The notes beneath the pieces were generated by a model that made no database searches, was not told the DNA's origin, and saw nothing but the letters and a program-made list of their open reading frames with translations. DNA of 64,000 bases from Corynebacterium cystitidis (GTDB taxonomy: Bacteria > Actinomycetota > Actinomycetes > Mycobacteriales > Mycobacteriaceae): contig NZ_LT906473.1 of NCBI RefSeq assembly GCF_900187295.1, positions 248,001 through 312,000 of the forward strand, written 5' to 3'. Numbering within the stretch: the stretch's first letter is position 1; each line of letters begins with the position of its first letter. Below, one piece after another: positions 1 through 64,000 of this stretch. Position numbers and translations under genes: made by a program.

Positions 1-1
1 A

Positions 2-841
2 ATGGATAAGCACGACACCATCGGTATTGATTTGGTCGCGATGTGCGTGGATGATCTTGTGGTTTGTGGTGCCGAACCCCTGTTCTTGCAGGACTATATC
101 GCCACCGGCAAGGTGGTGCCCGAAAAGATCGCCGCTATTGTCGGCGGCATCGCTGAAGGTTGCGTGCAAGCAGGCGCGGCACTTCTGGGCGGTGAGACGG
201 CTGAGCACCCAGGCGTGATGGATGAAAACGACTACGACGTTTCCGCCACCGCGGTAGGTGTTGTTGAAGCTGATGACCTACTTGGTCCCGACAAAGTGCG
301 CGTGGGCGATGCCATCATCGCCATGGGCTCGTCAGGCCTCCACTCCAACGGCTACTCCCTGGCCCGCCACGTCCTCTTCGACAAAGCGGGTCTGACAGTG
401 GACTCCTTTATGGATGAGCTGGGCCGCAACCTAGGTGAAGAACTATTGGTTCCCACCCGCATCTATGCGCAGGATTGCCTGGCGCTGATGTCTGAGTGTG
501 ACGTGCGCACGTTCTGTCACGTCACCGGCGGTGGATTGGTGGGCAACATGGAACGTATTATTCCGGAGGGCATGGTTGCAGAAATGTACAGGACTACCTG
601 GACTCCGCAGCAAATCTTCCGCACCATTGCGTCGCTGGGCAAGGTCAGCCGTGAAGAGATGGAAAAGACCTTCAATATGGGCGTAGGCATGGTGGCGATC
701 GTGTCCGCAAAGGATAAGGAACGCACCTTGGCCATGCTTACCGCGCGCCACGTTGAGTGCTGGGAGTTGGGTGAGGTCCGCTCTGCGCAGGAGGGTGAGA
801 CTGCCCGCGCAACTCTTGAGGGCAACAATCCTAAGTATTAA
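2..841 (+). CDS. purM: Phosphoribosylformylglycinamidine cyclo-ligase, 3' part
   Basis: This is AIR synthetase, which closes the imidazole ring in purine synthesis (FGAM + ATP to AIR) in the cytoplasm. The gene runs in from outside the window. The first visible residues, DKHDTIGIDLVAM, are the internal substrate-binding segment of PurM, so the Met at position 2 is not the real start and roughly 70 residues are missing. GGETAEHPG and HSNGYSLAR, both characteristic of the PurM/ThiL/HypE superfamily, follow. The visible 279 residues plus the missing part match the usual length of about 350. It ends with TAA just before a GC-rich hairpin and converges with the DUF3073 gene. Identification is by family motifs seen directly. 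Confidence 0.97.
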   Translation: MDKHDTIGIDLVAMCVDDLVVCGAEPLFLQDYIATGKVVPEKIAAIVGGIAEGCVQAGAALLGGETAEHPGVMDENDYDVSATAVGVVEADDLLGPDKVRVGDAIIAMGSSGLHSNGYSLARHVLFDKAGLTVDSFMDELGRNLGEELLVPTRIYAQDCLALMSECDVRTFCHVTGGGLVGNMERIIPEGMVAEMYRTTWTPQQIFRTIASLGKVSREEMEKTFNMGVGMVAIVSAKDKERTLAMLTARHVECWELGEVRSAQEGETARATLEGNNPKY

Positions 842-907
842 TTGAAGGAATGACTTAGGTGTTAACTGCCGTGGGGGGTAGGAAAGCAGCGGGGTAGGAA
901 AGCAGTA

Positions 908-939
908 GCCCCCGCCCCCAGGAATCACGGGGGCGGGGC
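908..939. terminator. Hairpin between convergent purM and DUF3073 gene
   Basis: A 10-bp perfect stem, CCCCGCCCCC at 910-919 with GGGGGCGGGG at 929-938, encloses a 9-nt loop. No T-run follows on either strand. Its place between two convergent genes fits a bidirectional terminator. Just before it, the 15-mer GGGGTAGGAAAGCAG occurs twice (875-889 and 891-905). Confidence 0.6.
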
Positions 940-971
940 AGGGTGCACACATTCAAAGTAGTGCAGATTGC

Positions 972-1181
972 TTAGTGGCGGTCGTCGTCCTCTTCAGGCT
1001 CCCAGTCCGCGTATTCCGCGTACTGTTCGTCGACCTCGTACTCATCGTCGTCATCCCAGCTGCGAGTTGGCGCTTGGCCTGCTAGCTCCCGCTGGAGGGA
1101 CTCCAAATCCATCTCGGGCGTGTTGTACTTTAATTGGCGTGCAACCTTGGTCTGCTTTGCTTTGGCGCGTCCGCGGCCCAT
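972..1181 (-). CDS. DUF3073 small acidic-tailed protein
   Basis: The product is a 69-residue protein of a family (DUF3073) nearly confined to actinobacteria, of unknown function. It begins MGRGRAKAKQTKVARQLKY, the conserved basic start of the family, and ends in a very acidic tail rich in Asp, Glu and Tyr. The frame stays open upstream to 1313, but the ATG at 1181 is chosen because the family motif starts there and an AAGGGGG ribosome-binding site lies 7 bases upstream. The strong charge split (basic N-terminus, acidic C-terminus) is a family trait. The gene converges with purM, a neighbour arrangement common in corynebacteria as far as I recall. No function can be assigned. Confidence 0.9.
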   Translation of the reverse strand: MGRGRAKAKQTKVARQLKYNTPEMDLESLQRELAGQAPTRSWDDDDEYEVDEQYAEYADWEPEEDDDRH

Positions 1182-1328
1182 GGCGTGACCCCCTTGAGGT
1201 GTGTTTAGGGCGACCCAGGGTATTCGGGTGGCCCCATCAGCTTTTCGATTCAGTATGTATTCCTGTCCCATACAATAGCGTGAATTCCGAAAAAATTCCT
1301 CCCCCGCGCCCAAGCAGGGTAATTAGGG

Positions 1329-2429
1329 TTAGTTTTGGCCACGTAATTTTGCGATAGCTTCCCTTCCCGGCTTCGTTGTTTCTTCTTCAGGAATGTAGTC
1401 GCGGTCCACAGTGGCGCTGACGGTGGATTCGCCCTCGATGATCAGCTCGTCGGCTTGTACAGCGTTGCGTTTCAGCAGGGCAAGGGCAATCGGGCCATAA
1501 TCGCAGTCGTGCACCACGGTTCCCAGCCGGCCCGACTTCCTGCCATTCGCCAGAATGTGCGAACCGGGAACTGGGTCTTCGGGCACCGAGCCATCAAGCT
1601 GTAGCAGCACGAGCAGGCGAGGAGAGCGCCCAAGATTCTCCACGCGTCCCACAGTTTCCTGCCCGCGGTAGCACCCCTTTTCGAGGTGGACCGCGCGCAC
1701 GCGACCAGGTCGGTTAATTAGCCGCGGAGCTTCATGAGGGATGGATTTTTCGTCGAGATCCGCGCGCATTTCGGGCTCACCAGCACGGACCCGTTCAGCA
1801 GTAAATGCCATTAAGCCCGCCAGCACTACACCGCGTGCTTCGAGCTTTTCGACGACCGCCTCCAGCTGATCTCGCGGCACAGCCACGTCGTGGCGTGGGA
1901 CACCATCCCAATCCACGTGGCGCTCAAAAACTGTCGGCAGATCGGACAACGCGTCGTCGTCAAGCGTGCTTAAATCACCGAGCAGGGTGAGAATCCCGAG
2001 GTTAGCTTCTGTGATCTCGACCTTGGACCAGAAGATCATCTTCTGCAGGAAATCGACGAATGTAGGGTAGCAGTATGACGGCGTGTCCAGGTAAAACGCG
2101 TCATCGGTGCGGGTGACATATCCCTGGTGGAGGATGCGGCCTTGGATGTCGAGGTCCAGGCAGGCGGCGGAGAATCCGGCGCTGGCGTCGTCAAGCTTCT
2201 GGGTGAGCAAATTGTTCAAAAATTCTGCGGCGTCTTCGCCTGTAACTTTGATGACGCGACGGTGGGAACGGTCGACGACGACCGGGCCGGTGTCAATTCT
2301 GCGTTGTTCGGCCAGTGGCTCGCCGTAGTGCCAAGCAACCCCGGCGGCATCAATGAGAGAGTCATCGACATGCTTTCGTGCCGATGGGCGGGCGAGTAAC
2401 GGGGACGAATAAGTATCAAGATTTGTCAC
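1329..2429 (-). CDS. ygfZ: Folate-binding YgfZ/GcvT-like protein
   Basis: YgfZ-family proteins bind tetrahydrofolate and support iron-sulfur cluster assembly or repair. The 366-residue product carries the family signature KGCYRGQETVGR near residue 250, with the conserved Cys, and an N-terminal GcvT-like fold (VTGEDAAEFLNNLLTQ). The ORF starts at a GTG. It is divergent from pabC, with only about 40 bp between the two starts, so the promoters must be closely packed. Length is normal for actinobacterial members. The biochemical role is inferred from the family. Confidence 0.9.
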   Translation of the reverse strand: MTNLDTYSSPLLARPSARKHVDDSLIDAAGVAWHYGEPLAEQRRIDTGPVVVDRSHRRVIKVTGEDAAEFLNNLLTQKLDDASAGFSAACLDLDIQGRILHQGYVTRTDDAFYLDTPSYCYPTFVDFLQKMIFWSKVEITEANLGILTLLGDLSTLDDDALSDLPTVFERHVDWDGVPRHDVAVPRDQLEAVVEKLEARGVVLAGLMAFTAERVRAGEPEMRADLDEKSIPHEAPRLINRPGRVRAVHLEKGCYRGQETVGRVENLGRSPRLLVLLQLDGSVPEDPVPGSHILANGRKSGRLGTVVHDCDYGPIALALLKRNAVQADELIIEGESTVSATVDRDYIPEEETTKPGREAIAKLRGQN

Positions 2430-2471
2430 ACTTCGATCGTAGCCTGAACAAACCGGGCATAATAGAGGGCC

Positions 2472-3413
2472 ATGAGCCCAGTGAGTGTGTCCCCGCAGCC
2501 CGTCATCTATATTGTTGAGCCGTTTGGGGGCTCAGTGCGTAGGCAAAACCCTAACCTGCCACACGTGTTCTGGGACGATGCGGCTGTCACTCGAGGCGAT
2601 GGTGTGTTTGAATCTATTCTGGTGCGCAACTCGCAGGTGGTGAATCTCCGGGCGCATAGTGCGCGTTTTGCTCGCTCGGCGCAACTTCTGGATCTGCCGG
2701 AGGTCAACGAAGACAGCTGGGTGCGCGCAACGCGAGAAGCAGTCGCCGATTTCGCTCGGGAGCGCAGCGGCGGGCCATTCGAGGCTACATGCACCTGGAC
2801 GTTTACGCGGGGGCGCGAATCAACGGGGGTGCCATCGGCGTGGATCACGTTGCGGGAATTACCAGCCAGCGTGATTGCCCAACGCGACATGGGTGTGAAA
2901 GTGATGACAGCTCCGCGCGGATACACCATCACACCTGACCTTCCTGATTCAGAAGTTTCTGCGCCTTGGCTTGCGGTGGGGGCGAAGACCCTGAACTATG
3001 TGGCGAATATGGCGGCCATGCGGTGGGCCCGGGCACAGGGCTATGACGATGTGATTTATATCGAACCTGCGGAGAAATTAGGCGATGCCCGGGTGCTTGA
3101 GGGTGCGACGTCCACGGTGCTGGTGTTTAAAAAAGGCGGGAAGATCCGCACTCCACACCATGGTAGGAACGTGCTTGCGGGCACGACTCAACAAGCCATT
3201 TTCGAGACTGCTCAGGCCGACGGGTGGCGCTGTAAAACCTCCGCTCTCACCGTCGATGAGCTGCGCAAAGCTGAATCGGTCTGGTTGGTGAGCTCGACCC
3301 GGGTGGCCACGCGGGTAACCAAGCTTAACGACGAAAAAATGCCCGCTCCTGCCAATGAAGCCGAGATCCGGGCATTGTTTGAGAAAGCGATCAACGCGAG
3401 CCTAGAAGGCTAG
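2472..3413 (+). CDS. pabC: Aminodeoxychorismate lyase (class IV PLP enzyme)
   Basis: This enzyme cleaves 4-amino-4-deoxychorismate to p-aminobenzoate and pyruvate in folate synthesis. The 313-residue product has the fold-type IV PLP pattern: an N-terminal GDGVFESILV segment, the PLP lysine in GAKTLNYVANM near residue 175, a following YDDVIYI strand, and LEGATSTVLVF. Branched-chain aminotransferases share this fold, but the length and the folate context (ygfZ next door) favour PabC. Its stop overlaps the stop of the convergent nitrobindin-like gene by 4 bp. Substrate specificity is inferred. Confidence 0.82.
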   Translation: MSPVSVSPQPVIYIVEPFGGSVRRQNPNLPHVFWDDAAVTRGDGVFESILVRNSQVVNLRAHSARFARSAQLLDLPEVNEDSWVRATREAVADFARERSGGPFEATCTWTFTRGRESTGVPSAWITLRELPASVIAQRDMGVKVMTAPRGYTITPDLPDSEVSAPWLAVGAKTLNYVANMAAMRWARAQGYDDVIYIEPAEKLGDARVLEGATSTVLVFKKGGKIRTPHHGRNVLAGTTQQAIFETAQADGWRCKTSALTVDELRKAESVWLVSSTRVATRVTKLNDEKMPAPANEAEIRALFEKAINASLEG

Positions 3414-4069
3414 CCGACAATACGGGTGAGCTGTGCCGACATGTAGGGTACAAGCTGGCCGTCTTTCATGCGTTCGTCAACCCAGCCCAAAGAGTTGTCA
3501 GGCATCAGGCCATAGAGGCGCTTACCAGGTCCGTGGGTGTCAGGGCCTGTAGCGGTGACGATCGTCGATGCGCTTTCGAGCTGCCAGGCACGGTCATTGA
3601 CGGGTTCGCCGTACATGATTTCTACGAGGCCGCGGGAACTATTTAGGGTGACCTCGATCTCGTCTTTCAGGCTGATGCGCCAGAACCCGGTCTCGCGTTG
3701 ATCTGCCCCTGTGGAATTACCGTCCGAATCGACGCGCCACATCTGGGACTCGAAGCGTAGGTAGTTCTCCCCATCATGGAAAATGACGAGGCGCTGGCCG
3801 AAAGCATACTCCTCGCCGTCATTGTTGGCCTGGCCGAAGCCCTGCCACACCCCAACTAGTGGAAGAAGTGCCAGGAGACCGTCATGCAGGCTTGGGCCTT
3901 GGCGTAGGTTGGCGGTGTCGTCGGCAAGCGGGATTTCGTCCAGGTCAAGTGGTGGGATATTGCGATGCGCTGTGCTTTTCGCCTGCTGCTCCGCGAGGTT
4001 AATCGCCTCGTTTCCGTCCAATGGCTGGGAAGCTGATTGTTCGGGTGTTTCGTTATCACTATTGCTCAT
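3410..4069 (-). CDS. Nitrobindin-like (FABP/DUF1794) protein
   Basis: The 219-residue protein belongs to the heme-binding beta-barrel (nitrobindin, DUF1794) family, several members of which bind ferric heme and nitric oxide. The family pattern GxWxGxG is present as GVWQGFG around residue 80, followed by alternating strands to the C-terminus. About 65 disordered, Gln/Asp-rich residues precede the barrel. The ATG at 4069 is preferred over an in-frame start at 4102 because the latter would lie well inside the upstream gene. The gene starts 11 bp inside the end of the LmeA-like gene, so the two are probably translationally coupled. Heme binding is inferred from family only. Confidence 0.85.
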   Translation of the reverse strand: MSNSDNETPEQSASQPLDGNEAINLAEQQAKSTAHRNIPPLDLDEIPLADDTANLRQGPSLHDGLLALLPLVGVWQGFGQANNDGEEYAFGQRLVIFHDGENYLRFESQMWRVDSDGNSTGADQRETGFWRISLKDEIEVTLNSSRGLVEIMYGEPVNDRAWQLESASTIVTATGPDTHGPGKRLYGLMPDNSLGWVDERMKDGQLVPYMSAQLTRIVG

Positions 4070-4904
4070 GGGAACCAGGGTAGTCAGTGAACTCTGAATC
4101 ACCTGTTTCCACCGGCGTTAAGTCACTGGGGCGCAGAGTGATATTGCGCCGCTCTGCCTCGAAGATAATGGATCCGCCGGACAATTGGACCAGGTTTGCT
4201 TGTGCAGCCAACGGCAGTTCGCGGGTATCAAACTCGAGGCTATAGCCGGCCTGGACAATGCCCGGTTCTTCGCCGGAGGTAATAATCTCAATGGGATCCA
4301 TCCGAAACATTGGCCCGTCGAGCCTTAAGGACACAATGACAGACGTTTTCTCGCTCATGCCGGGTAAAGTTCCTGTCAACTGGGCCTCGCTGGCGACGCC
4401 ACCGCCGGGGGAAATATCGTAGGGGTTCGCGATGTCTAAGTCGGTCATCCCCAGAAACTGGCCGAGGGCGACTCCGTCGAGGCTGACTCGGCGTTTCATT
4501 AATTCCGCGACATGCCCGACCACGTCACCTGAGTAGGCTGCGCTCGCAGGTAGTTCCACGTTATATATATCTGTCGAAGCATTCACGATACCGAGATCTT
4601 CGATATCCACGTCGAGGGCGTTGACGCTGAGGTGCGGGATATTTTCAGTGACAAGCACCTGGGCGAAGGGGACTCCGCCGACGTATACCGCAGGGGTCGT
4701 CGCTAAGCGCGAGTTTTCTTTGACCGTTTGCGAGAGTCGATGTTCGACGTGCGCCGCAGTCAGGCTATCGACGAGGCCAAAGGATGCGACAAGAATCACG
4801 ATCGTGGCCAGAACTGCCAGCGGCCGTGAAAACCTGGTCAAGGAGAACCTGGCCAAGAATGAATCGGTATTCACATCTCTATTTCTACCGTAACCTGTGA
4901 GCAT
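4059..4904 (-). CDS. LmeA-like lipid-binding envelope protein (DUF2993)
   Basis: The product resembles DUF2993 proteins; the mycobacterial member LmeA is a periplasmic phospholipid-binding protein needed for lipomannan maturation. An N-terminal hydrophobic segment (RPLAVLATIVILVASFGLVD) acts as a signal or membrane anchor. The rest is a soluble domain with repeated amphipathic strands and no visible catalytic motif. The ATG at 4904 overlaps the divergent mshD start. A GTG at 4874, preceded by AGAGAT, would avoid that overlap and may be the true start. The 3' end overlaps the nitrobindin-like gene, indicating an operon. Confidence 0.75.
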   Translation of the reverse strand: MLTGYGRNRDVNTDSFLARFSLTRFSRPLAVLATIVILVASFGLVDSLTAAHVEHRLSQTVKENSRLATTPAVYVGGVPFAQVLVTENIPHLSVNALDVDIEDLGIVNASTDIYNVELPASAAYSGDVVGHVAELMKRRVSLDGVALGQFLGMTDLDIANPYDISPGGGVASEAQLTGTLPGMSEKTSVIVSLRLDGPMFRMDPIEIITSGEEPGIVQAGYSLEFDTRELPLAAQANLVQLSGGSIIFEAERRNITLRPSDLTPVETGDSEFTDYPGSHEQ

Positions 4905-5790
4905 GACGAACTTTCAGATCACTTCAGTCCAGCTTCCGGCAGTACCCACCCAGCAAGCGTGGGTGAAATCGCTAATTGCCAAGGCGGAGGCCCACGATGG
5001 TGTCGCACCTTTTTCCGAAGTTTTCCTTCAGGGGCTTAACGACGATCGACTGCGCCATCGGCACCTGCTTATTGCTGACAGTGCTGTTGCTGCACTTGCG
5101 CCTGACGGTGGGGTAGAGCTGGTTGTTGACCCGCAGTGGCGCCGAGAAGGGCGAGGTTCTGCGCTGATTAATGAAGTCCTCGCCGAGGAATCAGCTGCAC
5201 AATTCTGGGCCCATGGCAATCTTCCGGCAGCGCGCGCTCTCGCGGAATCCCGTTCCATGAAGGTCACTCGGAGGCTGCTGGTGATGGGGGTGGAGGGCAG
5301 CCCGCTGTTAGAGGCCTCGCAAGTTGATCTCCCACACGGTTTTGCGGCGTTGAACTACACCCAGGCGGTGGAAAGGTTTGGCCGCGAAACCGTGGAGCAG
5401 GCCTGGCTGGAGGCCAACAATGATGCCTTCTCGTGGCACCCGGAGCAAGGCGGCTGGACTTTGAGCCAGCTCCACCAGGGCATGGAGGCAGACTGGTTTG
5501 ATCCGGCTGGTGTGCTATTGCTGTACCACGGCGAGCAACTGGCAGGTTTCCACTGGACAAAGGTGCACCCACAAGGGGATGGGGAGGTTTACGTGGTTGG
5601 TCTTGCATCCGCATTCCGTGGGCAGGGCTTGGGTGATCCGCTGTTGCGTATTGGGCTCAGGTACCTTGTGGAGCAAGGGGTCCGGCGGGTCATCCTCTAC
5701 GTAGAGGCGGATAACCAGCCGGCAGTGGCTCGGTATGAAGACTTAGGGTTTTCCACCGTGGAGGACCATGTGGTCTATCAGGAAGCGTAG
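4897..5790 (+). CDS. mshD: Mycothiol synthase
   Basis: MshD acetylates the Cys amine of Cys-GlcN-Ins in the last step of mycothiol synthesis, the main actinobacterial thiol. The 297-residue protein has two GNAT domains. The first has a degenerate acetyl-CoA loop (DPQWRREGRGSALINEVL, about residue 80). The second has a canonical one (SAFRGQGLGDPLLRIGLRYL, about residue 235) followed by the YVEADNQPAVARYEDLGF strand-helix typical of MshD. The start is GTG 4897 or ATG 4903. It lies directly upstream of the pst operon, as I recall for other corynebacteria. Mycothiol production supports placing the host in Actinobacteria. Confidence 0.92.
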   Translation: MSMTNFQITSVQLPAVPTQQAWVKSLIAKAEAHDGVAPFSEVFLQGLNDDRLRHRHLLIADSAVAALAPDGGVELVVDPQWRREGRGSALINEVLAEESAAQFWAHGNLPAARALAESRSMKVTRRLLVMGVEGSPLLEASQVDLPHGFAALNYTQAVERFGRETVEQAWLEANNDAFSWHPEQGGWTLSQLHQGMEADWFDPAGVLLLYHGEQLAGFHWTKVHPQGDGEVYVVGLASAFRGQGLGDPLLRIGLRYLVEQGVRRVILYVEADNQPAVARYEDLGFSTVEDHVVYQEA

Positions 5791-6134
5791 CGCTGTTAAG
5801 CAAGTGGTGGATGGGGCGCATAGCAGTTGTTTTACCCCCGTAAATCACCCCCACTTTCTAACGGGATGCTGAGAATCTGTAAAACTGCTGTCCGCGAATC
5901 CGGTGCCAACTACCTTATCTTTGTGGAGGAACGAGTCATTTTCGCAGGGGCTGAATGAAAATTAACCAGTTGTTCACCTTTTAAGACATGTTCGGTTAAC
6001 ATGCGCCCCGTAGGTTTTCACGATGTGAGCATTCGGACGGGTGTGTCCATCATTTCTTCGATGGATTTGCCCTCCTCCCTTGCCGGGGACCAATGCTCGG
6101 TCTTCCATCTGAATCTGCACCGGAAAGGTTTCCC
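5791..6134 (+). promoter_or_regulatory. pst operon upstream region with PHO-box-like repeat
   Basis: This 344-bp gap holds no credible gene. At 5971-5978 TGTTCACC is followed 18 bp later by TGTTCGGT (5989-5996), and the pair is flanked by ATTAACC (5961) and GGTTAAC (5994). Corynebacterial PhoR sites are described as loose 8-bp direct repeats upstream of phosphate-starvation genes, so this is a candidate PhoR site. The assignment is inference by position and repeat form only. Confidence 0.4.
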
Positions 6135-7271
6135 GTGATCCGTAACATTAAGCGCACTTTCGCAATCGCAGGCGTTATTGCCGCAACCTCCGCAGGCCTC
6201 GTTGCTTGTGGTGACTCCAGCTCCGGAGGTGACACCTCCTCCGCAGAGGGCACCGCTGAGCAGCCATCCGAGGTCAACACTGAAGGCCTGTCCGGCACTG
6301 CTGGCGAGCTGGTTGGTGAGGGTGCTTCCTCCCAGGCTAACGCTATGGACTACTTCGGTCAGCGTTACTCCGAGGCTGTTGACGGCGCATCCCTGGCGTA
6401 TACCGCTTCGGGCTCCGGCTCTGGCCGTCGTAACTTCATCGCTGGCCAGACCGCTTTCGCTGGTTCTGATTCCCCGCTCTCCGATGATCAGATTGAGCCT
6501 GCCAAGGAGCGTTGTGAGGGTAACGATGCCTGGCACTTGCCGATGGTTATCGGCCCAGTTGCTATCGCCTACAACCTTGAGGGTGTTGATGACCTGAACC
6601 TTTCCGTCGACTCCATCGCCAAGATCTTCAAGGGCGAGATCACCAAGTGGAACGACGAGCAGATCGCTGCTGAGAACGAGGGTGTTGAGCTGCCTGACAC
6701 CAAAATCTCTGTCGTCTACCGCACCGATGAGTCTGGTACTTCTGACAACTTCCAGAAGTTCCTGTCTGCCGCAACCGATGGTTACTGGGACACCGAGGGC
6801 CAGCAGTTCCCACGCGCTGTGGGGGAGGGTGCTGAGGGGTCGGGTGGCGTGTCCACCCAGACTTCCGGCATCGACGGTGGCATCACCTACGTTGAGTCTG
6901 GCTACGCTGAGCAGCAGGGTCTGGGTATCGCGAAGATCGACTTCGGTGCAGGCCCCGTTGAGCTGAACGCCGAGAGCGTCACCAAGGCTCTGGACGGCTT
7001 GGAGTTCGCTGGTGCCGGTGGTGAGCACGACATGGTTGTTGACGCAGAGGCCCTGTTCTCCCAGGACGGCGAGGGTTCTTACCCACTGATTCTGACCACC
7101 TACGAGATCGTCTGCTCCGCAGGGTACGACGAAGAGACGAAGAACCAGGTCAAGGACTTCCTGAACGTTGTTCTGCAGTCCCAGGATTCCGTTCTGGAGC
7201 AGCTGGGCTTCATCCCGGTTACTGGTTCCCATGCAGACCGTCTACAGGCCGCTGTCGACGCGATTGCTTAA
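6135..7271 (+). CDS. pstS: Phosphate ABC transporter, substrate-binding lipoprotein
   Basis: PstS captures inorganic phosphate outside the membrane and delivers it to PstCA. The GTG at 6135 is chosen because it is preceded by GGAAAGG and gives a proper lipoprotein signal peptide: basic IRNIKRTF, a hydrophobic core, then a lipobox ending LVAC at about residue 26. The start further upstream at 6093 would spoil this signal. The mature 350-residue protein has the PstS anion-binding elements GEGASSQ, GSGSGRRNF and YRTDESGTS. Codon use is strongly biased, which produces a 404-codon shadow ORF on the other strand. A hairpin follows the gene, probably lowering readthrough into pstC, as befits a subunit needed in excess. 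Confidence 0.96.
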   Translation: MIRNIKRTFAIAGVIAATSAGLVACGDSSSGGDTSSAEGTAEQPSEVNTEGLSGTAGELVGEGASSQANAMDYFGQRYSEAVDGASLAYTASGSGSGRRNFIAGQTAFAGSDSPLSDDQIEPAKERCEGNDAWHLPMVIGPVAIAYNLEGVDDLNLSVDSIAKIFKGEITKWNDEQIAAENEGVELPDTKISVVYRTDESGTSDNFQKFLSAATDGYWDTEGQQFPRAVGEGAEGSGGVSTQTSGIDGGITYVESGYAEQQGLGIAKIDFGAGPVELNAESVTKALDGLEFAGAGGEHDMVVDAEALFSQDGEGSYPLILTTYEIVCSAGYDEETKNQVKDFLNVVLQSQDSVLEQLGFIPVTGSHADRLQAAVDAIA

Positions 7272-7331
7272 GCATCAAGTAGTGTAAAGCTGTCATGGCG
7301 CGGCGCTCGGTGGAGTGCCATGCACAGGCTT

Positions 7332-7363
7332 CCCCCCGATTCTAGTTTCATGCCGGGGGGTTT
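7332..7363 (+). terminator. Intercistronic hairpin between pstS and pstC
   Basis: CCCCCC at 7332-7337 pairs with GGGGGG at 7355-7360 across a 17-nt loop and is followed by TTTC. The stem is short but GC-pure. An attenuating hairpin here would explain higher pstS than pstCAB expression; this is inferred from position. Confidence 0.45.
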
Positions 7364-7461
7364 CACTTTGTACATGGGGCCCAGCCTGAAGGCTTGGGAA
7401 CCGCCTTGAATGGGATTGATCCCTTTCTCGAACACCTTATTCTTCGAAGGATTCACAGATT

Positions 7462-8559
7462 ATGGCTAACAATAATGAGCCTCTGAATGAAGGGCGTGAG
7501 GACGAAGTCCGCGCCGGCCGAGTGGCCACTGAATCCGATCCAACTGTGATGAACTCAACCGGCACATTGAACGCGGGCGTAACGCCCTCCGGTGATGATG
7601 CCGACGGTATTCAGGCCTCAGGCGCGGGAGTTAAGCGCCCCGGCGACCGTATTTTCGAGTTTCTTTCTGTTGCATCGGCTTCCCTGATCACGGTGATCAT
7701 TGCCGCCATTGGCATCTTCCTGCTACTGCAAGCAATCGAGCCACTGTCCCGTAACGAGGGTGGCCTGATCGGCTTCTTCACGTACTCGGGCCCTTGGCAG
7801 ACTAATGACTTGGAGAACATGCAGTTCGGTATCCCGAACATGTTCCTGTCTACGGTCACCATTTCTCTCATTGCGTTGATCATTGCAATGCCTGTTGCCT
7901 TGGGCGTGGCGTTGTTCCTGTCAAACTACGCACCTGCGAATCTGGTCCGTCCTCTCGCAACCTTGGTGGACATGCTCGCAGCGGTCCCCTCTATCGTGTA
8001 CGGCCTGTGGGGCTGGCAGGTGTTAGGCCCTGCTTTGTCCGGGTTCTATGAGTGGATTTACAGCTGGGCCGGAAATTTCTTCCTTTTCGCAACTTATGCC
8101 AACACGCCCTCCTTTGCCACTGGCCGTAACATGCTCACCGGTGGCGTCGTCCTAGCAGTGATGATTTTGCCCGTTATCGCAGCAACTGCACGCGAAGTCT
8201 TCGTGCAGACTCCGAAGGGACATATTGAAGCGGCACTGGCCCTGGGCGCTACCCGGTGGGAAGTTGTCCGGATGACTGTGATTCCATTTGGTCTGTCCGG
8301 CTACATTTCCGGTTCCATGCTGGGCTTGGGTCGTGCACTGGGTGAAACCATGGCGCTGTACATGGTGGTGTCCCCTTCGACCGCGTTCCGTGGTTCCTTG
8401 TTCGATGGCGGTACCACATTCGCAACAGCTATTGCATCCGCGGCAGCAGAGTTCAGTAACCCAGTCAGTGCGGGCGCCTATATTGCAGCCGGCCTTGTTC
8501 TGTTCTTGCTGACATTCATCGTCAACTCGATCGCTCGTACGCTCGTGGCTAAGAGCTAA
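7462..8559 (+). CDS. pstC: Phosphate ABC transporter permease
   Basis: PstC is one of the two membrane subunits of the high-affinity phosphate importer. The 365-residue product has about 65 soluble N-terminal residues, then six predicted membrane helices and the permease EAA loop EAALALGATRWEVVRMTVIPF, where the ATPase docks. The VDMLAAVPSIVYGLWG segment is typical of PstC. It follows pstS in the same orientation after a 190-bp gap with a hairpin, and precedes pstA by 19 bp. The long hydrophilic N-terminus is somewhat larger than in enteric PstC. Confidence 0.95.
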   Translation: MANNNEPLNEGREDEVRAGRVATESDPTVMNSTGTLNAGVTPSGDDADGIQASGAGVKRPGDRIFEFLSVASASLITVIIAAIGIFLLLQAIEPLSRNEGGLIGFFTYSGPWQTNDLENMQFGIPNMFLSTVTISLIALIIAMPVALGVALFLSNYAPANLVRPLATLVDMLAAVPSIVYGLWGWQVLGPALSGFYEWIYSWAGNFFLFATYANTPSFATGRNMLTGGVVLAVMILPVIAATAREVFVQTPKGHIEAALALGATRWEVVRMTVIPFGLSGYISGSMLGLGRALGETMALYMVVSPSTAFRGSLFDGGTTFATAIASAAAEFSNPVSAGAYIAAGLVLFLLTFIVNSIARTLVAKS

Positions 8560-8578
8560 GGGGAAAGAAGATAATACT

Positions 8579-9499
8579 ATGAGTACCGTAACCCCTACTG
8601 ACAAGCAGATCTCCGGGGCGTCTGGCCCGACTTTTACTGAGATCTCATCTGGCCGTAAGACTATGAACACCTTCATGACCTTCATCATGTGGGCATGTAT
8701 GATCGTAGCTTTGATCCCACTGGCGTGGGTGCTGTGGACTGTGTTGTCAAACGGCATCGGTGCCGTCACCGATATCGACTGGTGGACCAAGGACCAAACG
8801 GGCACCATCCGTATCCTGCCCGGTGGCGGTGCGCTGCACGCGATTGTCGGTACGCTCGTGCAAACCTTCATCGCATCGATCGTGTCCATTCCATTGGGTA
8901 TCTTCACCGCGATCTACCTCGTCGAGTACGCGCAGGGTGGCTGGCTGGGACGTCTGACCACCTTCATGGTGGACATTCTCTCGGGCGTTCCTTCCATCGT
9001 CGCTGCACTATTCATCTACACGCTGTGGATCACCGTTCTCGGTCAGCAGCGTTCCGGTTTCGCAGTGGCACTGTCGCTGATCCTGCTGATGCTTCCGATC
9101 GTCGTGCGCAATACCGAAGAAATGCTGCGTGTTGTTCCCATGGATCTGCGCGAGGCGTCGTACGCCTTGGGTGTTCCGAAGTGGAAGACCATCGTGCGCA
9201 TCGTGTTGCCAACCGCATTGTCCGGCATCGTCACCGGTGTCATGCTGGCTGTTGCCCGCGTGATGGGTGAATCCGCACCAGTGCTGGTCTTGGTGGGCTC
9301 TACTTCAACTCTGTCCTGGAACCCATTCGGTGGCCCGCAGTCCTCGCTTCCGCTGATGATGCTGGAGATGTACAAGGCTGGTACGACCGATGTGTTGATG
9401 GACAAGCTGTGGGGCGCTGCTCTCACGCTTGTGATCTTGGTGGTGTCGATCAACCTGGTCGCCCGCTTGATCGCAGCCAAGTTCTCGGTTAAGAAGTAA
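8579..9499 (+). CDS. pstA: Phosphate ABC transporter permease
   Basis: PstA pairs with PstC to form the translocation channel. The 306-residue product has six predicted membrane segments, the PstA-type sequence VDILSGVPSIVAALFIYTLW and the coupling loop REASYALGVPKWKTIVRIVLP. It is 19 bp downstream of pstC with an AAGAAG-type ribosome-binding site, and 33 bp upstream of pstB, so it is clearly within the operon. Nothing is unusual in length or key motifs. Confidence 0.95.
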   Translation: MSTVTPTDKQISGASGPTFTEISSGRKTMNTFMTFIMWACMIVALIPLAWVLWTVLSNGIGAVTDIDWWTKDQTGTIRILPGGGALHAIVGTLVQTFIASIVSIPLGIFTAIYLVEYAQGGWLGRLTTFMVDILSGVPSIVAALFIYTLWITVLGQQRSGFAVALSLILLMLPIVVRNTEEMLRVVPMDLREASYALGVPKWKTIVRIVLPTALSGIVTGVMLAVARVMGESAPVLVLVGSTSTLSWNPFGGPQSSLPLMMLEMYKAGTTDVLMDKLWGAALTLVILVVSINLVARLIAAKFSVKK

Positions 9500-9532
9500 A
9501 CGCCGAAGTAAATCAAACTTTAGGAGAATAAG

Positions 9533-10306
9533 ATGTCTAAGCTTGTACTTAATGACGTCGACATTTACTACGGCGACTTCCACGCCGTACAGAACGTCAA
9601 CCTACGGATCCCAGCCCAGGCTGTGACCGCCTTCATCGGCCCATCCGGCTGTGGCAAATCCACCGTGCTGCGCACCCTTAACCGCATGCACGAGGTTATC
9701 CCGGGCGCTCACGTCAAGGGTGAAATCTTACTCGACGGGAAGAACATCTACGACAAAGATGTTGACCCGGTGTCGGTGCGTAACACCATCGGCATGGTGT
9801 TCCAGAAGGCAAACCCATTCCCAACCATGTCCATCGAGGACAACGTGGTAGCTGGCCTGAAGCTGTCTGGCGAGAAGGACAAGCAGAAGCTTAAGGAAGT
9901 GGCGGAGAGGTCTCTGCGTGGCGCTAACCTGTGGGATGAGGTCAAGGACCGTCTAGACAAGCCAGGTGGTGGCCTTTCTGGTGGTCAGCAGCAGCGTCTC
10001 TGCATCGCTCGCGCGATTGCTGTCCAGCCAGAGGTGCTGTTGATGGACGAGCCATGCTCCGCTCTTGACCCGATCTCAACTCTTGCAGTGGAGGATCTCA
10101 TCCACGAGCTGAAAGAAGAGTTCACCATCGTTATCGTGACCCACAACATGCAGCAGGCTGCGCGTGTGTCCGATAAGACTGCTTTCTACTCCCTCGAAGC
10201 AACTGGCAAGCCTGGTCAGCTCATCGAATTCGATGACACCAAGACCATCTTTGAAAACCCAAGTCGTAAGGAAACCGAAGATTATATCGCTGGCCGCTTC
10301 GGCTAA
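9533..10306 (+). CDS. pstB: Phosphate ABC transporter ATPase
   Basis: PstB hydrolyses ATP to drive phosphate import. The 257-residue protein shows Walker [10 protein letters not shown] near residue 40, the Q-loop ([11 protein letters not shown]), the ABC signature [15 protein letters not shown], Walker [14 protein letters not shown] and the switch His in [14 protein letters not shown] clear AGGAG ribosome-binding site precedes ATG 9533. It is the last gene of the pstSCAB operon and is followed by a strong terminator that separates it from convergent phoU. Confidence 0.97.
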
Positions 10307-10332
10307 GCACTAGTTTGTCCCCGGCAAGAAGT

Positions 10333-10385
10333 AGCCCGGCGCATCCGCTGAATTCAGCAGGAGGTGCCGGGCTGTTTTTGTTTTT
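10333..10385 (+). terminator. Rho-independent terminator after pstB
   Basis: AGCCCGGC (10333-10340) pairs with GCCGGGCT (10366-10373), and GCTGAATTCAGC forms an inner hairpin. The stem is followed directly by G and runs of T (10375-10385). This is a canonical intrinsic terminator for pst transcripts. Confidence 0.9.
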
Positions 10386-10404
10386 GAACGGGCTGATGGA
10401 TCAG

Positions 10405-11148
10405 CTACTTGGTGCGGTAACCGCGACGGAATTGGCGTTCGAGGGCTTCGAAGCGCTCGCTGAGTTCTTGGTCAGCGCGGTCAGACTCCATTTGCTGTTT
10501 GTACTCTGTGGGCATCAGGCCGGTGATCAGGTACACGATTCGTGCGGCTACGTTGACGCAGTGGTCAGCGTAGCGTTCATAGAAACGAGTCAGCAGTGCT
10601 AAATCAACTGCTTCGCGGGTGCTGTGCTCCCACTGTCGTTGGGTCAGGAGGTTGAGAAGGAAGTCATTTAGGTCGTCGACGGCATCATCGTCTTGGCTTA
10701 AGACCAACGCCACGTCCGCATCTGGGTCTACCAGCAGGTCGTGTGTTTTCTCGCCCATTTCTCGTACGAGGCGTACCATTTCTTCGACGTAGCCTACAAT
10801 TGGTGCAGGTAATACGGGGTCAGGGTGGCGGCGGCGGGCCGTTTTCGCGATGTGCATGGCTAGGGCCGCCATGCGAGAGAAGTCCTCCACGATATAGATT
10901 GAGGAGACTACTTGGCGCAGGTCGGATGCAACGGGGTTTTCTAGCGCTAGGAGTTCTACTGCGCGTTCCTCGCAGCGGATTCGAATCTCTTCCAACGGGT
11001 CGGCGATGGACAAGGCGTCCTCGGCCTTCTCCAGTGATGTGTTGAGAAGCGCCTCCGACGCCTTATCCATGATTGCTCGCACGGTGTCGCACATAACCAG
11101 CAGGTCATGGGCGAAAGCGTCGAGGTGTTCACGGTAGACAGTACGCAT
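10405..11148 (-). CDS. phoU: Phosphate transport system regulator
   Basis: PhoU dampens Pst transport and phosphate-starvation signalling when phosphate is plentiful. The 247-residue all-helical protein has the two PhoU repeats, each with the acidic metal-binding pattern (EEIRIRCEERAVELLAL, then FYERYADHCVNVAARIVYL). It is encoded convergently to pstSCAB and separated from it by a terminator, so it has its own promoter rather than being the operon's last gene as in E. coli. The neighbour upstream on the same strand is the dus gene. Identification by repeat motifs is firm; the regulatory partner in this host is not shown. Confidence 0.94.
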   Translation of the reverse strand: MRTVYREHLDAFAHDLLVMCDTVRAIMDKASEALLNTSLEKAEDALSIADPLEEIRIRCEERAVELLALENPVASDLRQVVSSIYIVEDFSRMAALAMHIAKTARRRHPDPVLPAPIVGYVEEMVRLVREMGEKTHDLLVDPDADVALVLSQDDDAVDDLNDFLLNLLTQRQWEHSTREAVDLALLTRFYERYADHCVNVAARIVYLITGLMPTEYKQQMESDRADQELSERFEALERQFRRGYRTK

Positions 11149-11240
11149 GGGCCATATCTTATGGTATCTTCCGTAAAATTGCGCGTTGAGTGAAATTACA
11201 TGTTTGTTACAGCAAGGTGGCCACGGAGTAAACGAGCACT

Positions 11241-12470
11241 CTAGCCGCCGTTATTCTCAATTTCTGCGCCTTCGGGTACTGTCTCATCTTCTGGATCATC
11301 AAGCCATCCGTCGGGCAGCGCGACTTTCGACGGGGACCCTTGGCGCCCGCGTGCACCATCGGCGTCCTCGGCTCGGGCATCGGATTCGGCCCAGGGTGCG
11401 AGCTTGTCACGCAGTTCGCTTAACGACGAAACGTGCGCTAATTCTTTCCGCACCTCACCTCCCACGGGATAGCCACGCAAATACCAGCCAATATGCTTAC
11501 GAATATCGCGGCAGGCATGGTGTTGCCCAGAGTGCTCAGCAAGGAGCTCGGCGTGGCGATAGATGATGTGTGTGACTGTGCCCAGCGTGGGGTCGTCGGG
11601 GATGGGCTCGCCCCGCAGTTGGGCGCCCAACTGGGCGAAGAGCCACGGGCGTCCAAGGCAGCCGCGCCCTACTTCCACGCCGGCGCAGCCGGTGTGGGCC
11701 ATCATCCGTGCGGCGTCGTCGGCGGCGAAGATGTCGCCGTTGCCAAGGACCGGGACGTTGGTGCCCTCCATGTGCTCAACAAGGCGGGTAATCTCATCCC
11801 AGTGTGCCTGGCCCGAGTAGCGCTCGGCAGCGGTGCGCGCATGGAGGGTAACGGCTGCAGCGCCTTCTTCGGCGGCGATGCGTCCGGCGTCGAAATGCGT
11901 ATGTGTTTCTTCGTCGATCCCAATTCGGAACTTCACGGTGATAGGAATTCCCGATCCTTCGGCGGCGCGGACAGCGGCCGAGACGATATTGCCGTAGAGG
12001 CGGCGTTTATAAGGGATCGCTGATCCACCACCGCGCCGGGTGACCTTAGGTACAGGGCACCCAAAGTTCATATCGACGTGGTCGGCCATGTCTTGTTCCA
12101 CGATCTGGCGAACGGCTTTGTAGGTGTATTCGGGGTCGACTGTATATAACTGCATGGACCGAGGGGTCTCCACGTCCGCGAACTTGGTCATATGCAGTGT
12201 TTTCTCATTGCCCTCCACAAGGGCGCGGGCGGTAATCATCTCACACACATATAACCCAGACGATGTCCCGGTAAGCTCTTCCTCAATCTCTCGGCACAGC
12301 ACGCGAAACGGCATGTTTGTCACGCCTGCCATCGGGGCAAGGATGACAGGCGAGTCGAGGTTGAGCGTGCCAATACGCAGTGTGGGCTGGGCAGTAGAGA
12401 GAGTCACGCTGGCCATTGTCCCAAGGAGGGTCCCAATTTCCAAACGTGGTTTTTCGGTGTTCGTTGTCAC
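11241..12470 (-). CDS. dusB: tRNA-dihydrouridine synthase
   Basis: This FMN enzyme reduces uridines in the tRNA D-loop. The product has the Dus start LDSPVILAPMAGVTNMPFR, the catalytic Cys in DMNFGCPVPKV near residue 140, and phosphate-binding VLGNGDIF and GVEVGRGCLGRPW. An approximately 50-residue acidic tail follows the Dus domain. The longest start is GTG 12470; an ATG at 12416, closer to the conserved domain, may be the real one. It is divergent from the CoA-transferase gene. The exact Dus subclass (B or C) cannot be settled from motifs; the symbol follows the usual naming in actinobacteria. Confidence 0.88.
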   Translation of the reverse strand: MTTNTEKPRLEIGTLLGTMASVTLSTAQPTLRIGTLNLDSPVILAPMAGVTNMPFRVLCREIEEELTGTSSGLYVCEMITARALVEGNEKTLHMTKFADVETPRSMQLYTVDPEYTYKAVRQIVEQDMADHVDMNFGCPVPKVTRRGGGSAIPYKRRLYGNIVSAAVRAAEGSGIPITVKFRIGIDEETHTHFDAGRIAAEEGAAAVTLHARTAAERYSGQAHWDEITRLVEHMEGTNVPVLGNGDIFAADDAARMMAHTGCAGVEVGRGCLGRPWLFAQLGAQLRGEPIPDDPTLGTVTHIIYRHAELLAEHSGQHHACRDIRKHIGWYLRGYPVGGEVRKELAHVSSLSELRDKLAPWAESDARAEDADGARGRQGSPSKVALPDGWLDDPEDETVPEGAEIENNGG

Positions 12471-12490
12471 GCGTGAAAGGTCGCACTAAC

Positions 12491-12514
12491 AGTACGGGGG
12501 TACTGGTGGGGGGA
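12491..12514 (+). promoter_or_regulatory. G-rich palindrome upstream of CoA-transferase gene
   Basis: AGTAC-GGGG-GTACT (12491-12504) is a perfect inverted repeat and is followed by TGGGGGGA (12507-12514). RamA sites in C. glutamicum contain runs of four to six G or C, and RamA controls acetate-related genes. A ramA gene is present at 45.2 kb. The link is inference. Confidence 0.35.
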
Positions 12515-12611
12515 ATCGGCACATGCTGTGGCGTGGAGATGAAACCTGGGTCACAATATGCTGGAATGTATTAACTGACACTCCCTACGAGCACAGAGGT
12601 GACTTCATACT

Positions 12612-14111
12612 ATGAGCGATCGAATTCTCAATGACCAGCTCCGCGGCAAGGTGATGTCCGCAGAAGAAGCAGCACAATTTATCAATAACGGTGACAACGT
12701 CGGTATCTCCGGCTTCACCGGCGCCGGCTACCCGAAGGCCCTACCAAAGGCGATCGCCGAAAAGGCGAAGGAAGCTCACGGTCGTGGCGAAGAATTCAAG
12801 ATCAACGTCTTTTCTGGTGCCTCCACCGCTGATGATTGCGATGGTGTGCTCGCAGAAGCAAATGCGATCAACTTCCGTACCCCGTACAACTCTGACAAGA
12901 CGCTGCGTGGTCAGTTCAATTCTGGTGAGGCGTTCTACTCGGACGTTCACCTATCTCATTTGGGCCAGCAGGTTGTCCAGGGCTTCTTCGGTGACATGCA
13001 GGTAGCGATCATCGAGGCCACGAAGATTAAGGAAGACGGCGCCATTGTGCCGTCGTCGGCCGTAGGTAACAACGTTGAATACGTAGAGGCTGCAGACAAG
13101 GTCATCATCGAGGTTAACTCCTGGCAGTCGGAGGACCTTGAGGGCATGCACGATATCTACGTCCCTGAGCGTCTGTGGGACCGCAAGCCATTCGAGATCA
13201 CCAACGTGGGCGACCGCATCGGCGAGACCGTCCATCGCATTGACCCATCCAAGATCGTCGCTGTGGTTGAGACCAACGAAGCGGACCGCAATGCACCTTT
13301 TAAGGCGCCAGACGAGGTTTCCGAGAAGATTGCAGCAAACTTCCTCCAGTTCCTCGAGGATGAGGTAGCAGCAGGCCGCCTAACCTACGACAACTACATC
13401 ATGCAGTCCGGCGTGGGCAATGTCCCTAACGCTGTGATGGCAGGCCTGTTGGACTCCAAGTTCGAGAACATTACCGCCTATACCGAGGTCATCCAGGATG
13501 GCATGCTCGACCTGATCGACGCCGGCAAGATGTCTACGGCATCGGCAACTTCGTTCTCCCTGTCTCCTGGGGCAGCGCAGCGCATGAACGAAAACGCTGA
13601 CTTCTACAACAAGCACATCATCCTGCGCCCACAGGCAATTTCGAACCACCCAGAGATCATCCGTCGTGTTGGTCTGATCGCCACTAATGGCCTGATCGAG
13701 GCGGATCTGTTCGGTAACGTCAACTCCACCAACGTCTCGGGTGCGAAGGTGATGAACGGTATCGGTGGCTCTGGCGACTTCACCCGCAACGCCTACATCT
13801 CGTCTTTCATCACCCCATCCGTGGCGAAGGACGGCGCAATCTCCTGCATCGTCCCCTTCTCCTCCCACATCGACCACACCGAGCATGATGTGATGGTGAT
13901 TGTGACTGAGCAGGGTTACGCAGACCTGCGTGGCCTGGCACCACGCCAACGCGCACGCAAGATGATTGAGATTGCACACCCTGACTACCGCCCGTTGCTG
14001 GAGGAGTACCTTGAGCGCGGCGAGGCCAATGGTGGACACACCCCAGTGGACTTGCCAACTGCGTTCGAGTTCCATACTCGCCTTGCAGAAACCGGCACCA
14101 TGAAGAAGTAG
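12612..14111 (+). CDS. Succinyl-CoA:acetate CoA-transferase (acetyl-CoA hydrolase family)
   Basis: The 499-residue protein belongs to the class I CoA-transferase/acetyl-CoA hydrolase family that includes C. glutamicum CoA transferase A (ActA/Cat) and Acetobacter AarC. It moves CoA between succinate and acetate, linking acetate metabolism with the citric acid cycle. Visible family segments are VGISGFTGAGYPKALPKAI at the N-terminus, YTEVIQDGMLDL with the probable catalytic Glu near residue 295, and GIGGSGDFTRNAYIS and VIVTEQGYADLRGLAPRQRA in the C-terminal half. It stands alone, divergent from dus, with its own terminator. Hydrolase activity is an alternative to transferase, but the close overall likeness to Cat-type enzymes favours transferase. 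Confidence 0.87.
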   Translation: MSDRILNDQLRGKVMSAEEAAQFINNGDNVGISGFTGAGYPKALPKAIAEKAKEAHGRGEEFKINVFSGASTADDCDGVLAEANAINFRTPYNSDKTLRGQFNSGEAFYSDVHLSHLGQQVVQGFFGDMQVAIIEATKIKEDGAIVPSSAVGNNVEYVEAADKVIIEVNSWQSEDLEGMHDIYVPERLWDRKPFEITNVGDRIGETVHRIDPSKIVAVVETNEADRNAPFKAPDEVSEKIAANFLQFLEDEVAAGRLTYDNYIMQSGVGNVPNAVMAGLLDSKFENITAYTEVIQDGMLDLIDAGKMSTASATSFSLSPGAAQRMNENADFYNKHIILRPQAISNHPEIIRRVGLIATNGLIEADLFGNVNSTNVSGAKVMNGIGGSGDFTRNAYISSFITPSVAKDGAISCIVPFSSHIDHTEHDVMVIVTEQGYADLRGLAPRQRARKMIEIAHPDYRPLLEEYLERGEANGGHTPVDLPTAFEFHTRLAETGTMKK

Positions 14112-14119
14112 TGCTCGAA

Positions 14120-14195
14120 GAAAGTAGCCAAGCTACTTTCAGAATTCACCCGGCTGTGTGACTCCGTACAAGGAGATCACGCCGCCGGGTTTTTA
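14120..14195 (+). terminator. Tandem hairpins and terminator after CoA-transferase gene
   Basis: A first hairpin, GAAAGTAGC-CAA-GCTACTTTC (14120-14140), has no T-run. A second pairs CCCGGC (14149-14154) with GCCGGG (14184-14189), contains an inner GTGACTCC/AGGAGATCAC stem, and is followed by TTTTT. The second is a canonical terminator. Confidence 0.85.
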
Positions 14196-14364
14196 CTTGC
14201 CCAGACTGCTCCTTCTGAATTGGTTGACGCGCTTGAACCGTCGATTCCGCTGGGCAAGTTACCCCCACACCAGGCCCTCAGAGCTACGCGTTAAGAGTGA
14301 GTTTAATCACATCATCATGATGAAAGAAGGTCAAACTCTCTAATTCTTCGCGTGCTTCAGTGGC

Positions 14365-14383
14365 TAAGGTTAGCCTAATGTTA
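14365..14383 (+). promoter_or_regulatory. Candidate DtxR operator
   Basis: TAAGGTTAGCCTAATGTTA matches the 19-bp DtxR/IdeR consensus TTAGGTTAGCCTAACCTAA at 15 of 19 positions, with the central AGGTTAGCCTAA intact. DtxR represses iron genes when ferrous iron is available. Here the nearest downstream gene is the priming sugar transferase of the polysaccharide locus, 370 bp away. The match is seen directly; regulation is inferred. Confidence 0.7.
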
Positions 14384-14387
14384 CGAG

Positions 14388-14415
14388 TTGCGCTTATCGA
14401 ATATTAAACTAATCT
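14388..14415 (+). promoter_or_regulatory. Possible promoter next to the DtxR-like site
   Basis: TTGCGC (14388-14393) and TAATCT (14410-14415), 16 bp apart, resemble -35 and -10 elements and begin 5 bp after the DtxR-like site. TATACC at 14416-14421 is an alternative -10. A repressor on the site would block this promoter. Assignment is by consensus only. Confidence 0.4.
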
Positions 14416-14755
14416 ATACCTCTTTATCAGCCTTAACTGGAGCGCACTGGGCCCACCTTCAAGGAGATATAAAAGATTGTTATCGGTCTTTCAACTTCTG
14501 AAAATGTGCTGACCATGATGGATGTAGAGATATCAAGTTGGATTTTGGGGGGTTTATTCCATTCATGCTCAATGAAGCGTTTTCATTATATGTTCGATAA
14601 TTAGTTAAAGCTTACTTGCTTCTAATCTCAGTTTCATTAAACTAAGGGTTTCTTAGGTAATGAATTTTTGCTTTGCCACGATTCAGGATCGTCTCAGAGA
14701 AAGTTCTCCGGGCGAAGTGTGAGTCATTGCCAATGCTGCGAACAAGGAATGAAAT

Positions 14756-15436
14756 ATGGCGATGGTATTGCGGGACCTTTCGCCCTGGAGCCCAACCTCC
14801 AGGGGAAGGCAACGGACTGTTCTATATCGGCCTTTGAAAAGATGTGTGGATATAACAATTTCTTCTGCGGCTCTGATCCTGCTGAGCCCAGTGATGTTAG
14901 TGATTGCCCTTATTGTCAAACTTGATGATGGTGGCCCTGTTCTTTTCCACCAGCGCCGAGTGGGGCATAACGGAAAAGAGTTCACCATGCTGAAATTTCG
15001 TACGATGAGAACCGATGCGGAGGAGCTGCTGCCAGAGGTCACCTACGCCCAAGCAGAAGGAGAACTAAAAAACGATCCGAAGCTATTCAAGCTTAAAAAG
15101 GATCCCCGAATTATTCGCTCCGGTACTTTGTTGCGCCAGTTCAGCTTGGATGAGCTGCCACAGTTTTTCAATGTGCTTGTCGGAGACATGAGCTTGATTG
15201 GTCCACGGCCACCGCTGGTTCGTGAAGTTGATCAGTACTGCGATGAGGAAAAGCGCCGTTTGAGCGTCAAACCGGGAATGACCGGTCTGTGGCAGGTATC
15301 AGGGCGCTCCAATTTGACCTGGGAGGAAACTATCAAACGCGACCTCTACTATGTCGACAATCACAACTCTTTGTTAGATTTTCGAATTTTCCTGAAGACT
15401 TTCAAAGCTGTTCTATCTCGAGATGGAGCCTACTAA
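14756..15436 (+). CDS. Priming sugar-phosphate transferase (WcaJ/RfbP C-terminal type)
   Basis: Polyprenyl-phosphate sugar-1-phosphate transferases start a polysaccharide repeat unit by loading the first sugar on undecaprenyl-phosphate at the inner membrane. The 226-residue product has one N-terminal hydrophobic segment (about 40-60) and the catalytic domain: KFRTMRTDAEE, FSLDELPQFFNVLVGDMSLI, GPRPP and KPGMTGLWQVSGR. It lacks the four extra N-terminal helices and CoA-binding-like domain of long members such as WcaJ, so it is a monotopic short form. It is first in a run of tightly linked genes; its stop overlaps the next start (TAATG). The sugar is unknown. Confidence 0.93.
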   Translation: MAMVLRDLSPWSPTSRGRQRTVLYRPLKRCVDITISSAALILLSPVMLVIALIVKLDDGGPVLFHQRRVGHNGKEFTMLKFRTMRTDAEELLPEVTYAQAEGELKNDPKLFKLKKDPRIIRSGTLLRQFSLDELPQFFNVLVGDMSLIGPRPPLVREVDQYCDEEKRRLSVKPGMTGLWQVSGRSNLTWEETIKRDLYYVDNHNSLLDFRIFLKTFKAVLSRDGAY

Positions 15437-15990
15437 TGCAACAGCGTCCGTCGGATGAAGGAAAAGTGCAGAAAGAAAACGCGAGTGACAGCAAAGATAA
15501 GTGCGCAGCAGTCGGCTATGTGCCTGGTGGGTTTGATATGTTCCATATCGGTCACCTGAATATCCTTCGCAAAGCACGAGAGCGTTGTGAATATCTTGTG
15601 GTCGGTGTTGCTACCGACGAATCCCTTGCCAGGATGAAAGGCCGACCACCGGTTGTGCCTCTAGCAGAAAGAATAGAAATTATTTCTAGTCTGCGCTTTG
15701 TCGATGAGGTGGTCACTGATATTGACCTGAACAAACAGGTTGCCTGGCGGCGCCGACCGTTCGATGTGCTCTTTAAAGGCGATGATTGGAAAGGTACAGA
15801 CAAAGGACACCGCTTAGAGGAAGAACTCGCTGCCGTCGGCGCGCGGGTGGAGTACTTGCCCTATACGCCAACTACATCATCAACGCTGTTGCGACAGTTT
15901 CTCACTCGAGAAGTTAGCGAAGAAAACAAGGCTGGTATCGCCCACGGTAACAACATCTCCTCTTCTCACGGTTTGAGAAAGAACATCTAG
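15436..15990 (+). CDS. Glycerol-3-phosphate cytidylyltransferase-like (TagD-like) nucleotidyltransferase
   Basis: The 184-residue product is a cytidylyltransferase of the HxGH superfamily: GGFDMFHIGHLNILRKAR holds the HIGH-type motif near residue 35, and GDDWKGTDKG plus VEYLPYTPTTSSTLLR match the TagD-type end. TagD makes CDP-glycerol from CTP and glycerol-3-phosphate for teichoic acid. The long ORF opens at 15289 inside the preceding gene, but ATG 15436 overlaps the upstream stop as TAATG and gives the right length. Its stop is immediately followed by the ATG of a CDP-alcohol phosphotransferase, suggesting the two act in sequence. Other substrates (ribitol, ethanolamine phosphate) cannot be excluded. 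Confidence 0.88.
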   Translation: MQQRPSDEGKVQKENASDSKDKCAAVGYVPGGFDMFHIGHLNILRKARERCEYLVVGVATDESLARMKGRPPVVPLAERIEIISSLRFVDEVVTDIDLNKQVAWRRRPFDVLFKGDDWKGTDKGHRLEEELAAVGARVEYLPYTPTTSSTLLRQFLTREVSEENKAGIAHGNNISSSHGLRKNI

Positions 15991-16788
15991 ATGAGCAAGG
16001 AAACAAGATCGAAAAACCCGAGGAGCAATCATCTACGCCCTCCAGTTAATGGGACTGCCAAACAGCGGTACCGGTGGGCGATACGTTCTCTTTCGGCGGC
16101 ACAGAAACCAGCGCAAGGGGTGCCGGCGTACACCCGTTGGGTCAATCGTCGCGGCGCACGTGTAGTCGCGGCCTTTGCTTATGCGTTGGGGTGGACACCG
16201 AATATGGTCACCGTTATTTCTGCGACATTGTCGCTGATCGGAATGGTAGTTATCATTTTTGCCCCACCGGTAGGGTGGACGGGGATAGTCGCCGCGATCT
16301 TCTTCGCCGCTGGGTATCTTTTTGACTCGGCAGATGGGCAGCTGGCGCGTGTCAGCGCAACATCCTCGGCAACTGGTGAATGGGTGGACCACGTTGTTGA
16401 TGCTTTTCGGTCTCCAGCAATCCATGTTGCAGTAGCGTTCGCCATAGTGCTGCACCGGCCTGATTATGCCTGGCTTGCTGTCGTTGCAGTCGGATACTCG
16501 ATAGTGACAAGTGGGCAGTTTCTGAGCCAGATTTTGGCTGAGGCCCTGATCCGCAAAGCTGGCAGAGCTCAAACCCGCGGGGGAAATCTCAGATCGTGGA
16601 TTCTATTACCTACTGACCCGGGCGTTCTGTGTTGGACGTTCATTCTGTGGGGCAGCGCTTCGCTGTTTTCTGTCGGATACGGGCTACTAGCGGCAGTGGC
16701 CGTTGCCCACGCACTGGTATCCATGAGACGGCGCTATCGGGATTTGCGGGCCCTAGACGTTGCTGGGCAGGAGGCGCGCCTTGCCTAA
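15991..16788 (+). CDS. CDP-alcohol phosphotransferase (integral membrane)
   Basis: Members move a phospho-alcohol from a CDP-alcohol to an acceptor, or make a phospho-alcohol linkage, in the membrane. The 265-residue protein contains the full active-site pattern DGxxARx8GxxxDxxxD (DGQLAR at about residue 115, then GEWVDHVVD) and about five to six hydrophobic helices. It directly follows the TagD-like gene with no gap, so the natural reading is that it uses the CDP-polyol made there. Phospholipid synthases share this signature, but this one is embedded in a polysaccharide operon. It may decorate the polymer or a lipid carrier with a phospho-polyol; the acceptor is unknown. Confidence 0.9.
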   Translation: MSKETRSKNPRSNHLRPPVNGTAKQRYRWAIRSLSAAQKPAQGVPAYTRWVNRRGARVVAAFAYALGWTPNMVTVISATLSLIGMVVIIFAPPVGWTGIVAAIFFAAGYLFDSADGQLARVSATSSATGEWVDHVVDAFRSPAIHVAVAFAIVLHRPDYAWLAVVAVGYSIVTSGQFLSQILAEALIRKAGRAQTRGGNLRSWILLPTDPGVLCWTFILWGSASLFSVGYGLLAAVAVAHALVSMRRRYRDLRALDVAGQEARLA

Positions 16789-17707
16789 GCTTAGCGTCAT
16801 CCTCCCCGCCCAGAATGCTGCCAGCACCGTCGCACGGGCTGTGTCCTCAACCCTGCGGGCATTACCGTCAGACGCAGAACTTGTCGTTCTTGATGATGGC
16901 TCAACTGATCACACGGCAGCCAGTGCCCGAGCTGGAGGGACCCGAAAAGGTGTCGTCGATAAGCGACTTCGAGTAGAAAGACGTGACGGTTCAGGAGGGA
17001 TAGCCACTGCGCTTAACTGGCTGCTGCACCATACTGACTCGGACTTTGTAGCGCGGATGGACGCCGATGATATCTGCTTGCCGTGGCGGTTTCATACTCC
17101 AGTTCGCGCCCTTGAATGCGGTGATGATGTCGTCTTTTCACAAGTGAACAACTTTACTGGGCGGAAGTTGAAACCGGCAGCTCCCGTGCCTATCCCGCCG
17201 GATGCTTTTCCGGTTCATCTCTTGCTTACTAACCCTGTCTCGCACCCAGCGATGGTGGCGCAAAGGTCAACCTTAGAAACTCTTGGTGGCTATCGCGAAG
17301 TCCCAGCGGAAGACTATGACCTGTGGATGCGGGCAGCGCTGCACGGCGCTCGCCTCCGCAGGGTAGCAAGTTGGGGGCTGTTGTACCGGGTCCACCCAGA
17401 ACAGATCACCGCCTCGCCCACATGGAGGCACGCTTCATGGCGCGATCCGCAGCAGGCTGAAACCTTTGCTCAGCTGAGCAAAAAAATCACCGGGGTCACA
17501 CTCGAACGCCTTGTGTCTATTGCACTTGCACCCCCAGAGGAAAAAGATGCACAACTGCGACACTTCGAAGATGCTGTTCTGTCAGCCATCAACGAGCTGA
17601 CAGGCCCGCAGCGACTCATTGTGAAAAACAAGCTGCATGCTCGCCTGGCGTGGGCCCGCAGCTATACTCACGAAACTACGTACACGGATCAAAACAGAGG
17701 TCACTGA
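16781..17707 (+). CDS. Family 2 glycosyltransferase
   Basis: A cytoplasmic GT-A glycosyltransferase that adds a sugar to the lipid-linked repeat unit. Motifs are LSVILPAQNAASTV at the start, VVLDDGSTDHT, the DxD pair in ARMDADDICLPWR near residue 92, and EDYDLWMRAALHG as the likely catalytic-base region. The TTG at 16781 is chosen because a perfect AGGAGG lies 6 bases upstream (16769-16774) and the protein then starts right at the first GT2 strand; this start overlaps the previous stop by 8 bp. Its stop overlaps the wzz start as ATGA. Donor and linkage are unknown. Confidence 0.9.
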   Translation: MPKLSVILPAQNAASTVARAVSSTLRALPSDAELVVLDDGSTDHTAASARAGGTRKGVVDKRLRVERRDGSGGIATALNWLLHHTDSDFVARMDADDICLPWRFHTPVRALECGDDVVFSQVNNFTGRKLKPAAPVPIPPDAFPVHLLLTNPVSHPAMVAQRSTLETLGGYREVPAEDYDLWMRAALHGARLRRVASWGLLYRVHPEQITASPTWRHASWRDPQQAETFAQLSKKITGVTLERLVSIALAPPEEKDAQLRHFEDAVLSAINELTGPQRLIVKNKLHARLAWARSYTHETTYTDQNRGH

Positions 17708-18900
17708 TGAAAACGGAGAACTATATCGAACACGCATCTGAAGGCTTTGATGGCATAGGGGCAATTCTGCGTCGTCGAAAAGCCTGGGTGGCGGCCGGGG
17801 TAATCTTGGGCCTGCTGGCTGCATTGGTGTTTACTCAGCTTGTGCCACGGCAGTACACCGCAACAGCACATGTGCACATAAGCGCACCAAAAGACGCCCA
17901 AGGCTCAGGAAAGTCATCGAAAAACGCGATCGATATGGATTCGCAGCGGGAGTTAGCTGGGTCAGAAAAGACGGCAAACGCTGCAGCCGACAAGCTTGGT
18001 GGTTCATGGACCAGCAGGGAGCTTCTCGACGGGGTCGAAGTCGGAGGTGATACAGAAAGCACCATCATGAGCGTGTCTTTTACTGCTGAATCTGCTGAAC
18101 GCGCAGTGGAAGGTGCGACAGGAATGGCGCAGGCCTTTATCCAGGTCGGGGCTGATTCCGCCAAAAAACAACACAACACTGCCGTAGCAGCAATCGATGA
18201 GCAAATTAAGCAGCAACAAGAGGCACTGGGCGCTCTGCAGAACTCTACTACCTGGCTTACCGAAGTTGAGCAGTCTCAGGCTGGTTCCTTGCGCGACTTT
18301 ATTACTGATCTCCAAGAGCGTCGCATCGAGCTTGAAACAACGGGAGATTTGAACCGGGAGATTATTACCGGGGCTGAAGCGAACCCAGTTACTTCGGGTC
18401 TCTCTGTGCTTCAGGCGTTGTTCCTCGGGCTAATAGGAGGTCTTGCCCTTGGTGTTGTCCTTGCCCTCATTGCTCATGCTACTTCTCGCAGACCCGCAGA
18501 TAGCGCAGAAATAGCAAGGATCGTCGGTGCGCCAATCTTCCGCCCAACGGCCACAGCAGGAGATGATACTGATACTCGGTGGAATTTAGCGACAATCTTC
18601 GCAGGCCACGCAATCGGTCAGGGGAAAAAAGCAGCGTTGCTTTTCGACGACCGCAACGACGCTTCCAGTAATGCAGCAAAGACAATGGCCAATAGCCTTG
18701 GCGCTGATTTGTACGGGGTAAAAGACAGCTGGATCGACGCGATAAAATTTGCAGGTGTTGTTGACGCGGTTGTGATTATTTTAGCTTCAACCTGGACGAA
18801 AGACGCCATCCGACGTCTGCGGGCTGATCTAGACAAGGTGGACGCGAACGTGGTGGGCGTTGTGGTCGCTGATGCGAAACCAGAGCCGGTTGGGAAATAG
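17707..18900 (+). CDS. Wzz-type polysaccharide copolymerase fused to a degenerate BY-kinase-like domain
   Basis: Wzz proteins set chain length of Wzy-made polymers. The 397-residue product has a first membrane helix (about 30-48), an extracellular coiled-coil-like part (about 50-235) with the post-helix segment PRQYTATAHVHIS, and a second helix near 240-262. The cytoplasmic part resembles a bacterial tyrosine kinase Rossmann fold: GKKAALLFDDRNDASSNAAK sits where Walker A belongs but lacks GxxGxGK(S/T), and VVDAVVIILASTWTKDAIRR then VVGVVVAD match the last strands. So an intact kinase is unlikely. The ATG overlaps the upstream stop (ATGA). No separate kinase or phosphatase gene is seen in the locus. 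Confidence 0.85.
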   Translation: MKTENYIEHASEGFDGIGAILRRRKAWVAAGVILGLLAALVFTQLVPRQYTATAHVHISAPKDAQGSGKSSKNAIDMDSQRELAGSEKTANAAADKLGGSWTSRELLDGVEVGGDTESTIMSVSFTAESAERAVEGATGMAQAFIQVGADSAKKQHNTAVAAIDEQIKQQQEALGALQNSTTWLTEVEQSQAGSLRDFITDLQERRIELETTGDLNREIITGAEANPVTSGLSVLQALFLGLIGGLALGVVLALIAHATSRRPADSAEIARIVGAPIFRPTATAGDDTDTRWNLATIFAGHAIGQGKKAALLFDDRNDASSNAAKTMANSLGADLYGVKDSWIDAIKFAGVVDAVVIILASTWTKDAIRRLRADLDKVDANVVGVVVADAKPEPVGK

Positions 18901-18910
18901 GGCGGAGATA

Positions 18911-20140
18911 ATGAGTACGGCTGAAAACCAACCGTTGATCGGGGTGGTCAATGCAGAAGATCGAACTCTGACAGTAATCTCTGGTTCGCCTCAAGCACAG
19001 GAAGCTTATGTTGTTGTCCGCTCACACGATAAAACTGTGGGCTATCAGCGCCTCACCGGATATCAATCGCAAGAAGAACTGATTGAGGAAGCAAGTGCAG
19101 CCAGTGTTGATCAACCTCGTCGCAGGCCGTGGACGGCAGGGCAGGGTGAAGGACATTTTGCCACGGTGATCATCTGCACGACGGGAACTAACCAACTCCT
19201 GCTTCGTGCGGTGGCTGCAGTTTTAGAACAACAACACCAAGATTTTGAACTTATCGTTGTAGACAACGCACCTCAGACTGGAAATGTGCGCAAGGTGTTA
19301 TCGTCGATTGATGATCCGCGGCTCCGGATTGTTGACGAGCCACAGGCGGGACTATCGCGTGCCCGCAACACAGGAGTGGCACATGCACGCGCTGACCTTG
19401 TCGCCTTCACAGATGATGATGCACTTGCTCACCCAGGCTGGTTAGGGGCGCTTATCGACGTGTTCGCTGCCGATCCGGGCCGCGCGATTGGAGCAGTCAC
19501 TGGACCTGTTTTTCCAGCTGAACTTGTGACCGAGGCGCAGCGCTACTTCGAAGCCAGGGGCGGCTTCCCGAAAACCCTGAGTCCCACGGTGTGGGCCTTA
19601 GGCGATCTGCTTGATCAAGTTAGTATCTTCGGCGATCCCGGCGAAGGGGGACCCCTGTACCCGATGACCACGGCCCGGATCGGGGCTGGAGTATCTATGG
19701 CTTTTCGTCGTCAAGCACTATCTGAAATGGGCTCTTTCGACATCTGCCTTGGCGCTGGAACAAAAGCGCGCGGGGCAGAAGACCTCGATGCCTTCGCACG
19801 CATCCTGCGGCTCGGCTACGCTATCGTGACCACACCAGATGCGGTGATGTACCACAGTCACCGCGTGGACCTAGCAGGGCTGAAAGCTCAGGCTTATGGC
19901 GATGGAGCAGGAATGGCAGCTTTATTAACAAAGTCAGTGATGCAAAACCCGGCAACCGTGTTGACCCTCGCGCGGCGCATCCCGGCTGTGCTGCGCCGCG
20001 TTGCACCGGGCTCGCAAAGGATGAGAGGATCTGAACCAGGGGTCCCTCCAGAACTGGCGCGACATGAGGTCTGCGGGTTCGTGAGCGGACCTGGCCTTTT
20101 CTTGTGTACAGTCGCGCGTCAGAGCTGTGGAAGGCGATAA
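18911..20140 (+). CDS. Family 2 glycosyltransferase
   Basis: A second GT2 enzyme, 409 residues. After about 75 N-terminal residues of unclear function, the catalytic domain begins at FATVIICTTGTNQLLLRAV, with VVDNAP, the donor-site FTDDDALAHPGWLG (DDD near residue 175), GAGVSMAFRRQAL and GAEDLDAFARIL. It most resembles rhamnosyl- or mannosyl-type GT2 enzymes, but the donor cannot be read from sequence. ATG 18911 follows GGCGGAGATA closely and lies 10 bp after wzz. The N-terminal extension before the GT-A fold is unusual and could be a carrier-binding or regulatory part. Confidence 0.85.
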   Translation: MSTAENQPLIGVVNAEDRTLTVISGSPQAQEAYVVVRSHDKTVGYQRLTGYQSQEELIEEASAASVDQPRRRPWTAGQGEGHFATVIICTTGTNQLLLRAVAAVLEQQHQDFELIVVDNAPQTGNVRKVLSSIDDPRLRIVDEPQAGLSRARNTGVAHARADLVAFTDDDALAHPGWLGALIDVFAADPGRAIGAVTGPVFPAELVTEAQRYFEARGGFPKTLSPTVWALGDLLDQVSIFGDPGEGGPLYPMTTARIGAGVSMAFRRQALSEMGSFDICLGAGTKARGAEDLDAFARILRLGYAIVTTPDAVMYHSHRVDLAGLKAQAYGDGAGMAALLTKSVMQNPATVLTLARRIPAVLRRVAPGSQRMRGSEPGVPPELARHEVCGFVSGPGLFLCTVARQSCGRR

Positions 20141-20142
20141 CC

Positions 20143-21438
20143 ATGCCCTCCATGTCGCAGTTGACGCGGTCTGTTCTTCCCGCATGGCCGGTCACGTTAC
20201 CGTTTGCAGCCTATGTTGTTTGGTGGCTTGTCGGAGTCGGGGATTTCATTTGGATTATTGCCGCAGCACTGATGGTGCTGACCTGGGCCGGACGAAAAAA
20301 CATGCGCTTTCCGGTGGTGATGTGGTTGTGGTTGGTCTACTTGATCTGGGTAGTGGCATCGCTAGCCATGAATGACACCACAGGAAGAGCACTCGGAGCG
20401 ATCTATCGGTTTCTTCTTTATGCCAGCGCTGGCCTATTTGCACTCCATATCTTTAATGCGCGAACGACAGTGACTGTGCGGCGCATGGGGAATGCAATGG
20501 TGTGGTTTCTTGTTGGCATGACAGCGGCTGGCTACCTGGCACTCGCTTTCCCGACCTTAACAATACGCACCCCCATGTCATACCTCATTCCGAACTCACT
20601 GCAACAGAATGAATTGATCGCAGACATGGTGATTCGCCATACCACGCACTGGAATCCGGACGCGTGGATTGAACAGGCTGTGCGGCCTGTCGCCCCGTTT
20701 CTCTACGCCAATACATGGGGAAATGTGTACTCGCTGCTGCTTCCGCTGGTGCTCATCCACCTGTGGGTGATGTGGCATACCCGCCAACGATGGTGGATTA
20801 TCGCTGTGATACTGCTCAGTGTGCTTCCTGCGCTTAGTACGCTTAATCGTGGCATGTTCATCGGTCTTGCAGTGGTGGGTGTGTGGGTCGCGGTGCAGGC
20901 CCTGCGTCGTGGAGCGTTCCTAATCACAGGTATGTGGGCGGCAGTGGGCGCCCTCGCGCTCGGAGGATGGGTAGCATCCCCGTTCGGGTTCAATCTGATT
21001 GCCCGGGTAACACAGACCGAGTCGACGCAAGACCGTCGCGTGTTGTACAGAGACACCATCGCAGGGACGATGGAATCGCCCCTGTTCGGCTTCGGTTCAC
21101 CACGGCCTGCTGCAGAGTCGTGGCTGCCTTCTGTCGGTACTCAGGGCCAGCTGTGGACGGTAATGTACTCGCACGGCTTTATCGGCCTAGGCCTTTTCCT
21201 CGGATTCCTTGTCTGCGTCCTGGCGCTGATGTGGAAGCGCCAGGACCCTGTTGGTGCGGTACTCGGTGGTATTGTTGCCGCAACACTGGTTGAAACCATA
21301 TTTTACGGAATGATGACCGGTATCTTTATCACGATGGTTGCAGTTGGTCTTGGGCTGCGGGCAGACACAATCGTTAACAGTTCGGATCGTCCGGGAAAGT
21401 TAACTCGGACAAGGTCCACAGCTGGCCGTTTCGGGTGA
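20143..21438 (+). CDS. Wzy-like O-antigen/EPS polymerase
   Basis: The 431-residue membrane protein has about ten to twelve hydrophobic helices and the Wzy/ligase family pattern: NTWGNVYSLLLPL, STLNRGMFIGLAVVG, then a periplasmic loop DRRVLYRDTIAGTMESPLFG with the conserved Arg residues and GFGSPRP. Wzy polymerases join lipid-linked repeat units outside the membrane. The context (Wzz, Wzx and priming transferase in the same locus) supports polymerase over ligase. ATG 20143 is 2 bp after the previous stop and has GGAAGG upstream. The last 65 bp overlap the convergent lipoprotein gene, an unusually long coding overlap. Confidence 0.83.
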   Translation: MPSMSQLTRSVLPAWPVTLPFAAYVVWWLVGVGDFIWIIAAALMVLTWAGRKNMRFPVVMWLWLVYLIWVVASLAMNDTTGRALGAIYRFLLYASAGLFALHIFNARTTVTVRRMGNAMVWFLVGMTAAGYLALAFPTLTIRTPMSYLIPNSLQQNELIADMVIRHTTHWNPDAWIEQAVRPVAPFLYANTWGNVYSLLLPLVLIHLWVMWHTRQRWWIIAVILLSVLPALSTLNRGMFIGLAVVGVWVAVQALRRGAFLITGMWAAVGALALGGWVASPFGFNLIARVTQTESTQDRRVLYRDTIAGTMESPLFGFGSPRPAAESWLPSVGTQGQLWTVMYSHGFIGLGLFLGFLVCVLALMWKRQDPVGAVLGGIVAATLVETIFYGMMTGIFITMVAVGLGLRADTIVNSSDRPGKLTRTRSTAGRFG

Positions 21439-22006
21439 AGGTGAGCAGCATGCGTGACCGGCCCTGGTCTTCCGAGGAACTAATCACGTTATTGTTTTCG
21501 TCGAGGGTTCGCACATCAGAGTTGTCTACGCACACATCATGGGTCACGGTGTCAGGCTGGGGGGACTCCACTTCCCGCGTGCTTGTTACGGATACATCAC
21601 CGTCAAGACGTAGTCCGGTAGTTTCAAGTTCAATGCGTTGGTTGTCGATGTCTTCAGTGGCCTGCCCGGAGAGGACTTGAGACATGTCGCGCACCACGGT
21701 GGGTTCTTTCAAAACGGTGTGGATCGCATTCAGCGTATCTTCGATAAAGGCTTGGTCTACTCGTGCAGACGTCTCCACTGCGGGGACTGGGGCCCCAGTG
21801 GTGATATCCGGCTGTTCGTCCTGTGGGTGTGTCTCTCGTCCTACAACTTCTTGGCCATCCTTTGAGGCCGAATCAGCTGTGACAGCGCTGTCTTGCTGTG
21901 TGGACGCACCCGAGAATTCTTCGTTGGGTTGCGCACACGATGCGACGCTGAGAGCGAGAGCTAGAGCTGCAAGCGAACCGAGCGAGCGGATAGGACCACG
22001 TTTCAT
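21374..22006 (-). CDS. Putative lipoprotein in polysaccharide locus
   Basis: A 210-residue predicted lipoprotein of unknown function. The signal MKRGPIRSLGSLAALALALS is followed by the lipobox VASC. ATG 22006 is chosen over a start at 22048 because it gives a standard signal peptide and has AGGAAA upstream. The mature part opens with about 60 low-complexity Gln/Asp/Ser/Thr residues, then a compact domain with two Cys near the end (HDVCVDNSD and the final PNC), which could form a disulfide. It is the only leftward gene in the cluster and overlaps wzy at its 3' end. I recognise no family. Confidence 0.8.
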   Translation of the reverse strand: MKRGPIRSLGSLAALALALSVASCAQPNEEFSGASTQQDSAVTADSASKDGQEVVGRETHPQDEQPDITTGAPVPAVETSARVDQAFIEDTLNAIHTVLKEPTVVRDMSQVLSGQATEDIDNQRIELETTGLRLDGDVSVTSTREVESPQPDTVTHDVCVDNSDVRTLDENNNVISSSEDQGRSRMLLTFTRNGQLWTLSELTFPDDPNC

Positions 22007-22061
22007 AATGCCCACTTTCCTAAGAAAAAATGAGGTGCCGAATGGCAAAAGGAGCTATCAA

Positions 22062-22076
22062 CTAAGTAGGACTTAG
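22062..22076. promoter_or_regulatory. Inverted repeat between divergent lipoprotein and wzx genes
   Basis: CTAAGT-AGG-ACTTAG is a perfect 6-3-6 inverted repeat in a 148-bp AT-rich divergent intergenic region. Its position suits an operator or a shared regulatory site. No known regulator consensus is assigned. Confidence 0.35.
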
Positions 22077-22154
22077 CAATAGTTTAGTTTCACTGTTGAA
22101 TACTGTATCACTATAAAGAATATTTTAAGAAACCTGTGAGAGTGAGGCACACTC

Positions 22155-23693
22155 GTGAAACGTTCGATGAACAGAAGGGGAGGGGCCGCGGTGGGCACAG
22201 GCAAGGAAGATGTCGAGCGACGTGAACTGGCGCGCGGAAGTGCTTTGAGCTTTGTTGGTTCTGTTACAAGTGCGGTGCTTGGTTTTGTGCTCACTATCGT
22301 GATTACGCGCCTTTTGGGTGCTGACGGAGCCGGAATAGTTTTTCAGGCCACAGGTGTGTTCGCGGTGGTTATGGCTTTCGCGAAGTTTGGAATGGACTCC
22401 ACCTCGGTGTACTTGCTACCACGATTGCTTGTCGACGATCCCCGCCAGGTCCGTGGCGCACTTAATGCGTGCCTGGCAATAGCGGTGGGATTCGGGTTGG
22501 TGCTGGTGGCAATAGTTGAGTTGCTTGCCCCTTGGCTGTGGGGCGACCAGCGCGAGGAATTACTGCACTCTGTGCAGGCAATCGTGTTGTTTGTCCCCTT
22601 TGGTGCTGTTTTTCTCATTTTGTCTGCATCACTTCGCGCTCTGGGGTCTGTGGTGGAGTATGTGCTGGTGTCCAACATTGCGGTTCCTGTGCTCCGACCT
22701 CCACTTGTCGCTATCGCGGCGGTAGCTGTTGGATCAGCGGTGGCGGTCAGTGTTGCGTGGGCGGTACCGCTTGCCATGATGGCGCTGGTAGCAGGGCTTC
22801 TGATACTGCGTCGGTTGCGTGTTATCGAAGCAGGTGTACCTGGCCCGATCTTTCCCGGGCGGCCGCGGTGGGTAGAGATCTGGAAATTCTCCGTGCCGCG
22901 GACAATAGCCGCCGGCCTCGAGCAGGCCATTGTCTGGTTTGATATTCTCCTGGTGGGGTGGCTGGCTAGCGATTATGCAGCGGGTATCTATGGCGGTGCG
23001 ACACGATTTGTCCAAGCCGGTTTGCTGGTTGATGCTGCATTGCGGGTTATAGTGTCTCCCCGCTTTTCGGCTTTGCTGCACCAGGGGGCTAGCAAACAAG
23101 TACAAGCACTCTATGTCACAGCTTCATCGTGGCTGGTGTTGCTGGGCACTCCGGCATATGTTCTGCTTGCCTTTTTCTCCCCAGTGTTTCTGGAGCTATT
23201 GGGAGACGAATTTACGCAGGGTTCAGTAGCACTGAGCATCCTGGCCGTTGGTATGGCGATTACTTTTTTGGCCGGAAATATTCACTCGCTGCTAATCATG
23301 AGTGGCCGTTCTGGCTGGGCTGCAACAAACAAGTTCATTGTTTTGATCGTCAATGTCACCGGAAACCTCCTGTTGATCCCGCATTTCGGGATTGAGGGGG
23401 CCGCAATCGCGTGGGCATTGTGTATGGCTTTGGACGCAGCACTTGCTTCGATCCAGGTCAGGATCTTCCTCCGGATTACTCCGAGTTTGATTGACGTTGT
23501 CCGGCCTTTTCTCATCGTGGTTATTTCTTTTGGGGTACCAGCTTTATTGGTTCGGTCGCAAGTGGGCAATTCGCTTGCCGGGATGCTCTTTACGGTTCTT
23601 GCCGGTGGCATTCTGTACTGCGCCGCGTGTTGGTGGTGGCGTAAGCCACTGCGGATCTCTGGTTTAACGTCGATGGTAAGTAAGAGGAAATAG
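22155..23693 (+). CDS. Wzx-type lipid-linked oligosaccharide flippase
   Basis: The 512-residue protein is of the MATE/MOP flippase superfamily that turns undecaprenyl-linked repeat units across the membrane. About 12 to 14 hydrophobic helices are seen; RGSALSFVGSVTSAVLGFVL and ITRLLGADGAGIVFQATGVF form the typical first two helices (polysaccharide synthesis family). The GTG at 22155 is the longest start; ATG 22167 and GTG 22191 are alternatives, the last having a strong GGGGAGGGG upstream. With the priming transferase, Wzz and Wzy it completes a Wzx/Wzy pathway. Confidence 0.88.
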   Translation: MKRSMNRRGGAAVGTGKEDVERRELARGSALSFVGSVTSAVLGFVLTIVITRLLGADGAGIVFQATGVFAVVMAFAKFGMDSTSVYLLPRLLVDDPRQVRGALNACLAIAVGFGLVLVAIVELLAPWLWGDQREELLHSVQAIVLFVPFGAVFLILSASLRALGSVVEYVLVSNIAVPVLRPPLVAIAAVAVGSAVAVSVAWAVPLAMMALVAGLLILRRLRVIEAGVPGPIFPGRPRWVEIWKFSVPRTIAAGLEQAIVWFDILLVGWLASDYAAGIYGGATRFVQAGLLVDAALRVIVSPRFSALLHQGASKQVQALYVTASSWLVLLGTPAYVLLAFFSPVFLELLGDEFTQGSVALSILAVGMAITFLAGNIHSLLIMSGRSGWAATNKFIVLIVNVTGNLLLIPHFGIEGAAIAWALCMALDAALASIQVRIFLRITPSLIDVVRPFLIVVISFGVPALLVRSQVGNSLAGMLFTVLAGGILYCAACWWWRKPLRISGLTSMVSKRK

Positions 23694-23811
23694 GCGCAAA
23701 CGAGACAGAATCAACCGCGGGGTAGGCTACCTAATGAAAGCTAAGGAAAAGATAATAAGCGCTGCTGTCTAGGGTGGTTTGATGGGGGTAGGAAATTCTC
23801 TTAAATCGGAA

Positions 23812-23819
23812 ATTAGCCT
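23812..23819 (+). promoter_or_regulatory. Weak DtxR-core-like sequence before the fibrinogen-like gene
   Basis: ATTAGCCT within GGAAATTAGCCTTAGATGG matches the DtxR consensus at only about 10 of 19 positions. It is listed because a much better site flanks the same locus at 14365. By itself it would not be called. Confidence 0.15.
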
Positions 23820-23908
23820 TAGATGGATTTCAGGCTATGCTTAGTTTCTATTGAAAGCTTGTCCTGTCCTTGTTGGGCAGCCGATTTAACCATCCAAGGC
23901 GGTTTTTA

Positions 23909-26900
23909 GTGAAGTTGCACAATTATGTCTCTGCTCTCGTTCTCGGCATCGCACTTACCCTGGGCCTCGCCGCGATACCTTCCCAATCCGCCGCTCTGGC
24001 AACGGCTCAAGAAAACAATGTTGAGGCCCCACCACGCGATGGGTCCTCGCCGGAGCGAGCGGCTGCCTCATGCTGGGCGATCAAACAAGAAAACCCGGGT
24101 AGTCCCGACGGTAGCTATTGGTTACTTTCCCCAGGAATGGAGCAGCCGCAGGAATTCTTCTGTGATCAAACTATGGATGGTGGCGGCTGGGTCATGGTCG
24201 GACGTGGCCGCGAGGGGTGGGACACCTACCCCCAGGGGCAGGGAGATCCCGCTGCGCTCACCCAGCGCAGCAGGACCCCTGCGGACTTTAAGCCAGTGCA
24301 ACTGCCTGAAAAAACAATCAACGGCCTGCTGTCCGGCCGGGCGGTCAACAGCCTCAACGATGGTTTTCGGGTGGTGCGTGCTACCCGAACATCTGGTGGG
24401 CCATGGCAAAGGGTAGATATCATTCCTGACCGTATGAAGGAGTGGACGTGGGCACTGCCGAGCGAGGATTCTGCTCGTTTCCGATTTGATGGCTCCCGCT
24501 GGTACCGCACTGATGTGATGGACCAACCATTTGGCAGAAACCACGGGACTGGAAGAATCGACTTGCTGATGACGCGGCAGCGTAATTACCAGGGTGGGTT
24601 TGGTTTTGGAACGTTTGTTTTTGGTGGCAATACTGACGCCAACAATTTCTTATGGACTCCTACCCGGAGGCATCCGCTGCCTTATTCCGAGGTGTACCTG
24701 CGTCCAGAGATTGCTAACGACGACCCTGGGTTTCAGCGGGTGCCGGATGCCGGTACTGAGGCGATTGAGCAACGCGCCCTGGTTTCCAACTTTGCTGCGC
24801 CGACCGACTGGGGTGTCACTGGTAACCTCACCGGTCGCACAGCAGAAGGAAACTCCCAGGGTCAGGCCTTTGCTCAGATCGGGGACACGATCTATGTTGG
24901 CGGTAACTTTACTGCAGCAACTCAGCGATCAACCCGAACCAATGTGCCCCGGACCGCTTTGGCAGCGTTTGACAAAAACACCGGTGAGCTGCGCCACGAG
25001 TTTAATGTGCAGTTTGATAACCAAGTCAAAGCTTTGTTGGCCATGCCCAATGGGAAACTCCTCGTTGGTGGTGAGTTCACCACGGTGAACGGACAGCCCC
25101 GGGCAGGCACTGTTCTTCTTGACCCGGTGACGGGTGCGGTGGATGAATCGTGGTCTTTAGAGGTGACCTCTCGTTTGTCCAACGGCATTATTTCCGTGCG
25201 TAGTTTCGCCCTGACAGATGAGCACGTGTACATTGGCGGTGCTTTTACACACCTGCGAGACGCGAACCGGGATTGGGTGTACGCGCGTTCAGCTGCACGT
25301 GTCTCCCACACCGGTGCACCAGACCGTGATTGGAATCCAGCATTTAACGGTTCTGTGATCGATATTGATACTTCTTCCGATGGCCAGCGGTTCTATGCCG
25401 GCGGCTATTTTACGGAATCAAATAAGAATACTGCGCATAAAGCTGCTATCTTGTCCACTGCTCCCGGAGCCGCGCCGGTGGACCCGAATTGGCGGTTTGA
25501 AGGTTCTGCACGTTATAGCAACAATTTCCAACAGGCGGTGCAGGAGAACGGTGGGCTGCTGTTTTTCGGTGGATCCCAGCACGCGTTGTTTGGTTACGAT
25601 ACCAATACATTGGAGCGGCGCTCAGGGTCCATCACAAAGCTTGACGGCGGTGACTTCCAGGCGATTGCAGGTAATGACGACATCACGTACGCGGGTTGTC
25701 ACTGCTCAGACAACACTTACCAGGGTGCCTACACGTGGCCGCCGATGAACCCTGATTGGCAACAAGTAGACAATATTCAATGGTTTGGTGCCTGGGATTC
25801 ACAAACGGGCGAACAGCTTGGGGATTTCAGCCCTTACTTCTTGAGGTCCAATAATGCTGGTGCGTGGAGCCTGTTCCTCGACTCCGATGGTGCTCTGTGG
25901 GCTGGCGGTGACTTTACTGGCTCACGCACCTCACCAACCAGGGCACAGTGGAACGGCGGTTTTGTGAAGTACCCGCCACGTGACGCAGTCGCTCCAGCAA
26001 CGCCACAGGGTGCCGCAATTCGTGGTGTCACCGGCGAGGGAGTAATCCTGGAATGGAGTCCCATCCACGATGCAGCCCACTACGAAATCATCCGCGATGA
26101 CAGAGTGATTGCGACAACGACGAACACCGAACTGACCGTTGCTCCCGGTGGTGAGAATCGCTTCTTTATCCGCGCTGTTGATGAGGCGGGGAATCGTTCA
26201 GCTTCGACTCCGTTGCTCCACACAGAGGTAGATCTTGACGAGGTTGTTGATGAAGCAGTCCTGATCGCCGTCGGTGCAGACTGGTTCTATTCCTATAATG
26301 CTGGCACACCGCAGGATGACTGGGCCCAACCAGGAGCGGATTACGGAGCGTGGGAGATCGGCGCTGCTCCTTTAGGCTACGGGGGTACTGATTTAGGCAC
26401 CGAGTTTGATGTTCCTGCTGCTGCGCAACGACCAATCACCACGTGGTTTGCTCACCAATTTGAGGTCCCAGATCCAACAACGTTTTCGCAGGCAACCTTG
26501 AGTTTTATTGCTGATGATGGGGCAGTGGTATATGTCAACGGGCATGAGGTCAACCGTACCCGCATGTCTGAAGGACCTGTTTCGCCGACAACTTTTGCAA
26601 ACGCCGCGATCTCAGCAGCTAGGGCTGCTGAGGAGCGGGTTGAGGTGGAGATTCCGTCCTACCTTCTTAAGCGAGGAACAAACACTGTCGCAGTGGAATC
26701 ACATCTTAACTACCGGGCTAGCCGCTCCTTGACCTTTGATGCACAGTTGGAGGTGACTGACTTTGGCCCCGCACCGCAACCGCCAGCGCGTCCGATTGAT
26801 CTTGTCCCTGCTGGGGATGACTGGGCAATGTGGTCGCAGTCTGCTGCCCCTGCTGATGATTGGATGAGTTCAGCTCAGCTCAATTCGTGGCAAACGGCAA

Positions 26901-27316
26901 CGGCGCCGGTGGGGTGGGGGCATGACCAGCTTGCAACTGAGCTGAACCCACCGGTGGCTCAAAGACCAGTGGTGAGCTACTTCGTCCGTGATTTTGAGTT
27001 CGACTCCACTGAGGTATCGGATCCGCTCAATGCCACGGTGCAGATAACAACGCGTGCCGACGATGGCGCCGTGGTTTATCTCAACGGTGAAGAGATTGGA
27101 CGGAAACGGATTTCTGATGGGCCTGTGACCCACAGAACCTATGCCAACGCTGCCGTTAATGCGAGACGTGCTCTCGAAGATTTATTGGTCATTGAGCTTC
27201 CTGTGTCTGTCCTGCGTGAAGGCAATAACCGGTTGGCTGTATCAACGCATCTGAATTACCGCAGGACGCCGTCAATGTCTTTCGACACGAATGTGCAGGT
27301 AGTACCTCATGCGTGA
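23909..27316 (+). CDS. Large secreted protein with fibrinogen-like, propeller-like, Fn3-like and twin C-terminal domains
   Basis: The 1135-residue product has a signal peptide (KLHNYVSALVLGIALTLGLA, cleaved after ALA near 32). Residues about 55-260 form a fibrinogen-related domain: CWAIKQ, FFCDQTMDGGGWVMVGRGREGW and GTFVFGGNTDANNF. Residues about 294-687 carry propeller-like repeats (IYVGGNFT, LLVGGEFT, VYIGGAFT, FYAGGYFT, LWAGGDFT). An Fn3-like segment (about 694-760) precedes two similar domains of about 165 residues (790-950, 970-1135), each with DDGAVVYxNGxE, GPV, HLNYR and a closing strand. GTG 23909 is chosen because AAGGCGG precedes it; the frame opens at 23870. No cell-wall anchor is seen. 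It may bind or process the polysaccharide; function unknown. Confidence 0.88.
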   Translation: MKLHNYVSALVLGIALTLGLAAIPSQSAALATAQENNVEAPPRDGSSPERAAASCWAIKQENPGSPDGSYWLLSPGMEQPQEFFCDQTMDGGGWVMVGRGREGWDTYPQGQGDPAALTQRSRTPADFKPVQLPEKTINGLLSGRAVNSLNDGFRVVRATRTSGGPWQRVDIIPDRMKEWTWALPSEDSARFRFDGSRWYRTDVMDQPFGRNHGTGRIDLLMTRQRNYQGGFGFGTFVFGGNTDANNFLWTPTRRHPLPYSEVYLRPEIANDDPGFQRVPDAGTEAIEQRALVSNFAAPTDWGVTGNLTGRTAEGNSQGQAFAQIGDTIYVGGNFTAATQRSTRTNVPRTALAAFDKNTGELRHEFNVQFDNQVKALLAMPNGKLLVGGEFTTVNGQPRAGTVLLDPVTGAVDESWSLEVTSRLSNGIISVRSFALTDEHVYIGGAFTHLRDANRDWVYARSAARVSHTGAPDRDWNPAFNGSVIDIDTSSDGQRFYAGGYFTESNKNTAHKAAILSTAPGAAPVDPNWRFEGSARYSNNFQQAVQENGGLLFFGGSQHALFGYDTNTLERRSGSITKLDGGDFQAIAGNDDITYAGCHCSDNTYQGAYTWPPMNPDWQQVDNIQWFGAWDSQTGEQLGDFSPYFLRSNNAGAWSLFLDSDGALWAGGDFTGSRTSPTRAQWNGGFVKYPPRDAVAPATPQGAAIRGVTGEGVILEWSPIHDAAHYEIIRDDRVIATTTNTELTVAPGGENRFFIRAVDEAGNRSASTPLLHTEVDLDEVVDEAVLIAVGADWFYSYNAGTPQDDWAQPGADYGAWEIGAAPLGYGGTDLGTEFDVPAAAQRPITTWFAHQFEVPDPTTFSQATLSFIADDGAVVYVNGHEVNRTRMSEGPVSPTTFANAAISAARAAEERVEVEIPSYLLKRGTNTVAVESHLNYRASRSLTFDAQLEVTDFGPAPQPPARPIDLVPAGDDWAMWSQSAAPADDWMSSAQLNSWQTATAPVGWGHDQLATELNPPVAQRPVVSYFVRDFEFDSTEVSDPLNATVQITTRADDGAVVYLNGEEIGRKRISDGPVTHRTYANAAVNARRALEDLLVIELPVSVLREGNNRLAVSTHLNYRRTPSMSFDTNVQVVPHA

Positions 27317-28112
27317 GAATGATTCGGTGGAGAGCAAACGCCGTGAATCCGCCAAGAAGCGTTCGGCTAGCCCCACGGCTAGCCCAGCGGTGGCAGCTAC
27401 CCCCGCAGTGAAGGCCTTTGCCTTGAGCATGAACCAGCCCGGCACTGTAGCGACATGGCTGAATCATTGGTCTGTGCAGCGTGCTCGCTGGTCCGCGCTG
27501 GCTCAGATCGATCTGATTGGTGTTGATGGAACCTTGCTGCAAATGCTGTTGCGTACCTATGGGTTCCCCCTGTCGCGCACTTCGGCTGACTTAGTCCTCC
27601 CAGTATTCTTCGGTGAAGTGGCAGAACCTGGAACCCGGGTGGCATTGATTGGTGCAAAACCAGGAGTTGCGCAGAGAAGTGCCAAGAAACTACAACACAC
27701 CTATCGTCTTGTTGCTTGTGGCTTCGACGGTTATGGGCAGTTGGGCACGTTGAGAGACAATCCAGAAGAGCTGGCCCAGTTTGCTCCTGATGTGATCGTG
27801 TTGGGGCTCGGGGCAGGTCTCCAAGATGAAGTGGCAGTGGAATTTCACAGGCATTTTCCCCAGGCCATTATCTGTACTGCCGGGGGCTGGATTGATCAGT
27901 TTGCTGCCAAGCAGCAGTACTTCCCCGCCTGGGTTCACCGGCTTCGATTGGGCTGGGCATGGCGAATTTATCATGAGCCACGCCGTCTGCTAGGTCGCTA
28001 CACCCGTGACGCGTTGGGGTTCTTGGTCGGCCATCGTCGGGTGATTCGCAAAATCCTTGCGCTGCCACATCAGGCCACCATCACTGGTCTACAACGCGCC
28101 GAGACAGCATAA
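27309..28112 (+). CDS. WecG/TagA/CpsF family (GT26) glycosyltransferase
   Basis: GT26 enzymes add the second sugar (ManNAc or ManNAcA) to a lipid-linked first sugar. The 267-residue protein has GVDGTLLQMLLR, ALIGAKPGVAQRSAKKL, FAPDVIVLGLGAGLQDE in place of the usual ALGxPxQE, and the C-terminal membrane-contact region PAWVHRLRLGWAWRIYHEPRRLLGRY. An Ala/Ser/Pro-rich tail of about 40 residues precedes the domain. It starts 8 bp inside the fibrinogen-like gene. TagA and TagD homologues in one locus recall wall teichoic acid linkage synthesis, but no TagB/TagF polymerase is present. The changed catalytic-region motif suggests a different donor. Confidence 0.85.
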   Translation: MRENDSVESKRRESAKKRSASPTASPAVAATPAVKAFALSMNQPGTVATWLNHWSVQRARWSALAQIDLIGVDGTLLQMLLRTYGFPLSRTSADLVLPVFFGEVAEPGTRVALIGAKPGVAQRSAKKLQHTYRLVACGFDGYGQLGTLRDNPEELAQFAPDVIVLGLGAGLQDEVAVEFHRHFPQAIICTAGGWIDQFAAKQQYFPAWVHRLRLGWAWRIYHEPRRLLGRYTRDALGFLVGHRRVIRKILALPHQATITGLQRAETA

Positions 28113-28266
28113 GCCCCTAGCAGGCCGGAGTTTTTAGTGGCAACTGCCTGGTTTGGCGGCCATGATTCACTTGGGCTGTTTCTCCAGGATGCTTAAAGGG
28201 GCCCAACCAAGCCCGCCTCCACGGATTCCACCTCCTAAAATGCCCCAGCCCTCGTCGCAGAGTGCG

Positions 28267-29799
28267 TTAACCCACAGGCTTGAACACCTCTACCCCCACC
28301 GGCCCGTCGGTGTGCGCAACCACGATCACGGTGCGCCACGCACGGGCCCCTGGCAGTGGCTGGTGGAGCAGCATGTCCAGCACTGCGTCTGCGGCATCGG
28401 GGGAGAGGTGCTCGGTTGGCTCGTCGAGAAGCAGCACGTCAGCATCACTGCATAATGCACGCGCCAACAACAGGCGGCGACGCTGCCCGCTGGATAGGGA
28501 CTCGGCACCGTCGGCAAGCACGAAGTCGAGGTCGAACTCGAACCCGACTGCCTCGAGTACTTCCGCCATGAGTGCGTCGGTGGCTTCAGGTGCCGCCACA
28601 TGAATATTTTCGCGCACGGAGGTGGAAAAGAGCCATCCGTCTTCGGCGAAAAAACGGGCAGATGCAGGCCGGGTCACCTGTCCGGAAGCCACAGGTACGA
28701 GGCCCGCCACCGTTTCCAGCATTGTGGTCTTGCCGCAGCCTGATGGTCCGCGCACCAGCATTCGGTCACCAGCGGGTAGACAGAAATTCCACACGGTATC
28801 TCCATAAACGGTGTGCAAGTCGCGGGCGTGCACTGCAGAGGTCTCAGTCCGCTCGGGGTGGTCTTGGCTCCGCGTATCGACGAGCCCTCGCAGCCTGCGC
28901 ACCGACACGGACGCGTCCGCACCGTGAATGGCTGCCGTAGCAAGGGGGCCGTGAGCCTCAAACGCCGCGAGAGGAATCATCACGAGCATGCCTAACCACA
29001 CCGGATTCCCTGAGTAGCCAGTAACCGCAATCACGGTGACTAACAGCGCTGCGATACCGGTAGCCCAGGCCTGAATCCCATCGGACAGCGCCTCCGGGCG
29101 TTGTGCTGCTACCATTTCAGCACTGGAGCGGCGCGATGCTTCAACAGCCGCTTCTAATTGTGCGTCGGCACGCCCCGCAGCCTGGTACTCCACGCGGTGC
29201 TCCAGCACAGCATCGAGGCGAACCTGGAAATCATCGGCTGCGTCGATGTGGCTGCGGCGGGCGTTCACGCGCACCGCAATCCATGGAATGAGGATCCCTG
29301 TTGCAGCCATCGCCAACGCCATCACGACAGCTGCGAGAGGGTGCAGCCACGCAGTAAACGCAACGGCTGCAACGGACAACACAAGTGCCACACCCACCGG
29401 GATCACCGTGCGGACGATGAAATCCGTGACCCGTTCAGTGTCAGCCACCAGCCGGATATGGCCTTCGCCACGGCTGACGGGGTGCGCAGAATGTGCCATC
29501 GCGTCGTACACGCGAGCCCGCAGCGTCGTCAGGGCACGAAGGCCCAATTTGTGGGAGACCAACCGGTCGATATAGCGAAACACCGCCCGCGAAATACCCA
29601 AAGCACGGACGGCAGTAATTGCTACCGACAGGTGCAATACCGGGGGCATTTCCCACGCACGTGTGATCAGCCAGCCCGACAACACAGTCAGCGCCAGCGC
29701 CGCCAGTAATGTGATAGAACCGGCCAACACACTGAGCACAATATCGCGGCGGCGCACACCAGCCAGCTGCACAAGATAACGAGCATCACTCATAGCCAC
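28267..29799 (-). CDS. cydC: Thiol exporter/cytochrome bd assembly ABC protein CydC
   Basis: CydC is half of the heterodimeric ABC exporter CydDC needed to assemble cytochrome bd oxidase. The 510-residue protein has an N-terminal six-helix domain (about 15-290), Walker A RGPSGCGKTT near residue 350, signature LSSGQRRRLLLARAL, Walker B VLLLDEPTEHLSP and switch His VVAHTDG. Its start overlaps the cydD stop by 10 bp, showing coupling. It is the last gene of the leftward cydABDC operon, a layout usual in actinobacteria where D and C are separate genes. Confidence 0.92.
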   Translation of the reverse strand: MAMSDARYLVQLAGVRRRDIVLSVLAGSITLLAALALTVLSGWLITRAWEMPPVLHLSVAITAVRALGISRAVFRYIDRLVSHKLGLRALTTLRARVYDAMAHSAHPVSRGEGHIRLVADTERVTDFIVRTVIPVGVALVLSVAAVAFTAWLHPLAAVVMALAMAATGILIPWIAVRVNARRSHIDAADDFQVRLDAVLEHRVEYQAAGRADAQLEAAVEASRRSSAEMVAAQRPEALSDGIQAWATGIAALLVTVIAVTGYSGNPVWLGMLVMIPLAAFEAHGPLATAAIHGADASVSVRRLRGLVDTRSQDHPERTETSAVHARDLHTVYGDTVWNFCLPAGDRMLVRGPSGCGKTTMLETVAGLVPVASGQVTRPASARFFAEDGWLFSTSVRENIHVAAPEATDALMAEVLEAVGFEFDLDFVLADGAESLSSGQRRRLLLARALCSDADVLLLDEPTEHLSPDAADAVLDMLLHQPLPGARAWRTVIVVAHTDGPVGVEVFKPVG

Positions 29800-31346
29800 A
29801 CCACCTCATCAGCAATCTCAAGCACTCGGTGATCGTGGCTTGCCACCACGATCGCACAGCCATCGTCGGCACGCGCACGCACAGCATCTAGTACCACGGG
29901 CACAAGGTCGGGGGACAAGTGCGCGGTCGGCTCGTCGAGAAGCACCACGCGGGAGGGCTTCGCCAACGTCCTACTCAGACCGATGCGCTGCAGTTGGCCT
30001 GCCGACACCCCGTCGCCCCGCGGCCCAACTGGATGGTCGAGAGGAACATCCAAGGCCACCGCTTCCCGGGTATCATCGCTTGTCGACGAGCCCAGCAGAA
30101 CTAAATTGTCTTCAACCGTGCCCGGTACAGTCGCCGGGCGCGCTGGCAGGTAGGCAATGTCATCGTCCACAGTGATGCAACCACTGACGCTGCTGTCGGG
30201 TAAAACGCCCAGGGTCGCCAGAAACACGGTGGACTTGCCGGAACCATTTGGCCCAGCCAGTACCGTGATGGAACCCGGGGTGGCCTCGAATGAGAGATGC
30301 GCCGGCCGCGCCCCATCCCTGCCCTGCACGGTGAGGTCGGTGGCACGCAGGCCCTCCCCGGCGTTGGCACGCCTGCGATAACTACCCGAGACGGCTGGCT
30401 GGGCGTCGATGAGCGTGAGAAGCTGCTCGGCTGCTTCCAACCCGTCAACAGCTGCGTGATAATTCGTCCCCACTTGGCGCACCGGGTTAAAAACCTCAGG
30501 CACGATAATGAGCACCACCAGGCCTGCCACTAAGTCCATCTCGCCGTACACCAAACGCAGACCGATACTGACGGCAACAAGAGCCACCGACAAAGTGGCC
30601 AGAAACTCCAGGGCAAACGACGATAAAAACGCCAGCCGTAGCACACCCATTGTGGCTTTTTCATGGCGCTGGCCGGTCTCGCGGATCTGGCGGCCGGGCT
30701 GTTCGGTGGCGTGCATCGCACCTAACGTCGGCGCGCCAGCGAGCAGGTCAGCCAATTGCTGGCCGAGACCCGAGGTGACGCGGAGGCGACGCTTCGTATG
30801 GGAGTCGGTGAGTTTGCCAATCAAAATCATAAACGCCGGTATCAGCGGCAGCGTGACCAGAGCGAACACGCCGGACACCCAGTCAAACACGAATACCGTG
30901 ATCAGCGCTGCGGGAGTGGCGATCACAAGCGCGATGAGCGACGGCAAGAAATCGGTGAGGTAGGGGCGGAAATCTTCCAGCCCCTGGGTGAGCACGTGAC
31001 GCCACGTGCCCGCATTTTCCTGGACTTCGCGGGGGTCGCGCCGGGACAGGGCGCGCAGTCCTTGCTCGCGCAGCACGTCGACGGTGTCGCCCACGGCGGT
31101 ATTGGAGGAGCGCTTGGCCCACCACGCGACCACGCCATGGGCGATGACCACAACGGCGAGTGCTGCAACGAGTCCACGGTCGTTGACCTCCCTGCCGGTC
31201 ACCGCAGAGGCAGCGATCACACCGATGAGCACGCCACGGGCAATGACAAGCGCCGTAGTAAGACCTTGGGCGACGCCCGTGCGCCACAGGAGGCGACGCA
31301 CGGGCGGAACGAGTTGGATCAGTCGGGGATCAACCGGTGAAGCCAC
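29790..31346 (-). CDS. cydD: Thiol exporter/cytochrome bd assembly ABC protein CydD
   Basis: CydD pairs with CydC. The 518-residue product has the transmembrane domain (about 20-300), Walker A AGPNGSGKST near residue 365, signature VSAGQLQRIGLSRTL, Walker B VVLLDEPTAHLSP and ASHDHRVLE. It lies 3 bp after cydB and overlaps cydC by 10 bp. Large opposite-strand ORFs here are shadows of this high-GC gene. Transport of cysteine or glutathione-like thiols is known for the E. coli pair; the substrate in a mycothiol producer is not known. Confidence 0.93.
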   Translation of the reverse strand: MASPVDPRLIQLVPPVRRLLWRTGVAQGLTTALVIARGVLIGVIAASAVTGREVNDRGLVAALAVVVIAHGVVAWWAKRSSNTAVGDTVDVLREQGLRALSRRDPREVQENAGTWRHVLTQGLEDFRPYLTDFLPSLIALVIATPAALITVFVFDWVSGVFALVTLPLIPAFMILIGKLTDSHTKRRLRVTSGLGQQLADLLAGAPTLGAMHATEQPGRQIRETGQRHEKATMGVLRLAFLSSFALEFLATLSVALVAVSIGLRLVYGEMDLVAGLVVLIIVPEVFNPVRQVGTNYHAAVDGLEAAEQLLTLIDAQPAVSGSYRRRANAGEGLRATDLTVQGRDGARPAHLSFEATPGSITVLAGPNGSGKSTVFLATLGVLPDSSVSGCITVDDDIAYLPARPATVPGTVEDNLVLLGSSTSDDTREAVALDVPLDHPVGPRGDGVSAGQLQRIGLSRTLAKPSRVVLLDEPTAHLSPDLVPVVLDAVRARADDGCAIVVASHDHRVLEIADEVVWL

Positions 31347-31349
31347 GGG

Positions 31350-32354
31350 TTAAACCCTCACCCGCTTTCGGAACGACCAGTAGGCCCAGCCTTGTCCAAC
31401 CAGAACCAGCGGCAGGAAGAGCACCGCGGCCCATGTCATGACCTTGAGCGTGTACGGGTTTGACGCCGCCGAATAGATATCCAAACCAGGGTACTGGCTT
31501 GTCGACGGCAAGACGTCCGGGAAGAGAGAACCGAACAGGAGCACGCCGAGCCCAAGGATGGTAAAACAGGTCAAGGTGAATGCCCAACCATCGTGTTCGG
31601 CACGCGTGACGACGATCCCCGCGATCAGCGCAACAGCCGCAACAATCAGTGGGATCCAAGTCCAGCTCTTTCCGTAGTCCAGCTGCATCCACACCAAATA
31701 AGCGGCGGCGACAACCACAGTGGGCAGTGCCAGGGCCTTCAGCGCGATCGAGTGCATACGCCTGCGTAGTGGCTCCTCGGCTTTGAAACCCACGAAGAGG
31801 GCACCGTGCAGAGCGAAGACCAAGGCGAAGGCGAGACCACCGAGAAGGCCCTGCGGGTTGAGCAGGCCTAAGAAACCATCGGTAAACGAATTCAGGCGGC
31901 CGTTTTCATTTAGAGGCACACCGGCCACAATGTTGGTAAACGCCACACCCCACAGGATCGCAGGCAGGTAGGAGCCGATGATGGTGGCAATGTCGCATTT
32001 CTTGCGCCACGCGATGGTGTCTACCTTCACGCGCCACTCAATTCCCACGCCGCGCACGATCAGTGCCAGCAGGATAAGCAACAGCGGGAGGTAAAAACCG
32101 GAGAACAACGTGGCGTACCACTCTGGGAATGCCGCGAAGATTGCAGCGCCACCGGTAATCAACCACACTTCGTTACCGTCCCAGACAGGGCCAATAGTGG
32201 TGACTTGCGCGGTACGGCGACGATCATTTTCCTCTTCCGTTGCACCGCCCACGAACGGCAGAAGCATGCCCACACCAAAGTCGAAGCCTTCAAGAATGAA
32301 ATAACCGATAAAGAAAAACGCGATAAAGAAAAACCAGATTGAGTTGAGCTCCAT
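31350..32354 (-). CDS. cydB: Cytochrome bd oxidase subunit II
   Basis: CydB is the second membrane subunit of the bd-type quinol oxidase, the low-oxygen terminal oxidase. The 334-residue protein starts MELNSIWFFFIAFFFIGYFI and has GFDFGVGMLLPF and GPVWDGNEVWLI, the strongly conserved N-terminal segment, with about nine hydrophobic helices. Its start overlaps the cydA stop (TAATG), and it is followed by cydD after 3 bp. All expected features are present. Confidence 0.96.
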   Translation of the reverse strand: MELNSIWFFFIAFFFIGYFILEGFDFGVGMLLPFVGGATEEENDRRRTAQVTTIGPVWDGNEVWLITGGAAIFAAFPEWYATLFSGFYLPLLLILLALIVRGVGIEWRVKVDTIAWRKKCDIATIIGSYLPAILWGVAFTNIVAGVPLNENGRLNSFTDGFLGLLNPQGLLGGLAFALVFALHGALFVGFKAEEPLRRRMHSIALKALALPTVVVAAAYLVWMQLDYGKSWTWIPLIVAAVALIAGIVVTRAEHDGWAFTLTCFTILGLGVLLFGSLFPDVLPSTSQYPGLDIYSAASNPYTLKVMTWAAVLFLPLVLVGQGWAYWSFRKRVRV

Positions 32355-33955
32355 TACTTTTCACGGTCCTTCAGGCTGGTGCTCCCAGTGCTCCCAGAAC
32401 TCTCCGGGGTCATAGCGCCACTGGATTGTGCGTCGTTACGCGTAGTGCTAAACGACAGCGGAGCCAACTCCGAATCCTCATCTGGGCCGTAGGTGACCTC
32501 GGCGAGATGTTTCGAATCGCCCTCGGCCAAGCCAGGCTGGTCCATGCCCTTGCGGACGTACATGCGCATCAGGTAGAACCAAATGATCGCCAAGATACCG
32601 TAGAGGGCCGTAAACGCGATCAAGGAGAACCACACTTGCCACGTGGCGTGATCGGACACGCCAAAATCCACAATCATGTGAATCTTGTGCTCTCCGCCAG
32701 GCGAATTAGTGCCCTGGTAAGCCGGGTTCGGATGCACAATCCACGGCTGGCGCCCCATCTCTGTGAACACCCAACCAGAGAAGTTAGACAGCCAGGGTGC
32801 AGGCAACGCCCACAGCGCCAGGGTTCCCATCCACTTCGCCTCGGGCACGCGATTCTTGCGTGTCACCCAAAGCGCAACCAGTGCCATGATGACCGGAATC
32901 ACCATGAAGCCAATCATGAGGCGGAACGACCAATACGTGACAAACAGGTTCGGAGTATAGTTGCCCGGGCCATACAGCATCTCATACTGAGCCTGCAGCT
33001 CCATGACACCCTGCAGCTCAACGCCGCTCAATTTGCCTTCGGCCAAGAACGGGAGGACGAACGGAACGCCAATCAGCTGAACCGCAGATTCGCAGTCATT
33101 CATCGTCGAGATCGACAGGACAGAGAAATGCGGGTCCATCTCGGTGTGGCACAAAGCCTCGGCCGAGGCCATCTTCATCGGCTGCTGGGTGAACATCAAC
33201 TTGGCCAAGAAGTCACCGGTCAGGGCGATTCCCACGGCGGAGATCATAATCACCCAAGAACCGAAGCGGGTGCAATCGCGCCAAATCGTTGCAGCGTGGC
33301 CCTGTGGATCCCCCTGACGTTTCTCGCGGATCATCCACCACCCAGCAATGGCACACACGAAGGTGCCCGCTAGGAACCACGATCCAAACACAGCGTGCGG
33401 GAACCCCTGCATTGCAGTGGGGTTGGTCAGCAGAGCGAAGAAATCGACCAGCTCAGCACGGTCAGTCTCTGGGTTGTACACCGCACCCACTGGGTGCTGC
33501 ATAAACGAGTTGGCCACGATGATGAAATACGCAGACATGTGCACCGCGACGGACACAATCCAGATCAAGGCGAGGTGCGCCCATTGAGGTACGCGGCCCC
33601 ACCCGAAGATCCAAACGCCAAGGAAAATCGATTCGAAGAAGAATGCTGCTAATCCCTCAAAGGCCAGCGGGGCGCCGAATACATCGCCGACGAAACTAGA
33701 ATACTCTGACCAGTTCATGCCGAACTGGAATTCCTGAACAATGCCGGTGACCACACCAGTGGCGAAGTTGATAAGAAAAAGATTGCCGAAAAATCGGGTG
33801 GCTCGGTACCAGGCTTCATTGCCTGTCCTGTGCCAAATGGTTTGCATGATCGCCACCATCGGTGCCAAACCAATGGTGAGCGGAACAAAGATGTAGTGGT
33901 ACACCGTGGTGATACCGAACTGCCATCTGGAAATATCGACTAAGTCGAGTTCCAT
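32354..33955 (-). CDS. cydA: Cytochrome bd oxidase subunit I
   Basis: CydA carries the hemes b558, b595 and d and the quinol site. The 533-residue protein opens MELDLVDISRWQFGITTVYH with the heme-ligand His near residue 20, and has GVVTGIVQEFQFGMNW, FGWGRVPQWAHL and the C-terminal GRQPWIV. It has a short Q-loop, the non-E. coli type. ATG 33955 is preferred over the ORF start at 33982: GGGAG lies 8 bases upstream and the family begins here. It is the first gene of cydABDC; the promoter must lie in the 170 bp before tRNA-Lys. Confidence 0.97.
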   Translation of the reverse strand: MELDLVDISRWQFGITTVYHYIFVPLTIGLAPMVAIMQTIWHRTGNEAWYRATRFFGNLFLINFATGVVTGIVQEFQFGMNWSEYSSFVGDVFGAPLAFEGLAAFFFESIFLGVWIFGWGRVPQWAHLALIWIVSVAVHMSAYFIIVANSFMQHPVGAVYNPETDRAELVDFFALLTNPTAMQGFPHAVFGSWFLAGTFVCAIAGWWMIREKRQGDPQGHAATIWRDCTRFGSWVIMISAVGIALTGDFLAKLMFTQQPMKMASAEALCHTEMDPHFSVLSISTMNDCESAVQLIGVPFVLPFLAEGKLSGVELQGVMELQAQYEMLYGPGNYTPNLFVTYWSFRLMIGFMVIPVIMALVALWVTRKNRVPEAKWMGTLALWALPAPWLSNFSGWVFTEMGRQPWIVHPNPAYQGTNSPGGEHKIHMIVDFGVSDHATWQVWFSLIAFTALYGILAIIWFYLMRMYVRKGMDQPGLAEGDSKHLAEVTYGPDEDSELAPLSFSTTRNDAQSSGAMTPESSGSTGSTSLKDREK

Positions 33956-34066
33956 CGGAAAACTCCCTAATAAAACTGTCATAGCGTCAGCAAGAATGCT
34001 CCACTCGTATATTTAGTCGGAAAAGGGCATTAATTAGTTCCTGGGGGTAGTAAATAACCTATAAAG

Positions 34067-34081
34067 GGGTCAATTGGACCC
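34067..34081. promoter_or_regulatory. Inverted repeat between cydA and tRNA-Lys
   Basis: GGGTC-AATTG-GACCC is a 5-5-5 inverted repeat in the divergent gap between the cyd operon and the tRNA gene. It could be an operator for cydABDC; no known consensus is matched. Confidence 0.3.
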
Positions 34082-34124
34082 GATTTCGTAGTTGCTATTC
34101 CCACGCGCTAAAATGTTTCACGTT

Positions 34125-34200
34125 GGGCCTTTAGCTCAGTTGGTAGAGCTACGGACTTTTAATCCGCAGGTCGCGGGTTCGATCCCCGCAGGGCCCACCA
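34125..34200 (+). tRNA. tRNA-Lys (TTT)
   Basis: A complete cloverleaf: acceptor GGGCCTT/AGGGCCC, D-stem GCTC/GAGC, anticodon loop CTTTTAA giving TTT, T-stem GCGGG/CCCGC and encoded CCA. A TAAAAT box at 34109-34114 may be its -10. Its 3' half from 34150 is supplied by the integrated element. Confidence 0.96.
34150..34198 (+). repeat. attL: 49-bp tRNA-Lys 3' core
   Basis: This is the left copy of the att core, within the intact tRNA-Lys from the anticodon arm through the first C of CCA. It is identical to 40328-40376; the base before it differs between the copies (C here, T at the right end). Confidence 0.95.
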
Positions 34201-34277
34201 CAGTTTATGCAGGTCATGTCTCAAATTTGGTTTGTATGAACTCACCAAAGCGCTGTTGCAGCACCGCTTTGGACTGG

Positions 34278-34314
34278 CTGCGGACGGTGACACATTTTTA
34301 GTCGCCGTCCGCAG
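34278..34314 (-). terminator. Long hairpin at the end of the integrase gene
   Basis: CTGCGGACGGTGAC (34278-34291) pairs with GTCGCCGTCCGCAG (34301-34314) over 14 bp with one G-T pair, and the integrase stop codon sits in the 9-nt loop. A second hairpin CCAAAGCG/CGCTTTGG (34245-34272) follows in the leftward direction. Together they should stop integrase transcription before attL. Confidence 0.6.
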
Positions 34315-35428
34315 TTCTGTTTTCTGTCTTTCTTCTTGCCTCTTGGTCCACCTTTGCTCGTGCTGCCTCCAGGTCCAAGCGCGACGCCACCCCTTCTAGT
34401 CCTGATGGGAAAACGCTGATGTAATGATCTAGGGTAACTGCTGCACTGCGATGGCCAAGCAGTCTGGCCACCTCCACCACCGATGCGCCGGCAGCAACGG
34501 CCAAGCTCGCGCACGTGTCTCGCAAATTATGTGGGGTGGTGTGTGGCAGGTCTAGCTGGTCACAGGCGTCGCGTAGCAGCGTGCGAAATCGGTCTTGTGA
34601 GAGGCGATGCTGAGGGTACTCGTAAAAGTGAAATAGCGGTTGATGCGGTGCCCGGAGCTCTTCATCTAATGTTTCTATCCACTCTACCAGCATCGTTGTC
34701 ACCGTAGCGGGCACTGGTAAAAGGCGTGTCTCATGGGTTTTCGTATCCGACAGCGCACGCTGATCCCCCTTACCGATACGAGCGAACGCCTTAGATACAG
34801 CCAAAGTGCGAGACGATACATCAAAGTCCCCCACATTCAGCCCGGCAAGCTCTCCGACGCGCGTACCACAGTACCCCGACACCAACACCATCAATCGGTA
34901 ACGCTGATCAGGCATAGCCCACGCCAACTCCCATAACTGCTCGTGGGTCAACGGGCGAATCTCACCAGGACGATCAGCAGGAAGCCCCAGCTTAACCGCA
35001 GGATTCACGGGGATGGCGCGATCCTCAAAAGCCACCTCCAACACCTGACGCAACACCCCAACAGATAATCGAACAGTTGAGCTAGACGCATCCTTGCCGA
35101 GCTCTTTCGCCCACGCACGGACAGCTGATCGACGAATCTCACTAACCGGCGTAGCACCCCAACGCGGCAACACATACTTAGCCAAAATCCCATCCTGACG
35201 AGTATGAGTCGCCGCTGCTCGGTGTGGTCGTACCAACTGCCACGTCTGGGCCCACGCCGAGAACAAACGTCGGCCACCCTCCAAATCCGCACCACCGAAA
35301 AGAGCGTTCTTCTGCTCCACCTCCCACGCAACCGCAGCACGACGAGACGAAAAGGTCCGACTCACGACCACACGGTTGTCCTTGTAAATCCGGACACGCC
35401 AGCGGCTCCCACGCTTATCAATCGACAC
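34298..35428 (-). CDS. int: Tyrosine recombinase integrase
   Basis: This enzyme integrates and excises the element at tRNA-Lys. The 376-residue protein has an N-terminal arm-binding segment, a SAM-like core-binding domain (about 55-160) and the catalytic domain with Arg in GYCGTRVGEL, His-x-x-Arg in TPHNLRDTCAS, the second His in LGHRSAAVTLDHY and the Tyr nucleophile there. GTG 35428 is chosen because GAGGAG lies just upstream and the frame otherwise opens with TTG inside xis; it overlaps the xis stop by 11 bp. It is the gene nearest attL, the usual place. Confidence 0.95.
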   Translation of the reverse strand: MSIDKRGSRWRVRIYKDNRVVVSRTFSSRRAAVAWEVEQKNALFGGADLEGGRRLFSAWAQTWQLVRPHRAAATHTRQDGILAKYVLPRWGATPVSEIRRSAVRAWAKELGKDASSSTVRLSVGVLRQVLEVAFEDRAIPVNPAVKLGLPADRPGEIRPLTHEQLWELAWAMPDQRYRLMVLVSGYCGTRVGELAGLNVGDFDVSSRTLAVSKAFARIGKGDQRALSDTKTHETRLLPVPATVTTMLVEWIETLDEELRAPHQPLFHFYEYPQHRLSQDRFRTLLRDACDQLDLPHTTPHNLRDTCASLAVAAGASVVEVARLLGHRSAAVTLDHYISVFPSGLEGVASRLDLEAARAKVDQEARRKTENRTADGD

Positions 35429-35612
35429 GGGACTCCTCAACCCACTTTTCGACCTCTGAACGCCGAAAACGCTTTACACCACCGAACTGATAATGTGGCG
35501 GCACGCTCACAGTCCCAGACGCCACCCAGCCGCGAAACGTCGAATCCGGTATCCCCAGCATCCTTGCGACCTCTGACACCCTCAGAAACTCGTCTTCAAC
35601 CTGATCAGCCAT
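35418..35612 (-). CDS. xis: Excisionase-like MerR-type HTH protein
   Basis: The 64-residue protein is a single winged-helix domain of the helix-turn-helix 17/excisionase type: FLRVSEVARMLGIPDSTFRG for the helix-turn-helix and GVKRFRRSEVEKWV as the wing and last helix. Such small proteins guide the integrase towards excision. It lies directly upstream of int and overlaps it, so both are made together. Function is inferred from fold and position. Confidence 0.88.
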   Translation of the reverse strand: MADQVEDEFLRVSEVARMLGIPDSTFRGWVASGTVSVPPHYQFGGVKRFRRSEVEKWVEESRVD

Positions 35613-35677
35613 GACCAGCTCCTTTCAACTTTTCGTTTTAAACTCCCGCCCGCGCAAGCGCGGTTGGGAACAAATCA

Positions 35678-36574
35678 TTAGTCCTCGTGATTGCCGTAGA
35701 GCTCCGGAAATTCCTCACTAACCACAGTGTGAAACTCCCCCATTCGATCAAGATTCAGCAGAAACTCCAGGTCACACGAAAGGACATGTGCCCGATAACG
35801 GCCATAATCAAGATACGGCCCCTTAAAAACCGTGCGAGGAATCCGCGGCGTCTCAATCATCGCTACACCCGGAGGCTGAGCCTTGACCGTCTCAATCTCA
35901 CCAGGCTCAATATCCGGGTACAACATGCGATACGCCTCACCCGAAGACTGCCGAAACGTCACCCTAAGCGGGATATTCTCCCTGGCAGCACCACCAATAA
36001 TGTCCGCATCAGCACGCTGAGCAATCAGCACCAACCTAATGCCGGCCTTAGCAGACTCCGCCACCAACGACGACAACAACGACAAAAACACAGGCGCCTT
36101 TTTCGGCTTCTTGCGGTCCGTCTCCGCGGCATCAGCCGCCCTCAAACGCTGCACAATGCCCGGGAACTCCTCAAAAACAGCCACGATCAGCGGAAACCCC
36201 GCCGAAAACTCCGCCAGCTTATCCGCGCCAATATCGGACAACAAGCGATTACGTCGATTCATTTCCTCAACAAGCTGCCGCATGAACACCAAAACCGCGT
36301 CCAAGTCCCCGCCGTCGGTAACGATCCACGGATCCGACAAACCACGCTGCTGAAACGGACCCAGCAAAATCCCGGTGAGATCAACGCCAACGACGCGCAC
36401 AAACGGCTCGGTCGCAAGCTGGGACAGGAACGAATAGCTCCACACGCTTTTCCCCGAACGCGTCTGACCAGTAACAATAGCATGCGCCTCCGAAATCAAA
36501 TCCAGCTTCACCAGCGGCCCCGTCAGAGCCCGGCCCACCGAAATCCCACACTCACGCACGCGAACCATCGACAT
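35678..36574 (-). CDS. FtsK/SpoIIIE-like DNA translocase (TraB-like)
   Basis: In actinomycete elements a single FtsK-like ATPase moves double-stranded DNA between cells. The 298-residue product has Walker A GQTRSGKS near residue 35, a Walker B-like hydrophobic strand FPLIVAVFEEFPG, and the RAD/arginine region IRLVLIAQRADADIIGG. It is shorter than typical TraB (about 500 or more) because the membrane segment is encoded by the separate upstream gene. ATG 36574 or 36568 is favoured; an ORF start at 36646 would read well into that gene. A role in transfer is inferred. Confidence 0.82.
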   Translation of the reverse strand: MSMVRVRECGISVGRALTGPLVKLDLISEAHAIVTGQTRSGKSVWSYSFLSQLATEPFVRVVGVDLTGILLGPFQQRGLSDPWIVTDGGDLDAVLVFMRQLVEEMNRRNRLLSDIGADKLAEFSAGFPLIVAVFEEFPGIVQRLRAADAAETDRKKPKKAPVFLSLLSSLVAESAKAGIRLVLIAQRADADIIGGAARENIPLRVTFRQSSGEAYRMLYPDIEPGEIETVKAQPPGVAMIETPRIPRTVFKGPYLDYGRYRAHVLSCDLEFLLNLDRMGEFHTVVSEEFPELYGNHED

Positions 36575-37327
36575 CACCACCAGAGGAATCGGGGCGCTGC
36601 CAGTAAGCAGGGCCCTCCAGCTCCGCATCAAGAACAGAAGACCCATCGGAAATGTCTAGGTCAGGAGCCCAATCGGCTGCAACGTCCTCCGCGAGCACAT
36701 CACGCGACACCACCGACACAAGCACCCAGGCGCTACCACGCACCTGCTCAGCAGTGACCTCAAACGCGCCAAAGAGGTCGCGGATTTCCGGCGCGGCATC
36801 GATAATCGCCTGGCGGGAAACCCGATAGGGGAAGAAATCAGCAGGTTAACGCCATAATCAGTAAAAATAATCTCATCTAGCGTAGCCTCCGCCCCCTCGC
36901 GGCTCACCAGACCAAGCTGCGCAGCATAGCCGGCAGAATCGCCGACGCTGACCCAGGCCGAGCGAAGCCGCTGCGCAGCCCAGCGCCGGCGCACCGCGGC
37001 ACGGCGCACCCACGCCACCACCAGCCCAAGGCCCCCCACCGCAGCCGTGGCCCACGCGAGCGCACCCGACGAAAAAAGCCCGACAAGCAGGAAAAACACC
37101 GAGAGGACGATCAGCGGCGCACCACGCGGGAGATCAACCAGCAAAGTCCGCGCCGACCGACGGCCCCGCAGCAGGAAAAACGCCGCACCGACCACAGCCA
37201 GGGCCACAAGGATGCGCAGCCAGCCCGGGCCCGCGACCAGGACCACGATCACGCCCAGGACCAGCCACAACGGCCACAGTGCCGTCACGAGATTCGCTAA
37301 AATCGTACCAAAAGCAGCGCTATGCAT
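36552..37327 (-). pseudogene. Frameshifted membrane protein upstream of the FtsK-like gene
   Basis: ATG 37327 (with GGGAGGTGG upstream) opens a frame with two to three hydrophobic segments (WPLWLVLGVIVVLVAGPGW, then PLIVLSVFFLLVGLFSSGAL). It reads well to about 36845 (IIFTDYGVNLLI), after which sense continues in the -1 frame (FPYRVSRQAIIDAAPEIRDL through VRGSAWVLVSV) to a stop at 36552. One base appears to be missing near 36835-36842. The joined product of about 257 residues probably gives the FtsK-like ATPase its membrane anchor. A sequencing error would also explain it. Confidence 0.7.
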
Positions 37328-37901
37328 CGCCACCACCTCCCGACAGACACAGGCTCTCAGCAGGAGAGTGGGGCACCGCACGCGCCAAAATTTCTTCGAG
37401 ATCACGCGCATAGGCGGCGTGAAGGGTCCCATCCAGGGCCACGTCGCCGGTCTCGTGGTGGATCGCAAACACAACGTCGCCGCACGCCGTACCATACGGA
37501 TCCTGCCCATATCGCAGAGCACGAGGCAGCACCGGCGCCGATGCCAGCAGCGCGGCCTCAGCAGGCGAGATCGCGCCCGCCTCCACCGCAGGCACCCACA
37601 CAGCCCCGGCAACCAGCGCTGCGTACGGCTGCGAGCTGGGCCACCCCGGCACGCACCAGCCCGCCGTCGAGACGAAGCTCACGCCCGCCTCTGACCAGCC
37701 CGAATCCGGCACGACAACCGGAAAAGACTCGCAGTCCTCACCGGGAGGGAGGTAGTCGCTCCCAACATGCTCGGGATGGGCGACCCACGAGGCCCCCACC
37801 GCCACAGGCCGCTCCGACGCCGCCTCAGACGAGCAGCCCACAAGCGTCAGACCCGTACCCACCAAGACGCAGGCAGCGCGCGATTTTTTCCTAGCTCGCA
37901 T
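37320..37901 (-). CDS. Putative lipoprotein of the element
   Basis: A 193-residue product with a lipoprotein signal: basic MRARKKSR, hydrophobic AACVLVGTGLTLVG and lipobox LVGC. The mature part has several Cys (DCESF, GWCVPGW, TACGD, LCLSGG) that may form disulfides. It ends in a Gly-rich tail; the stop overlaps the next start by 8 bp and its own start overlaps the previous gene. A lipoprotein on a conjugative element might act in mating-pair contact or surface exclusion, but no family is recognised. Confidence 0.75.
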   Translation of the reverse strand: MRARKKSRAACVLVGTGLTLVGCSSEAASERPVAVGASWVAHPEHVGSDYLPPGEDCESFPVVVPDSGWSEAGVSFVSTAGWCVPGWPSSQPYAALVAGAVWVPAVEAGAISPAEAALLASAPVLPRALRYGQDPYGTACGDVVFAIHHETGDVALDGTLHAAYARDLEEILARAVPHSPAESLCLSGGGGDA

Positions 37902-38280
37902 CGGTGATCGCCTCCACCAGCTCCGCCGCCCGACCTAGCGACCGTGCGCCAGTCACGCCCGTGATCGTCGATCGCAGCTCACCGGTCGCCTCCAGACGCT
38001 CACCCACCCGCCTGCGCACAGCGGTCACAGTCATCCGGAGCTCGCCGGTCAGCTCCAGGGCATCACCGGTGGAAGCGCCTTCCAGCACGGCGTCCGGGGC
38101 CTCCACCCGCGCCAGCTCGGCGACGCCCACCGCGCTGATGAAAAAACCCTCCAGGCGCGAAAGCGGCACGCCGGATTCGGTGTAAATGCGCTGGTCAGAG
38201 CCATATTCGGTCATCGGAAAAGGGCGGCCAGTGGGAAGCAGCAGGGCGCTGGAGCCCAAGGGGAGATTTTGAACAGCCAT
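37891..38280 (-). CDS. Hypothetical element protein
   Basis: A 129-residue protein without recognised family. ATG 38280 is chosen because AAAGGA lies about 7 bases upstream; the frame opens to 38394. The first half is rich in small residues (MAVQNLPLGSSALLLPTG), the second is a run of Glu/Arg/Thr heptad-like sequence (ELTGELRMTVTAVRRRVGER and similar) that repeats roughly twice and may be coiled-coil. It overlaps the lipoprotein gene. Its place after the iteron region suggests it is the first gene of the transfer operon. Confidence 0.6.
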   Translation of the reverse strand: MAVQNLPLGSSALLLPTGRPFPMTEYGSDQRIYTESGVPLSRLEGFFISAVGVAELARVEAPDAVLEGASTGDALELTGELRMTVTAVRRRVGERLEATGELRSTITGVTGARSLGRAAELVEAITDAS

Positions 38281-38741
38281 GGAAAAATCCTTTCGAACGG
38301 GTGTACGAAGCCACGGACTGTGACCCCGGCGATCGTCGCCCACGATGACCACGATCACGATGTCCAGCATGGCACCGCAGCGAAAATCACGCAAGGGAAA
38401 AAACCTCTGTGAACTGCACTGTGTATGACTGTATGACGCTTTGGCTGTATGACTCTATGGCTGTATGACTGTCATACACGCGCCTCAGTCGCGGACTGTC
38501 CGGACATGAACGGGAATCCGAAAATAGAACACATGAACGACTAGCCAACGTGCCATTTACGTTGCCCCTGCACAATGCCTCAAATGCCTCAAACGCCGTT
38601 TTCGCCTGCTTTACCCGGTAGGCGCAAGCAAAACTGTCCGCAGACGATGACATGGCAACGAGAATTTCACTTCTCGGCCGAAATGGATGCCCGACAACGC
38701 TTCATTTTGTCGCAAACTAGGGAGTATGATGTTTGTCACAC
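38281..38741. other. Gene-free region between rep and the transfer genes
   Basis: This 461-bp region has no convincing gene; an 88-codon frame on the minus strand has no family features. It contains the 8-bp iteron array and a 9-bp tandem pair ATGCCTCAA (38575-38583 and 38584-38592). It is a good candidate for the element's replication or transfer origin or its control region. Confidence 0.6.
38422..38478. repeat. 8-bp iteron array TGTATGAC
   Basis: TGTATGAC occurs at 38422, 38430, 38446 and 38462, all in one 8-bp register. The 8-mer at 38454 (TCTATGGC) is a two-mismatch copy and the one at 38438 is more degenerate. The array ends with the inverse copy GTCATACA (38471-38478), giving a terminal inverted repeat. 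It is likely the binding array of a replication or transfer protein of the element. Confidence 0.85.
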
Positions 38742-40157
38742 CTACTGCTTTTGGTACCGCGCTCGGACGTGGACACGCACTCTCTCGCGCCACTCCGCCT
38801 CGGAAGTCTCGACGTAATCGAGGCCGAGGCCATTTAGCGCCAGCCGCAGGTGCTCGCTCTTTTCGCTGGTACGCGCCTCGCGGACCACAGCTCGGAGCTC
38901 CTCGACGTGGTCACGAATTTCAGACCAGCGCACGACCAGCACTTCGTTATCTACCGTGTGCTCTTCGCGTCTTGCGATCTCCTCATCGGTCAGCTCCGCT
39001 GTTAATCCCGCTAGCTTTCGTAGGTCACGCGACCAGGTTAGCCATCTACGGCCATCGCACGCATCTTCAATCGCGCGCCAACGCGCGTATAATCGCGGTG
39101 CTTGCCTAGAAAATTCTGTGTCTTCCAGCTCGCCGATCTCGCGGAGAAGTCCCTCAGGCGACACTCGCAAACGCGCCACCTTTACATCGGATCGAGTCAG
39201 CTCTAGGCCCAGCTTTTCCGCGTCCCGCTTTTCCCCCTTGACGAGGTAGGCTGCAGCGGCTCGAATATCGCGGCTGCTACCCGTCCGCAGAATCTTGAAG
39301 TCGAACCCTGCAGGTGATGCTTCCAAGTCTTCTTTCATGCAGCCTGCCGACCAGCCCTCCCACGTCAGCCCTCGCACCTCATCCGCATCGACGTCCTCAT
39401 CTAGGACAAGCAGGACGTGAAAATGCCCATGGACTCCGCTCAACCTACTTGCTCCAATGGCATCCGCTGTCAACTCAAACGCTCGCGCGTAGCCGATGCG
39501 GGAGCCCTTTAAGGCTTTTCCTCGGCGTCCTGCGTTCATGCGTCGCCACGCACCAGAAAGACGCGTAAACAGCTCCTTAATGGATTGCTGTTCCAGTGCT
39601 TTTTGCTGATCGAATCCAGCAGATGCTAGAACCGAAGTGGTAACGTGCGCTGCCGTCAAGGTGACAAGCGCGAGCTGATGTCCTTGATCCTGTGCCCACT
39701 CTGCAACCTGTTCAATTTCACCAGTGCGGTACGACGCGACCTTCCCCCAGCAATCAGGGCACCATCGTGAGCCACATCGCGCCAGACCCGCCACCTGCAT
39801 ACCCCCGGCTGCGGTTATTCCTAGCGCAACCTGTCCATTGACCACGGGCTGTGTTCCGCACTGCTTAACTCGCTCCTTTTTCCCCACTCTGTCATAGCCG
39901 CGTTTCTGGTCTTCATTCAGCGCAATGAGCTGCTCATGAGACAGTCCTAGCGAATTTGCTCGCCGACCTGGGGCGGAAGCATTACTGGTATCTCTCTGAA
40001 CGGCGGCGCCCTGGCGGGCGCCTTGCCGGCCTTTGGGGGCCCTGCGCGCGGCTGGCGCCGTGCTCGGACCCCCGCCGGCCGGCCTGCACTCACCAGCGCT
40101 CCCACTAAAAGCGAGCGCGATCTGGCCTACTGTTGCTGCTCTTGGATAAGCTGACAT
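38742..40157 (-). CDS. rep: Rolling-circle replication initiator (HUH Rep)
   Basis: The 471-residue protein has a zinc-finger-like CGSRWCPDCWGK (about residue 128) and the HUH metal motif in GVHGHFHVLLVLD (about residue 245), with AYLVK after it and no helicase domain. This resembles RepSA-type initiators of actinomycete integrative plasmids. It would nick the element's origin and replicate it after excision. The N-terminal 70 residues are low-complexity (Ala/Gly/Pro/Arg). ATG 40157 has GGAGGG upstream. The catalytic Tyr was not placed with certainty. Confidence 0.88.
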   Translation of the reverse strand: MSAYPRAATVGQIALAFSGSAGECRPAGGGPSTAPAARRAPKGRQGARQGAAVQRDTSNASAPGRRANSLGLSHEQLIALNEDQKRGYDRVGKKERVKQCGTQPVVNGQVALGITAAGGMQVAGLARCGSRWCPDCWGKVASYRTGEIEQVAEWAQDQGHQLALVTLTAAHVTTSVLASAGFDQQKALEQQSIKELFTRLSGAWRRMNAGRRGKALKGSRIGYARAFELTADAIGASRLSGVHGHFHVLLVLDEDVDADEVRGLTWEGWSAGCMKEDLEASPAGFDFKILRTGSSRDIRAAAAYLVKGEKRDAEKLGLELTRSDVKVARLRVSPEGLLREIGELEDTEFSRQAPRLYARWRAIEDACDGRRWLTWSRDLRKLAGLTAELTDEEIARREEHTVDNEVLVVRWSEIRDHVEELRAVVREARTSEKSEHLRLALNGLGLDYVETSEAEWRERVRVHVRARYQKQ

Positions 40158-40265
40158 CGGGAATGCCCTCCCGGATAGCCGTCACACCGCGAGGCGTGGC
40201 GGCTTCCTATTTTCGGGAGACATACCCTGCATGGACTGGCGGTGGACTGGCACGGTCTATACCGG

Positions 40266-40280
40266 TCGCGATTATCGCGA
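40266..40280. repeat. Perfect palindrome upstream of rep
   Basis: TCGCGAT-T-ATCGCGA is a perfect 7-1-7 palindrome 109 bp upstream of the rep start and 48 bp from attR. It could be a rep operator or part of an integrase/excisionase binding region. Confidence 0.45.
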
Positions 40281-40327
40281 TCTGTTATCCCGTGTTTCCC
40301 GTGGTTACCGAACCTCCGCGACTTGAT

Positions 40328-40376
40328 TACGGACTTTTAATCCGCAGGTCGCGGGTTCGATCCCCGCAGGGCCCAC
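40328..40376 (+). repeat. attR: 49-bp tRNA-Lys 3' copy
   Basis: This is an exact copy of 34150-34198. No tRNA 5' half precedes it, so it is a duplicate made by integration, not a gene. Confidence 0.95.
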
Positions 40377-40392
40377 GTTTCCCTTAAGGGTT

Positions 40393-40424
40393 GAAGCCGA
40401 CAGTGCATTCGCATTGTCGGCTTC
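40393..40424 (+). terminator. Displaced tRNA-Lys terminator hairpin
   Basis: GAAGCCGACAGTGC (40393-40406) pairs with GCATTGTCGGCTTC (40411-40424) over 14 bp with loop ATTC. It starts 17 bp past attR, where the natural end of the tRNA-Lys transcript would be before integration. Confidence 0.65.
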
Positions 40425-40470
40425 ATTACTATGTACCTTGAAAAGTTTTCTCTTAAGAAGGCTGAGTTAT

Positions 40471-41460
40471 ATGTCAATCTCTGTGGATCAAGCCCAGGCG
40501 CGCGAAGATCGGTCAGCAGCAATCGCGGTGACCGGTTTTCCGCTGTTCATCTTGGCGGGTGCCATCCTCGCATATTTCGTTCCGGCACCATTTCTGCCGC
40601 TGGCGGACTACATCACCTATTTCTTGATGATAATTATGTTCGCGATGGGGCTAACGCTGACCATTCCAGACTTTAAAGAAATTGCGCGTCGCCCCTGGCC
40701 CGTGTTGATCGGCGTGGTTGCACAATTTATCATCATGCCGCTCACCGCCGTCGCGGTGGCGAGGCTGCTCGGGCTGAATGAAATGCTCACGCTCGGTTTG
40801 CTCATGTTGGGCTCGGTGCCGGGTGGTACGTCGTCGAATGTGATCGCCTACCTTGCGAAGGGAGATGTAGCATTGTCAGTGGCAATGACGTCTGTCTCGA
40901 CTCTGGTATCGCCAATAATGACTCCGCTGATCATGCTGTGGTTAGCAGGTCAGCAGACCGAGGTGGACGCGATGGGGATGGCGTGGTCGCTGGCGCAGAC
41001 CGTGCTGCTGCCGGTGATCGGTGGATTGATTATTCGCTATTTCTTCGACAGTTTCGTCGAAAAGATCACACCGGCGCTGCCGTGGGTCTCCATTGTTGGG
41101 ATTGGTGGGGTGGTCTTTCCGACGGTTGCCGCAAACGTGGAGCGTCTCGCCCAAGTTGGCCTCATCGTATTTGTTGCGGTGCTGTTGCATAACGTGTTCG
41201 GGTACGTGTTGGGTTGGGTGACGGGCAAGGTAGGGCGTTTCCGGGACCCCCAGGTGCGAACCTTGTCCACTGAGATTGGCACCCAGTCGGCCGGGCTGGC
41301 CTCGGGTATGTCTGCGAAATTCTTTTCTCCGGAGGCAGCGTTGCCGGGCGCGGTGGCTGCCGTGCTGCACAACATTACTGGTGCGATTTTCGCCGCCATT
41401 ATGAGGCGAATTCCCCTCGCAGAGGAGGTTTGCGCAGGTGAACAAGGGAACACCAAATAA
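40471..41460 (+). CDS. BASS-family (bile acid:Na+ symporter-like) transporter
   Basis: The 329-residue membrane protein has about ten helices and BASS family segments: FAMGLTLTIPDFKEIARRP, GLLMLGSVPGGTSSNVIAYL and STEIGTQSAGLASGMSAKFF. Family members move organic anions or pantoate-like acids with sodium. ATG 40471 is chosen over an ORF start at 40414 because it leaves a short soluble N-terminus and AAGG lies upstream. It is the first host gene past attR. The substrate is unknown. Confidence 0.88.
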   Translation: MSISVDQAQAREDRSAAIAVTGFPLFILAGAILAYFVPAPFLPLADYITYFLMIIMFAMGLTLTIPDFKEIARRPWPVLIGVVAQFIIMPLTAVAVARLLGLNEMLTLGLLMLGSVPGGTSSNVIAYLAKGDVALSVAMTSVSTLVSPIMTPLIMLWLAGQQTEVDAMGMAWSLAQTVLLPVIGGLIIRYFFDSFVEKITPALPWVSIVGIGGVVFPTVAANVERLAQVGLIVFVAVLLHNVFGYVLGWVTGKVGRFRDPQVRTLSTEIGTQSAGLASGMSAKFFSPEAALPGAVAAVLHNITGAIFAAIMRRIPLAEEVCAGEQGNTK

Positions 41461-41582
41461 TAGACAAGTGCAAAAAGCTGAAATGTCAATAGGCTGAACG
41501 CCAGAAGGAACTCCGTGAAGCCACCAAGCGTGGCAAGGCAATGGCGTAAGAAAGTTGCATCAACCGAAAGGCAGCATAAATC

Positions 41583-41966
41583 TTAAGACTTCACCATTCG
41601 CCTCACGGCGGCCATGGCCTCGGTGATTTTGTCGTCGGCAAGCTCACCCCCATCGGCTATCGCCCCAGCAACGCAGTGGTGCAAGTGATCTTCAAGTAAG
41701 GCCAGGCCCACATTCTCCAGCGCCGAGTTAATGGCAGACATCTGAGTCAAGATGTCAATGCAGTACTGATCCTCACCGATCATCCGCTGGATGCCCCGGA
41801 CCTGGCCTTCGATGCGCTTGAGGCGTGCTAGGTACCGGTCTCGGTCCGCGCTATAGCCGTGCTGGCCGCCGCAGCAGGTGTCTCCGCCGTGGTCCTGCCC
41901 GTGTTCGGGTGCGTGGGGAGTCATGGGATCATCGGGGCTCTCTTTCGGAGAGATCGTGTCAGCCAT
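41583..41966 (-). CDS. CsoR/RcnR-family metal-sensing repressor
   Basis: The 127-residue protein has the DUF156 fold RYLARLKRIEGQVRGIQRMI and the copper-type Cys-His-Cys ligands: Cys in QYCIDIL, then His and Cys in HLHHCV. An N-terminal extension carries CCGG and several His (GQDHGGDTCCGGQHG) that may bind metal too. ATG 41966 or 41975 are both possible; a TATAG element just upstream and the sequence ATACCCCCTCACCCTATA suggest a self-regulated promoter close to the start. No copper ATPase gene is adjacent. Copper is the likely effector, by ligand pattern. Confidence 0.85.
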   Translation of the reverse strand: MADTISPKESPDDPMTPHAPEHGQDHGGDTCCGGQHGYSADRDRYLARLKRIEGQVRGIQRMIGEDQYCIDILTQMSAINSALENVGLALLEDHLHHCVAGAIADGGELADDKITEAMAAVRRMVKS

Positions 41967-42113
41967 GACTGTCATTCTATAGGGTGAGGGGGTATGACGA
42001 AGGCGCTTTACAATCCTGTGAACACGGCTGTTTAGCTGCCGTTTTGCAAAAGCGGGCGAGTATCGGATACCTTTAATCAAGTCGCGTTAAGCAACGCTGA
42101 GCGCACTGTTCTA

Positions 42114-42186
42114 GCTCCCATCGTCTAGAGGCCTAGGACTCCGCCCTTTCACGGCGGCAACACGGGTTCGAATCCCGTTGGGAGTA
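42114..42186 (+). tRNA. tRNA-Glu (TTC)
   Basis: Anticodon stem CCGCC/GGCGG with loop CTTTCAC gives TTC. T-stem CGGG/CCCG and acceptor GCTCCCA/TGGGAGT (first pair G-T) complete the cloverleaf. CCA is not encoded. Confidence 0.93.
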
Positions 42187-42219
42187 CGAAGAGCCCTCGG
42201 TTCTTCCATAAATAAATAA

Positions 42220-42296
42220 GGCCCTGTGGCGCAGTTGGTTAGCGCGCCGCCCTGTCACGGCGGAGGTCGCGGGTTCAAGTCCCGTCAGGGTCGCCA
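42220..42296 (+). tRNA. tRNA-Asp (GTC), copy 1
   Basis: Loop CTGTCAC gives anticodon GTC. Acceptor GGCCCTG/CAGGGTC, discriminator G, and encoded CCA (42294-42296). The mature part is identical to the copy exactly 300 bp downstream. Confidence 0.95.
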
Positions 42297-42519
42297 TTGC
42301 TTCCAAGGCTCAGTTCATTCGAACTGGGCCTTTTGCTTATCGACGATCGTTTGAAGCTCTAGCGCGTGACTCTAGTGCGCAGTTCTATTGCGCAGTTCTA
42401 GAAAGCCTAAAGTAGCGTGTTAACTGGTGATTTGTCCCATGGCTCAGACAATGTGTAAGGTATTAACTCGTGCGCACGTCAGGCTGAAGCTTCGTCGTAA
42501 AGCGTATGAAACTAGATAA

Positions 42520-42593
42520 GGCCCTGTGGCGCAGTTGGTTAGCGCGCCGCCCTGTCACGGCGGAGGTCGCGGGTTCAAGTCCCGTCAGGGTCG
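42520..42593 (+). tRNA. tRNA-Asp (GTC), copy 2
   Basis: A second identical tRNA-Asp body, without encoded CCA. The sequence between the copies holds no gene and is not itself repeated. Confidence 0.95.
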
Positions 42594-42622
42594 CTGAAAC
42601 ATACGTGTAATGCGTGGTTTCT

Positions 42623-42695
42623 GGCCAGATAGCTCAGTCGGTAGAGCACACGCCTGAAAAGTGTGGGGTCGCCGGTTCGATCCCGGCTCTGGCCA
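42623..42695 (+). tRNA. tRNA-Phe (GAA)
   Basis: Acceptor GGCCAGA/TCTGGCC, anticodon loop CTGAAAA giving GAA, T-stem GCCGG/CCGGC. It is last in the Glu-Asp-Asp-Phe cluster and is followed by a strong hairpin. Confidence 0.95.
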
Positions 42696-42704
42696 CAAAA
42701 AGAT

Positions 42705-42735
42705 AGGCCCCCCTTACCCCCGGTAAGGGGGGCCT
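42705..42735 (+). terminator. Hairpin after the tRNA cluster
   Basis: A perfect 14-bp stem, AGGCCCCCCTTACC (42705-42718) with GGTAAGGGGGGCCT (42722-42735), and a 3-nt loop. There is no T-run, but the stem is very stable and well placed. Confidence 0.7.
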
Positions 42736-42834
42736 GCGTATGTTGATGCGCCGCGAGCGGAATACTGTTGGTACACCGCAGAGCAATCTGCGTGCGTTCT
42801 GTTAGCCGTGAGGGGCATCGACAAGGAGGCCATC

Positions 42835-43146
42835 ATGTCCGTTCAACCAGAGATTGTTCATCAGCCCGGAAAGAACCGGTATGTGCTCAACGTACACGGG
42901 CGCGAGGCCGGGTACGCAACGTACAGTGACGTTGCCGCCGCTGGCCAGCAGGTGCGCGACTTCGATTATGTTGTTGTCGACGATGCGTACCGTGGTCACC
43001 GACTATCTATTCCGCTAATTCAGGAGGCGCTCGATGATACTAGGGCGGAAGGGCTGAAAATTCGCACCACATGCAGTGCAGTAGAGCGTTTTCTCGCAAA
43101 AAACGAGGCCTATCAAGACCTCGTTGTAAATGATCTAAATGACTAG
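42835..43146 (+). CDS. Small GNAT-type N-acetyltransferase (Gcn5-like)
   Basis: The 103-residue protein is of the short YidJ/YjdJ-like Gcn5 group: it has the central VVDDAYRGHRLSIPLIQEAL acetyl-CoA-loop segment in a compact form and ends with a CSAVERFLAKN segment. ATG 42835 has AGGAGG 6 bases upstream and is preferred over a start at 42808. It stands alone between the tRNA cluster and convergent cysE. Substrates of this short group are mostly unknown. Confidence 0.85.
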   Translation: MSVQPEIVHQPGKNRYVLNVHGREAGYATYSDVAAAGQQVRDFDYVVVDDAYRGHRLSIPLIQEALDDTRAEGLKIRTTCSAVERFLAKNEAYQDLVVNDLND

Positions 43147-43170
43147 TGCTGCCATGACCGCAGGGCCAAT

Positions 43171-43740
43171 CTAGATGATGTAGTTGCCTGGATCGACCAA
43201 TGGTTCGTTTTCATCCTTCTTCCGCGGCCGATTCTTCGCCGGGATGCCAATCGCAATGTGGTGCGGAGGAACATCCTTTGTCACTACAGCGTTCGCTCCC
43301 ACGGCAGAGCCTTCACCGATCACGATTGGGCCTAAAATCTTCGCACCAGCGCCCACCGTCACTCCATCCTCCAGGGTGGGATGCCGCTTCGTTTGAGTAA
43401 GCACCTGGCCACCTAAGGTGACCCCGTGGTACAGCATGACATCGTCGCCGATCTCGGCTGTTTCCCCAATCACTATGCCCATGCCATGGTCGATGAAGAA
43501 GCGCCGACCGATAGTGGCGCCGGGATGAATCTCAATTCCTGTGAGCCACCGATTAATCTGCGCCAGGATGCGCGCGAGACTCTTAAAATTTCGGGTCCAC
43601 AGGCCGTGGCAGGCGCGGTGCAACCAGATCGCGTGGAGCCCAGAGTACACAATGGCGTTCTCCACGTCGCCACGTGCAGCAGGGTCGTGCAGCTTCGCGT
43701 TGGCGAGGTCCTCGCGGATCATTTTCAGCACCTTAATCAT
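43171..43740 (-). CDS. cysE: Serine O-acetyltransferase
   Basis: CysE makes O-acetylserine from serine and acetyl-CoA, the sulfide acceptor for cysteine. The 189-residue protein has the short N-terminal helical part ([21 protein letters not shown]), the left-handed beta-helix hexapeptide repeats ([20 protein letters not shown]) with the catalytic His in IDHGMG, and [12 protein letters not shown]. It is the short bacterial type without the long N-terminal domain of E. coli. The start is ATG 43740, or 43722, which has AAGGTG upstream. It follows cysK on the same strand after a hairpin, so both serve cysteine synthesis. Confidence 0.95.
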
Positions 43741-43805
43741 GAGGTCACAGTGTAGCAGCGACAAACATTTTAACCTTCAACAGTTAGGGTTTTTATTCGC
43801 GCTTA

Positions 43806-43850
43806 ACGACGAGGGCCCCGGCAGCGAAGTGCCGGGGCCCTGATCGTCGT
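43806..43850 (-). terminator. Hairpin between cysK and cysE
   Basis: AGGGCCCCGGCA (43812-43823) pairs perfectly with TGCCGGGGCCCT (43830-43841), extended by ACGACG/CGTCGT outer arms. No T-run follows leftward, so it may act as an attenuating or RNA-stabilising hairpin between the two genes. Confidence 0.55.
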
Positions 43851-43861
43851 AAAGCGAAAAA

Positions 43862-44797
43862 CTAGTCGCGGATGTCCTCGTAGAGGATCGTGGAGACGTA
43901 ACGCTCGCCGAAATCAGGGATGATGACCACGATGGTCTTGTCCTTATTTTCCTCGCGAGAAGCAACCTCCAGTGCAGCCTTGACGTTGGCGCCTGCGGAA
44001 ATGCCGCCGAGGACAGCATCCTTGACCGCCAGCTCGCGGGACGTCGCTACTGCATCTTCGTTGGAGACGGTGAGGATCTCGTCTACAACGGTGCGATCAT
44101 AAGTGCCCGGAATGAAGTTAGCGCCGAGGCCCTGGATCTTGTGTGGGCCAGCCTTGCCCTCTGACAACAGAGGGGAAGCTGCGGGCTCGACAGCGACAGT
44201 CTTAACCTCCGCGTTCTGCTCCTTGAGGTACTTGCCGGCACCGGAGATGGTGCCACCGGTGCCCACGCCAGCTACGAGAATATCAACCTTGCCGTCAGTG
44301 TCATTCCAGATCTCAGGGCCGGTGGTTTCGTAATGGATCTTCGGGTTCGCCTCGTTCTCAAACTGAGACGCAAGTATTGCGTTTTCGGTGGATTCGACGA
44401 TCTCATTGGCCTTGTCCACGGCGCCCTGCATGCCAGCGGAACCTGGGGTGAGAACAATCTCTGCGCCGAATGCGCGCAGAACAACTCGACGCTCATTAGA
44501 CATGGTCTCAGGCATGGTCAGGATAACCTTGTAACCACGAGCGGCACCTGCGAGCGCCAGAGCGATACCGGTATTGCCGGACGTACCCTCGACGATGGTT
44601 CCGCCTGGCTTCAACTGGCCGGAAGCCTCGGCCGCGTCGATAATCGCCTTACCGATGCGGTCTTTTACCGAGTTGGCGGGGTTGAAGAACTCCAACTTGC
44701 CCAGCACGCGTGCACCGGTGCCTTCAGAGATCCCCTTCAGCTCTACCAGTGGGGTGTTGCCGATGGTCTCTAGAACGTTGTTGTACACCTTTGCCAT
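43862..44797 (-). CDS. cysK: O-acetylserine sulfhydrylase A
   Basis: CysK joins sulfide and O-acetylserine to form cysteine, using PLP. The 311-residue protein has TIGNTPLVELKGI, the PLP lysine in NPANSVKDRIGK (about residue 44), the substrate loop EGTSGNTGIALA and phosphate-binding GVGTGGTISGAGKYL. AGGAG lies upstream of ATG 44797. It is transcribed towards cysE. A candidate McbR site overlaps its promoter, matching known McbR control of cysK in C. glutamicum. The C-terminal YEDIRD is likely the CysE-interacting region, though that depends on the very last residues. Confidence 0.97.
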   Translation of the reverse strand: MAKVYNNVLETIGNTPLVELKGISEGTGARVLGKLEFFNPANSVKDRIGKAIIDAAEASGQLKPGGTIVEGTSGNTGIALALAGAARGYKVILTMPETMSNERRVVLRAFGAEIVLTPGSAGMQGAVDKANEIVESTENAILASQFENEANPKIHYETTGPEIWNDTDGKVDILVAGVGTGGTISGAGKYLKEQNAEVKTVAVEPAASPLLSEGKAGPHKIQGLGANFIPGTYDRTVVDEILTVSNEDAVATSRELAVKDAVLGGISAGANVKAALEVASREENKDKTIVVIIPDFGERYVSTILYEDIRD

Positions 44798-44930
44798 AAA
44801 TGTATGTCTCCTTTTTGCTCAGCAAGTTTTATCAAATGGCTTTTGCGTCTCCGTACGCATACCTTCCACGGTTTGCGCTAGTGCAGCCGTCGGCTGCGGG
44901 ACGTCTGGGGATCACTGTACACGCCCGATC

Positions 44931-44946
44931 TAGACAAAGTGGTATA
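44931..44946 (-). promoter_or_regulatory. Candidate McbR box in the cysK promoter
   Basis: TAGAC-AAAGTG-GTATA differs by one base from the McbR consensus TAGAC-N6-GTCTA. It abuts the minus-strand -10 TATAAT (44951-44946), covering the expected transcription start, a repressor position. McbR represses sulfur genes including cysK in C. glutamicum. Seen motif, inferred role. Confidence 0.65.
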
Positions 44947-44993
44947 TTATATGCAGACCAAAGTGTTTGAGCAGGTGATCGCCGATTTCTGTT

Positions 44994-45024
44994 TGGGGGT
45001 GAGTGGGGGTGGGCAGGTTGGGGT
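44994..45024 (+). promoter_or_regulatory. G-tract motifs upstream of ramA
   Basis: TGGGGGT occurs at 44994-45000 and 45004-45010, and TGGGGT at 45019-45024. C. glutamicum RamA binds such tracts (G4-6 flanked by T or C) and represses its own gene. Autoregulation is inferred. Confidence 0.45.
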
Positions 45025-45203
45025 GGTCCATTTCTACCCTTTGTTAGGGTGCCGGATATCATGCCGCGCGCAAAGAAGCTATTAAAGCTAGTTTCTTCCT
45101 CCCCCCAATTCAGGGTATGATGCTTGGATAGCAGACATCGAACCGTGCGTGGCTGCCCCCAGGGCGGGACACACGGACGGGGTAGTACTCGACAGGAGAT
45201 TTG

Positions 45204-46043
45204 ATGGATTCCCAACGGATCAAAGACGACGATGACGCCATCCGAGCAGCTCTAACGTCCTTGAAAACCGCGACTGGCATCCCGGTGACCATGTACGGCA
45301 CACTACTGGCCGATAATCGTCTGCAGATCACACAGTGGATTGGGTTGCGTACCCCTGCGCTTCAGAACCTCATTATTGATCAAGGTGTTGGCGTTGGAGG
45401 CCGCGTCGTCGCCATGCGTAGGGCGGTGGGTGTGTCTGATTACACGCGCGCCAACGTCATTTCCCATGAACATGATCGCGCTATTCAAGATGAAGGATTG
45501 CACTCGATCGTTGCGGTTCCAGTAATAGTACAGCGCGAAATTCGCGGTGTTCTTTACGTTGGTGTTCATTCGCCGGTGCGTTTGGGTGACAAGGTCATCG
45601 AGGAAGTGACGATGACTGCGCGCACACTCGAGCAAGATCTTGAAGTTAATTCTGCGTTGCGTCGTGCCGAAGGCGGGAAAGCCGGGGCTAAGACTGGGCG
45701 AGTGATGAATGGTGCAGAGTGGGAGCAGGTCCGCTCCACTCACTCGAAACTTCGCATGCTTGCCAATCGCGTCGAGGATGAGTCTCTCCGCAAGGAGCTG
45801 GAGCAGTTGTGTGATCAGATGGTCTCGCCAGTGCGCGTCAAACAGACCACCAAGCTGTCCGCTCGCGAACTGGACGTTCTTTCGTGTGTCGCCTTGGGCC
45901 ATACCAACGTCGAGGCTGCCGAAGAAATGGGTATTGGCGCAGAAACAGTAAAGTCCTATCTTCGTAGCGTGATGCGAAAGCTCGGCGCACATACCCGTTA
46001 TGAAGCTGTTAATGCTGCTCGACGCATTGGTGCCCTACCTTAA
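45204..46043 (+). CDS. ramA: RamA, LuxR-type regulator of acetate and carbon metabolism
   Basis: RamA is a global activator of acetate, ethanol, sugar-uptake and cell-wall genes in corynebacteria. The 279-residue protein begins MDSQRIKDDDDAIRAALTSL, has a GAF-like sensor part (about 20-150; GVGVGGRVVAMRRAVGV) and a C-terminal LuxR HTH from SARELDVLSCVALGHTNVEA to VKSYLRSVMRKLGAHTRYEA. It closely resembles C. glutamicum RamA as I recall it. ATG 45204 has AGGAG 6 bases upstream. The G-tracts upstream suggest self-control. It is followed by murA after 24 bp. Confidence 0.96.
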   Translation: MDSQRIKDDDDAIRAALTSLKTATGIPVTMYGTLLADNRLQITQWIGLRTPALQNLIIDQGVGVGGRVVAMRRAVGVSDYTRANVISHEHDRAIQDEGLHSIVAVPVIVQREIRGVLYVGVHSPVRLGDKVIEEVTMTARTLEQDLEVNSALRRAEGGKAGAKTGRVMNGAEWEQVRSTHSKLRMLANRVEDESLRKELEQLCDQMVSPVRVKQTTKLSARELDVLSCVALGHTNVEAAEEMGIGAETVKSYLRSVMRKLGAHTRYEAVNAARRIGALP

Positions 46044-46067
46044 GGATCCTTGGGTAGTCTAGGGGAT

Positions 46068-47324
46068 GTGAAAGATCGTTTTCTTGTGACAGGTGGGGCC
46101 CGACTGCAGGGTTCTGTAACCGTCGATGGCGCTAAAAACAGTGTGTTAAAGCTGATGGCGGCAGCTCTCCTTGCCGAGGGCACGACCACTTTAACCAACT
46201 GCCCTGAAATTCTTGATGTCCCACTGATGAAGGACGTCCTCGAGGGGCTGGGGTGTTCGGTCACGATCGACGGAACGACGGTGAGCATAGTCACCCCCGC
46301 AGAACTTTCCTCTCGTGCGGATTTTGACGCTGTGCGACAATTCCGCGCTTCAGTATGCGTCCTTGGCCCGCTCACTGCGCGTTGCGGTGAGGCGATTGTG
46401 GCGCTTCCTGGTGGAGACGCTATCGGATCACGACCACTTGATATGCATCAGTCCGGGCTTGAGAAGTTGGGTGCAACTACCCATATTGAACATGGGGCTG
46501 TTGTCGCGCGGGCGTCTTCACTGGAAGGTGCAGAAATCACCTTGGATTTCCCTTCGGTGGGCGCAACCGAGAATATCCTTACGGCTGCGGTCCTGGCGAA
46601 CGGAACCACGGTGTTAGATAACGCTGCCCGTGAGCCGGAAATTGTTGATCTTTGTGAGATGCTCAACTCTATGGGGGCTCGGATCACTGGTGGTGGTACC
46701 TCGACGCTGACTATTGAGGGTGTGGACAAGCTTGGGCCAACGACGCACAGTGTGGTCGGTGACCGAATCGTGGCTGGTACATGGGCTTACGCCGCAGCGA
46801 TGACCCAAGGTGATATTACTGTTGGCGGTATCGCTCCGGGACATCTGCACCTTGCTTTGGAGAAATTGAAGACGGCGGGTGCCGATGTGGAAACCTACGA
46901 CAACGGTTTCCGAGTCAGCATGAATCACCGTCCGAAAGCGGTCGACTACCAGACATTGCCGTTCCCCGGTTTCCCGACAGATCTTCAACCCATGGCAATC
47001 GGTATCGCGTCTATTGCCGATGGTGTCTCAGTGATTACTGAGAATGTTTTCGAGTCACGTTTCCGCTTCGTTGACGAGATGTTGCGACTCGGTGCTGATG
47101 CTTCAGTCGATGGGCATCACGTAGTACTACGTGGCAACGACACCCTCTCCTCCACCGACGTGTGGGCTTCTGACATCCGTGCCGGCGCCGGTTTGGTGCT
47201 AGCCGGTTTGGTCGCCGATGGTGTTACGCGGGTTCATGATCTGTACCACATTGACCGTGGCTATCCGCGTTTCGTGGAGCGATTAAACGCACTAGGCGCA
47301 CAGGTCGAGCGCGAAACGGTTTAA
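46068..47324 (+). CDS. murA: UDP-N-acetylglucosamine enolpyruvyl transferase, Asp-type
   Basis: MurA moves enolpyruvate from PEP to UDP-GlcNAc, the first committed step of peptidoglycan. The 418-residue protein starts [14 protein letters not shown] (GTG 46068, AGGGG just upstream) and has [17 protein letters not shown] with the conserved Lys-Asn. The loop residue that is Cys115 in E. coli is Asp117 here ([13 protein letters not shown]), the form found in M. tuberculosis, which makes the enzyme insensitive to fosfomycin alkylation. The rest is complete, ending in [14 protein letters not shown]. It precedes the rRNA operon. Confidence 0.97.
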
Positions 47325-47522
47325 CACGCTTGACGACGATCGGTTGTGAGATTGTTGGTTGTGGTTTTGTGGTGTGGCCTGGTGGTTTGGTGTTTGTGGT
47401 GGGGTGTGTGTAGGTTTGTTGGTGTCAGCGTGACCGACAGCGCCCTGCTTCGTGTGAAGTGTGTTGGTGGTGAGGGAAATTATCGTTGATGTTAATTTTT
47501 TGTTTCATGTTGTGTGGCTGAT

Positions 47523-47551
47523 TTGACTTGTGTTGGGTTGGTTACTAGTGT
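47523..47551 (+). promoter_or_regulatory. rrn promoter
   Basis: TTGACT (47523-47528), a 17-bp spacer and TAGTGT (47546-47551) lie about 500 bp upstream of 16S. It is the best sigma-A-type match in the leader; other rrn promoters may lie upstream. Confidence 0.6.
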
Positions 47552-47607
47552 GGGACGGGCTGCCTGATGCTGGGTTAACGTGTGGTTAACGTGGTTGTTG
47601 GGTGTGC

Positions 47608-47625
47608 GTGTGTTGTGTGAGAACT
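47608..47625 (+). promoter_or_regulatory. BoxA-like antitermination block before 16S
   Basis: GTGTGTTGTGTGAGAACT occurs here and again exactly at 49844-49861 before 23S, each followed by two variable bases and ATAGTG. Mycobacterial rrn leaders carry a like block (TGTTGTTTGAGAACT) tied to antitermination and processing. Confidence 0.6.
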
Positions 47626-48045
47626 CGATAGTGTGCCAATGTACTTTTTGTTTGTGTGTTGGTGTGTGCCTTGTGGTGCTTGCGTGGTTTGTTGTTTGTT
47701 GTGGCGTGTGGGTTTGTTCTTGTGTGTCGTGATGAGCGTAGCGAATTGCGTGGGTGTGTGCCGGTCGCCATGGATTGTCCGTAGGTTTGTGGTGGTTTGT
47801 TTTTTCGGTGCAGGAAGCAAGTGTGCATGTTGATGTGCATTCGATTGGTAGATGAACCGTTTTGTGGTTTGTTTATTTTTTGTGCTGACCCCCTTTTTTG
47901 TGCCCTTTGTTGGGTTGGGGGTTGGTGTGTTTTTTGTAATTCTTTTTTTGTGGACAACGAGTGGTTTTTTGCTGGTTGTTTGTTTTTGGTTGGGTTTGGG
48001 CTTTTCACGGCCTGAATGATTTCGATGATTTCTTTTGGAATTGTT

Positions 48046-52988
<4,943 letters not shown>

Positions 52989-53233
52989 CAAACACCCAGG
53001 GATATGACATAGAGTGTTGTTGGGTGGTTGAAGCGAAACACAAAAAGCATCATTGTGGTGCTTGCGTCTACTATGCAGTGTCTGACACAGCACACATACA
53101 TGTGTGTGAGTCATATATATAAGTCAATATTGGTCTACTGGTCACTGTGTTGAGGTGATCCTGATCGACATACATACACTATCCCCCCACTGTTTGGGTG
53201 GGGAGTACTGGTGTGGGATGCCCTTTATGGTGT

Positions 53234-53350
53234 GTCGGTGGTAGATAGCGGCGGGGAAACGCCCGGTCCCATTCCGAACCCGGAAGCTAAGCCCGCCCGC
53301 GCTGATGGTACTGCATCCGGGAGGATGTGGGAGAGTAAGACACCGCCGAC
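53234..53350 (+). rRNA. rrf: 5S ribosomal RNA
   Basis: Contains CGCCCGGTCCCATTCCGAAC and GGAAGCTAAGCCC, with end pairing GTCGG/CCGAC. About 117 nt. It follows 23S by about 245 bp of AT-rich spacer. Confidence 0.95.
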
Positions 53351-53378
53351 CTAAAAACTAGATATAGCAACAAAATAC

Positions 53379-53445
53379 AAAGCACCCGGAGTGCGCCAAC
53401 CCCTCACCAAAAGAGGGCAGGCGCACACCGGGTGCTTTATTCATC
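53379..53445 (+). terminator. rrn operon terminator
   Basis: AAAGCACCCGG (53379-53389) pairs with CCGGGTGCTTT (53428-53438), then an A-A mismatch and a GTGCGCC/GGCGCAC inner stem, ending in TTTATTC. A strong terminator 28 bp after 5S. Confidence 0.92.
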
Positions 53446-53502
53446 TTAGGATTGCTACCAGGTCATTCATCTTGCGGGTGGCGATACCTTTTGCAAACGA
53501 AT

Positions 53503-53621
53503 TCATACTTTCGTTAGGACGCTTTCGGTTTTGAGTACGTCACTGTCTTCGGCGGCATCACCCCCCCGCATCATTTTCTTAACAGGGACGGAAATAAGCC
53601 ATACCGAAGCCAGCGACTAGT
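53503..53621 (-). pseudogene. Possible C-terminal remnant of a membrane protein
   Basis: Read leftward, LASVWLISVPVKKMMRGGDA followed by EDSDVLKTESVLTKV and a stop looks like the last membrane helix and cytoplasmic tail of a transporter, with no start or upstream part. The TGA overlaps an ATG that opens a 21-codon frame. It is weak evidence, but consistent with debris beside the rRNA operon. Confidence 0.3.
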
Positions 53622-53734
53622 TCCACTGTCCTTCCAGAACAAGGGGAACGGAAACAAACTTAACCCGCCCAAACAGGGGACGGGCTATGAATCTTCGGCG
53701 CCCTAGGGTGAAACTGCTAACGACGTAATGGGCA

Positions 53735-55197
53735 ATGGGTACACCGATGCCAAATTCCGGCCTCGGACTTTCCGTGTCCGCAACGTTGGTTCCTATTCTC
53801 GTCGGCACGCTCGTGACCGTGATTTCTGCCTGGGCTCCGGCACGGCGCGCAGGCCAGGTTGAGCCGGTCGAGGCGATGCGCTCAAACGAAGCAGCCAGCC
53901 CGCAGCCACTTGTAGCATGCACGATTATTTGGCTAGTCATGATCGGTGCGGGGATCGCCACCGCTGGCTGGGCCGTGGCATGGGAGGAAGGCACCACGGG
54001 TAACCGGACCATCCTCGTAGGGGTGGGCACCTTGCTGGTGATCATCGGTTTCTTCCTGGCAGGTCCGGCGCTCTAATTACCGTTGGTACCACCGTTCAGA
54101 CGATTCATCGGGCTACCTTTTGGGGCCGTCGGCACGCTCGCTTCCACGAACACCATACGTAACCCGCGGCGCAGATCCGCGACAGCGTTCGCCTTGATGT
54201 TCGGCATTGCGCTGGTCACGGCGATCGGAATGCTGCGGCCACAAACGGGAGCGTTGCCTGTCCCAGCGGACGTGCCGGATGCGGTGTGCGATGTTGAGGG
54301 AGTGGATCAGACTGTGTTTTATGCGCGGTCACCCGTGGCCGTCGACGGTACATACTCGTTCCAGGCTGGTCCGCACAGCTTGACAGACGTCATGGGTGGT
54401 GACCCAGCGGAATTAGTCGATCTTGAGATGGCGGAAGGCTCGAGCGACTTGGCAGGCCACACCCTGATTTCTCCGCGTGAGCTTGCCGACGAGCACGGCT
54501 GGCAAGTCGGAGGCACAGTCGAACTCTCAGCACCGGGGATCTCGCAGGACACGATCGAACTAACGGTGGGCGGGATCTTCCAGCATTCCTCGGTTTTCCC
54601 CAAGTTCATCGTCTCCTACGACGCTGCCACAGAGTTGGTCCCACCACAGGCGAACACGATTTTAATGGTGGGTGTCAACGGCGATGGAACGGTGGAACAC
54701 GAGCAGCTTCGCGCGAACCTCGAAGACGCTGTGGAAGACCATTCGTAGTCCAGGTCCGCAATACTGAGAAGATGGCTGGTGAGGCCACAGTGGCGATCGA
54801 CCAGATGTTGTCCATCCTGTACGCGCTGCTGGCGTTGGCGGTGATCATCGCGATTCTGGGTATTGTGAACACCTTGACGTTGTCTGTGATTGAGCGCCGC
54901 CAGGAGATCGGCATGTTGCGCGCTGTGGGTACTCAGCTTGGCCAAATTCGCACCATGATCAGTTTGAAATCTGTCCAGATCGCGGTCTTTGGTGCGGTGG
55001 CAGGCATGGTCGTGGGGCTTGCGCTGGGTTGGGCATTCCTTACCGTGTTGGCGGACCAGGGCCTGGATACAATCGCCATTCCGTGGGGCTTGTTAGTCAC
55101 GATGCTGTTCGGTTCTGGGGTGGTCGGTGTGCGCGCCGCCCTGTGGCCGGCGCAGCGTGCTGCTAAAACCCCGTCGCTGGATGCGATCGCGGATTAG
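53735..55197 (+). pseudogene. FtsX-type ABC transporter permease, decayed
   Basis: Three pieces form one MacB/FtsX-like permease whose first half is gone. The first piece begins at the end of FtsX domain 1 (ISAWAPARRAGQVEPVEAMR). An in-frame TAA at 54074 breaks it, and reading resumes in the same frame (FIGLPFGAVGTLASTNTIRN). A frameshift near 54745 then moves the second FtsX domain (EMAGEATVAIDQMLSILYALL and VIERRQEIGMLRAVGTQLGQ) to another frame up to 55197. About 370 N-terminal residues and any partner ATPase are missing. It overlaps the crcB stop by 4 bp. A functional protein is very unlikely. Confidence 0.88.
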
Positions 55198-55550
55198 AAC
55201 GTGCCGGAGATACGCCCAGCCCACACGGTTCCACGGTGGGCGGCAATGATCCCGATAACCACCGTGGCGAGAACATAGCGCGTAAGCACCCGCCACTGTT
55301 TCGCCCGTGCCAGCCCGCCAATCTCTTTGGCCAGCGTGGACCAGGTGGATAACGCACCGGCGAATCCCGAGCCAAGGGCCAGTGGCACCAGACCGGGCCC
55401 GGATACCGCGATGCCTAACACCACCGCAGCGATCATATTTGCGGCGAAAGTGCCTACCCGAGCACGCGGAATCAAGCTGAGTGCCCAGCGCCCCATCCCG
55501 CCGAGAAAACCGCCGAGGCCAACTGCAAGGACTGCGTAGAGTATCTCCAT
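55194..55550 (-). CDS. crcB: CrcB/Fluc fluoride channel subunit
   Basis: Fluc proteins are dual-topology fluoride exporters. The 118-residue protein has GGFLGGMGRWAL, GTFAANMIAAVVLGIAV and the channel-lining GFAGALSTWSTLAKEIGGL, with four helices. Here two different crcB genes lie back to back, so the channel is likely a heterodimer. ATG 55550 directly follows the stop of the other copy. The GALSTWST segment deviates from the usual GGLTTFST, typical of the variable partner. Confidence 0.92.
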   Translation of the reverse strand: MEILYAVLAVGLGGFLGGMGRWALSLIPRARVGTFAANMIAAVVLGIAVSGPGLVPLALGSGFAGALSTWSTLAKEIGGLARAKQWRVLTRYVLATVVIGIIAAHRGTVWAGRISGTF

Positions 55551-55865
55551 CTACGCTCTCCTGCGCCACCAGTCGCCGGCCAACCATGCGCCTACGCAAG
55601 CAAGGAGCGTAACGACGACCAACCCCAAAGCGGTGCTTGCCGAGGAGGTGGCTGTGGCTAACGCAAACGCCGAAAAAGTAGTGAACCCGCCTAAAAATCC
55701 GGTGCCCCAAAACTTTCCGGGATTGCACAGGCCCATGAGGAAACACCCCACAATATTGATGAGGAGAACGGTGGGGATGTCGTCGTTAAGCACGCTCGAA
55801 AGCCCGAACCGGGCCAGGGCACCGAGTGCTGCGCCGACCCCAACGAGAAGTCCCTCTTTGATCAT
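55551..55865 (-). CDS. crcB: CrcB/Fluc fluoride channel subunit, second gene
   Basis: The 104-residue partner has GAALGALARFGLSSVL, LLINIVGCFLMGL and the classic GFLGGFTTFSAFALA with both phenylalanines that line the fluoride path. It is first in the two-gene operon. No fluoride riboswitch was recognised in the short gap before it; the symporter gene ends only 10 bp upstream. Confidence 0.93.
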   Translation of the reverse strand: MIKEGLLVGVGAALGALARFGLSSVLNDDIPTVLLINIVGCFLMGLCNPGKFWGTGFLGGFTTFSAFALATATSSASTALGLVVVTLLACVGAWLAGDWWRRRA

Positions 55866-55875
55866 CTACAAGATC

Positions 55876-57294
55876 TTACTTCCAATGCATCTGCTGCTTT
55901 TTTACAAACTCGGCGACCTCTTCGGGTGAGCGTTTGAGATGGGGATCAAACTTCAGGTACTCGCGGGTCTCACGCGCCACGAGGCCGGAGAGGATAAGCA
56001 GGCCGATCAGGTTCGGCAGGGCCATCAATCCGTTGGCCAAGTCGGAGAAAGTCCAGGCGATCTCGATCTGGCTGATCGCGCCGATGAACACCACGCAGGT
56101 GAAGAACAGGCGGTAGGGCAGTGATGCCCATTGGCCAAGTAGTGCCACGATGGAGCGCTCACCGTAGTAGGACCAGCCAATGATGGTGGAAAACGCGAAG
56201 AAGATCAGCGAAACAGAAACGATCGTGCCACCCCATTGGCTGCCCAGGACAGTAGAGAATGCTGAGGAAGTCATGGTGGCTGCGTTGTCTGCGCCCTGGT
56301 CCCACACACCTGAGGTGACGATGACTAGGCCTGTGATCGTTACGACGATCATGGTGTCGATGAAGGTCTGAGTCATTGACACGAGCGCCTGGCGGGTGGG
56401 GTGCGAGGTTTTTGCCGCTGCCGCGGCAATGGCGGCCGAGCCCATGCCAGACTCGTTGGAGAAGATGCCGCGGGCCACGCCGAAACGCACCGCCATCATA
56501 ATGCCAGCACCCAGGAAGCCCCCTGTGGCTGCGGTACCGGTAAATGCGTCAGTAAAGATCGCGCCCAGCGCGGCCGGGATCTGGTCTGCCATCAATACCA
56601 GCGAGACGATGCCGCCGGTGACGTAGACGAAGATCATCAGTGGAACGAACGCCGAGGTGATCTTGCCGATCGCCTGAATGCCGCCCAGTAAGACAGCGCC
56701 GACTGCGACGAACATGATGATGCCGGTGATCCACGGATCGACCCCGAAGGTGTCCTCCATACCAGCGGCTACCGAGTTGCCCTGGGTAAGGTTGCCGATG
56801 CCAAACGACGCGATGATCGCAAACACAGTGAACAGAAACGCCAGGATCTGCCCGACAGGGCCGGGGATACCGCGGCGCAGATACTCTTGTGGGCCACCGG
56901 ACTGTGCCCCCTTGGCGTCTGTCACGCGGAAGCGGACACCCAGATAGGCCTCGGTGTACTTGGAAGCCATGCCCACAGCACCGGTGACCCAGATCCAGAA
57001 CAGGGCACCAGGTCCGCCGAGGGCGATGGCTGTTGCAACACCCACAATATTGCCGGTACCCACTGTGGCAGCCAGAGCCGTCGTCAGTGCTTGGTAGTTG
57101 GAGATGTCTCCTTCGCCGTCTTCTTGCTGGTCAATCAGTGCGTGACGTAGTGAACGGCCGAGGGTGCGAAATTGGATTCCGGCAAGCCGGAAGGTGAGGA
57201 AGATACCTGTGCCGAGCAGGACAGGGATGAGTAGCCACGGGCCCCACACGAAAGAGGACGCGGCGCTAAGGGCGGTGTTGAGGGAGTCAAGCAT
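55876..57294 (-). CDS. Alanine/glycine:cation symporter (AGCS family)
   Basis: The 472-residue membrane protein has about eleven helices and the AGCS signature TALAATVGTGNIVGVATAIA followed by GGPGALFWIWV. Further family parts are SGGPQEYLRRG, FSNESGMGSAAIAAAAA and SYYGERSIVALLG. It takes up alanine or glycine with sodium. It is divergent from pgm and upstream of crcB on the same strand, 10 bp away, so crcB may be co-transcribed. The exact amino acid is inferred from the family. Confidence 0.92.
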   Translation of the reverse strand: MLDSLNTALSAASSFVWGPWLLIPVLLGTGIFLTFRLAGIQFRTLGRSLRHALIDQQEDGEGDISNYQALTTALAATVGTGNIVGVATAIALGGPGALFWIWVTGAVGMASKYTEAYLGVRFRVTDAKGAQSGGPQEYLRRGIPGPVGQILAFLFTVFAIIASFGIGNLTQGNSVAAGMEDTFGVDPWITGIIMFVAVGAVLLGGIQAIGKITSAFVPLMIFVYVTGGIVSLVLMADQIPAALGAIFTDAFTGTAATGGFLGAGIMMAVRFGVARGIFSNESGMGSAAIAAAAAKTSHPTRQALVSMTQTFIDTMIVVTITGLVIVTSGVWDQGADNAATMTSSAFSTVLGSQWGGTIVSVSLIFFAFSTIIGWSYYGERSIVALLGQWASLPYRLFFTCVVFIGAISQIEIAWTFSDLANGLMALPNLIGLLILSGLVARETREYLKFDPHLKRSPEEVAEFVKKQQMHWK

Positions 57295-57356
57295 GTTAAG
57301 AAACTAGCGGGACTGGACTGTGGTGCGGAACACTTTCCGTTAAAGTGGCACTATTG

Positions 57357-57376
57357 CTACCCCCGGGTGGGGGTAG
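57357..57376. promoter_or_regulatory. Palindromic hairpin between the symporter and pgm
   Basis: CTACCCCC-GGGT-GGGGGTAG is a perfect 8-bp stem in the divergent gap. Its G-tracts also resemble RamA-type motifs. It could be a shared operator. Confidence 0.4.
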
Positions 57377-57486
57377 GGGTAGGTGAACTTGCTGGTAGAT
57401 GCGGCTGATAAGTGAGAAAGGTCAAGTTCGATAGATAAATGTGACGATGGCGACCAAAATGGATAGAAGGGACTTTTCCTGTTGCC

Positions 57487-57522
57487 CGATGTAGAACTTG
57501 ATGTTGAACCCGATGTTGAAGG
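57487..57522 (+). repeat. Three 12-bp tandem repeats in the pgm leader
   Basis: CGATGTAGAACT, TGATGTTGAACC and CGATGTTGAAGG follow each other directly before pgm; the last overlaps its ribosome-binding site. Units match at 9 to 10 of 12 positions. Confidence 0.6.
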
Positions 57523-57531
57523 AGAACTGAC

Positions 57532-59187
57532 ATGGCCCACGAACGTGCCGGACAGGTAGCACGCCCCGAAGACCTCATTGATATTGCGGAGTTGGTCACC
57601 GCCTACTACACCCGCGACATCGACCCAGACAACCCAGATCAGCAGGTAGCTTTCGGTACCTCTGGCCACCGCGGATCGTCGTTGGATAACGCTTTCAACC
57701 AGCAACACATTTGGGCGACTACGCAGGCGATTATTGACTACCGCCGCGACAACAATATCGGTGGCCCGGTTTTCGTGGGGCGCGACCCGCACGCCTTGTC
57801 TGAGCCTGCCATGGTCTCAGCACTTGAGGTGTTGCTCGCCAATGAGATCGAGGTGCTTGTCGACGACCGCGGCCGCTACACTCCAACGCCTGCGGTGTCG
57901 CACGCGATCTTGGCGCACAACGCCACGCTGGATGGCGGCGTGACCGGCACTGATCCGAAGCGTGCTGACGGCATTGTGATTACCCCGTCCCACAACCCAC
58001 CACGCGACGGTGGCTTCAAGTACAACCCACCATCAGGCGGACCTGCCGACACGGATGCGACCGATTGGATCGCCAACCGCGCAAACGAATACCTGCGCGC
58101 AGGCCTTAAGGGTGTGAAACGCACAGCGGTTACGGGCGTGCTCGATGACCGTGCCGTGAAGTTCGACTTCATGGGTAACTATGTCGAAGATCTGCCGAAC
58201 GTCCTGGACTTGGACGTGATCCGCAGCTCTAATCTTTCGATCGGCGCAGACCCCATGGGTGGTGCATCTGTGGACTACTGGGGGGCTATCGCTGAAGCGC
58301 ACAAGCTGAACCTGACGGTGGTCAACCCAGAGGTCGACGCGACCTGGCGTTTCATGACGTTGGATACAGACGGCAAGATCCGCATGGATTGCTCCAGCCC
58401 CAACGCGATGGCTTCCCTGATTGCCAATCGCGACAAGTACGACATCGCTACCGGCAACGATGCTGACGCGGATCGCCACGGCATTGTCACCCCAGACCAT
58501 GGCCTGATGAACCCCAACCACTACCTCGCGGTGGCCATCGAGTACTTGTTCTCTAACCGCCCGAACTGGGGTGAGAACACCGCTGTGGGCAAGACCCTGG
58601 TCTCTTCGTCCATGATCGATAATGTGGTGAAGTCCCTGGGCAAGAAGCTCGTCGAGGTGCCAGTGGGCTTCAAATGGTTCGTTCCAGGCTTGATCGACGG
58701 CTCGGTCGGCTTCGGTGGTGAAGAGTCTGCAGGTGCGTCCTTCCTGCGCCACGACGGCACAGTCTGGTCCACTGACAAGGACGGCATTATCTTGGACCTG
58801 CTGGCAGCAGAAATCACTGCGAAGACTGGCAAGACCCCATCGCAGCGCTACGCCGAGCTTGCCGACGAGTTCGGCGCTCCTGCCTACGCGCGCACCGATG
58901 CAGAGGCGAATCGTGAACAAAAGGCTACGCTCAAAGCCTTGTCGCCGGAAGATGTGAAGGCGACCGAGCTGGCGGGTGAGCCGATCGTCGATAAGCTCAC
59001 GAATGCTCCTGGAAACGATGCCCCTATCGGTGGCTTGAAGGTGACCACGGAATCCGCGTGGTTTGCTGCACGCCCATCCGGCACGGAAGACAAGTACAAG
59101 ATCTACGCCGAAAGCTTTAAGGGCGCCGACCACCTAGCCCAGGTGCAAAAGGAAGCCCAAGCCCTGGTAGACGGCGTACTAGGCTAG
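57532..59187 (+). CDS. pgm: Phosphoglucomutase (alpha-D-glucose)
   Basis: It converts glucose-6-phosphate and glucose-1-phosphate, feeding glycogen, trehalose and UDP-glucose for envelope sugars. The 551-residue protein has [17 protein letters not shown], the phosphoserine loop [20 protein letters not shown] near residue 150, the metal-binding DADADRHG, the sugar loop [10 protein letters not shown] and the phosphate-binding [20 protein letters not shown] precedes ATG 57532. It is a single-gene unit divergent from the symporter. Confidence 0.97.
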
Positions 59188-59205
59188 CGCTGTTATGCCC
59201 ACATC

Positions 59206-59301
59206 CGCTGAATGTGGAAGTCACACTGTGGAAATAAGCGTGTCGAAGGGAAAATTTGCAGTGACACGCTAAAAGCTGCATTGTGACTTCCATACTCAGC
59301 G
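59206..59301. repeat. 96-bp nested inverted repeat downstream of pgm
   Basis: Outer arms 59206-59225 and 59282-59301 are complementary at 17 of 20 positions (core TGGAAGTCACA/TGTGACTTCCA, tips CGCTGA/TCAGCG). Inside, AGCGTGTC (59237-59244) pairs with GACACGCT (59263-59270). The whole could fold as a long hairpin or cruciform; it may be a bidirectional terminator or a small palindromic mobile repeat. Confidence 0.75.
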
Positions 59302-59413
59302 CGGGTGGGTTTTGGAGGCTGGCGAAGAAGTCGCGCACATCGTGGTAGATTTTCCGTTCTTCGTAGTCAGCGCTTGTTGCTGAGACTACGTCGCAGATCT
59401 TCCAGAAGGACCA

Positions 59414-59757
59414 CTAGAGTTGGAGTAGCAACGGTACCCGATACTTGACTAGAAGATTAGCGACATGTTTTTTCACGGCTGCTTCAGTGACGTTTAATTC
59501 TTTCGCAATGCCCTGATTAGAAAGCCCTTCTAATAGGAGGTTTAATACTTGTGCCTCCCGCTTTGTCGGCACAATGTTTACGGAGTTTGCACAAGTCGAA
59601 TCCTCCTTTACCGGCCGAAGATATTGCTTTAAACGGCCAGCAATGTCCGAATCAATGTATGTTCGGCCCGCAGCAGCCTCCTGGACGGCTTGAAGAACTG
59701 TAATCCAATTTGACGTAACTGCGCCAACTCATTTTCTAGCTCAGAGTTTAAAAGCCC
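59414..59757 (-). pseudogene. NarL/LuxR-type response regulator remnant
   Basis: Leftward reading gives the C-terminal part of a response regulator: WITVLQAVQEAAAGRTYIDS, then the LuxR HTH PTKREAQVLNLLLEGLSNQG and AKELNVTEAAVKKHVANLLV, ending at a TAG at 59414-59416. The receiver domain with its phospho-Asp is missing; the sequence jumps directly from the kinase remnant. The HTH itself is intact, but there is no proper start, so it is scored as a pseudogene. Confidence 0.8.
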
Positions 59758-60277
59758 TTAGTGGGATTCATGTTCATGCTCAGCCACAACAAACGCCGTT
59801 TCACCTTTGAGGTAACCCAGAATGCTCCGCAGAGAGCGGATGGTCGTGTGTGCTTCCTCATGAACCATTCTTCTTATAGATTCGGCCTGTTTCCCGGTGT
59901 TTTCCGGAGCGGTTAGCAAGACGATGCGGGTCAAGGAATCAGCCACACCGTCGTGAAGCCTATGGCAACATCAATCCGTCCTTTTACCTGTTACCTGCTC
60001 CAGTTCTGATCGGTTCCGTTGATTCTCCTCCGCTATGAGCAGCAAACGACGTGCAGTACCAACCGAAAAGGCAGCCAAAAGAGCAAGAAAGCCCACCAAC
60101 AACTCTCCCAACCACGAAACATCCCATGCCGCTAGTGGTTCACCCCACGTACCAGACCGTCACGCCCAGTGCCATGACCGCAGCACATTTCCATCGACCA
60201 AAGAGAGAGTGCATTTCCACAAGAAAAACACCAAGAGCCCAACAGATACTCCAGCTTCCACTGTCCACCATAATCAT
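59758..60277 (-). pseudogene. Sensor histidine kinase remnant
   Basis: From about 60277 leftward, MIMVDSGSWSICWALGVFLV and ALGVTVWYVG read like the first helices of a NarX/DesK-like kinase and stop at a TGA. The sense continues in another frame as LLVGFLALLAAFSVGTARRL and EENQRNRSELEQ (helix and linker). After another break the segment ESIRRMVHEEAHTTIRSLRS with ILGYLKG follows to a stop at 59758. The ATP-binding domain and H-box are missing. Together with the adjacent regulator this is a dead two-component system. Confidence 0.75.
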
Positions 60278-60409
60278 GACACACCAAAGTAACCCGGCTT
60301 GAGCGGTAGGCGCGTGCCATTTCCAGCACGCGTACTACTCATGTTCGGTCGCGGGTGGCGTTTCCTGTTTAAGAATGCTGACTTCTTTTGCTGGTCTTAA
60401 TGGGCTGGT

Positions 60410-60913
60410 GTGAGCTATGGTTTCTGTGTGACCGTGATCGAAAAGCAGCAAGAGACACCACCCCGAATCAGCCGCGCGACGGTTCTAGATGCCATTGGTG
60501 CGCTTTGCCGATTCGGGCTTGCAATCGTCTGGATTGCCGGTGGAGTCACGAAAATTGGGGACCGGATGGCGGTGACCCAATCTATTGCTGCGTATGAAAT
60601 ATTCACCCCGTACTGGTCGGATATTCTGGCGCAGCTGATTGGCCCGTTGGAAATTGCGGGTGGCTTGTTCCTTCTGCTCGGGCTGTGGTTGCGCCCGTCG
60701 GCAAAGCTGTCTGCCGTAGTCATGGTGCTTTTCATTATTGGTCTCTCGCAAGCGTGGGCCCGAGGACTCGAGATCGACTGCGGATGTTTCTCTCCCCAGA
60801 GCGATGATCCCTCCACGGATTACCTCAGTACGATTTTGCGCGACGTTGTTTTTGCGGCGATGTCTTTGTACATTGTCTACCGCCCGTTTAAAAAATGGGC
60901 CATCTACCCATAA
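60410..60913 (+). CDS. MauE/DoxX-like membrane protein
   Basis: The 167-residue protein has four hydrophobic helices and belongs to the MauE/DoxX group, whose members work with thiol-disulfide proteins at the membrane. Key segments are ALCRFGLAIVWIAGGVTKIG, LIGPLEIAGGLFLLLGLWLR and the Cys pair DCGCFSP (Cys124 and Cys126) after helix 3. The DsbA-like gene follows directly, so it probably re-oxidises or reduces that protein, a VKOR/DsbB-like role by inference. GTG starts at 60410, 60428 or 60434 are possible. Confidence 0.85.
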   Translation: MSYGFCVTVIEKQQETPPRISRATVLDAIGALCRFGLAIVWIAGGVTKIGDRMAVTQSIAAYEIFTPYWSDILAQLIGPLEIAGGLFLLLGLWLRPSAKLSAVVMVLFIIGLSQAWARGLEIDCGCFSPQSDDPSTDYLSTILRDVVFAAMSLYIVYRPFKKWAIYP

Positions 60914-60975
60914 CACTGTGACACGTTGTTTCACAGTGGCTCACAACGTATCACAGTGGTAGAGCTTCACAGTGG
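60914..60975 (+). repeat. TCACAGTGG repeat cluster between MauE-like and DsbA-like genes
   Basis: CACTGTGA (60914) is followed by TCACAGTGG at 60931, 60951 and 60967. ACGTTGT (60923-60929) and ACAACGT (60943-60949) form a second inverted repeat. The first pair can act as a hairpin after the MauE-like gene; the multiple copies look like an operator array. Confidence 0.6.
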
Positions 60976-61050
60976 GGCACATAGAATTACAGTTCGTGAG
61001 CAAAAGTCAACGAGAAATTTCCGTTTTAACCCAAATGATAAGGTGTAAGA

Positions 61051-61782
61051 GTGAGTACTAAGAAGGTCCAAAACCCAAACCAGAGTTCCAATACTGGGTT
61101 CATCTGGGCAATTGTCGCCGTCGTGGTTATTGCAGCGATTGTTATTGGCTTCATCGTATACAACGGTCGAAGCCAGAAAGCTGCCGAGATGGCGGAGAAC
61201 ATGGTTCCGGTCGAAGGTGTTGAGATGACCTACGACAAGGACGAGGGCACCATCGTGCTTTCCGCTGCCGACGGTGGTGAAGAAGCTCCGCATGCTGAAC
61301 TTTTTGAAGACTTCTCCTGCAATTACTGTGCTCAACTTGCGGTGAACACCGATGAGCAGATGCTTGAGGAGATCAAGGCGGGTGACCTTGAGGTTGCGAT
61401 CCGTAGCCTGAACTTCCTAGACCGCGGCCAGGTAGGTAACTCCACCAGGGTTCTGGCGGCTGTGTTGGCCACCGCGGATAGTGGTGACTTGGATCTGTAC
61501 TGGAACTTCCGCAAGACGATGATGGAGAAACAGAAAGAGATTTACAACCAGTGGAGCGATGAACAGTTCGCTGACTTAGCTGAAGCATACGGTGCAGACG
61601 CCGCAACTGTGGATGCGATCCGTAATGCTGAGTACATCGATGAGGCCACGAGCGTGGCTCAGGCGAATGCTGATTACCTCAACGAACAGACCGGCGATGT
61701 CTCCTCTCCACGTGTTCTGGTCGATGGCCAGGTTGTCCAGGTGGAGGACATTAATACCTGGATTGATGTGGTAGCCAAGTAG
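61051..61782 (+). CDS. DsbA-like thiol:disulfide interchange protein
   Basis: The 243-residue protein is anchored by one N-terminal helix (GFIWAIVAVVVIAAIVIGFI) and has an extracytoplasmic thioredoxin fold with active site CNYC (Cys90 and Cys93) in LFEDFSCNYCAQLA, an inserted helical domain and the cis-Pro region SSPRVLVDGQ. It likely oxidises secreted proteins, as DsbA-like MdbA does for pilins in corynebacteria, though it may be a different paralogue. The start is GTG 61051 after AAGGTG. The MauE-like partner is upstream. Confidence 0.92.
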   Translation: MSTKKVQNPNQSSNTGFIWAIVAVVVIAAIVIGFIVYNGRSQKAAEMAENMVPVEGVEMTYDKDEGTIVLSAADGGEEAPHAELFEDFSCNYCAQLAVNTDEQMLEEIKAGDLEVAIRSLNFLDRGQVGNSTRVLAAVLATADSGDLDLYWNFRKTMMEKQKEIYNQWSDEQFADLAEAYGADAATVDAIRNAEYIDEATSVAQANADYLNEQTGDVSSPRVLVDGQVVQVEDINTWIDVVAK

Positions 61783-61801
61783 GAGCTGGGCAACGTCTCG
61801 T

Positions 61802-61840
61802 CCCTAAGCTTCGCATGGGGTGTGAGCTTGGGGGCGATTT
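61802..61840 (+). terminator. Terminator after the DsbA-like gene
   Basis: CCCTAAGCT (61802-61810) pairs with AGCTTGGGG (61825-61833) with one G-T pair, followed by GCGATTTT. Moderate strength. Confidence 0.55.
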
Positions 61841-61884
61841 TGTCTGGCCCACGGGGCGGGGTATAGTGACCTCATCACCTTAAA

Positions 61885-61960
61885 GGGGCATTGGCGCAGT
61901 TGGTAGCGCACCACAATGGCATTGTGGGGGTCATGGGTTCAAATCCCATATGCTCCACCA
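61885..61960 (+). tRNA. tRNA-Ala (GGC)
   Basis: Acceptor GGGGCAT/ATGCTCC has the alanine identity pair G3-T70. Anticodon stem CCACA/TGTGG with loop ATGGCAT gives GGC. CCA is encoded (61958-61960). Confidence 0.96.
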
Positions 61961-61964
61961 CTAG

Positions 61965-61998
61965 GACGCTCATTTTGATACAAAGTGAGCGTCTTTTT
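61965..61998 (+). terminator. Terminator after tRNA-Ala
   Basis: GACGCTCA (61965-61972) pairs with TGAGCGTC (61986-61993), inner TTTG/CAAA, then TTTTT. Canonical. Confidence 0.9.
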
Positions 61999-62186
61999 GA
62001 TTTCTGGCTTGAGGGACAAAATGTGTGCTCCCAGCCTCTGTTCTCCCGGCTTCACTGTTCTCTTCGGTTGTCATTTTTCGTTTTTCCCCAAGAGATTTCC
62101 AAAACTGGCAACCGAATGTGTTTCTGCAAATTTTTCTGGGCTCCGGCTGGAGGCTGGATGCAGCAAAGATTGAGTGGTCAACCACG

Positions 62187-62456
62187 GGACGATTGAAGCT
62201 GCAGGAAAAGGCTTACACCACCGATTTCCTGACCAAACCCATGAAGGTCAATGAAGGTGAAGTACCCCAGTACTACGTGGCCGGTGACTATCCAGCGATC
62301 GTCGAACCAGCAACCTGGGATGTCGTGCAAACAGAACTCGTCCAGTACTCCGGTAAAGGAACCACCAACACTCACCCCTTCTCCAAGCGGGCACGGTTGG
62401 CGGCGCTATCGAGGTTCAGGTTAAGCCGTGAATACCAGCTACATCGGTGGTTGTGA
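62187..62456 (+). pseudogene. Large serine recombinase remnant
   Basis: Residues LKLQEKAYTTDFLTKPMKVN and EGEVPQYYVAGDYPAIVEPA with TWDVVQTELVQYSGKG match the recombinase (zinc-ribbon-adjacent) domain of large serine recombinases from phages and resolvase-type elements. The catalytic N-terminal domain and the following zinc ribbon are absent, and the frame ends in unrelated sequence at 62456. It lies 230 bp after tRNA-Ala, suggesting a decayed integrated element. Confidence 0.8.
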
Positions 62457-62484
62457 TGGGCCGGAATCATTCACACCCCAATTC

Positions 62485-62519
62485 TTGACTACCTGTTCTA
62501 GAATGATTATTCTAGAATT
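62485..62519 (+). promoter_or_regulatory. Promoter and double operator of the TetR gene
   Basis: TTGACT (62485-62490), a 17-bp spacer and TATTCT (62508-62513) form a near-consensus promoter. TTCTAGAA, itself a palindrome, occurs at 62496-62503 and 62510-62517 (14-bp period), covering spacer and -10. The start codon GTG at 62520 lies 7 bp after the -10, so the mRNA is probably leaderless. Confidence 0.8.
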
Positions 62520-62948
62520 GTGGCAAGACCGAGAGAGTTTGACACCGTAACGTTCCTGCGACAGGCGGGTGAGTTGTTAGTGAGGCGGGGCTATAACGCA
62601 ACGTCGATTGATGAGATTGTGAAAGTCACTGGAGTGGCCCGAGGTAGTCTGTACTCGATCTTTGGATCGAAGCAAGGAATATTTATCGCAGTACTTGAGC
62701 ATGCGGCAGAGCAGTGGAGTCAATCTGTAGTGCCGGATGGGCAGCTGCCAGCAACCGATCTGCAGGACGATCCTGAGACACTGCTGAATCTGATCAACGT
62801 TGCAGTTTTCGAGATTGCATCCCACAGTCCTGAAATTGCTGAACTGATCCAACGCATTATCGATACAAACGGAATTACAGCCCAAGCCCTTGGTCGGCGT
62901 GCACTTGGCCGGGCTGGTTTAACCGAGGCGGCCGGCCAAAGCTGTTAA
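62520..62948 (+). CDS. TetR-family transcriptional regulator
   Basis: The 142-residue protein has a TetR DNA-binding domain: PREFDTVTFLRQAGELLVRR and GYNATSIDEIVKVTGVARGS with LYSIFGSKQGIF. The ligand part is short (about 90 residues) but ends in a helix-rich segment seen in small TetR proteins. It starts with GTG 62520, right after two TTCTAGAA boxes that it probably binds, repressing itself and the next gene (14 bp downstream). The inducer is unknown. Confidence 0.9.
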   Translation: MARPREFDTVTFLRQAGELLVRRGYNATSIDEIVKVTGVARGSLYSIFGSKQGIFIAVLEHAAEQWSQSVVPDGQLPATDLQDDPETLLNLINVAVFEIASHSPEIAELIQRIIDTNGITAQALGRRALGRAGLTEAAGQSC

Positions 62949-62962
62949 GAAAGAGGAAAAAC

Positions 62963-63334
62963 ATGACTCGTAATAACGTCGAAATTCAGGGCGAAGAACT
63001 TATTGTCACCCCGCGAGGGTTAGACAAGTTGTGGTCGTTAACGAATGAAGTCCGTGTGCCACTCTCACTCGTGCGAGGTGCCACGCATGATCCAGGTATC
63101 GTGAAAGAACCGAAGGGGCTGCGAGCTCCGGGGTTAAATACGCTCGGTAAGAAGGTGTCAGCGACCTACCGCAAAGATCACGAACGCCACTTCTGGAACG
63201 TCACCGGCGCAGCCGATGTGCTCGTCATTGAAGTTGATCCGTCGTTCAAGTATAGTCGCCTCATCCTATCCGTCGATGACCCAGTTGGCCTGGAACGAGA
63301 AATCAATCAGACAGTTTGCAACGGGACATCCTAA
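62963..63334 (+). CDS. Conserved small protein co-transcribed with tetR
   Basis: A 123-residue soluble protein: NVEIQGEELIVTPRGLDKLW, then VPLSLVRGATHDPGIVKEPK and LVIEVDPSFKYSRLILSVDD. I recall like proteins in other actinobacteria, annotated hypothetical, with a likely small beta-rich (PH-like) fold. AAGAGG lies upstream of ATG 62963. It is controlled with the TetR gene by the leaderless promoter. Function unknown. Confidence 0.8.
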   Translation: MTRNNVEIQGEELIVTPRGLDKLWSLTNEVRVPLSLVRGATHDPGIVKEPKGLRAPGLNTLGKKVSATYRKDHERHFWNVTGAADVLVIEVDPSFKYSRLILSVDDPVGLEREINQTVCNGTS

Positions 63335-63379
63335 CTGGGGCGCTTCTTCTCGTGCTCGTTGGAATCGCAAGCGAACGCG

Positions 63380-63414
63380 GGTGGGTGTCAAGCGCTCAGG
63401 CTTGCGCACCCACC
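63380..63414 (+). terminator. Hairpin after the tetR operon
   Basis: GGTGGGTG (63380-63387) pairs with CACCCACC (63407-63414), inner CAAG/CTTG. No T-run. It probably ends the two-gene transcript. Confidence 0.5.
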
Positions 63415-63534
63415 AGAGCATTACCTGCTGCCACCCAGAGCCTTGTATCAAAATAAACGTCGACGTAAGCCAGCGCCGTTGTGCGACGCGAAAACCTAGC
63501 GCGCACTCCGGTTTTTTCGTTAATGTGGTTAACG

Positions 63535-64000
63535 ATGAGAAAAGAAACTTTCACCAAGTCAGGATCCGCCCCCGGTGCCGCCGCAGCTGAGGCTGCTGGC
63601 CTGCGTTGGCTGCGCGAAGGATCGAACCGGGTTATTGAAGTCCTTGACGTAGACGAAGCGAATAATTCGTTGACTATTCCGCGGATCCGGCGCAGTCGCC
63701 CCACCGCCGAATCGGCACGCACCGCCGGTAGTGAACTTGCCCGAATTCATGCCCAGGGAGCCGACGCATTTGGTGCTCCACCGGCCGGGTGGGGTGGCCC
63801 CACCTTCATTGGGCGTATTCAGCAGGAATGTACTCCGACTGATCGTTGGGCGCGGTTCTACACCCGCCAGCGCGTCCTGCCCTTCGCTGAGGCGGCGCAC
63901 GCCGGTGGCACGCTTGCCGACGAAGGCCTCGATACCGTTCGTCGTGCGTGCGAGGCGATTGAACGCACTGATGAGGACTCTACGGTTGCCCGCATTCATG
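63535..64000 (+). CDS. Fructosamine kinase-like protein, 5' part
   Basis: The frame runs off the window; 155 codons are visible. It starts MRKETFTKSGSAPGAAAAEA (ATG 63535; ATG 63523 is in frame too), then AAGLRWLREGSNRVIEVLDV, GSELARIHAQGADAFGAPPA, GWGGPTFIGRIQQE and, at the edge, STVARIHG, which is where the kinase catalytic HGDLWxGN should follow. This is the order of fructosamine-3-kinase family proteins, which phosphorylate glycated amines for deglycation. The minus-strand frame opposite is a shadow. Identification rests on the N-terminal half only. Confidence 0.85.
   Translation, partial: MRKETFTKSGSAPGAAAAEAAGLRWLREGSNRVIEVLDVDEANNSLTIPRIRRSRPTAESARTAGSELARIHAQGADAFGAPPAGWGGPTFIGRIQQECTPTDRWARFYTRQRVLPFAEAAHAGGTLADEGLDTVRRACEAIERTDEDSTVARIH

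Follow-up and report, generated by a model that had tools for sequence, protein, structure and literature searches.

A conserved, patchily distributed actinobacterial Wzx/Wzy-type block in Corynebacterium cystitidis may decorate a surface polysaccharide through a cytidylyltransferase/CDP-alcohol phosphotransferase pair

Corynebacterial envelopes are usually described by their arabinogalactan and lipoglycans, and the CDP-alcohol phosphotransferase (CDP-AP) family is best known from membrane-lipid synthesis. The solved structure nearest to the phosphotransferase described here, both by sequence and by fold, is AF2299 of Archaeoglobus fulgidus (PDB 4O6M, 4O6N, 4Q7C), which is not known from any Wzx/Wzy locus. 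Clarke et al. 2015 present AF2299 as a class I CDP-AP with CDP-glycerol as its donor. Its cytidylyltransferase-like domain is fused, whereas the cytidylyltransferase of C. cystitidis is encoded by a separate gene, and none among the PDB matches of the latter links it to the AF2299 domain. The glycerol-3-phosphate cytidylyltransferase TagD/TarD (1COZ, 2B7L) has HxGH, GDDW and (S/T)ST motifs in common with this TagD-like protein, which differs in scoring 66.4 bits against the TagD equivalog model TIGR01518 (cut-off 165.4), in carrying a Tyr in place of an Arg and in belonging to a genome without TagF.

A corynebacterial Wzx/Wzy/Wzz locus with glycosyltransferases is likewise described for the cg0419-cg0438 region of Corynebacterium glutamicum (PMC7305114), where, in the available part of the paper, deletion of two glycosyltransferase genes lowered the mannose and arabinose of the surface polysaccharide. 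Compared by description only, that part of the account names neither a cytidylyltransferase/CDP-AP pair nor a secreted GGGW protein. The putative alternative inositol-lipid cluster of Bacteroides vulgatus also sets a nucleotidyltransferase near a CDP-AP, and a small CDP-alcohol is proposed there, but the accessible text (PMC9246714) ties this cluster to an inositol-phosphate synthase and lipids rather than to Wzx/Wzy, and its authors give a different nucleotidyltransferase family. Among the matches listed from the open-licence PMC literature, no paper was found that places such a pair in a polysaccharide locus; the available text of an Actinoplanes EPS paper (PMC13390465) contains zero occurrences of CDP-alcohol or cytidylyltransferase, and that of a lipocone paper (PMC12419801) names CDP-alcohol enzymes for archaeal lipids only.

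The locus in C. cystitidis (NZ_LT906473.1) is a block of eleven genes at 14756..28112, ten on the plus strand and one on the minus strand. Coordinates are those of the window, the whole stretch of 64,000 nucleotides that was analysed, and the ten plus-strand proteins were scanned with Pfam and NCBIfam.

14756..15436, plus: short (226 aa) polyprenyl-phosphate hexose-1-phosphate priming transferase; PF02397, 229.6 bits
15436..15990, plus: TagD-like HxGH cytidylyltransferase, proposed CDP-alcohol maker; PF01467, 62.9 bits (cut-off 21)
15991..16788, plus: class I CDP-AP, proposed to transfer phospho-alcohol onto lipid-linked glycan; PF01066, 44.9 (cut-off 22)
16781..17707, plus: GT2 glycosyltransferase; PF00535, 70.4 bits; TTG start chosen by us
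17707..18900, plus: Wzz-type chain-length protein; PF02706, 28.2 bits (cut-off 25.5)
18914..20140, plus: GT2 glycosyltransferase; PF00535, 83.7 bits; start chosen by us
20137..21438, plus: Wzy-like polymerase; PF04932, 26.1 bits (cut-off 31.7, not reached); start chosen by us
21374..22048, minus: putative lipoprotein, antisense; kept in all 9 other Corynebacterium blocks
22155..23693, plus: Wzx-type flippase; PF01943, 54.8 bits (cut-off 28.2)
23870..27316, plus: secreted 1148-residue protein; NF040941, 67.4 bits (cut-off 30)
27309..28112, plus: GT26 (WecG/TagA/CpsF) glycosyltransferase; PF03808, 100 bits (cut-off 27.4)

The priming transferase and the Wzx flippase, both above their Pfam cut-offs, are features of a Wzx/Wzy-dependent locus, and the priming gene is the only PF02397 match in the genome. 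The gene content given in the first-pass annotation (short priming transferase, Wzx, Wzz, glycosyltransferases, the pair and the GT26) stands on Pfam matches above cut-off, and its Wzy, which scores under the cut-off, has an orthologue at the equivalent place in each of the nine other Corynebacterium blocks. The pair is gap-free as claimed, with positions 15990 and 15991 abutting, and the ATG of the TagD-like gene overlaps the TAA of the priming gene.

We favour, at slightly better than even confidence, a reading in which this block produces a Wzx/Wzy-type surface polysaccharide with a small phospho-alcohol on the repeat unit, most plausibly glycerol phosphate. The priming transferase would place a hexose-1-phosphate onto undecaprenyl phosphate, and the two GT2 enzymes and the GT26 would extend it. 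The TagD-like enzyme would convert CTP and a phospho-alcohol into a CDP-alcohol, from which the six-helix CDP-AP, working on the cytosolic side of the membrane, would attach the phospho-alcohol to the lipid-linked glycan through a hydroxyl group. Wzx would then flip the product, Wzy polymerise it and Wzz set its length, and the finished polymer would be bound by the secreted GGGW/propeller protein. What the analysis shows directly is gene content, motifs, folds, co-occurrence and the absence of rival genes; we infer the sequence of reactions, which molecule is the acceptor, which alcohol is carried, whether it sits on a side branch or in the main chain, and what the secreted protein does.

Among 242 Corynebacterium genomes, the two halves of the pair, at no less than 66% identity, are confined to one shared set of 10, and the pair is rare in the genus. 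The polysaccharide block accompanies the pair in all 10, and the remaining block genes are all present in the 9 pair-bearing genomes besides that of the window, a co-occurrence that supports the decoration proposal. Gene order recurs in other genera, and Actinomyces, Schaalia and Propionibacterium are named among the homologues. The recurrent order and the co-occurrence of the pair go beyond chance, and the locus is not peculiar to the C. cystitidis genome but represents a conserved actinobacterial block of patchy distribution. After four clostridial loci with weak scores (L022-L025, 37-42 bits) were set aside, 16 distant CDP-AP loci were counted, and 13 of these have a homologue of Wzz, Wzx, Wzy or the priming transferase within the fetched stretch. 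Against the proposal, seven of the 16 have no TagD-like gene within that stretch, and three (L030, L031 and L032, the last on a short contig whose end lies close to the gene) have no polysaccharide core gene within it.

The CDP-AP carries the D1xxD2G1xxAR...G2xxxD3xxxD4 signature at residues 112-137, and all 67 aligned relatives share the full catalytic motif with its Arg, 57 of them in the strict AR form. This complete motif supports the decoration proposal, as does AF2299, with its CDP-glycerol donor, as the nearest structure. The predicted model is a six-helix membrane fold (helices counted by DSSP of the model) and appears to lack the additional C-terminal helices seen in enzymes that use lipid acceptors; in Clarke et al. 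2015, the six-helix form is associated with soluble acceptors. The class I substrates described there are lipids, inositol compounds and small solutes with glycans absent, which argues against the proposal. The pair might instead serve a Kennedy-type membrane-lipid route that joins the CDP-alcohol to diacylglycerol or another lipid, for example in phosphatidylglycerol or a lipid anchor of the polymer, a reading we regard as quite unlikely. Separate PGP and PIP synthases, both above curated cut-offs, are encoded elsewhere in the genome, and their presence also supports the decoration proposal. Against NF045883 (phosphatidylinositol-phosphate synthase) the CDP-AP scores 41.6 bits, below the cut-off of 170, whereas the PIP synthase of the genome scores 243.6. 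With respect to the acceptor-phosphate arginines R153 and R191 of RsPIPS, the presumed R191 (the TM6 Arg) aligns with Ser244 and the RxxR meets a gap in a gapped sequence alignment. A phospholipid head-group role is thus less likely, given the separate synthases, the constant company of the block in the few genomes that hold the pair and the six-helix model.

The cytidylyltransferase misses every equivalog cut-off. It scores 78 bits against TIGR02199 (HldE adenylyltransferase domain), below that cut-off yet above its TIGR01518 score. Its PDB profile matches are ECT, TagD and a Fom1 domain, with 48 bits against 1COZ by phmmer. The HxGH motif reads HIGH at residues 37-40, its two His unchanged across all 33 aligned family members, and GDDW and SST are also present; at the RTEGISTT-type Arg position, where TagD, ECT and CCT have Arg, Tyr143 is found in 33 of 33 aligned relatives. 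The missed cut-offs, the higher HldE score and the Tyr count against the proposal. Judged from its sequence, the protein would merit the earlier label "TagD-like" for fold and motifs only, so that glycerol, in the glycerol- or ribitol-phosphate polymer first suggested for this Wzx/Wzy locus, is put forward by inference. It is very unlikely, in our estimate, that the pair sits in the operon for another pathway, namely a soluble phosphodiester (DIPP-like) or HldE-like sugar phosphate activation. The gap-free coupling inside a polysaccharide operon and an association kept across genera speak against this, and an ADP-sugar would not suit the CDP-alcohol motif of the transferase. One apparent fusion of the pair (P0084) was taken as a chimera, since its junction falls on letters common to both proteins and the first protein lacks its terminal part, and was not counted as proof of function.

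Alternatives that the genome lacks also support the proposal. A PEP mutase was sought because the cytidylyltransferase domain of Fom1 was among the matches (5x3d, which we take to be Fom1; its PDB record says phosphoenolpyruvate phosphomutase), and the phosphonate reading was rejected, the sole PF13714 match being PrpB, over its own cut-off. No PF01633 match to a choline/ethanolamine kinase occurs in the genome, a family model that misses some ethanolamine kinases. The IspD-family matches are IspD and GlmU only, the second having proved to be GlmU, so there is no TarI candidate and ribitol appears the less likely alcohol. Inositol was set aside as donor because inositol-phosphate cytidylyltransferases have another fold. 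Among 29 proteins chosen from six distant loci, with mechanical frame choice, no neighbouring enzyme betrayed the alcohol.

The phospho-alcohol could also belong to the main chain or a linkage, between repeat units or from chain to wall as in teichoic acids, rather than form a side group. This gains some weight from the combination of a TagD-like enzyme with a GT26 in the locus and from two wall-attachment genes of the LytR-CpsA-Psr family in the genome; we nevertheless hold it to be unlikely, as the block has a dedicated Wzx, Wzz and Wzy-like protein and the genome has no PF04464 polymerase. The noted absence of TagB/TagF was upheld (0 PF04464 matches in this genome, with the control positive in 3 of 14 genomes, including B. 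subtilis) and supports side-group decoration, whereas the teichoic-acid resemblance was overstated, resting on a GT26 that reaches 44.7 bits where the TarA model requires 350.

If the decoration reading is right, class I CDP-alcohol phosphotransferases gain a role in polysaccharide decoration, by a route that would supply a capsule-like polymer with charged phosphodiester groups and need no TagB/TagF enzyme. A minority of corynebacteria, and relatives such as Actinomyces, Schaalia and Propionibacterium, would then be predicted to have a surface polysaccharide that bears phosphate.

The secreted protein and the minus-strand lipoprotein were both overlooked in the first-pass annotation. The former (23870-27316) comprises a GGGW domain, a beta-propeller and two similar C-terminal beta domains, and is proposed to bind the polymer. 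An enzymatic role was considered and rejected: fold searches, run on the protein rather than domain by domain, returned the propeller and, at very low TM-scores only, glycosidases, and identified no catalytic domain. We give even chances to the joint reading, in which the CDP-AP is accompanied by a cytidylyltransferase of its own and, in close relatives, also by this dedicated secreted protein, which would recognise the modified polymer. The 3' end of the lipoprotein gene (21374-22048) overlaps the end of the Wzy-like gene. Its product matches no Pfam family above cut-off, and inspection by eye shows a lipobox-like LSVASC; translation probably begins at an internal site near 22012. The lipoprotein is matched also in loci L018 and L058.

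Our analysis confirmed the gene content that the first-pass annotation had described for the polysaccharide block, namely a priming transferase, Wzx, a Wzy-like protein, Wzz, three glycosyltransferases and a gap-free pair of a TagD-like cytidylyltransferase and a CDP-alcohol phosphotransferase (CDP-AP). Its interpretation, a Wzx/Wzy polysaccharide linked or decorated by glycerol- or ribitol-phosphate, was supported in part.

14756-28112, ten genes on the + strand and one on the - strand: polysaccharide block
15436-15990, + strand: TagD-like HxGH cytidylyltransferase
15991-16788, + strand: class I CDP-alcohol phosphotransferase (CDP-AP)
21374-22048, - strand: putative lipoprotein, antisense, between the Wzy-like and Wzx genes

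The order is priming transferase (226 residues), TagD-like, CDP-AP, GT2, Wzz, GT2, Wzy-like, lipoprotein, Wzx, secreted protein (1148 residues) and GT26. The TAA of the priming transferase shares bases with the ATG of the TagD-like gene, the GT2 start as chosen falls within the 3' end of the CDP-AP gene, and the first block genes look translationally coupled from their sequence. Upstream of the block lie 644 bases at a GC of 0.435.

The unusual part of the block is the phospho-alcohol module. PMC7305114 describes a Wzx/Wzy/Wzz locus in C. glutamicum, where deletion of two of its glycosyltransferase genes lowered the mannose and arabinose of the surface polysaccharide, and a Wzx/Wzy locus in Corynebacterium is therefore not new. 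A full-text search of open-licence papers found no description of such a locus with a CDP-alcohol phosphotransferase module. A CDP-AP orthologue was found in 10/242 Corynebacterium genomes (E <= 1e-20). The TagD-like query matched 15 of the 242 (E <= 1e-12): the same ten (67-79% identity; own 100%), four at 32-37%, and G019, a genome retaining a 44-residue piece (L074:9876-10007; 79.5% identity to the copy in stretch L021) with no further block gene within its 19.9-kb stretch (E <= 1e-4). This apparent scar suggests that the block can be lost as a unit.

The comparison of gene content with other Corynebacterium, which the first-pass annotation had proposed, detected all eleven features in nine further genomes, using profiles made from the orthologues themselves and merging two stretches per genome for G012, G026, G027 and G029. 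In C. pilosum, as in the window, the priming gene lies upstream; in the other eight genomes it is found past GT26 on the opposite strand (open frames of 496, 482 and 228 residues in the three measured). The GT26 match of G012 is broken across two frames (L037:3663-4374), a frameshift or sequencing error; G073, which has similar scores for the rest of the block, has an intact match. The putative lipoprotein, which matched no known family in a Pfam scan, is kept in 9/9 of the other Corynebacterium blocks, with matches also in L018 and L058, and is possibly a factor acting on the exported polymer.

The closest database homologues, which mark the host as a Corynebacterium, are C. cystitidis proteins (CDP-AP 93%, TagD-like 95%, secreted protein 96% identity), and named homologues include Actinomyces, Schaalia, Propionibacterium, Cellulomonas, Beutenbergia and Microbacterium. 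Across the phylum the system is patchy, since CDP-AP was found in 8/396 sampled genomes (E <= 1e-25). We compared 16 non-Corynebacterium stretches with a clear CDP-AP homologue (L018, L019, L020, L029-L034 and L057-L063), leaving out four weak clostridial loci. Thirteen carried a homologue of Wzz, Wzx, Wzy or the priming transferase, and no polysaccharide core gene was found in stretches L030, L031 and L032 (the last a 9.4-kb contig with CDP-AP near its end); the association of CDP-AP with polysaccharide genes is therefore strong but not universal. In L019, L020 and L029 a priming transferase precedes CDP-AP; L019 and L029 have an intervening GT4. Nine of the 16 stretches carry a TagD-like gene; none was found in L019, L020, L029, L030, L031, L032 or L058, and some relatives would have to obtain their CDP-alcohol from another source. 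In L033 (9112-10668) and L034 (9469-10984), from two other genomes belonging to the same taxonomic order, CDP-AP is flanked by TagD-like matches, a close one on one side and a weak one on the other.

The pair could instead make a phospholipid head group, and a Bacteroidetes lipid route from a small CDP-alcohol has been proposed, as yet unconfirmed by its authors, in PMC9246714. The genome encodes a single synthase each for PGP and PIP, both over the curated cut-off, and the window's CDP-AP is its only other PF01066 gene. These separate synthases, together with the co-occurrence of the TagD-like/CDP-AP pair, make the head-group role less likely.

The TagD-like protein carries HxGH, GDDW and SST motifs and falls under every equivalog cut-off (TIGR02199, 78 of 181.5 bits; TIGR01518, 66.4 of 165.4), and 33/33 aligned members match both models (E <= 1e-5). 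Similar scores against its profile were obtained for TagD (62.9 bits), for the Fom1 domain (61.5) and for one of the domains of human ECT (62.6), so the donor alcohol is not readable from sequence. Three homologues (P0122, P0123, P0132) have two tandem HxGH domains, as in human ECT. We prefer glycerol, one of the two alcohols originally suggested, because AF2299 of Archaeoglobus fulgidus, the nearest relative of CDP-AP with a solved structure, takes CDP-glycerol and because suppliers of alternative alcohols were not found in the genome: it has no PEP mutase over cut-off, no PF01633 kinase (the control matched in C. glutamicum) and no TarI candidate for ribitol, and its three PF01066 genes include no PS synthase. 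Glycerol-3-phosphate is a general metabolite.

The suggested resemblance to teichoic acid synthesis is weakened by the GT26, whose 44.7 bits lie far below the 350 required for the TarA equivalog, and by PF04464, which has no match in the genome, in agreement with the earlier statement that no TagB/TagF polymerase is present. Two LytR-CpsA-Psr genes in the genome make covalent anchoring of the polymer to the wall possible.

Flanking genes encode a succinyl-CoA:acetate CoA-transferase (over cut-off) and, by reading of the sequence, a putative cydC. The phosphate-uptake genes pstC, pstA and pstB (7462-10306, + strand; over cut-off) lie a few kb 5' of the phospho-alcohol locus, and a phosphoglucomutase gene (57532-59187, + strand; TIGR01132 over cut-off) is a possible supplier of sugar-1-phosphate. 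A full rRNA operon (16S, 23S, 5S; 48046-53351, + strand) accounts for the strong GC skew there, and tRNA genes lie at 34125-34197, 42114-42695 and 61885-61957.
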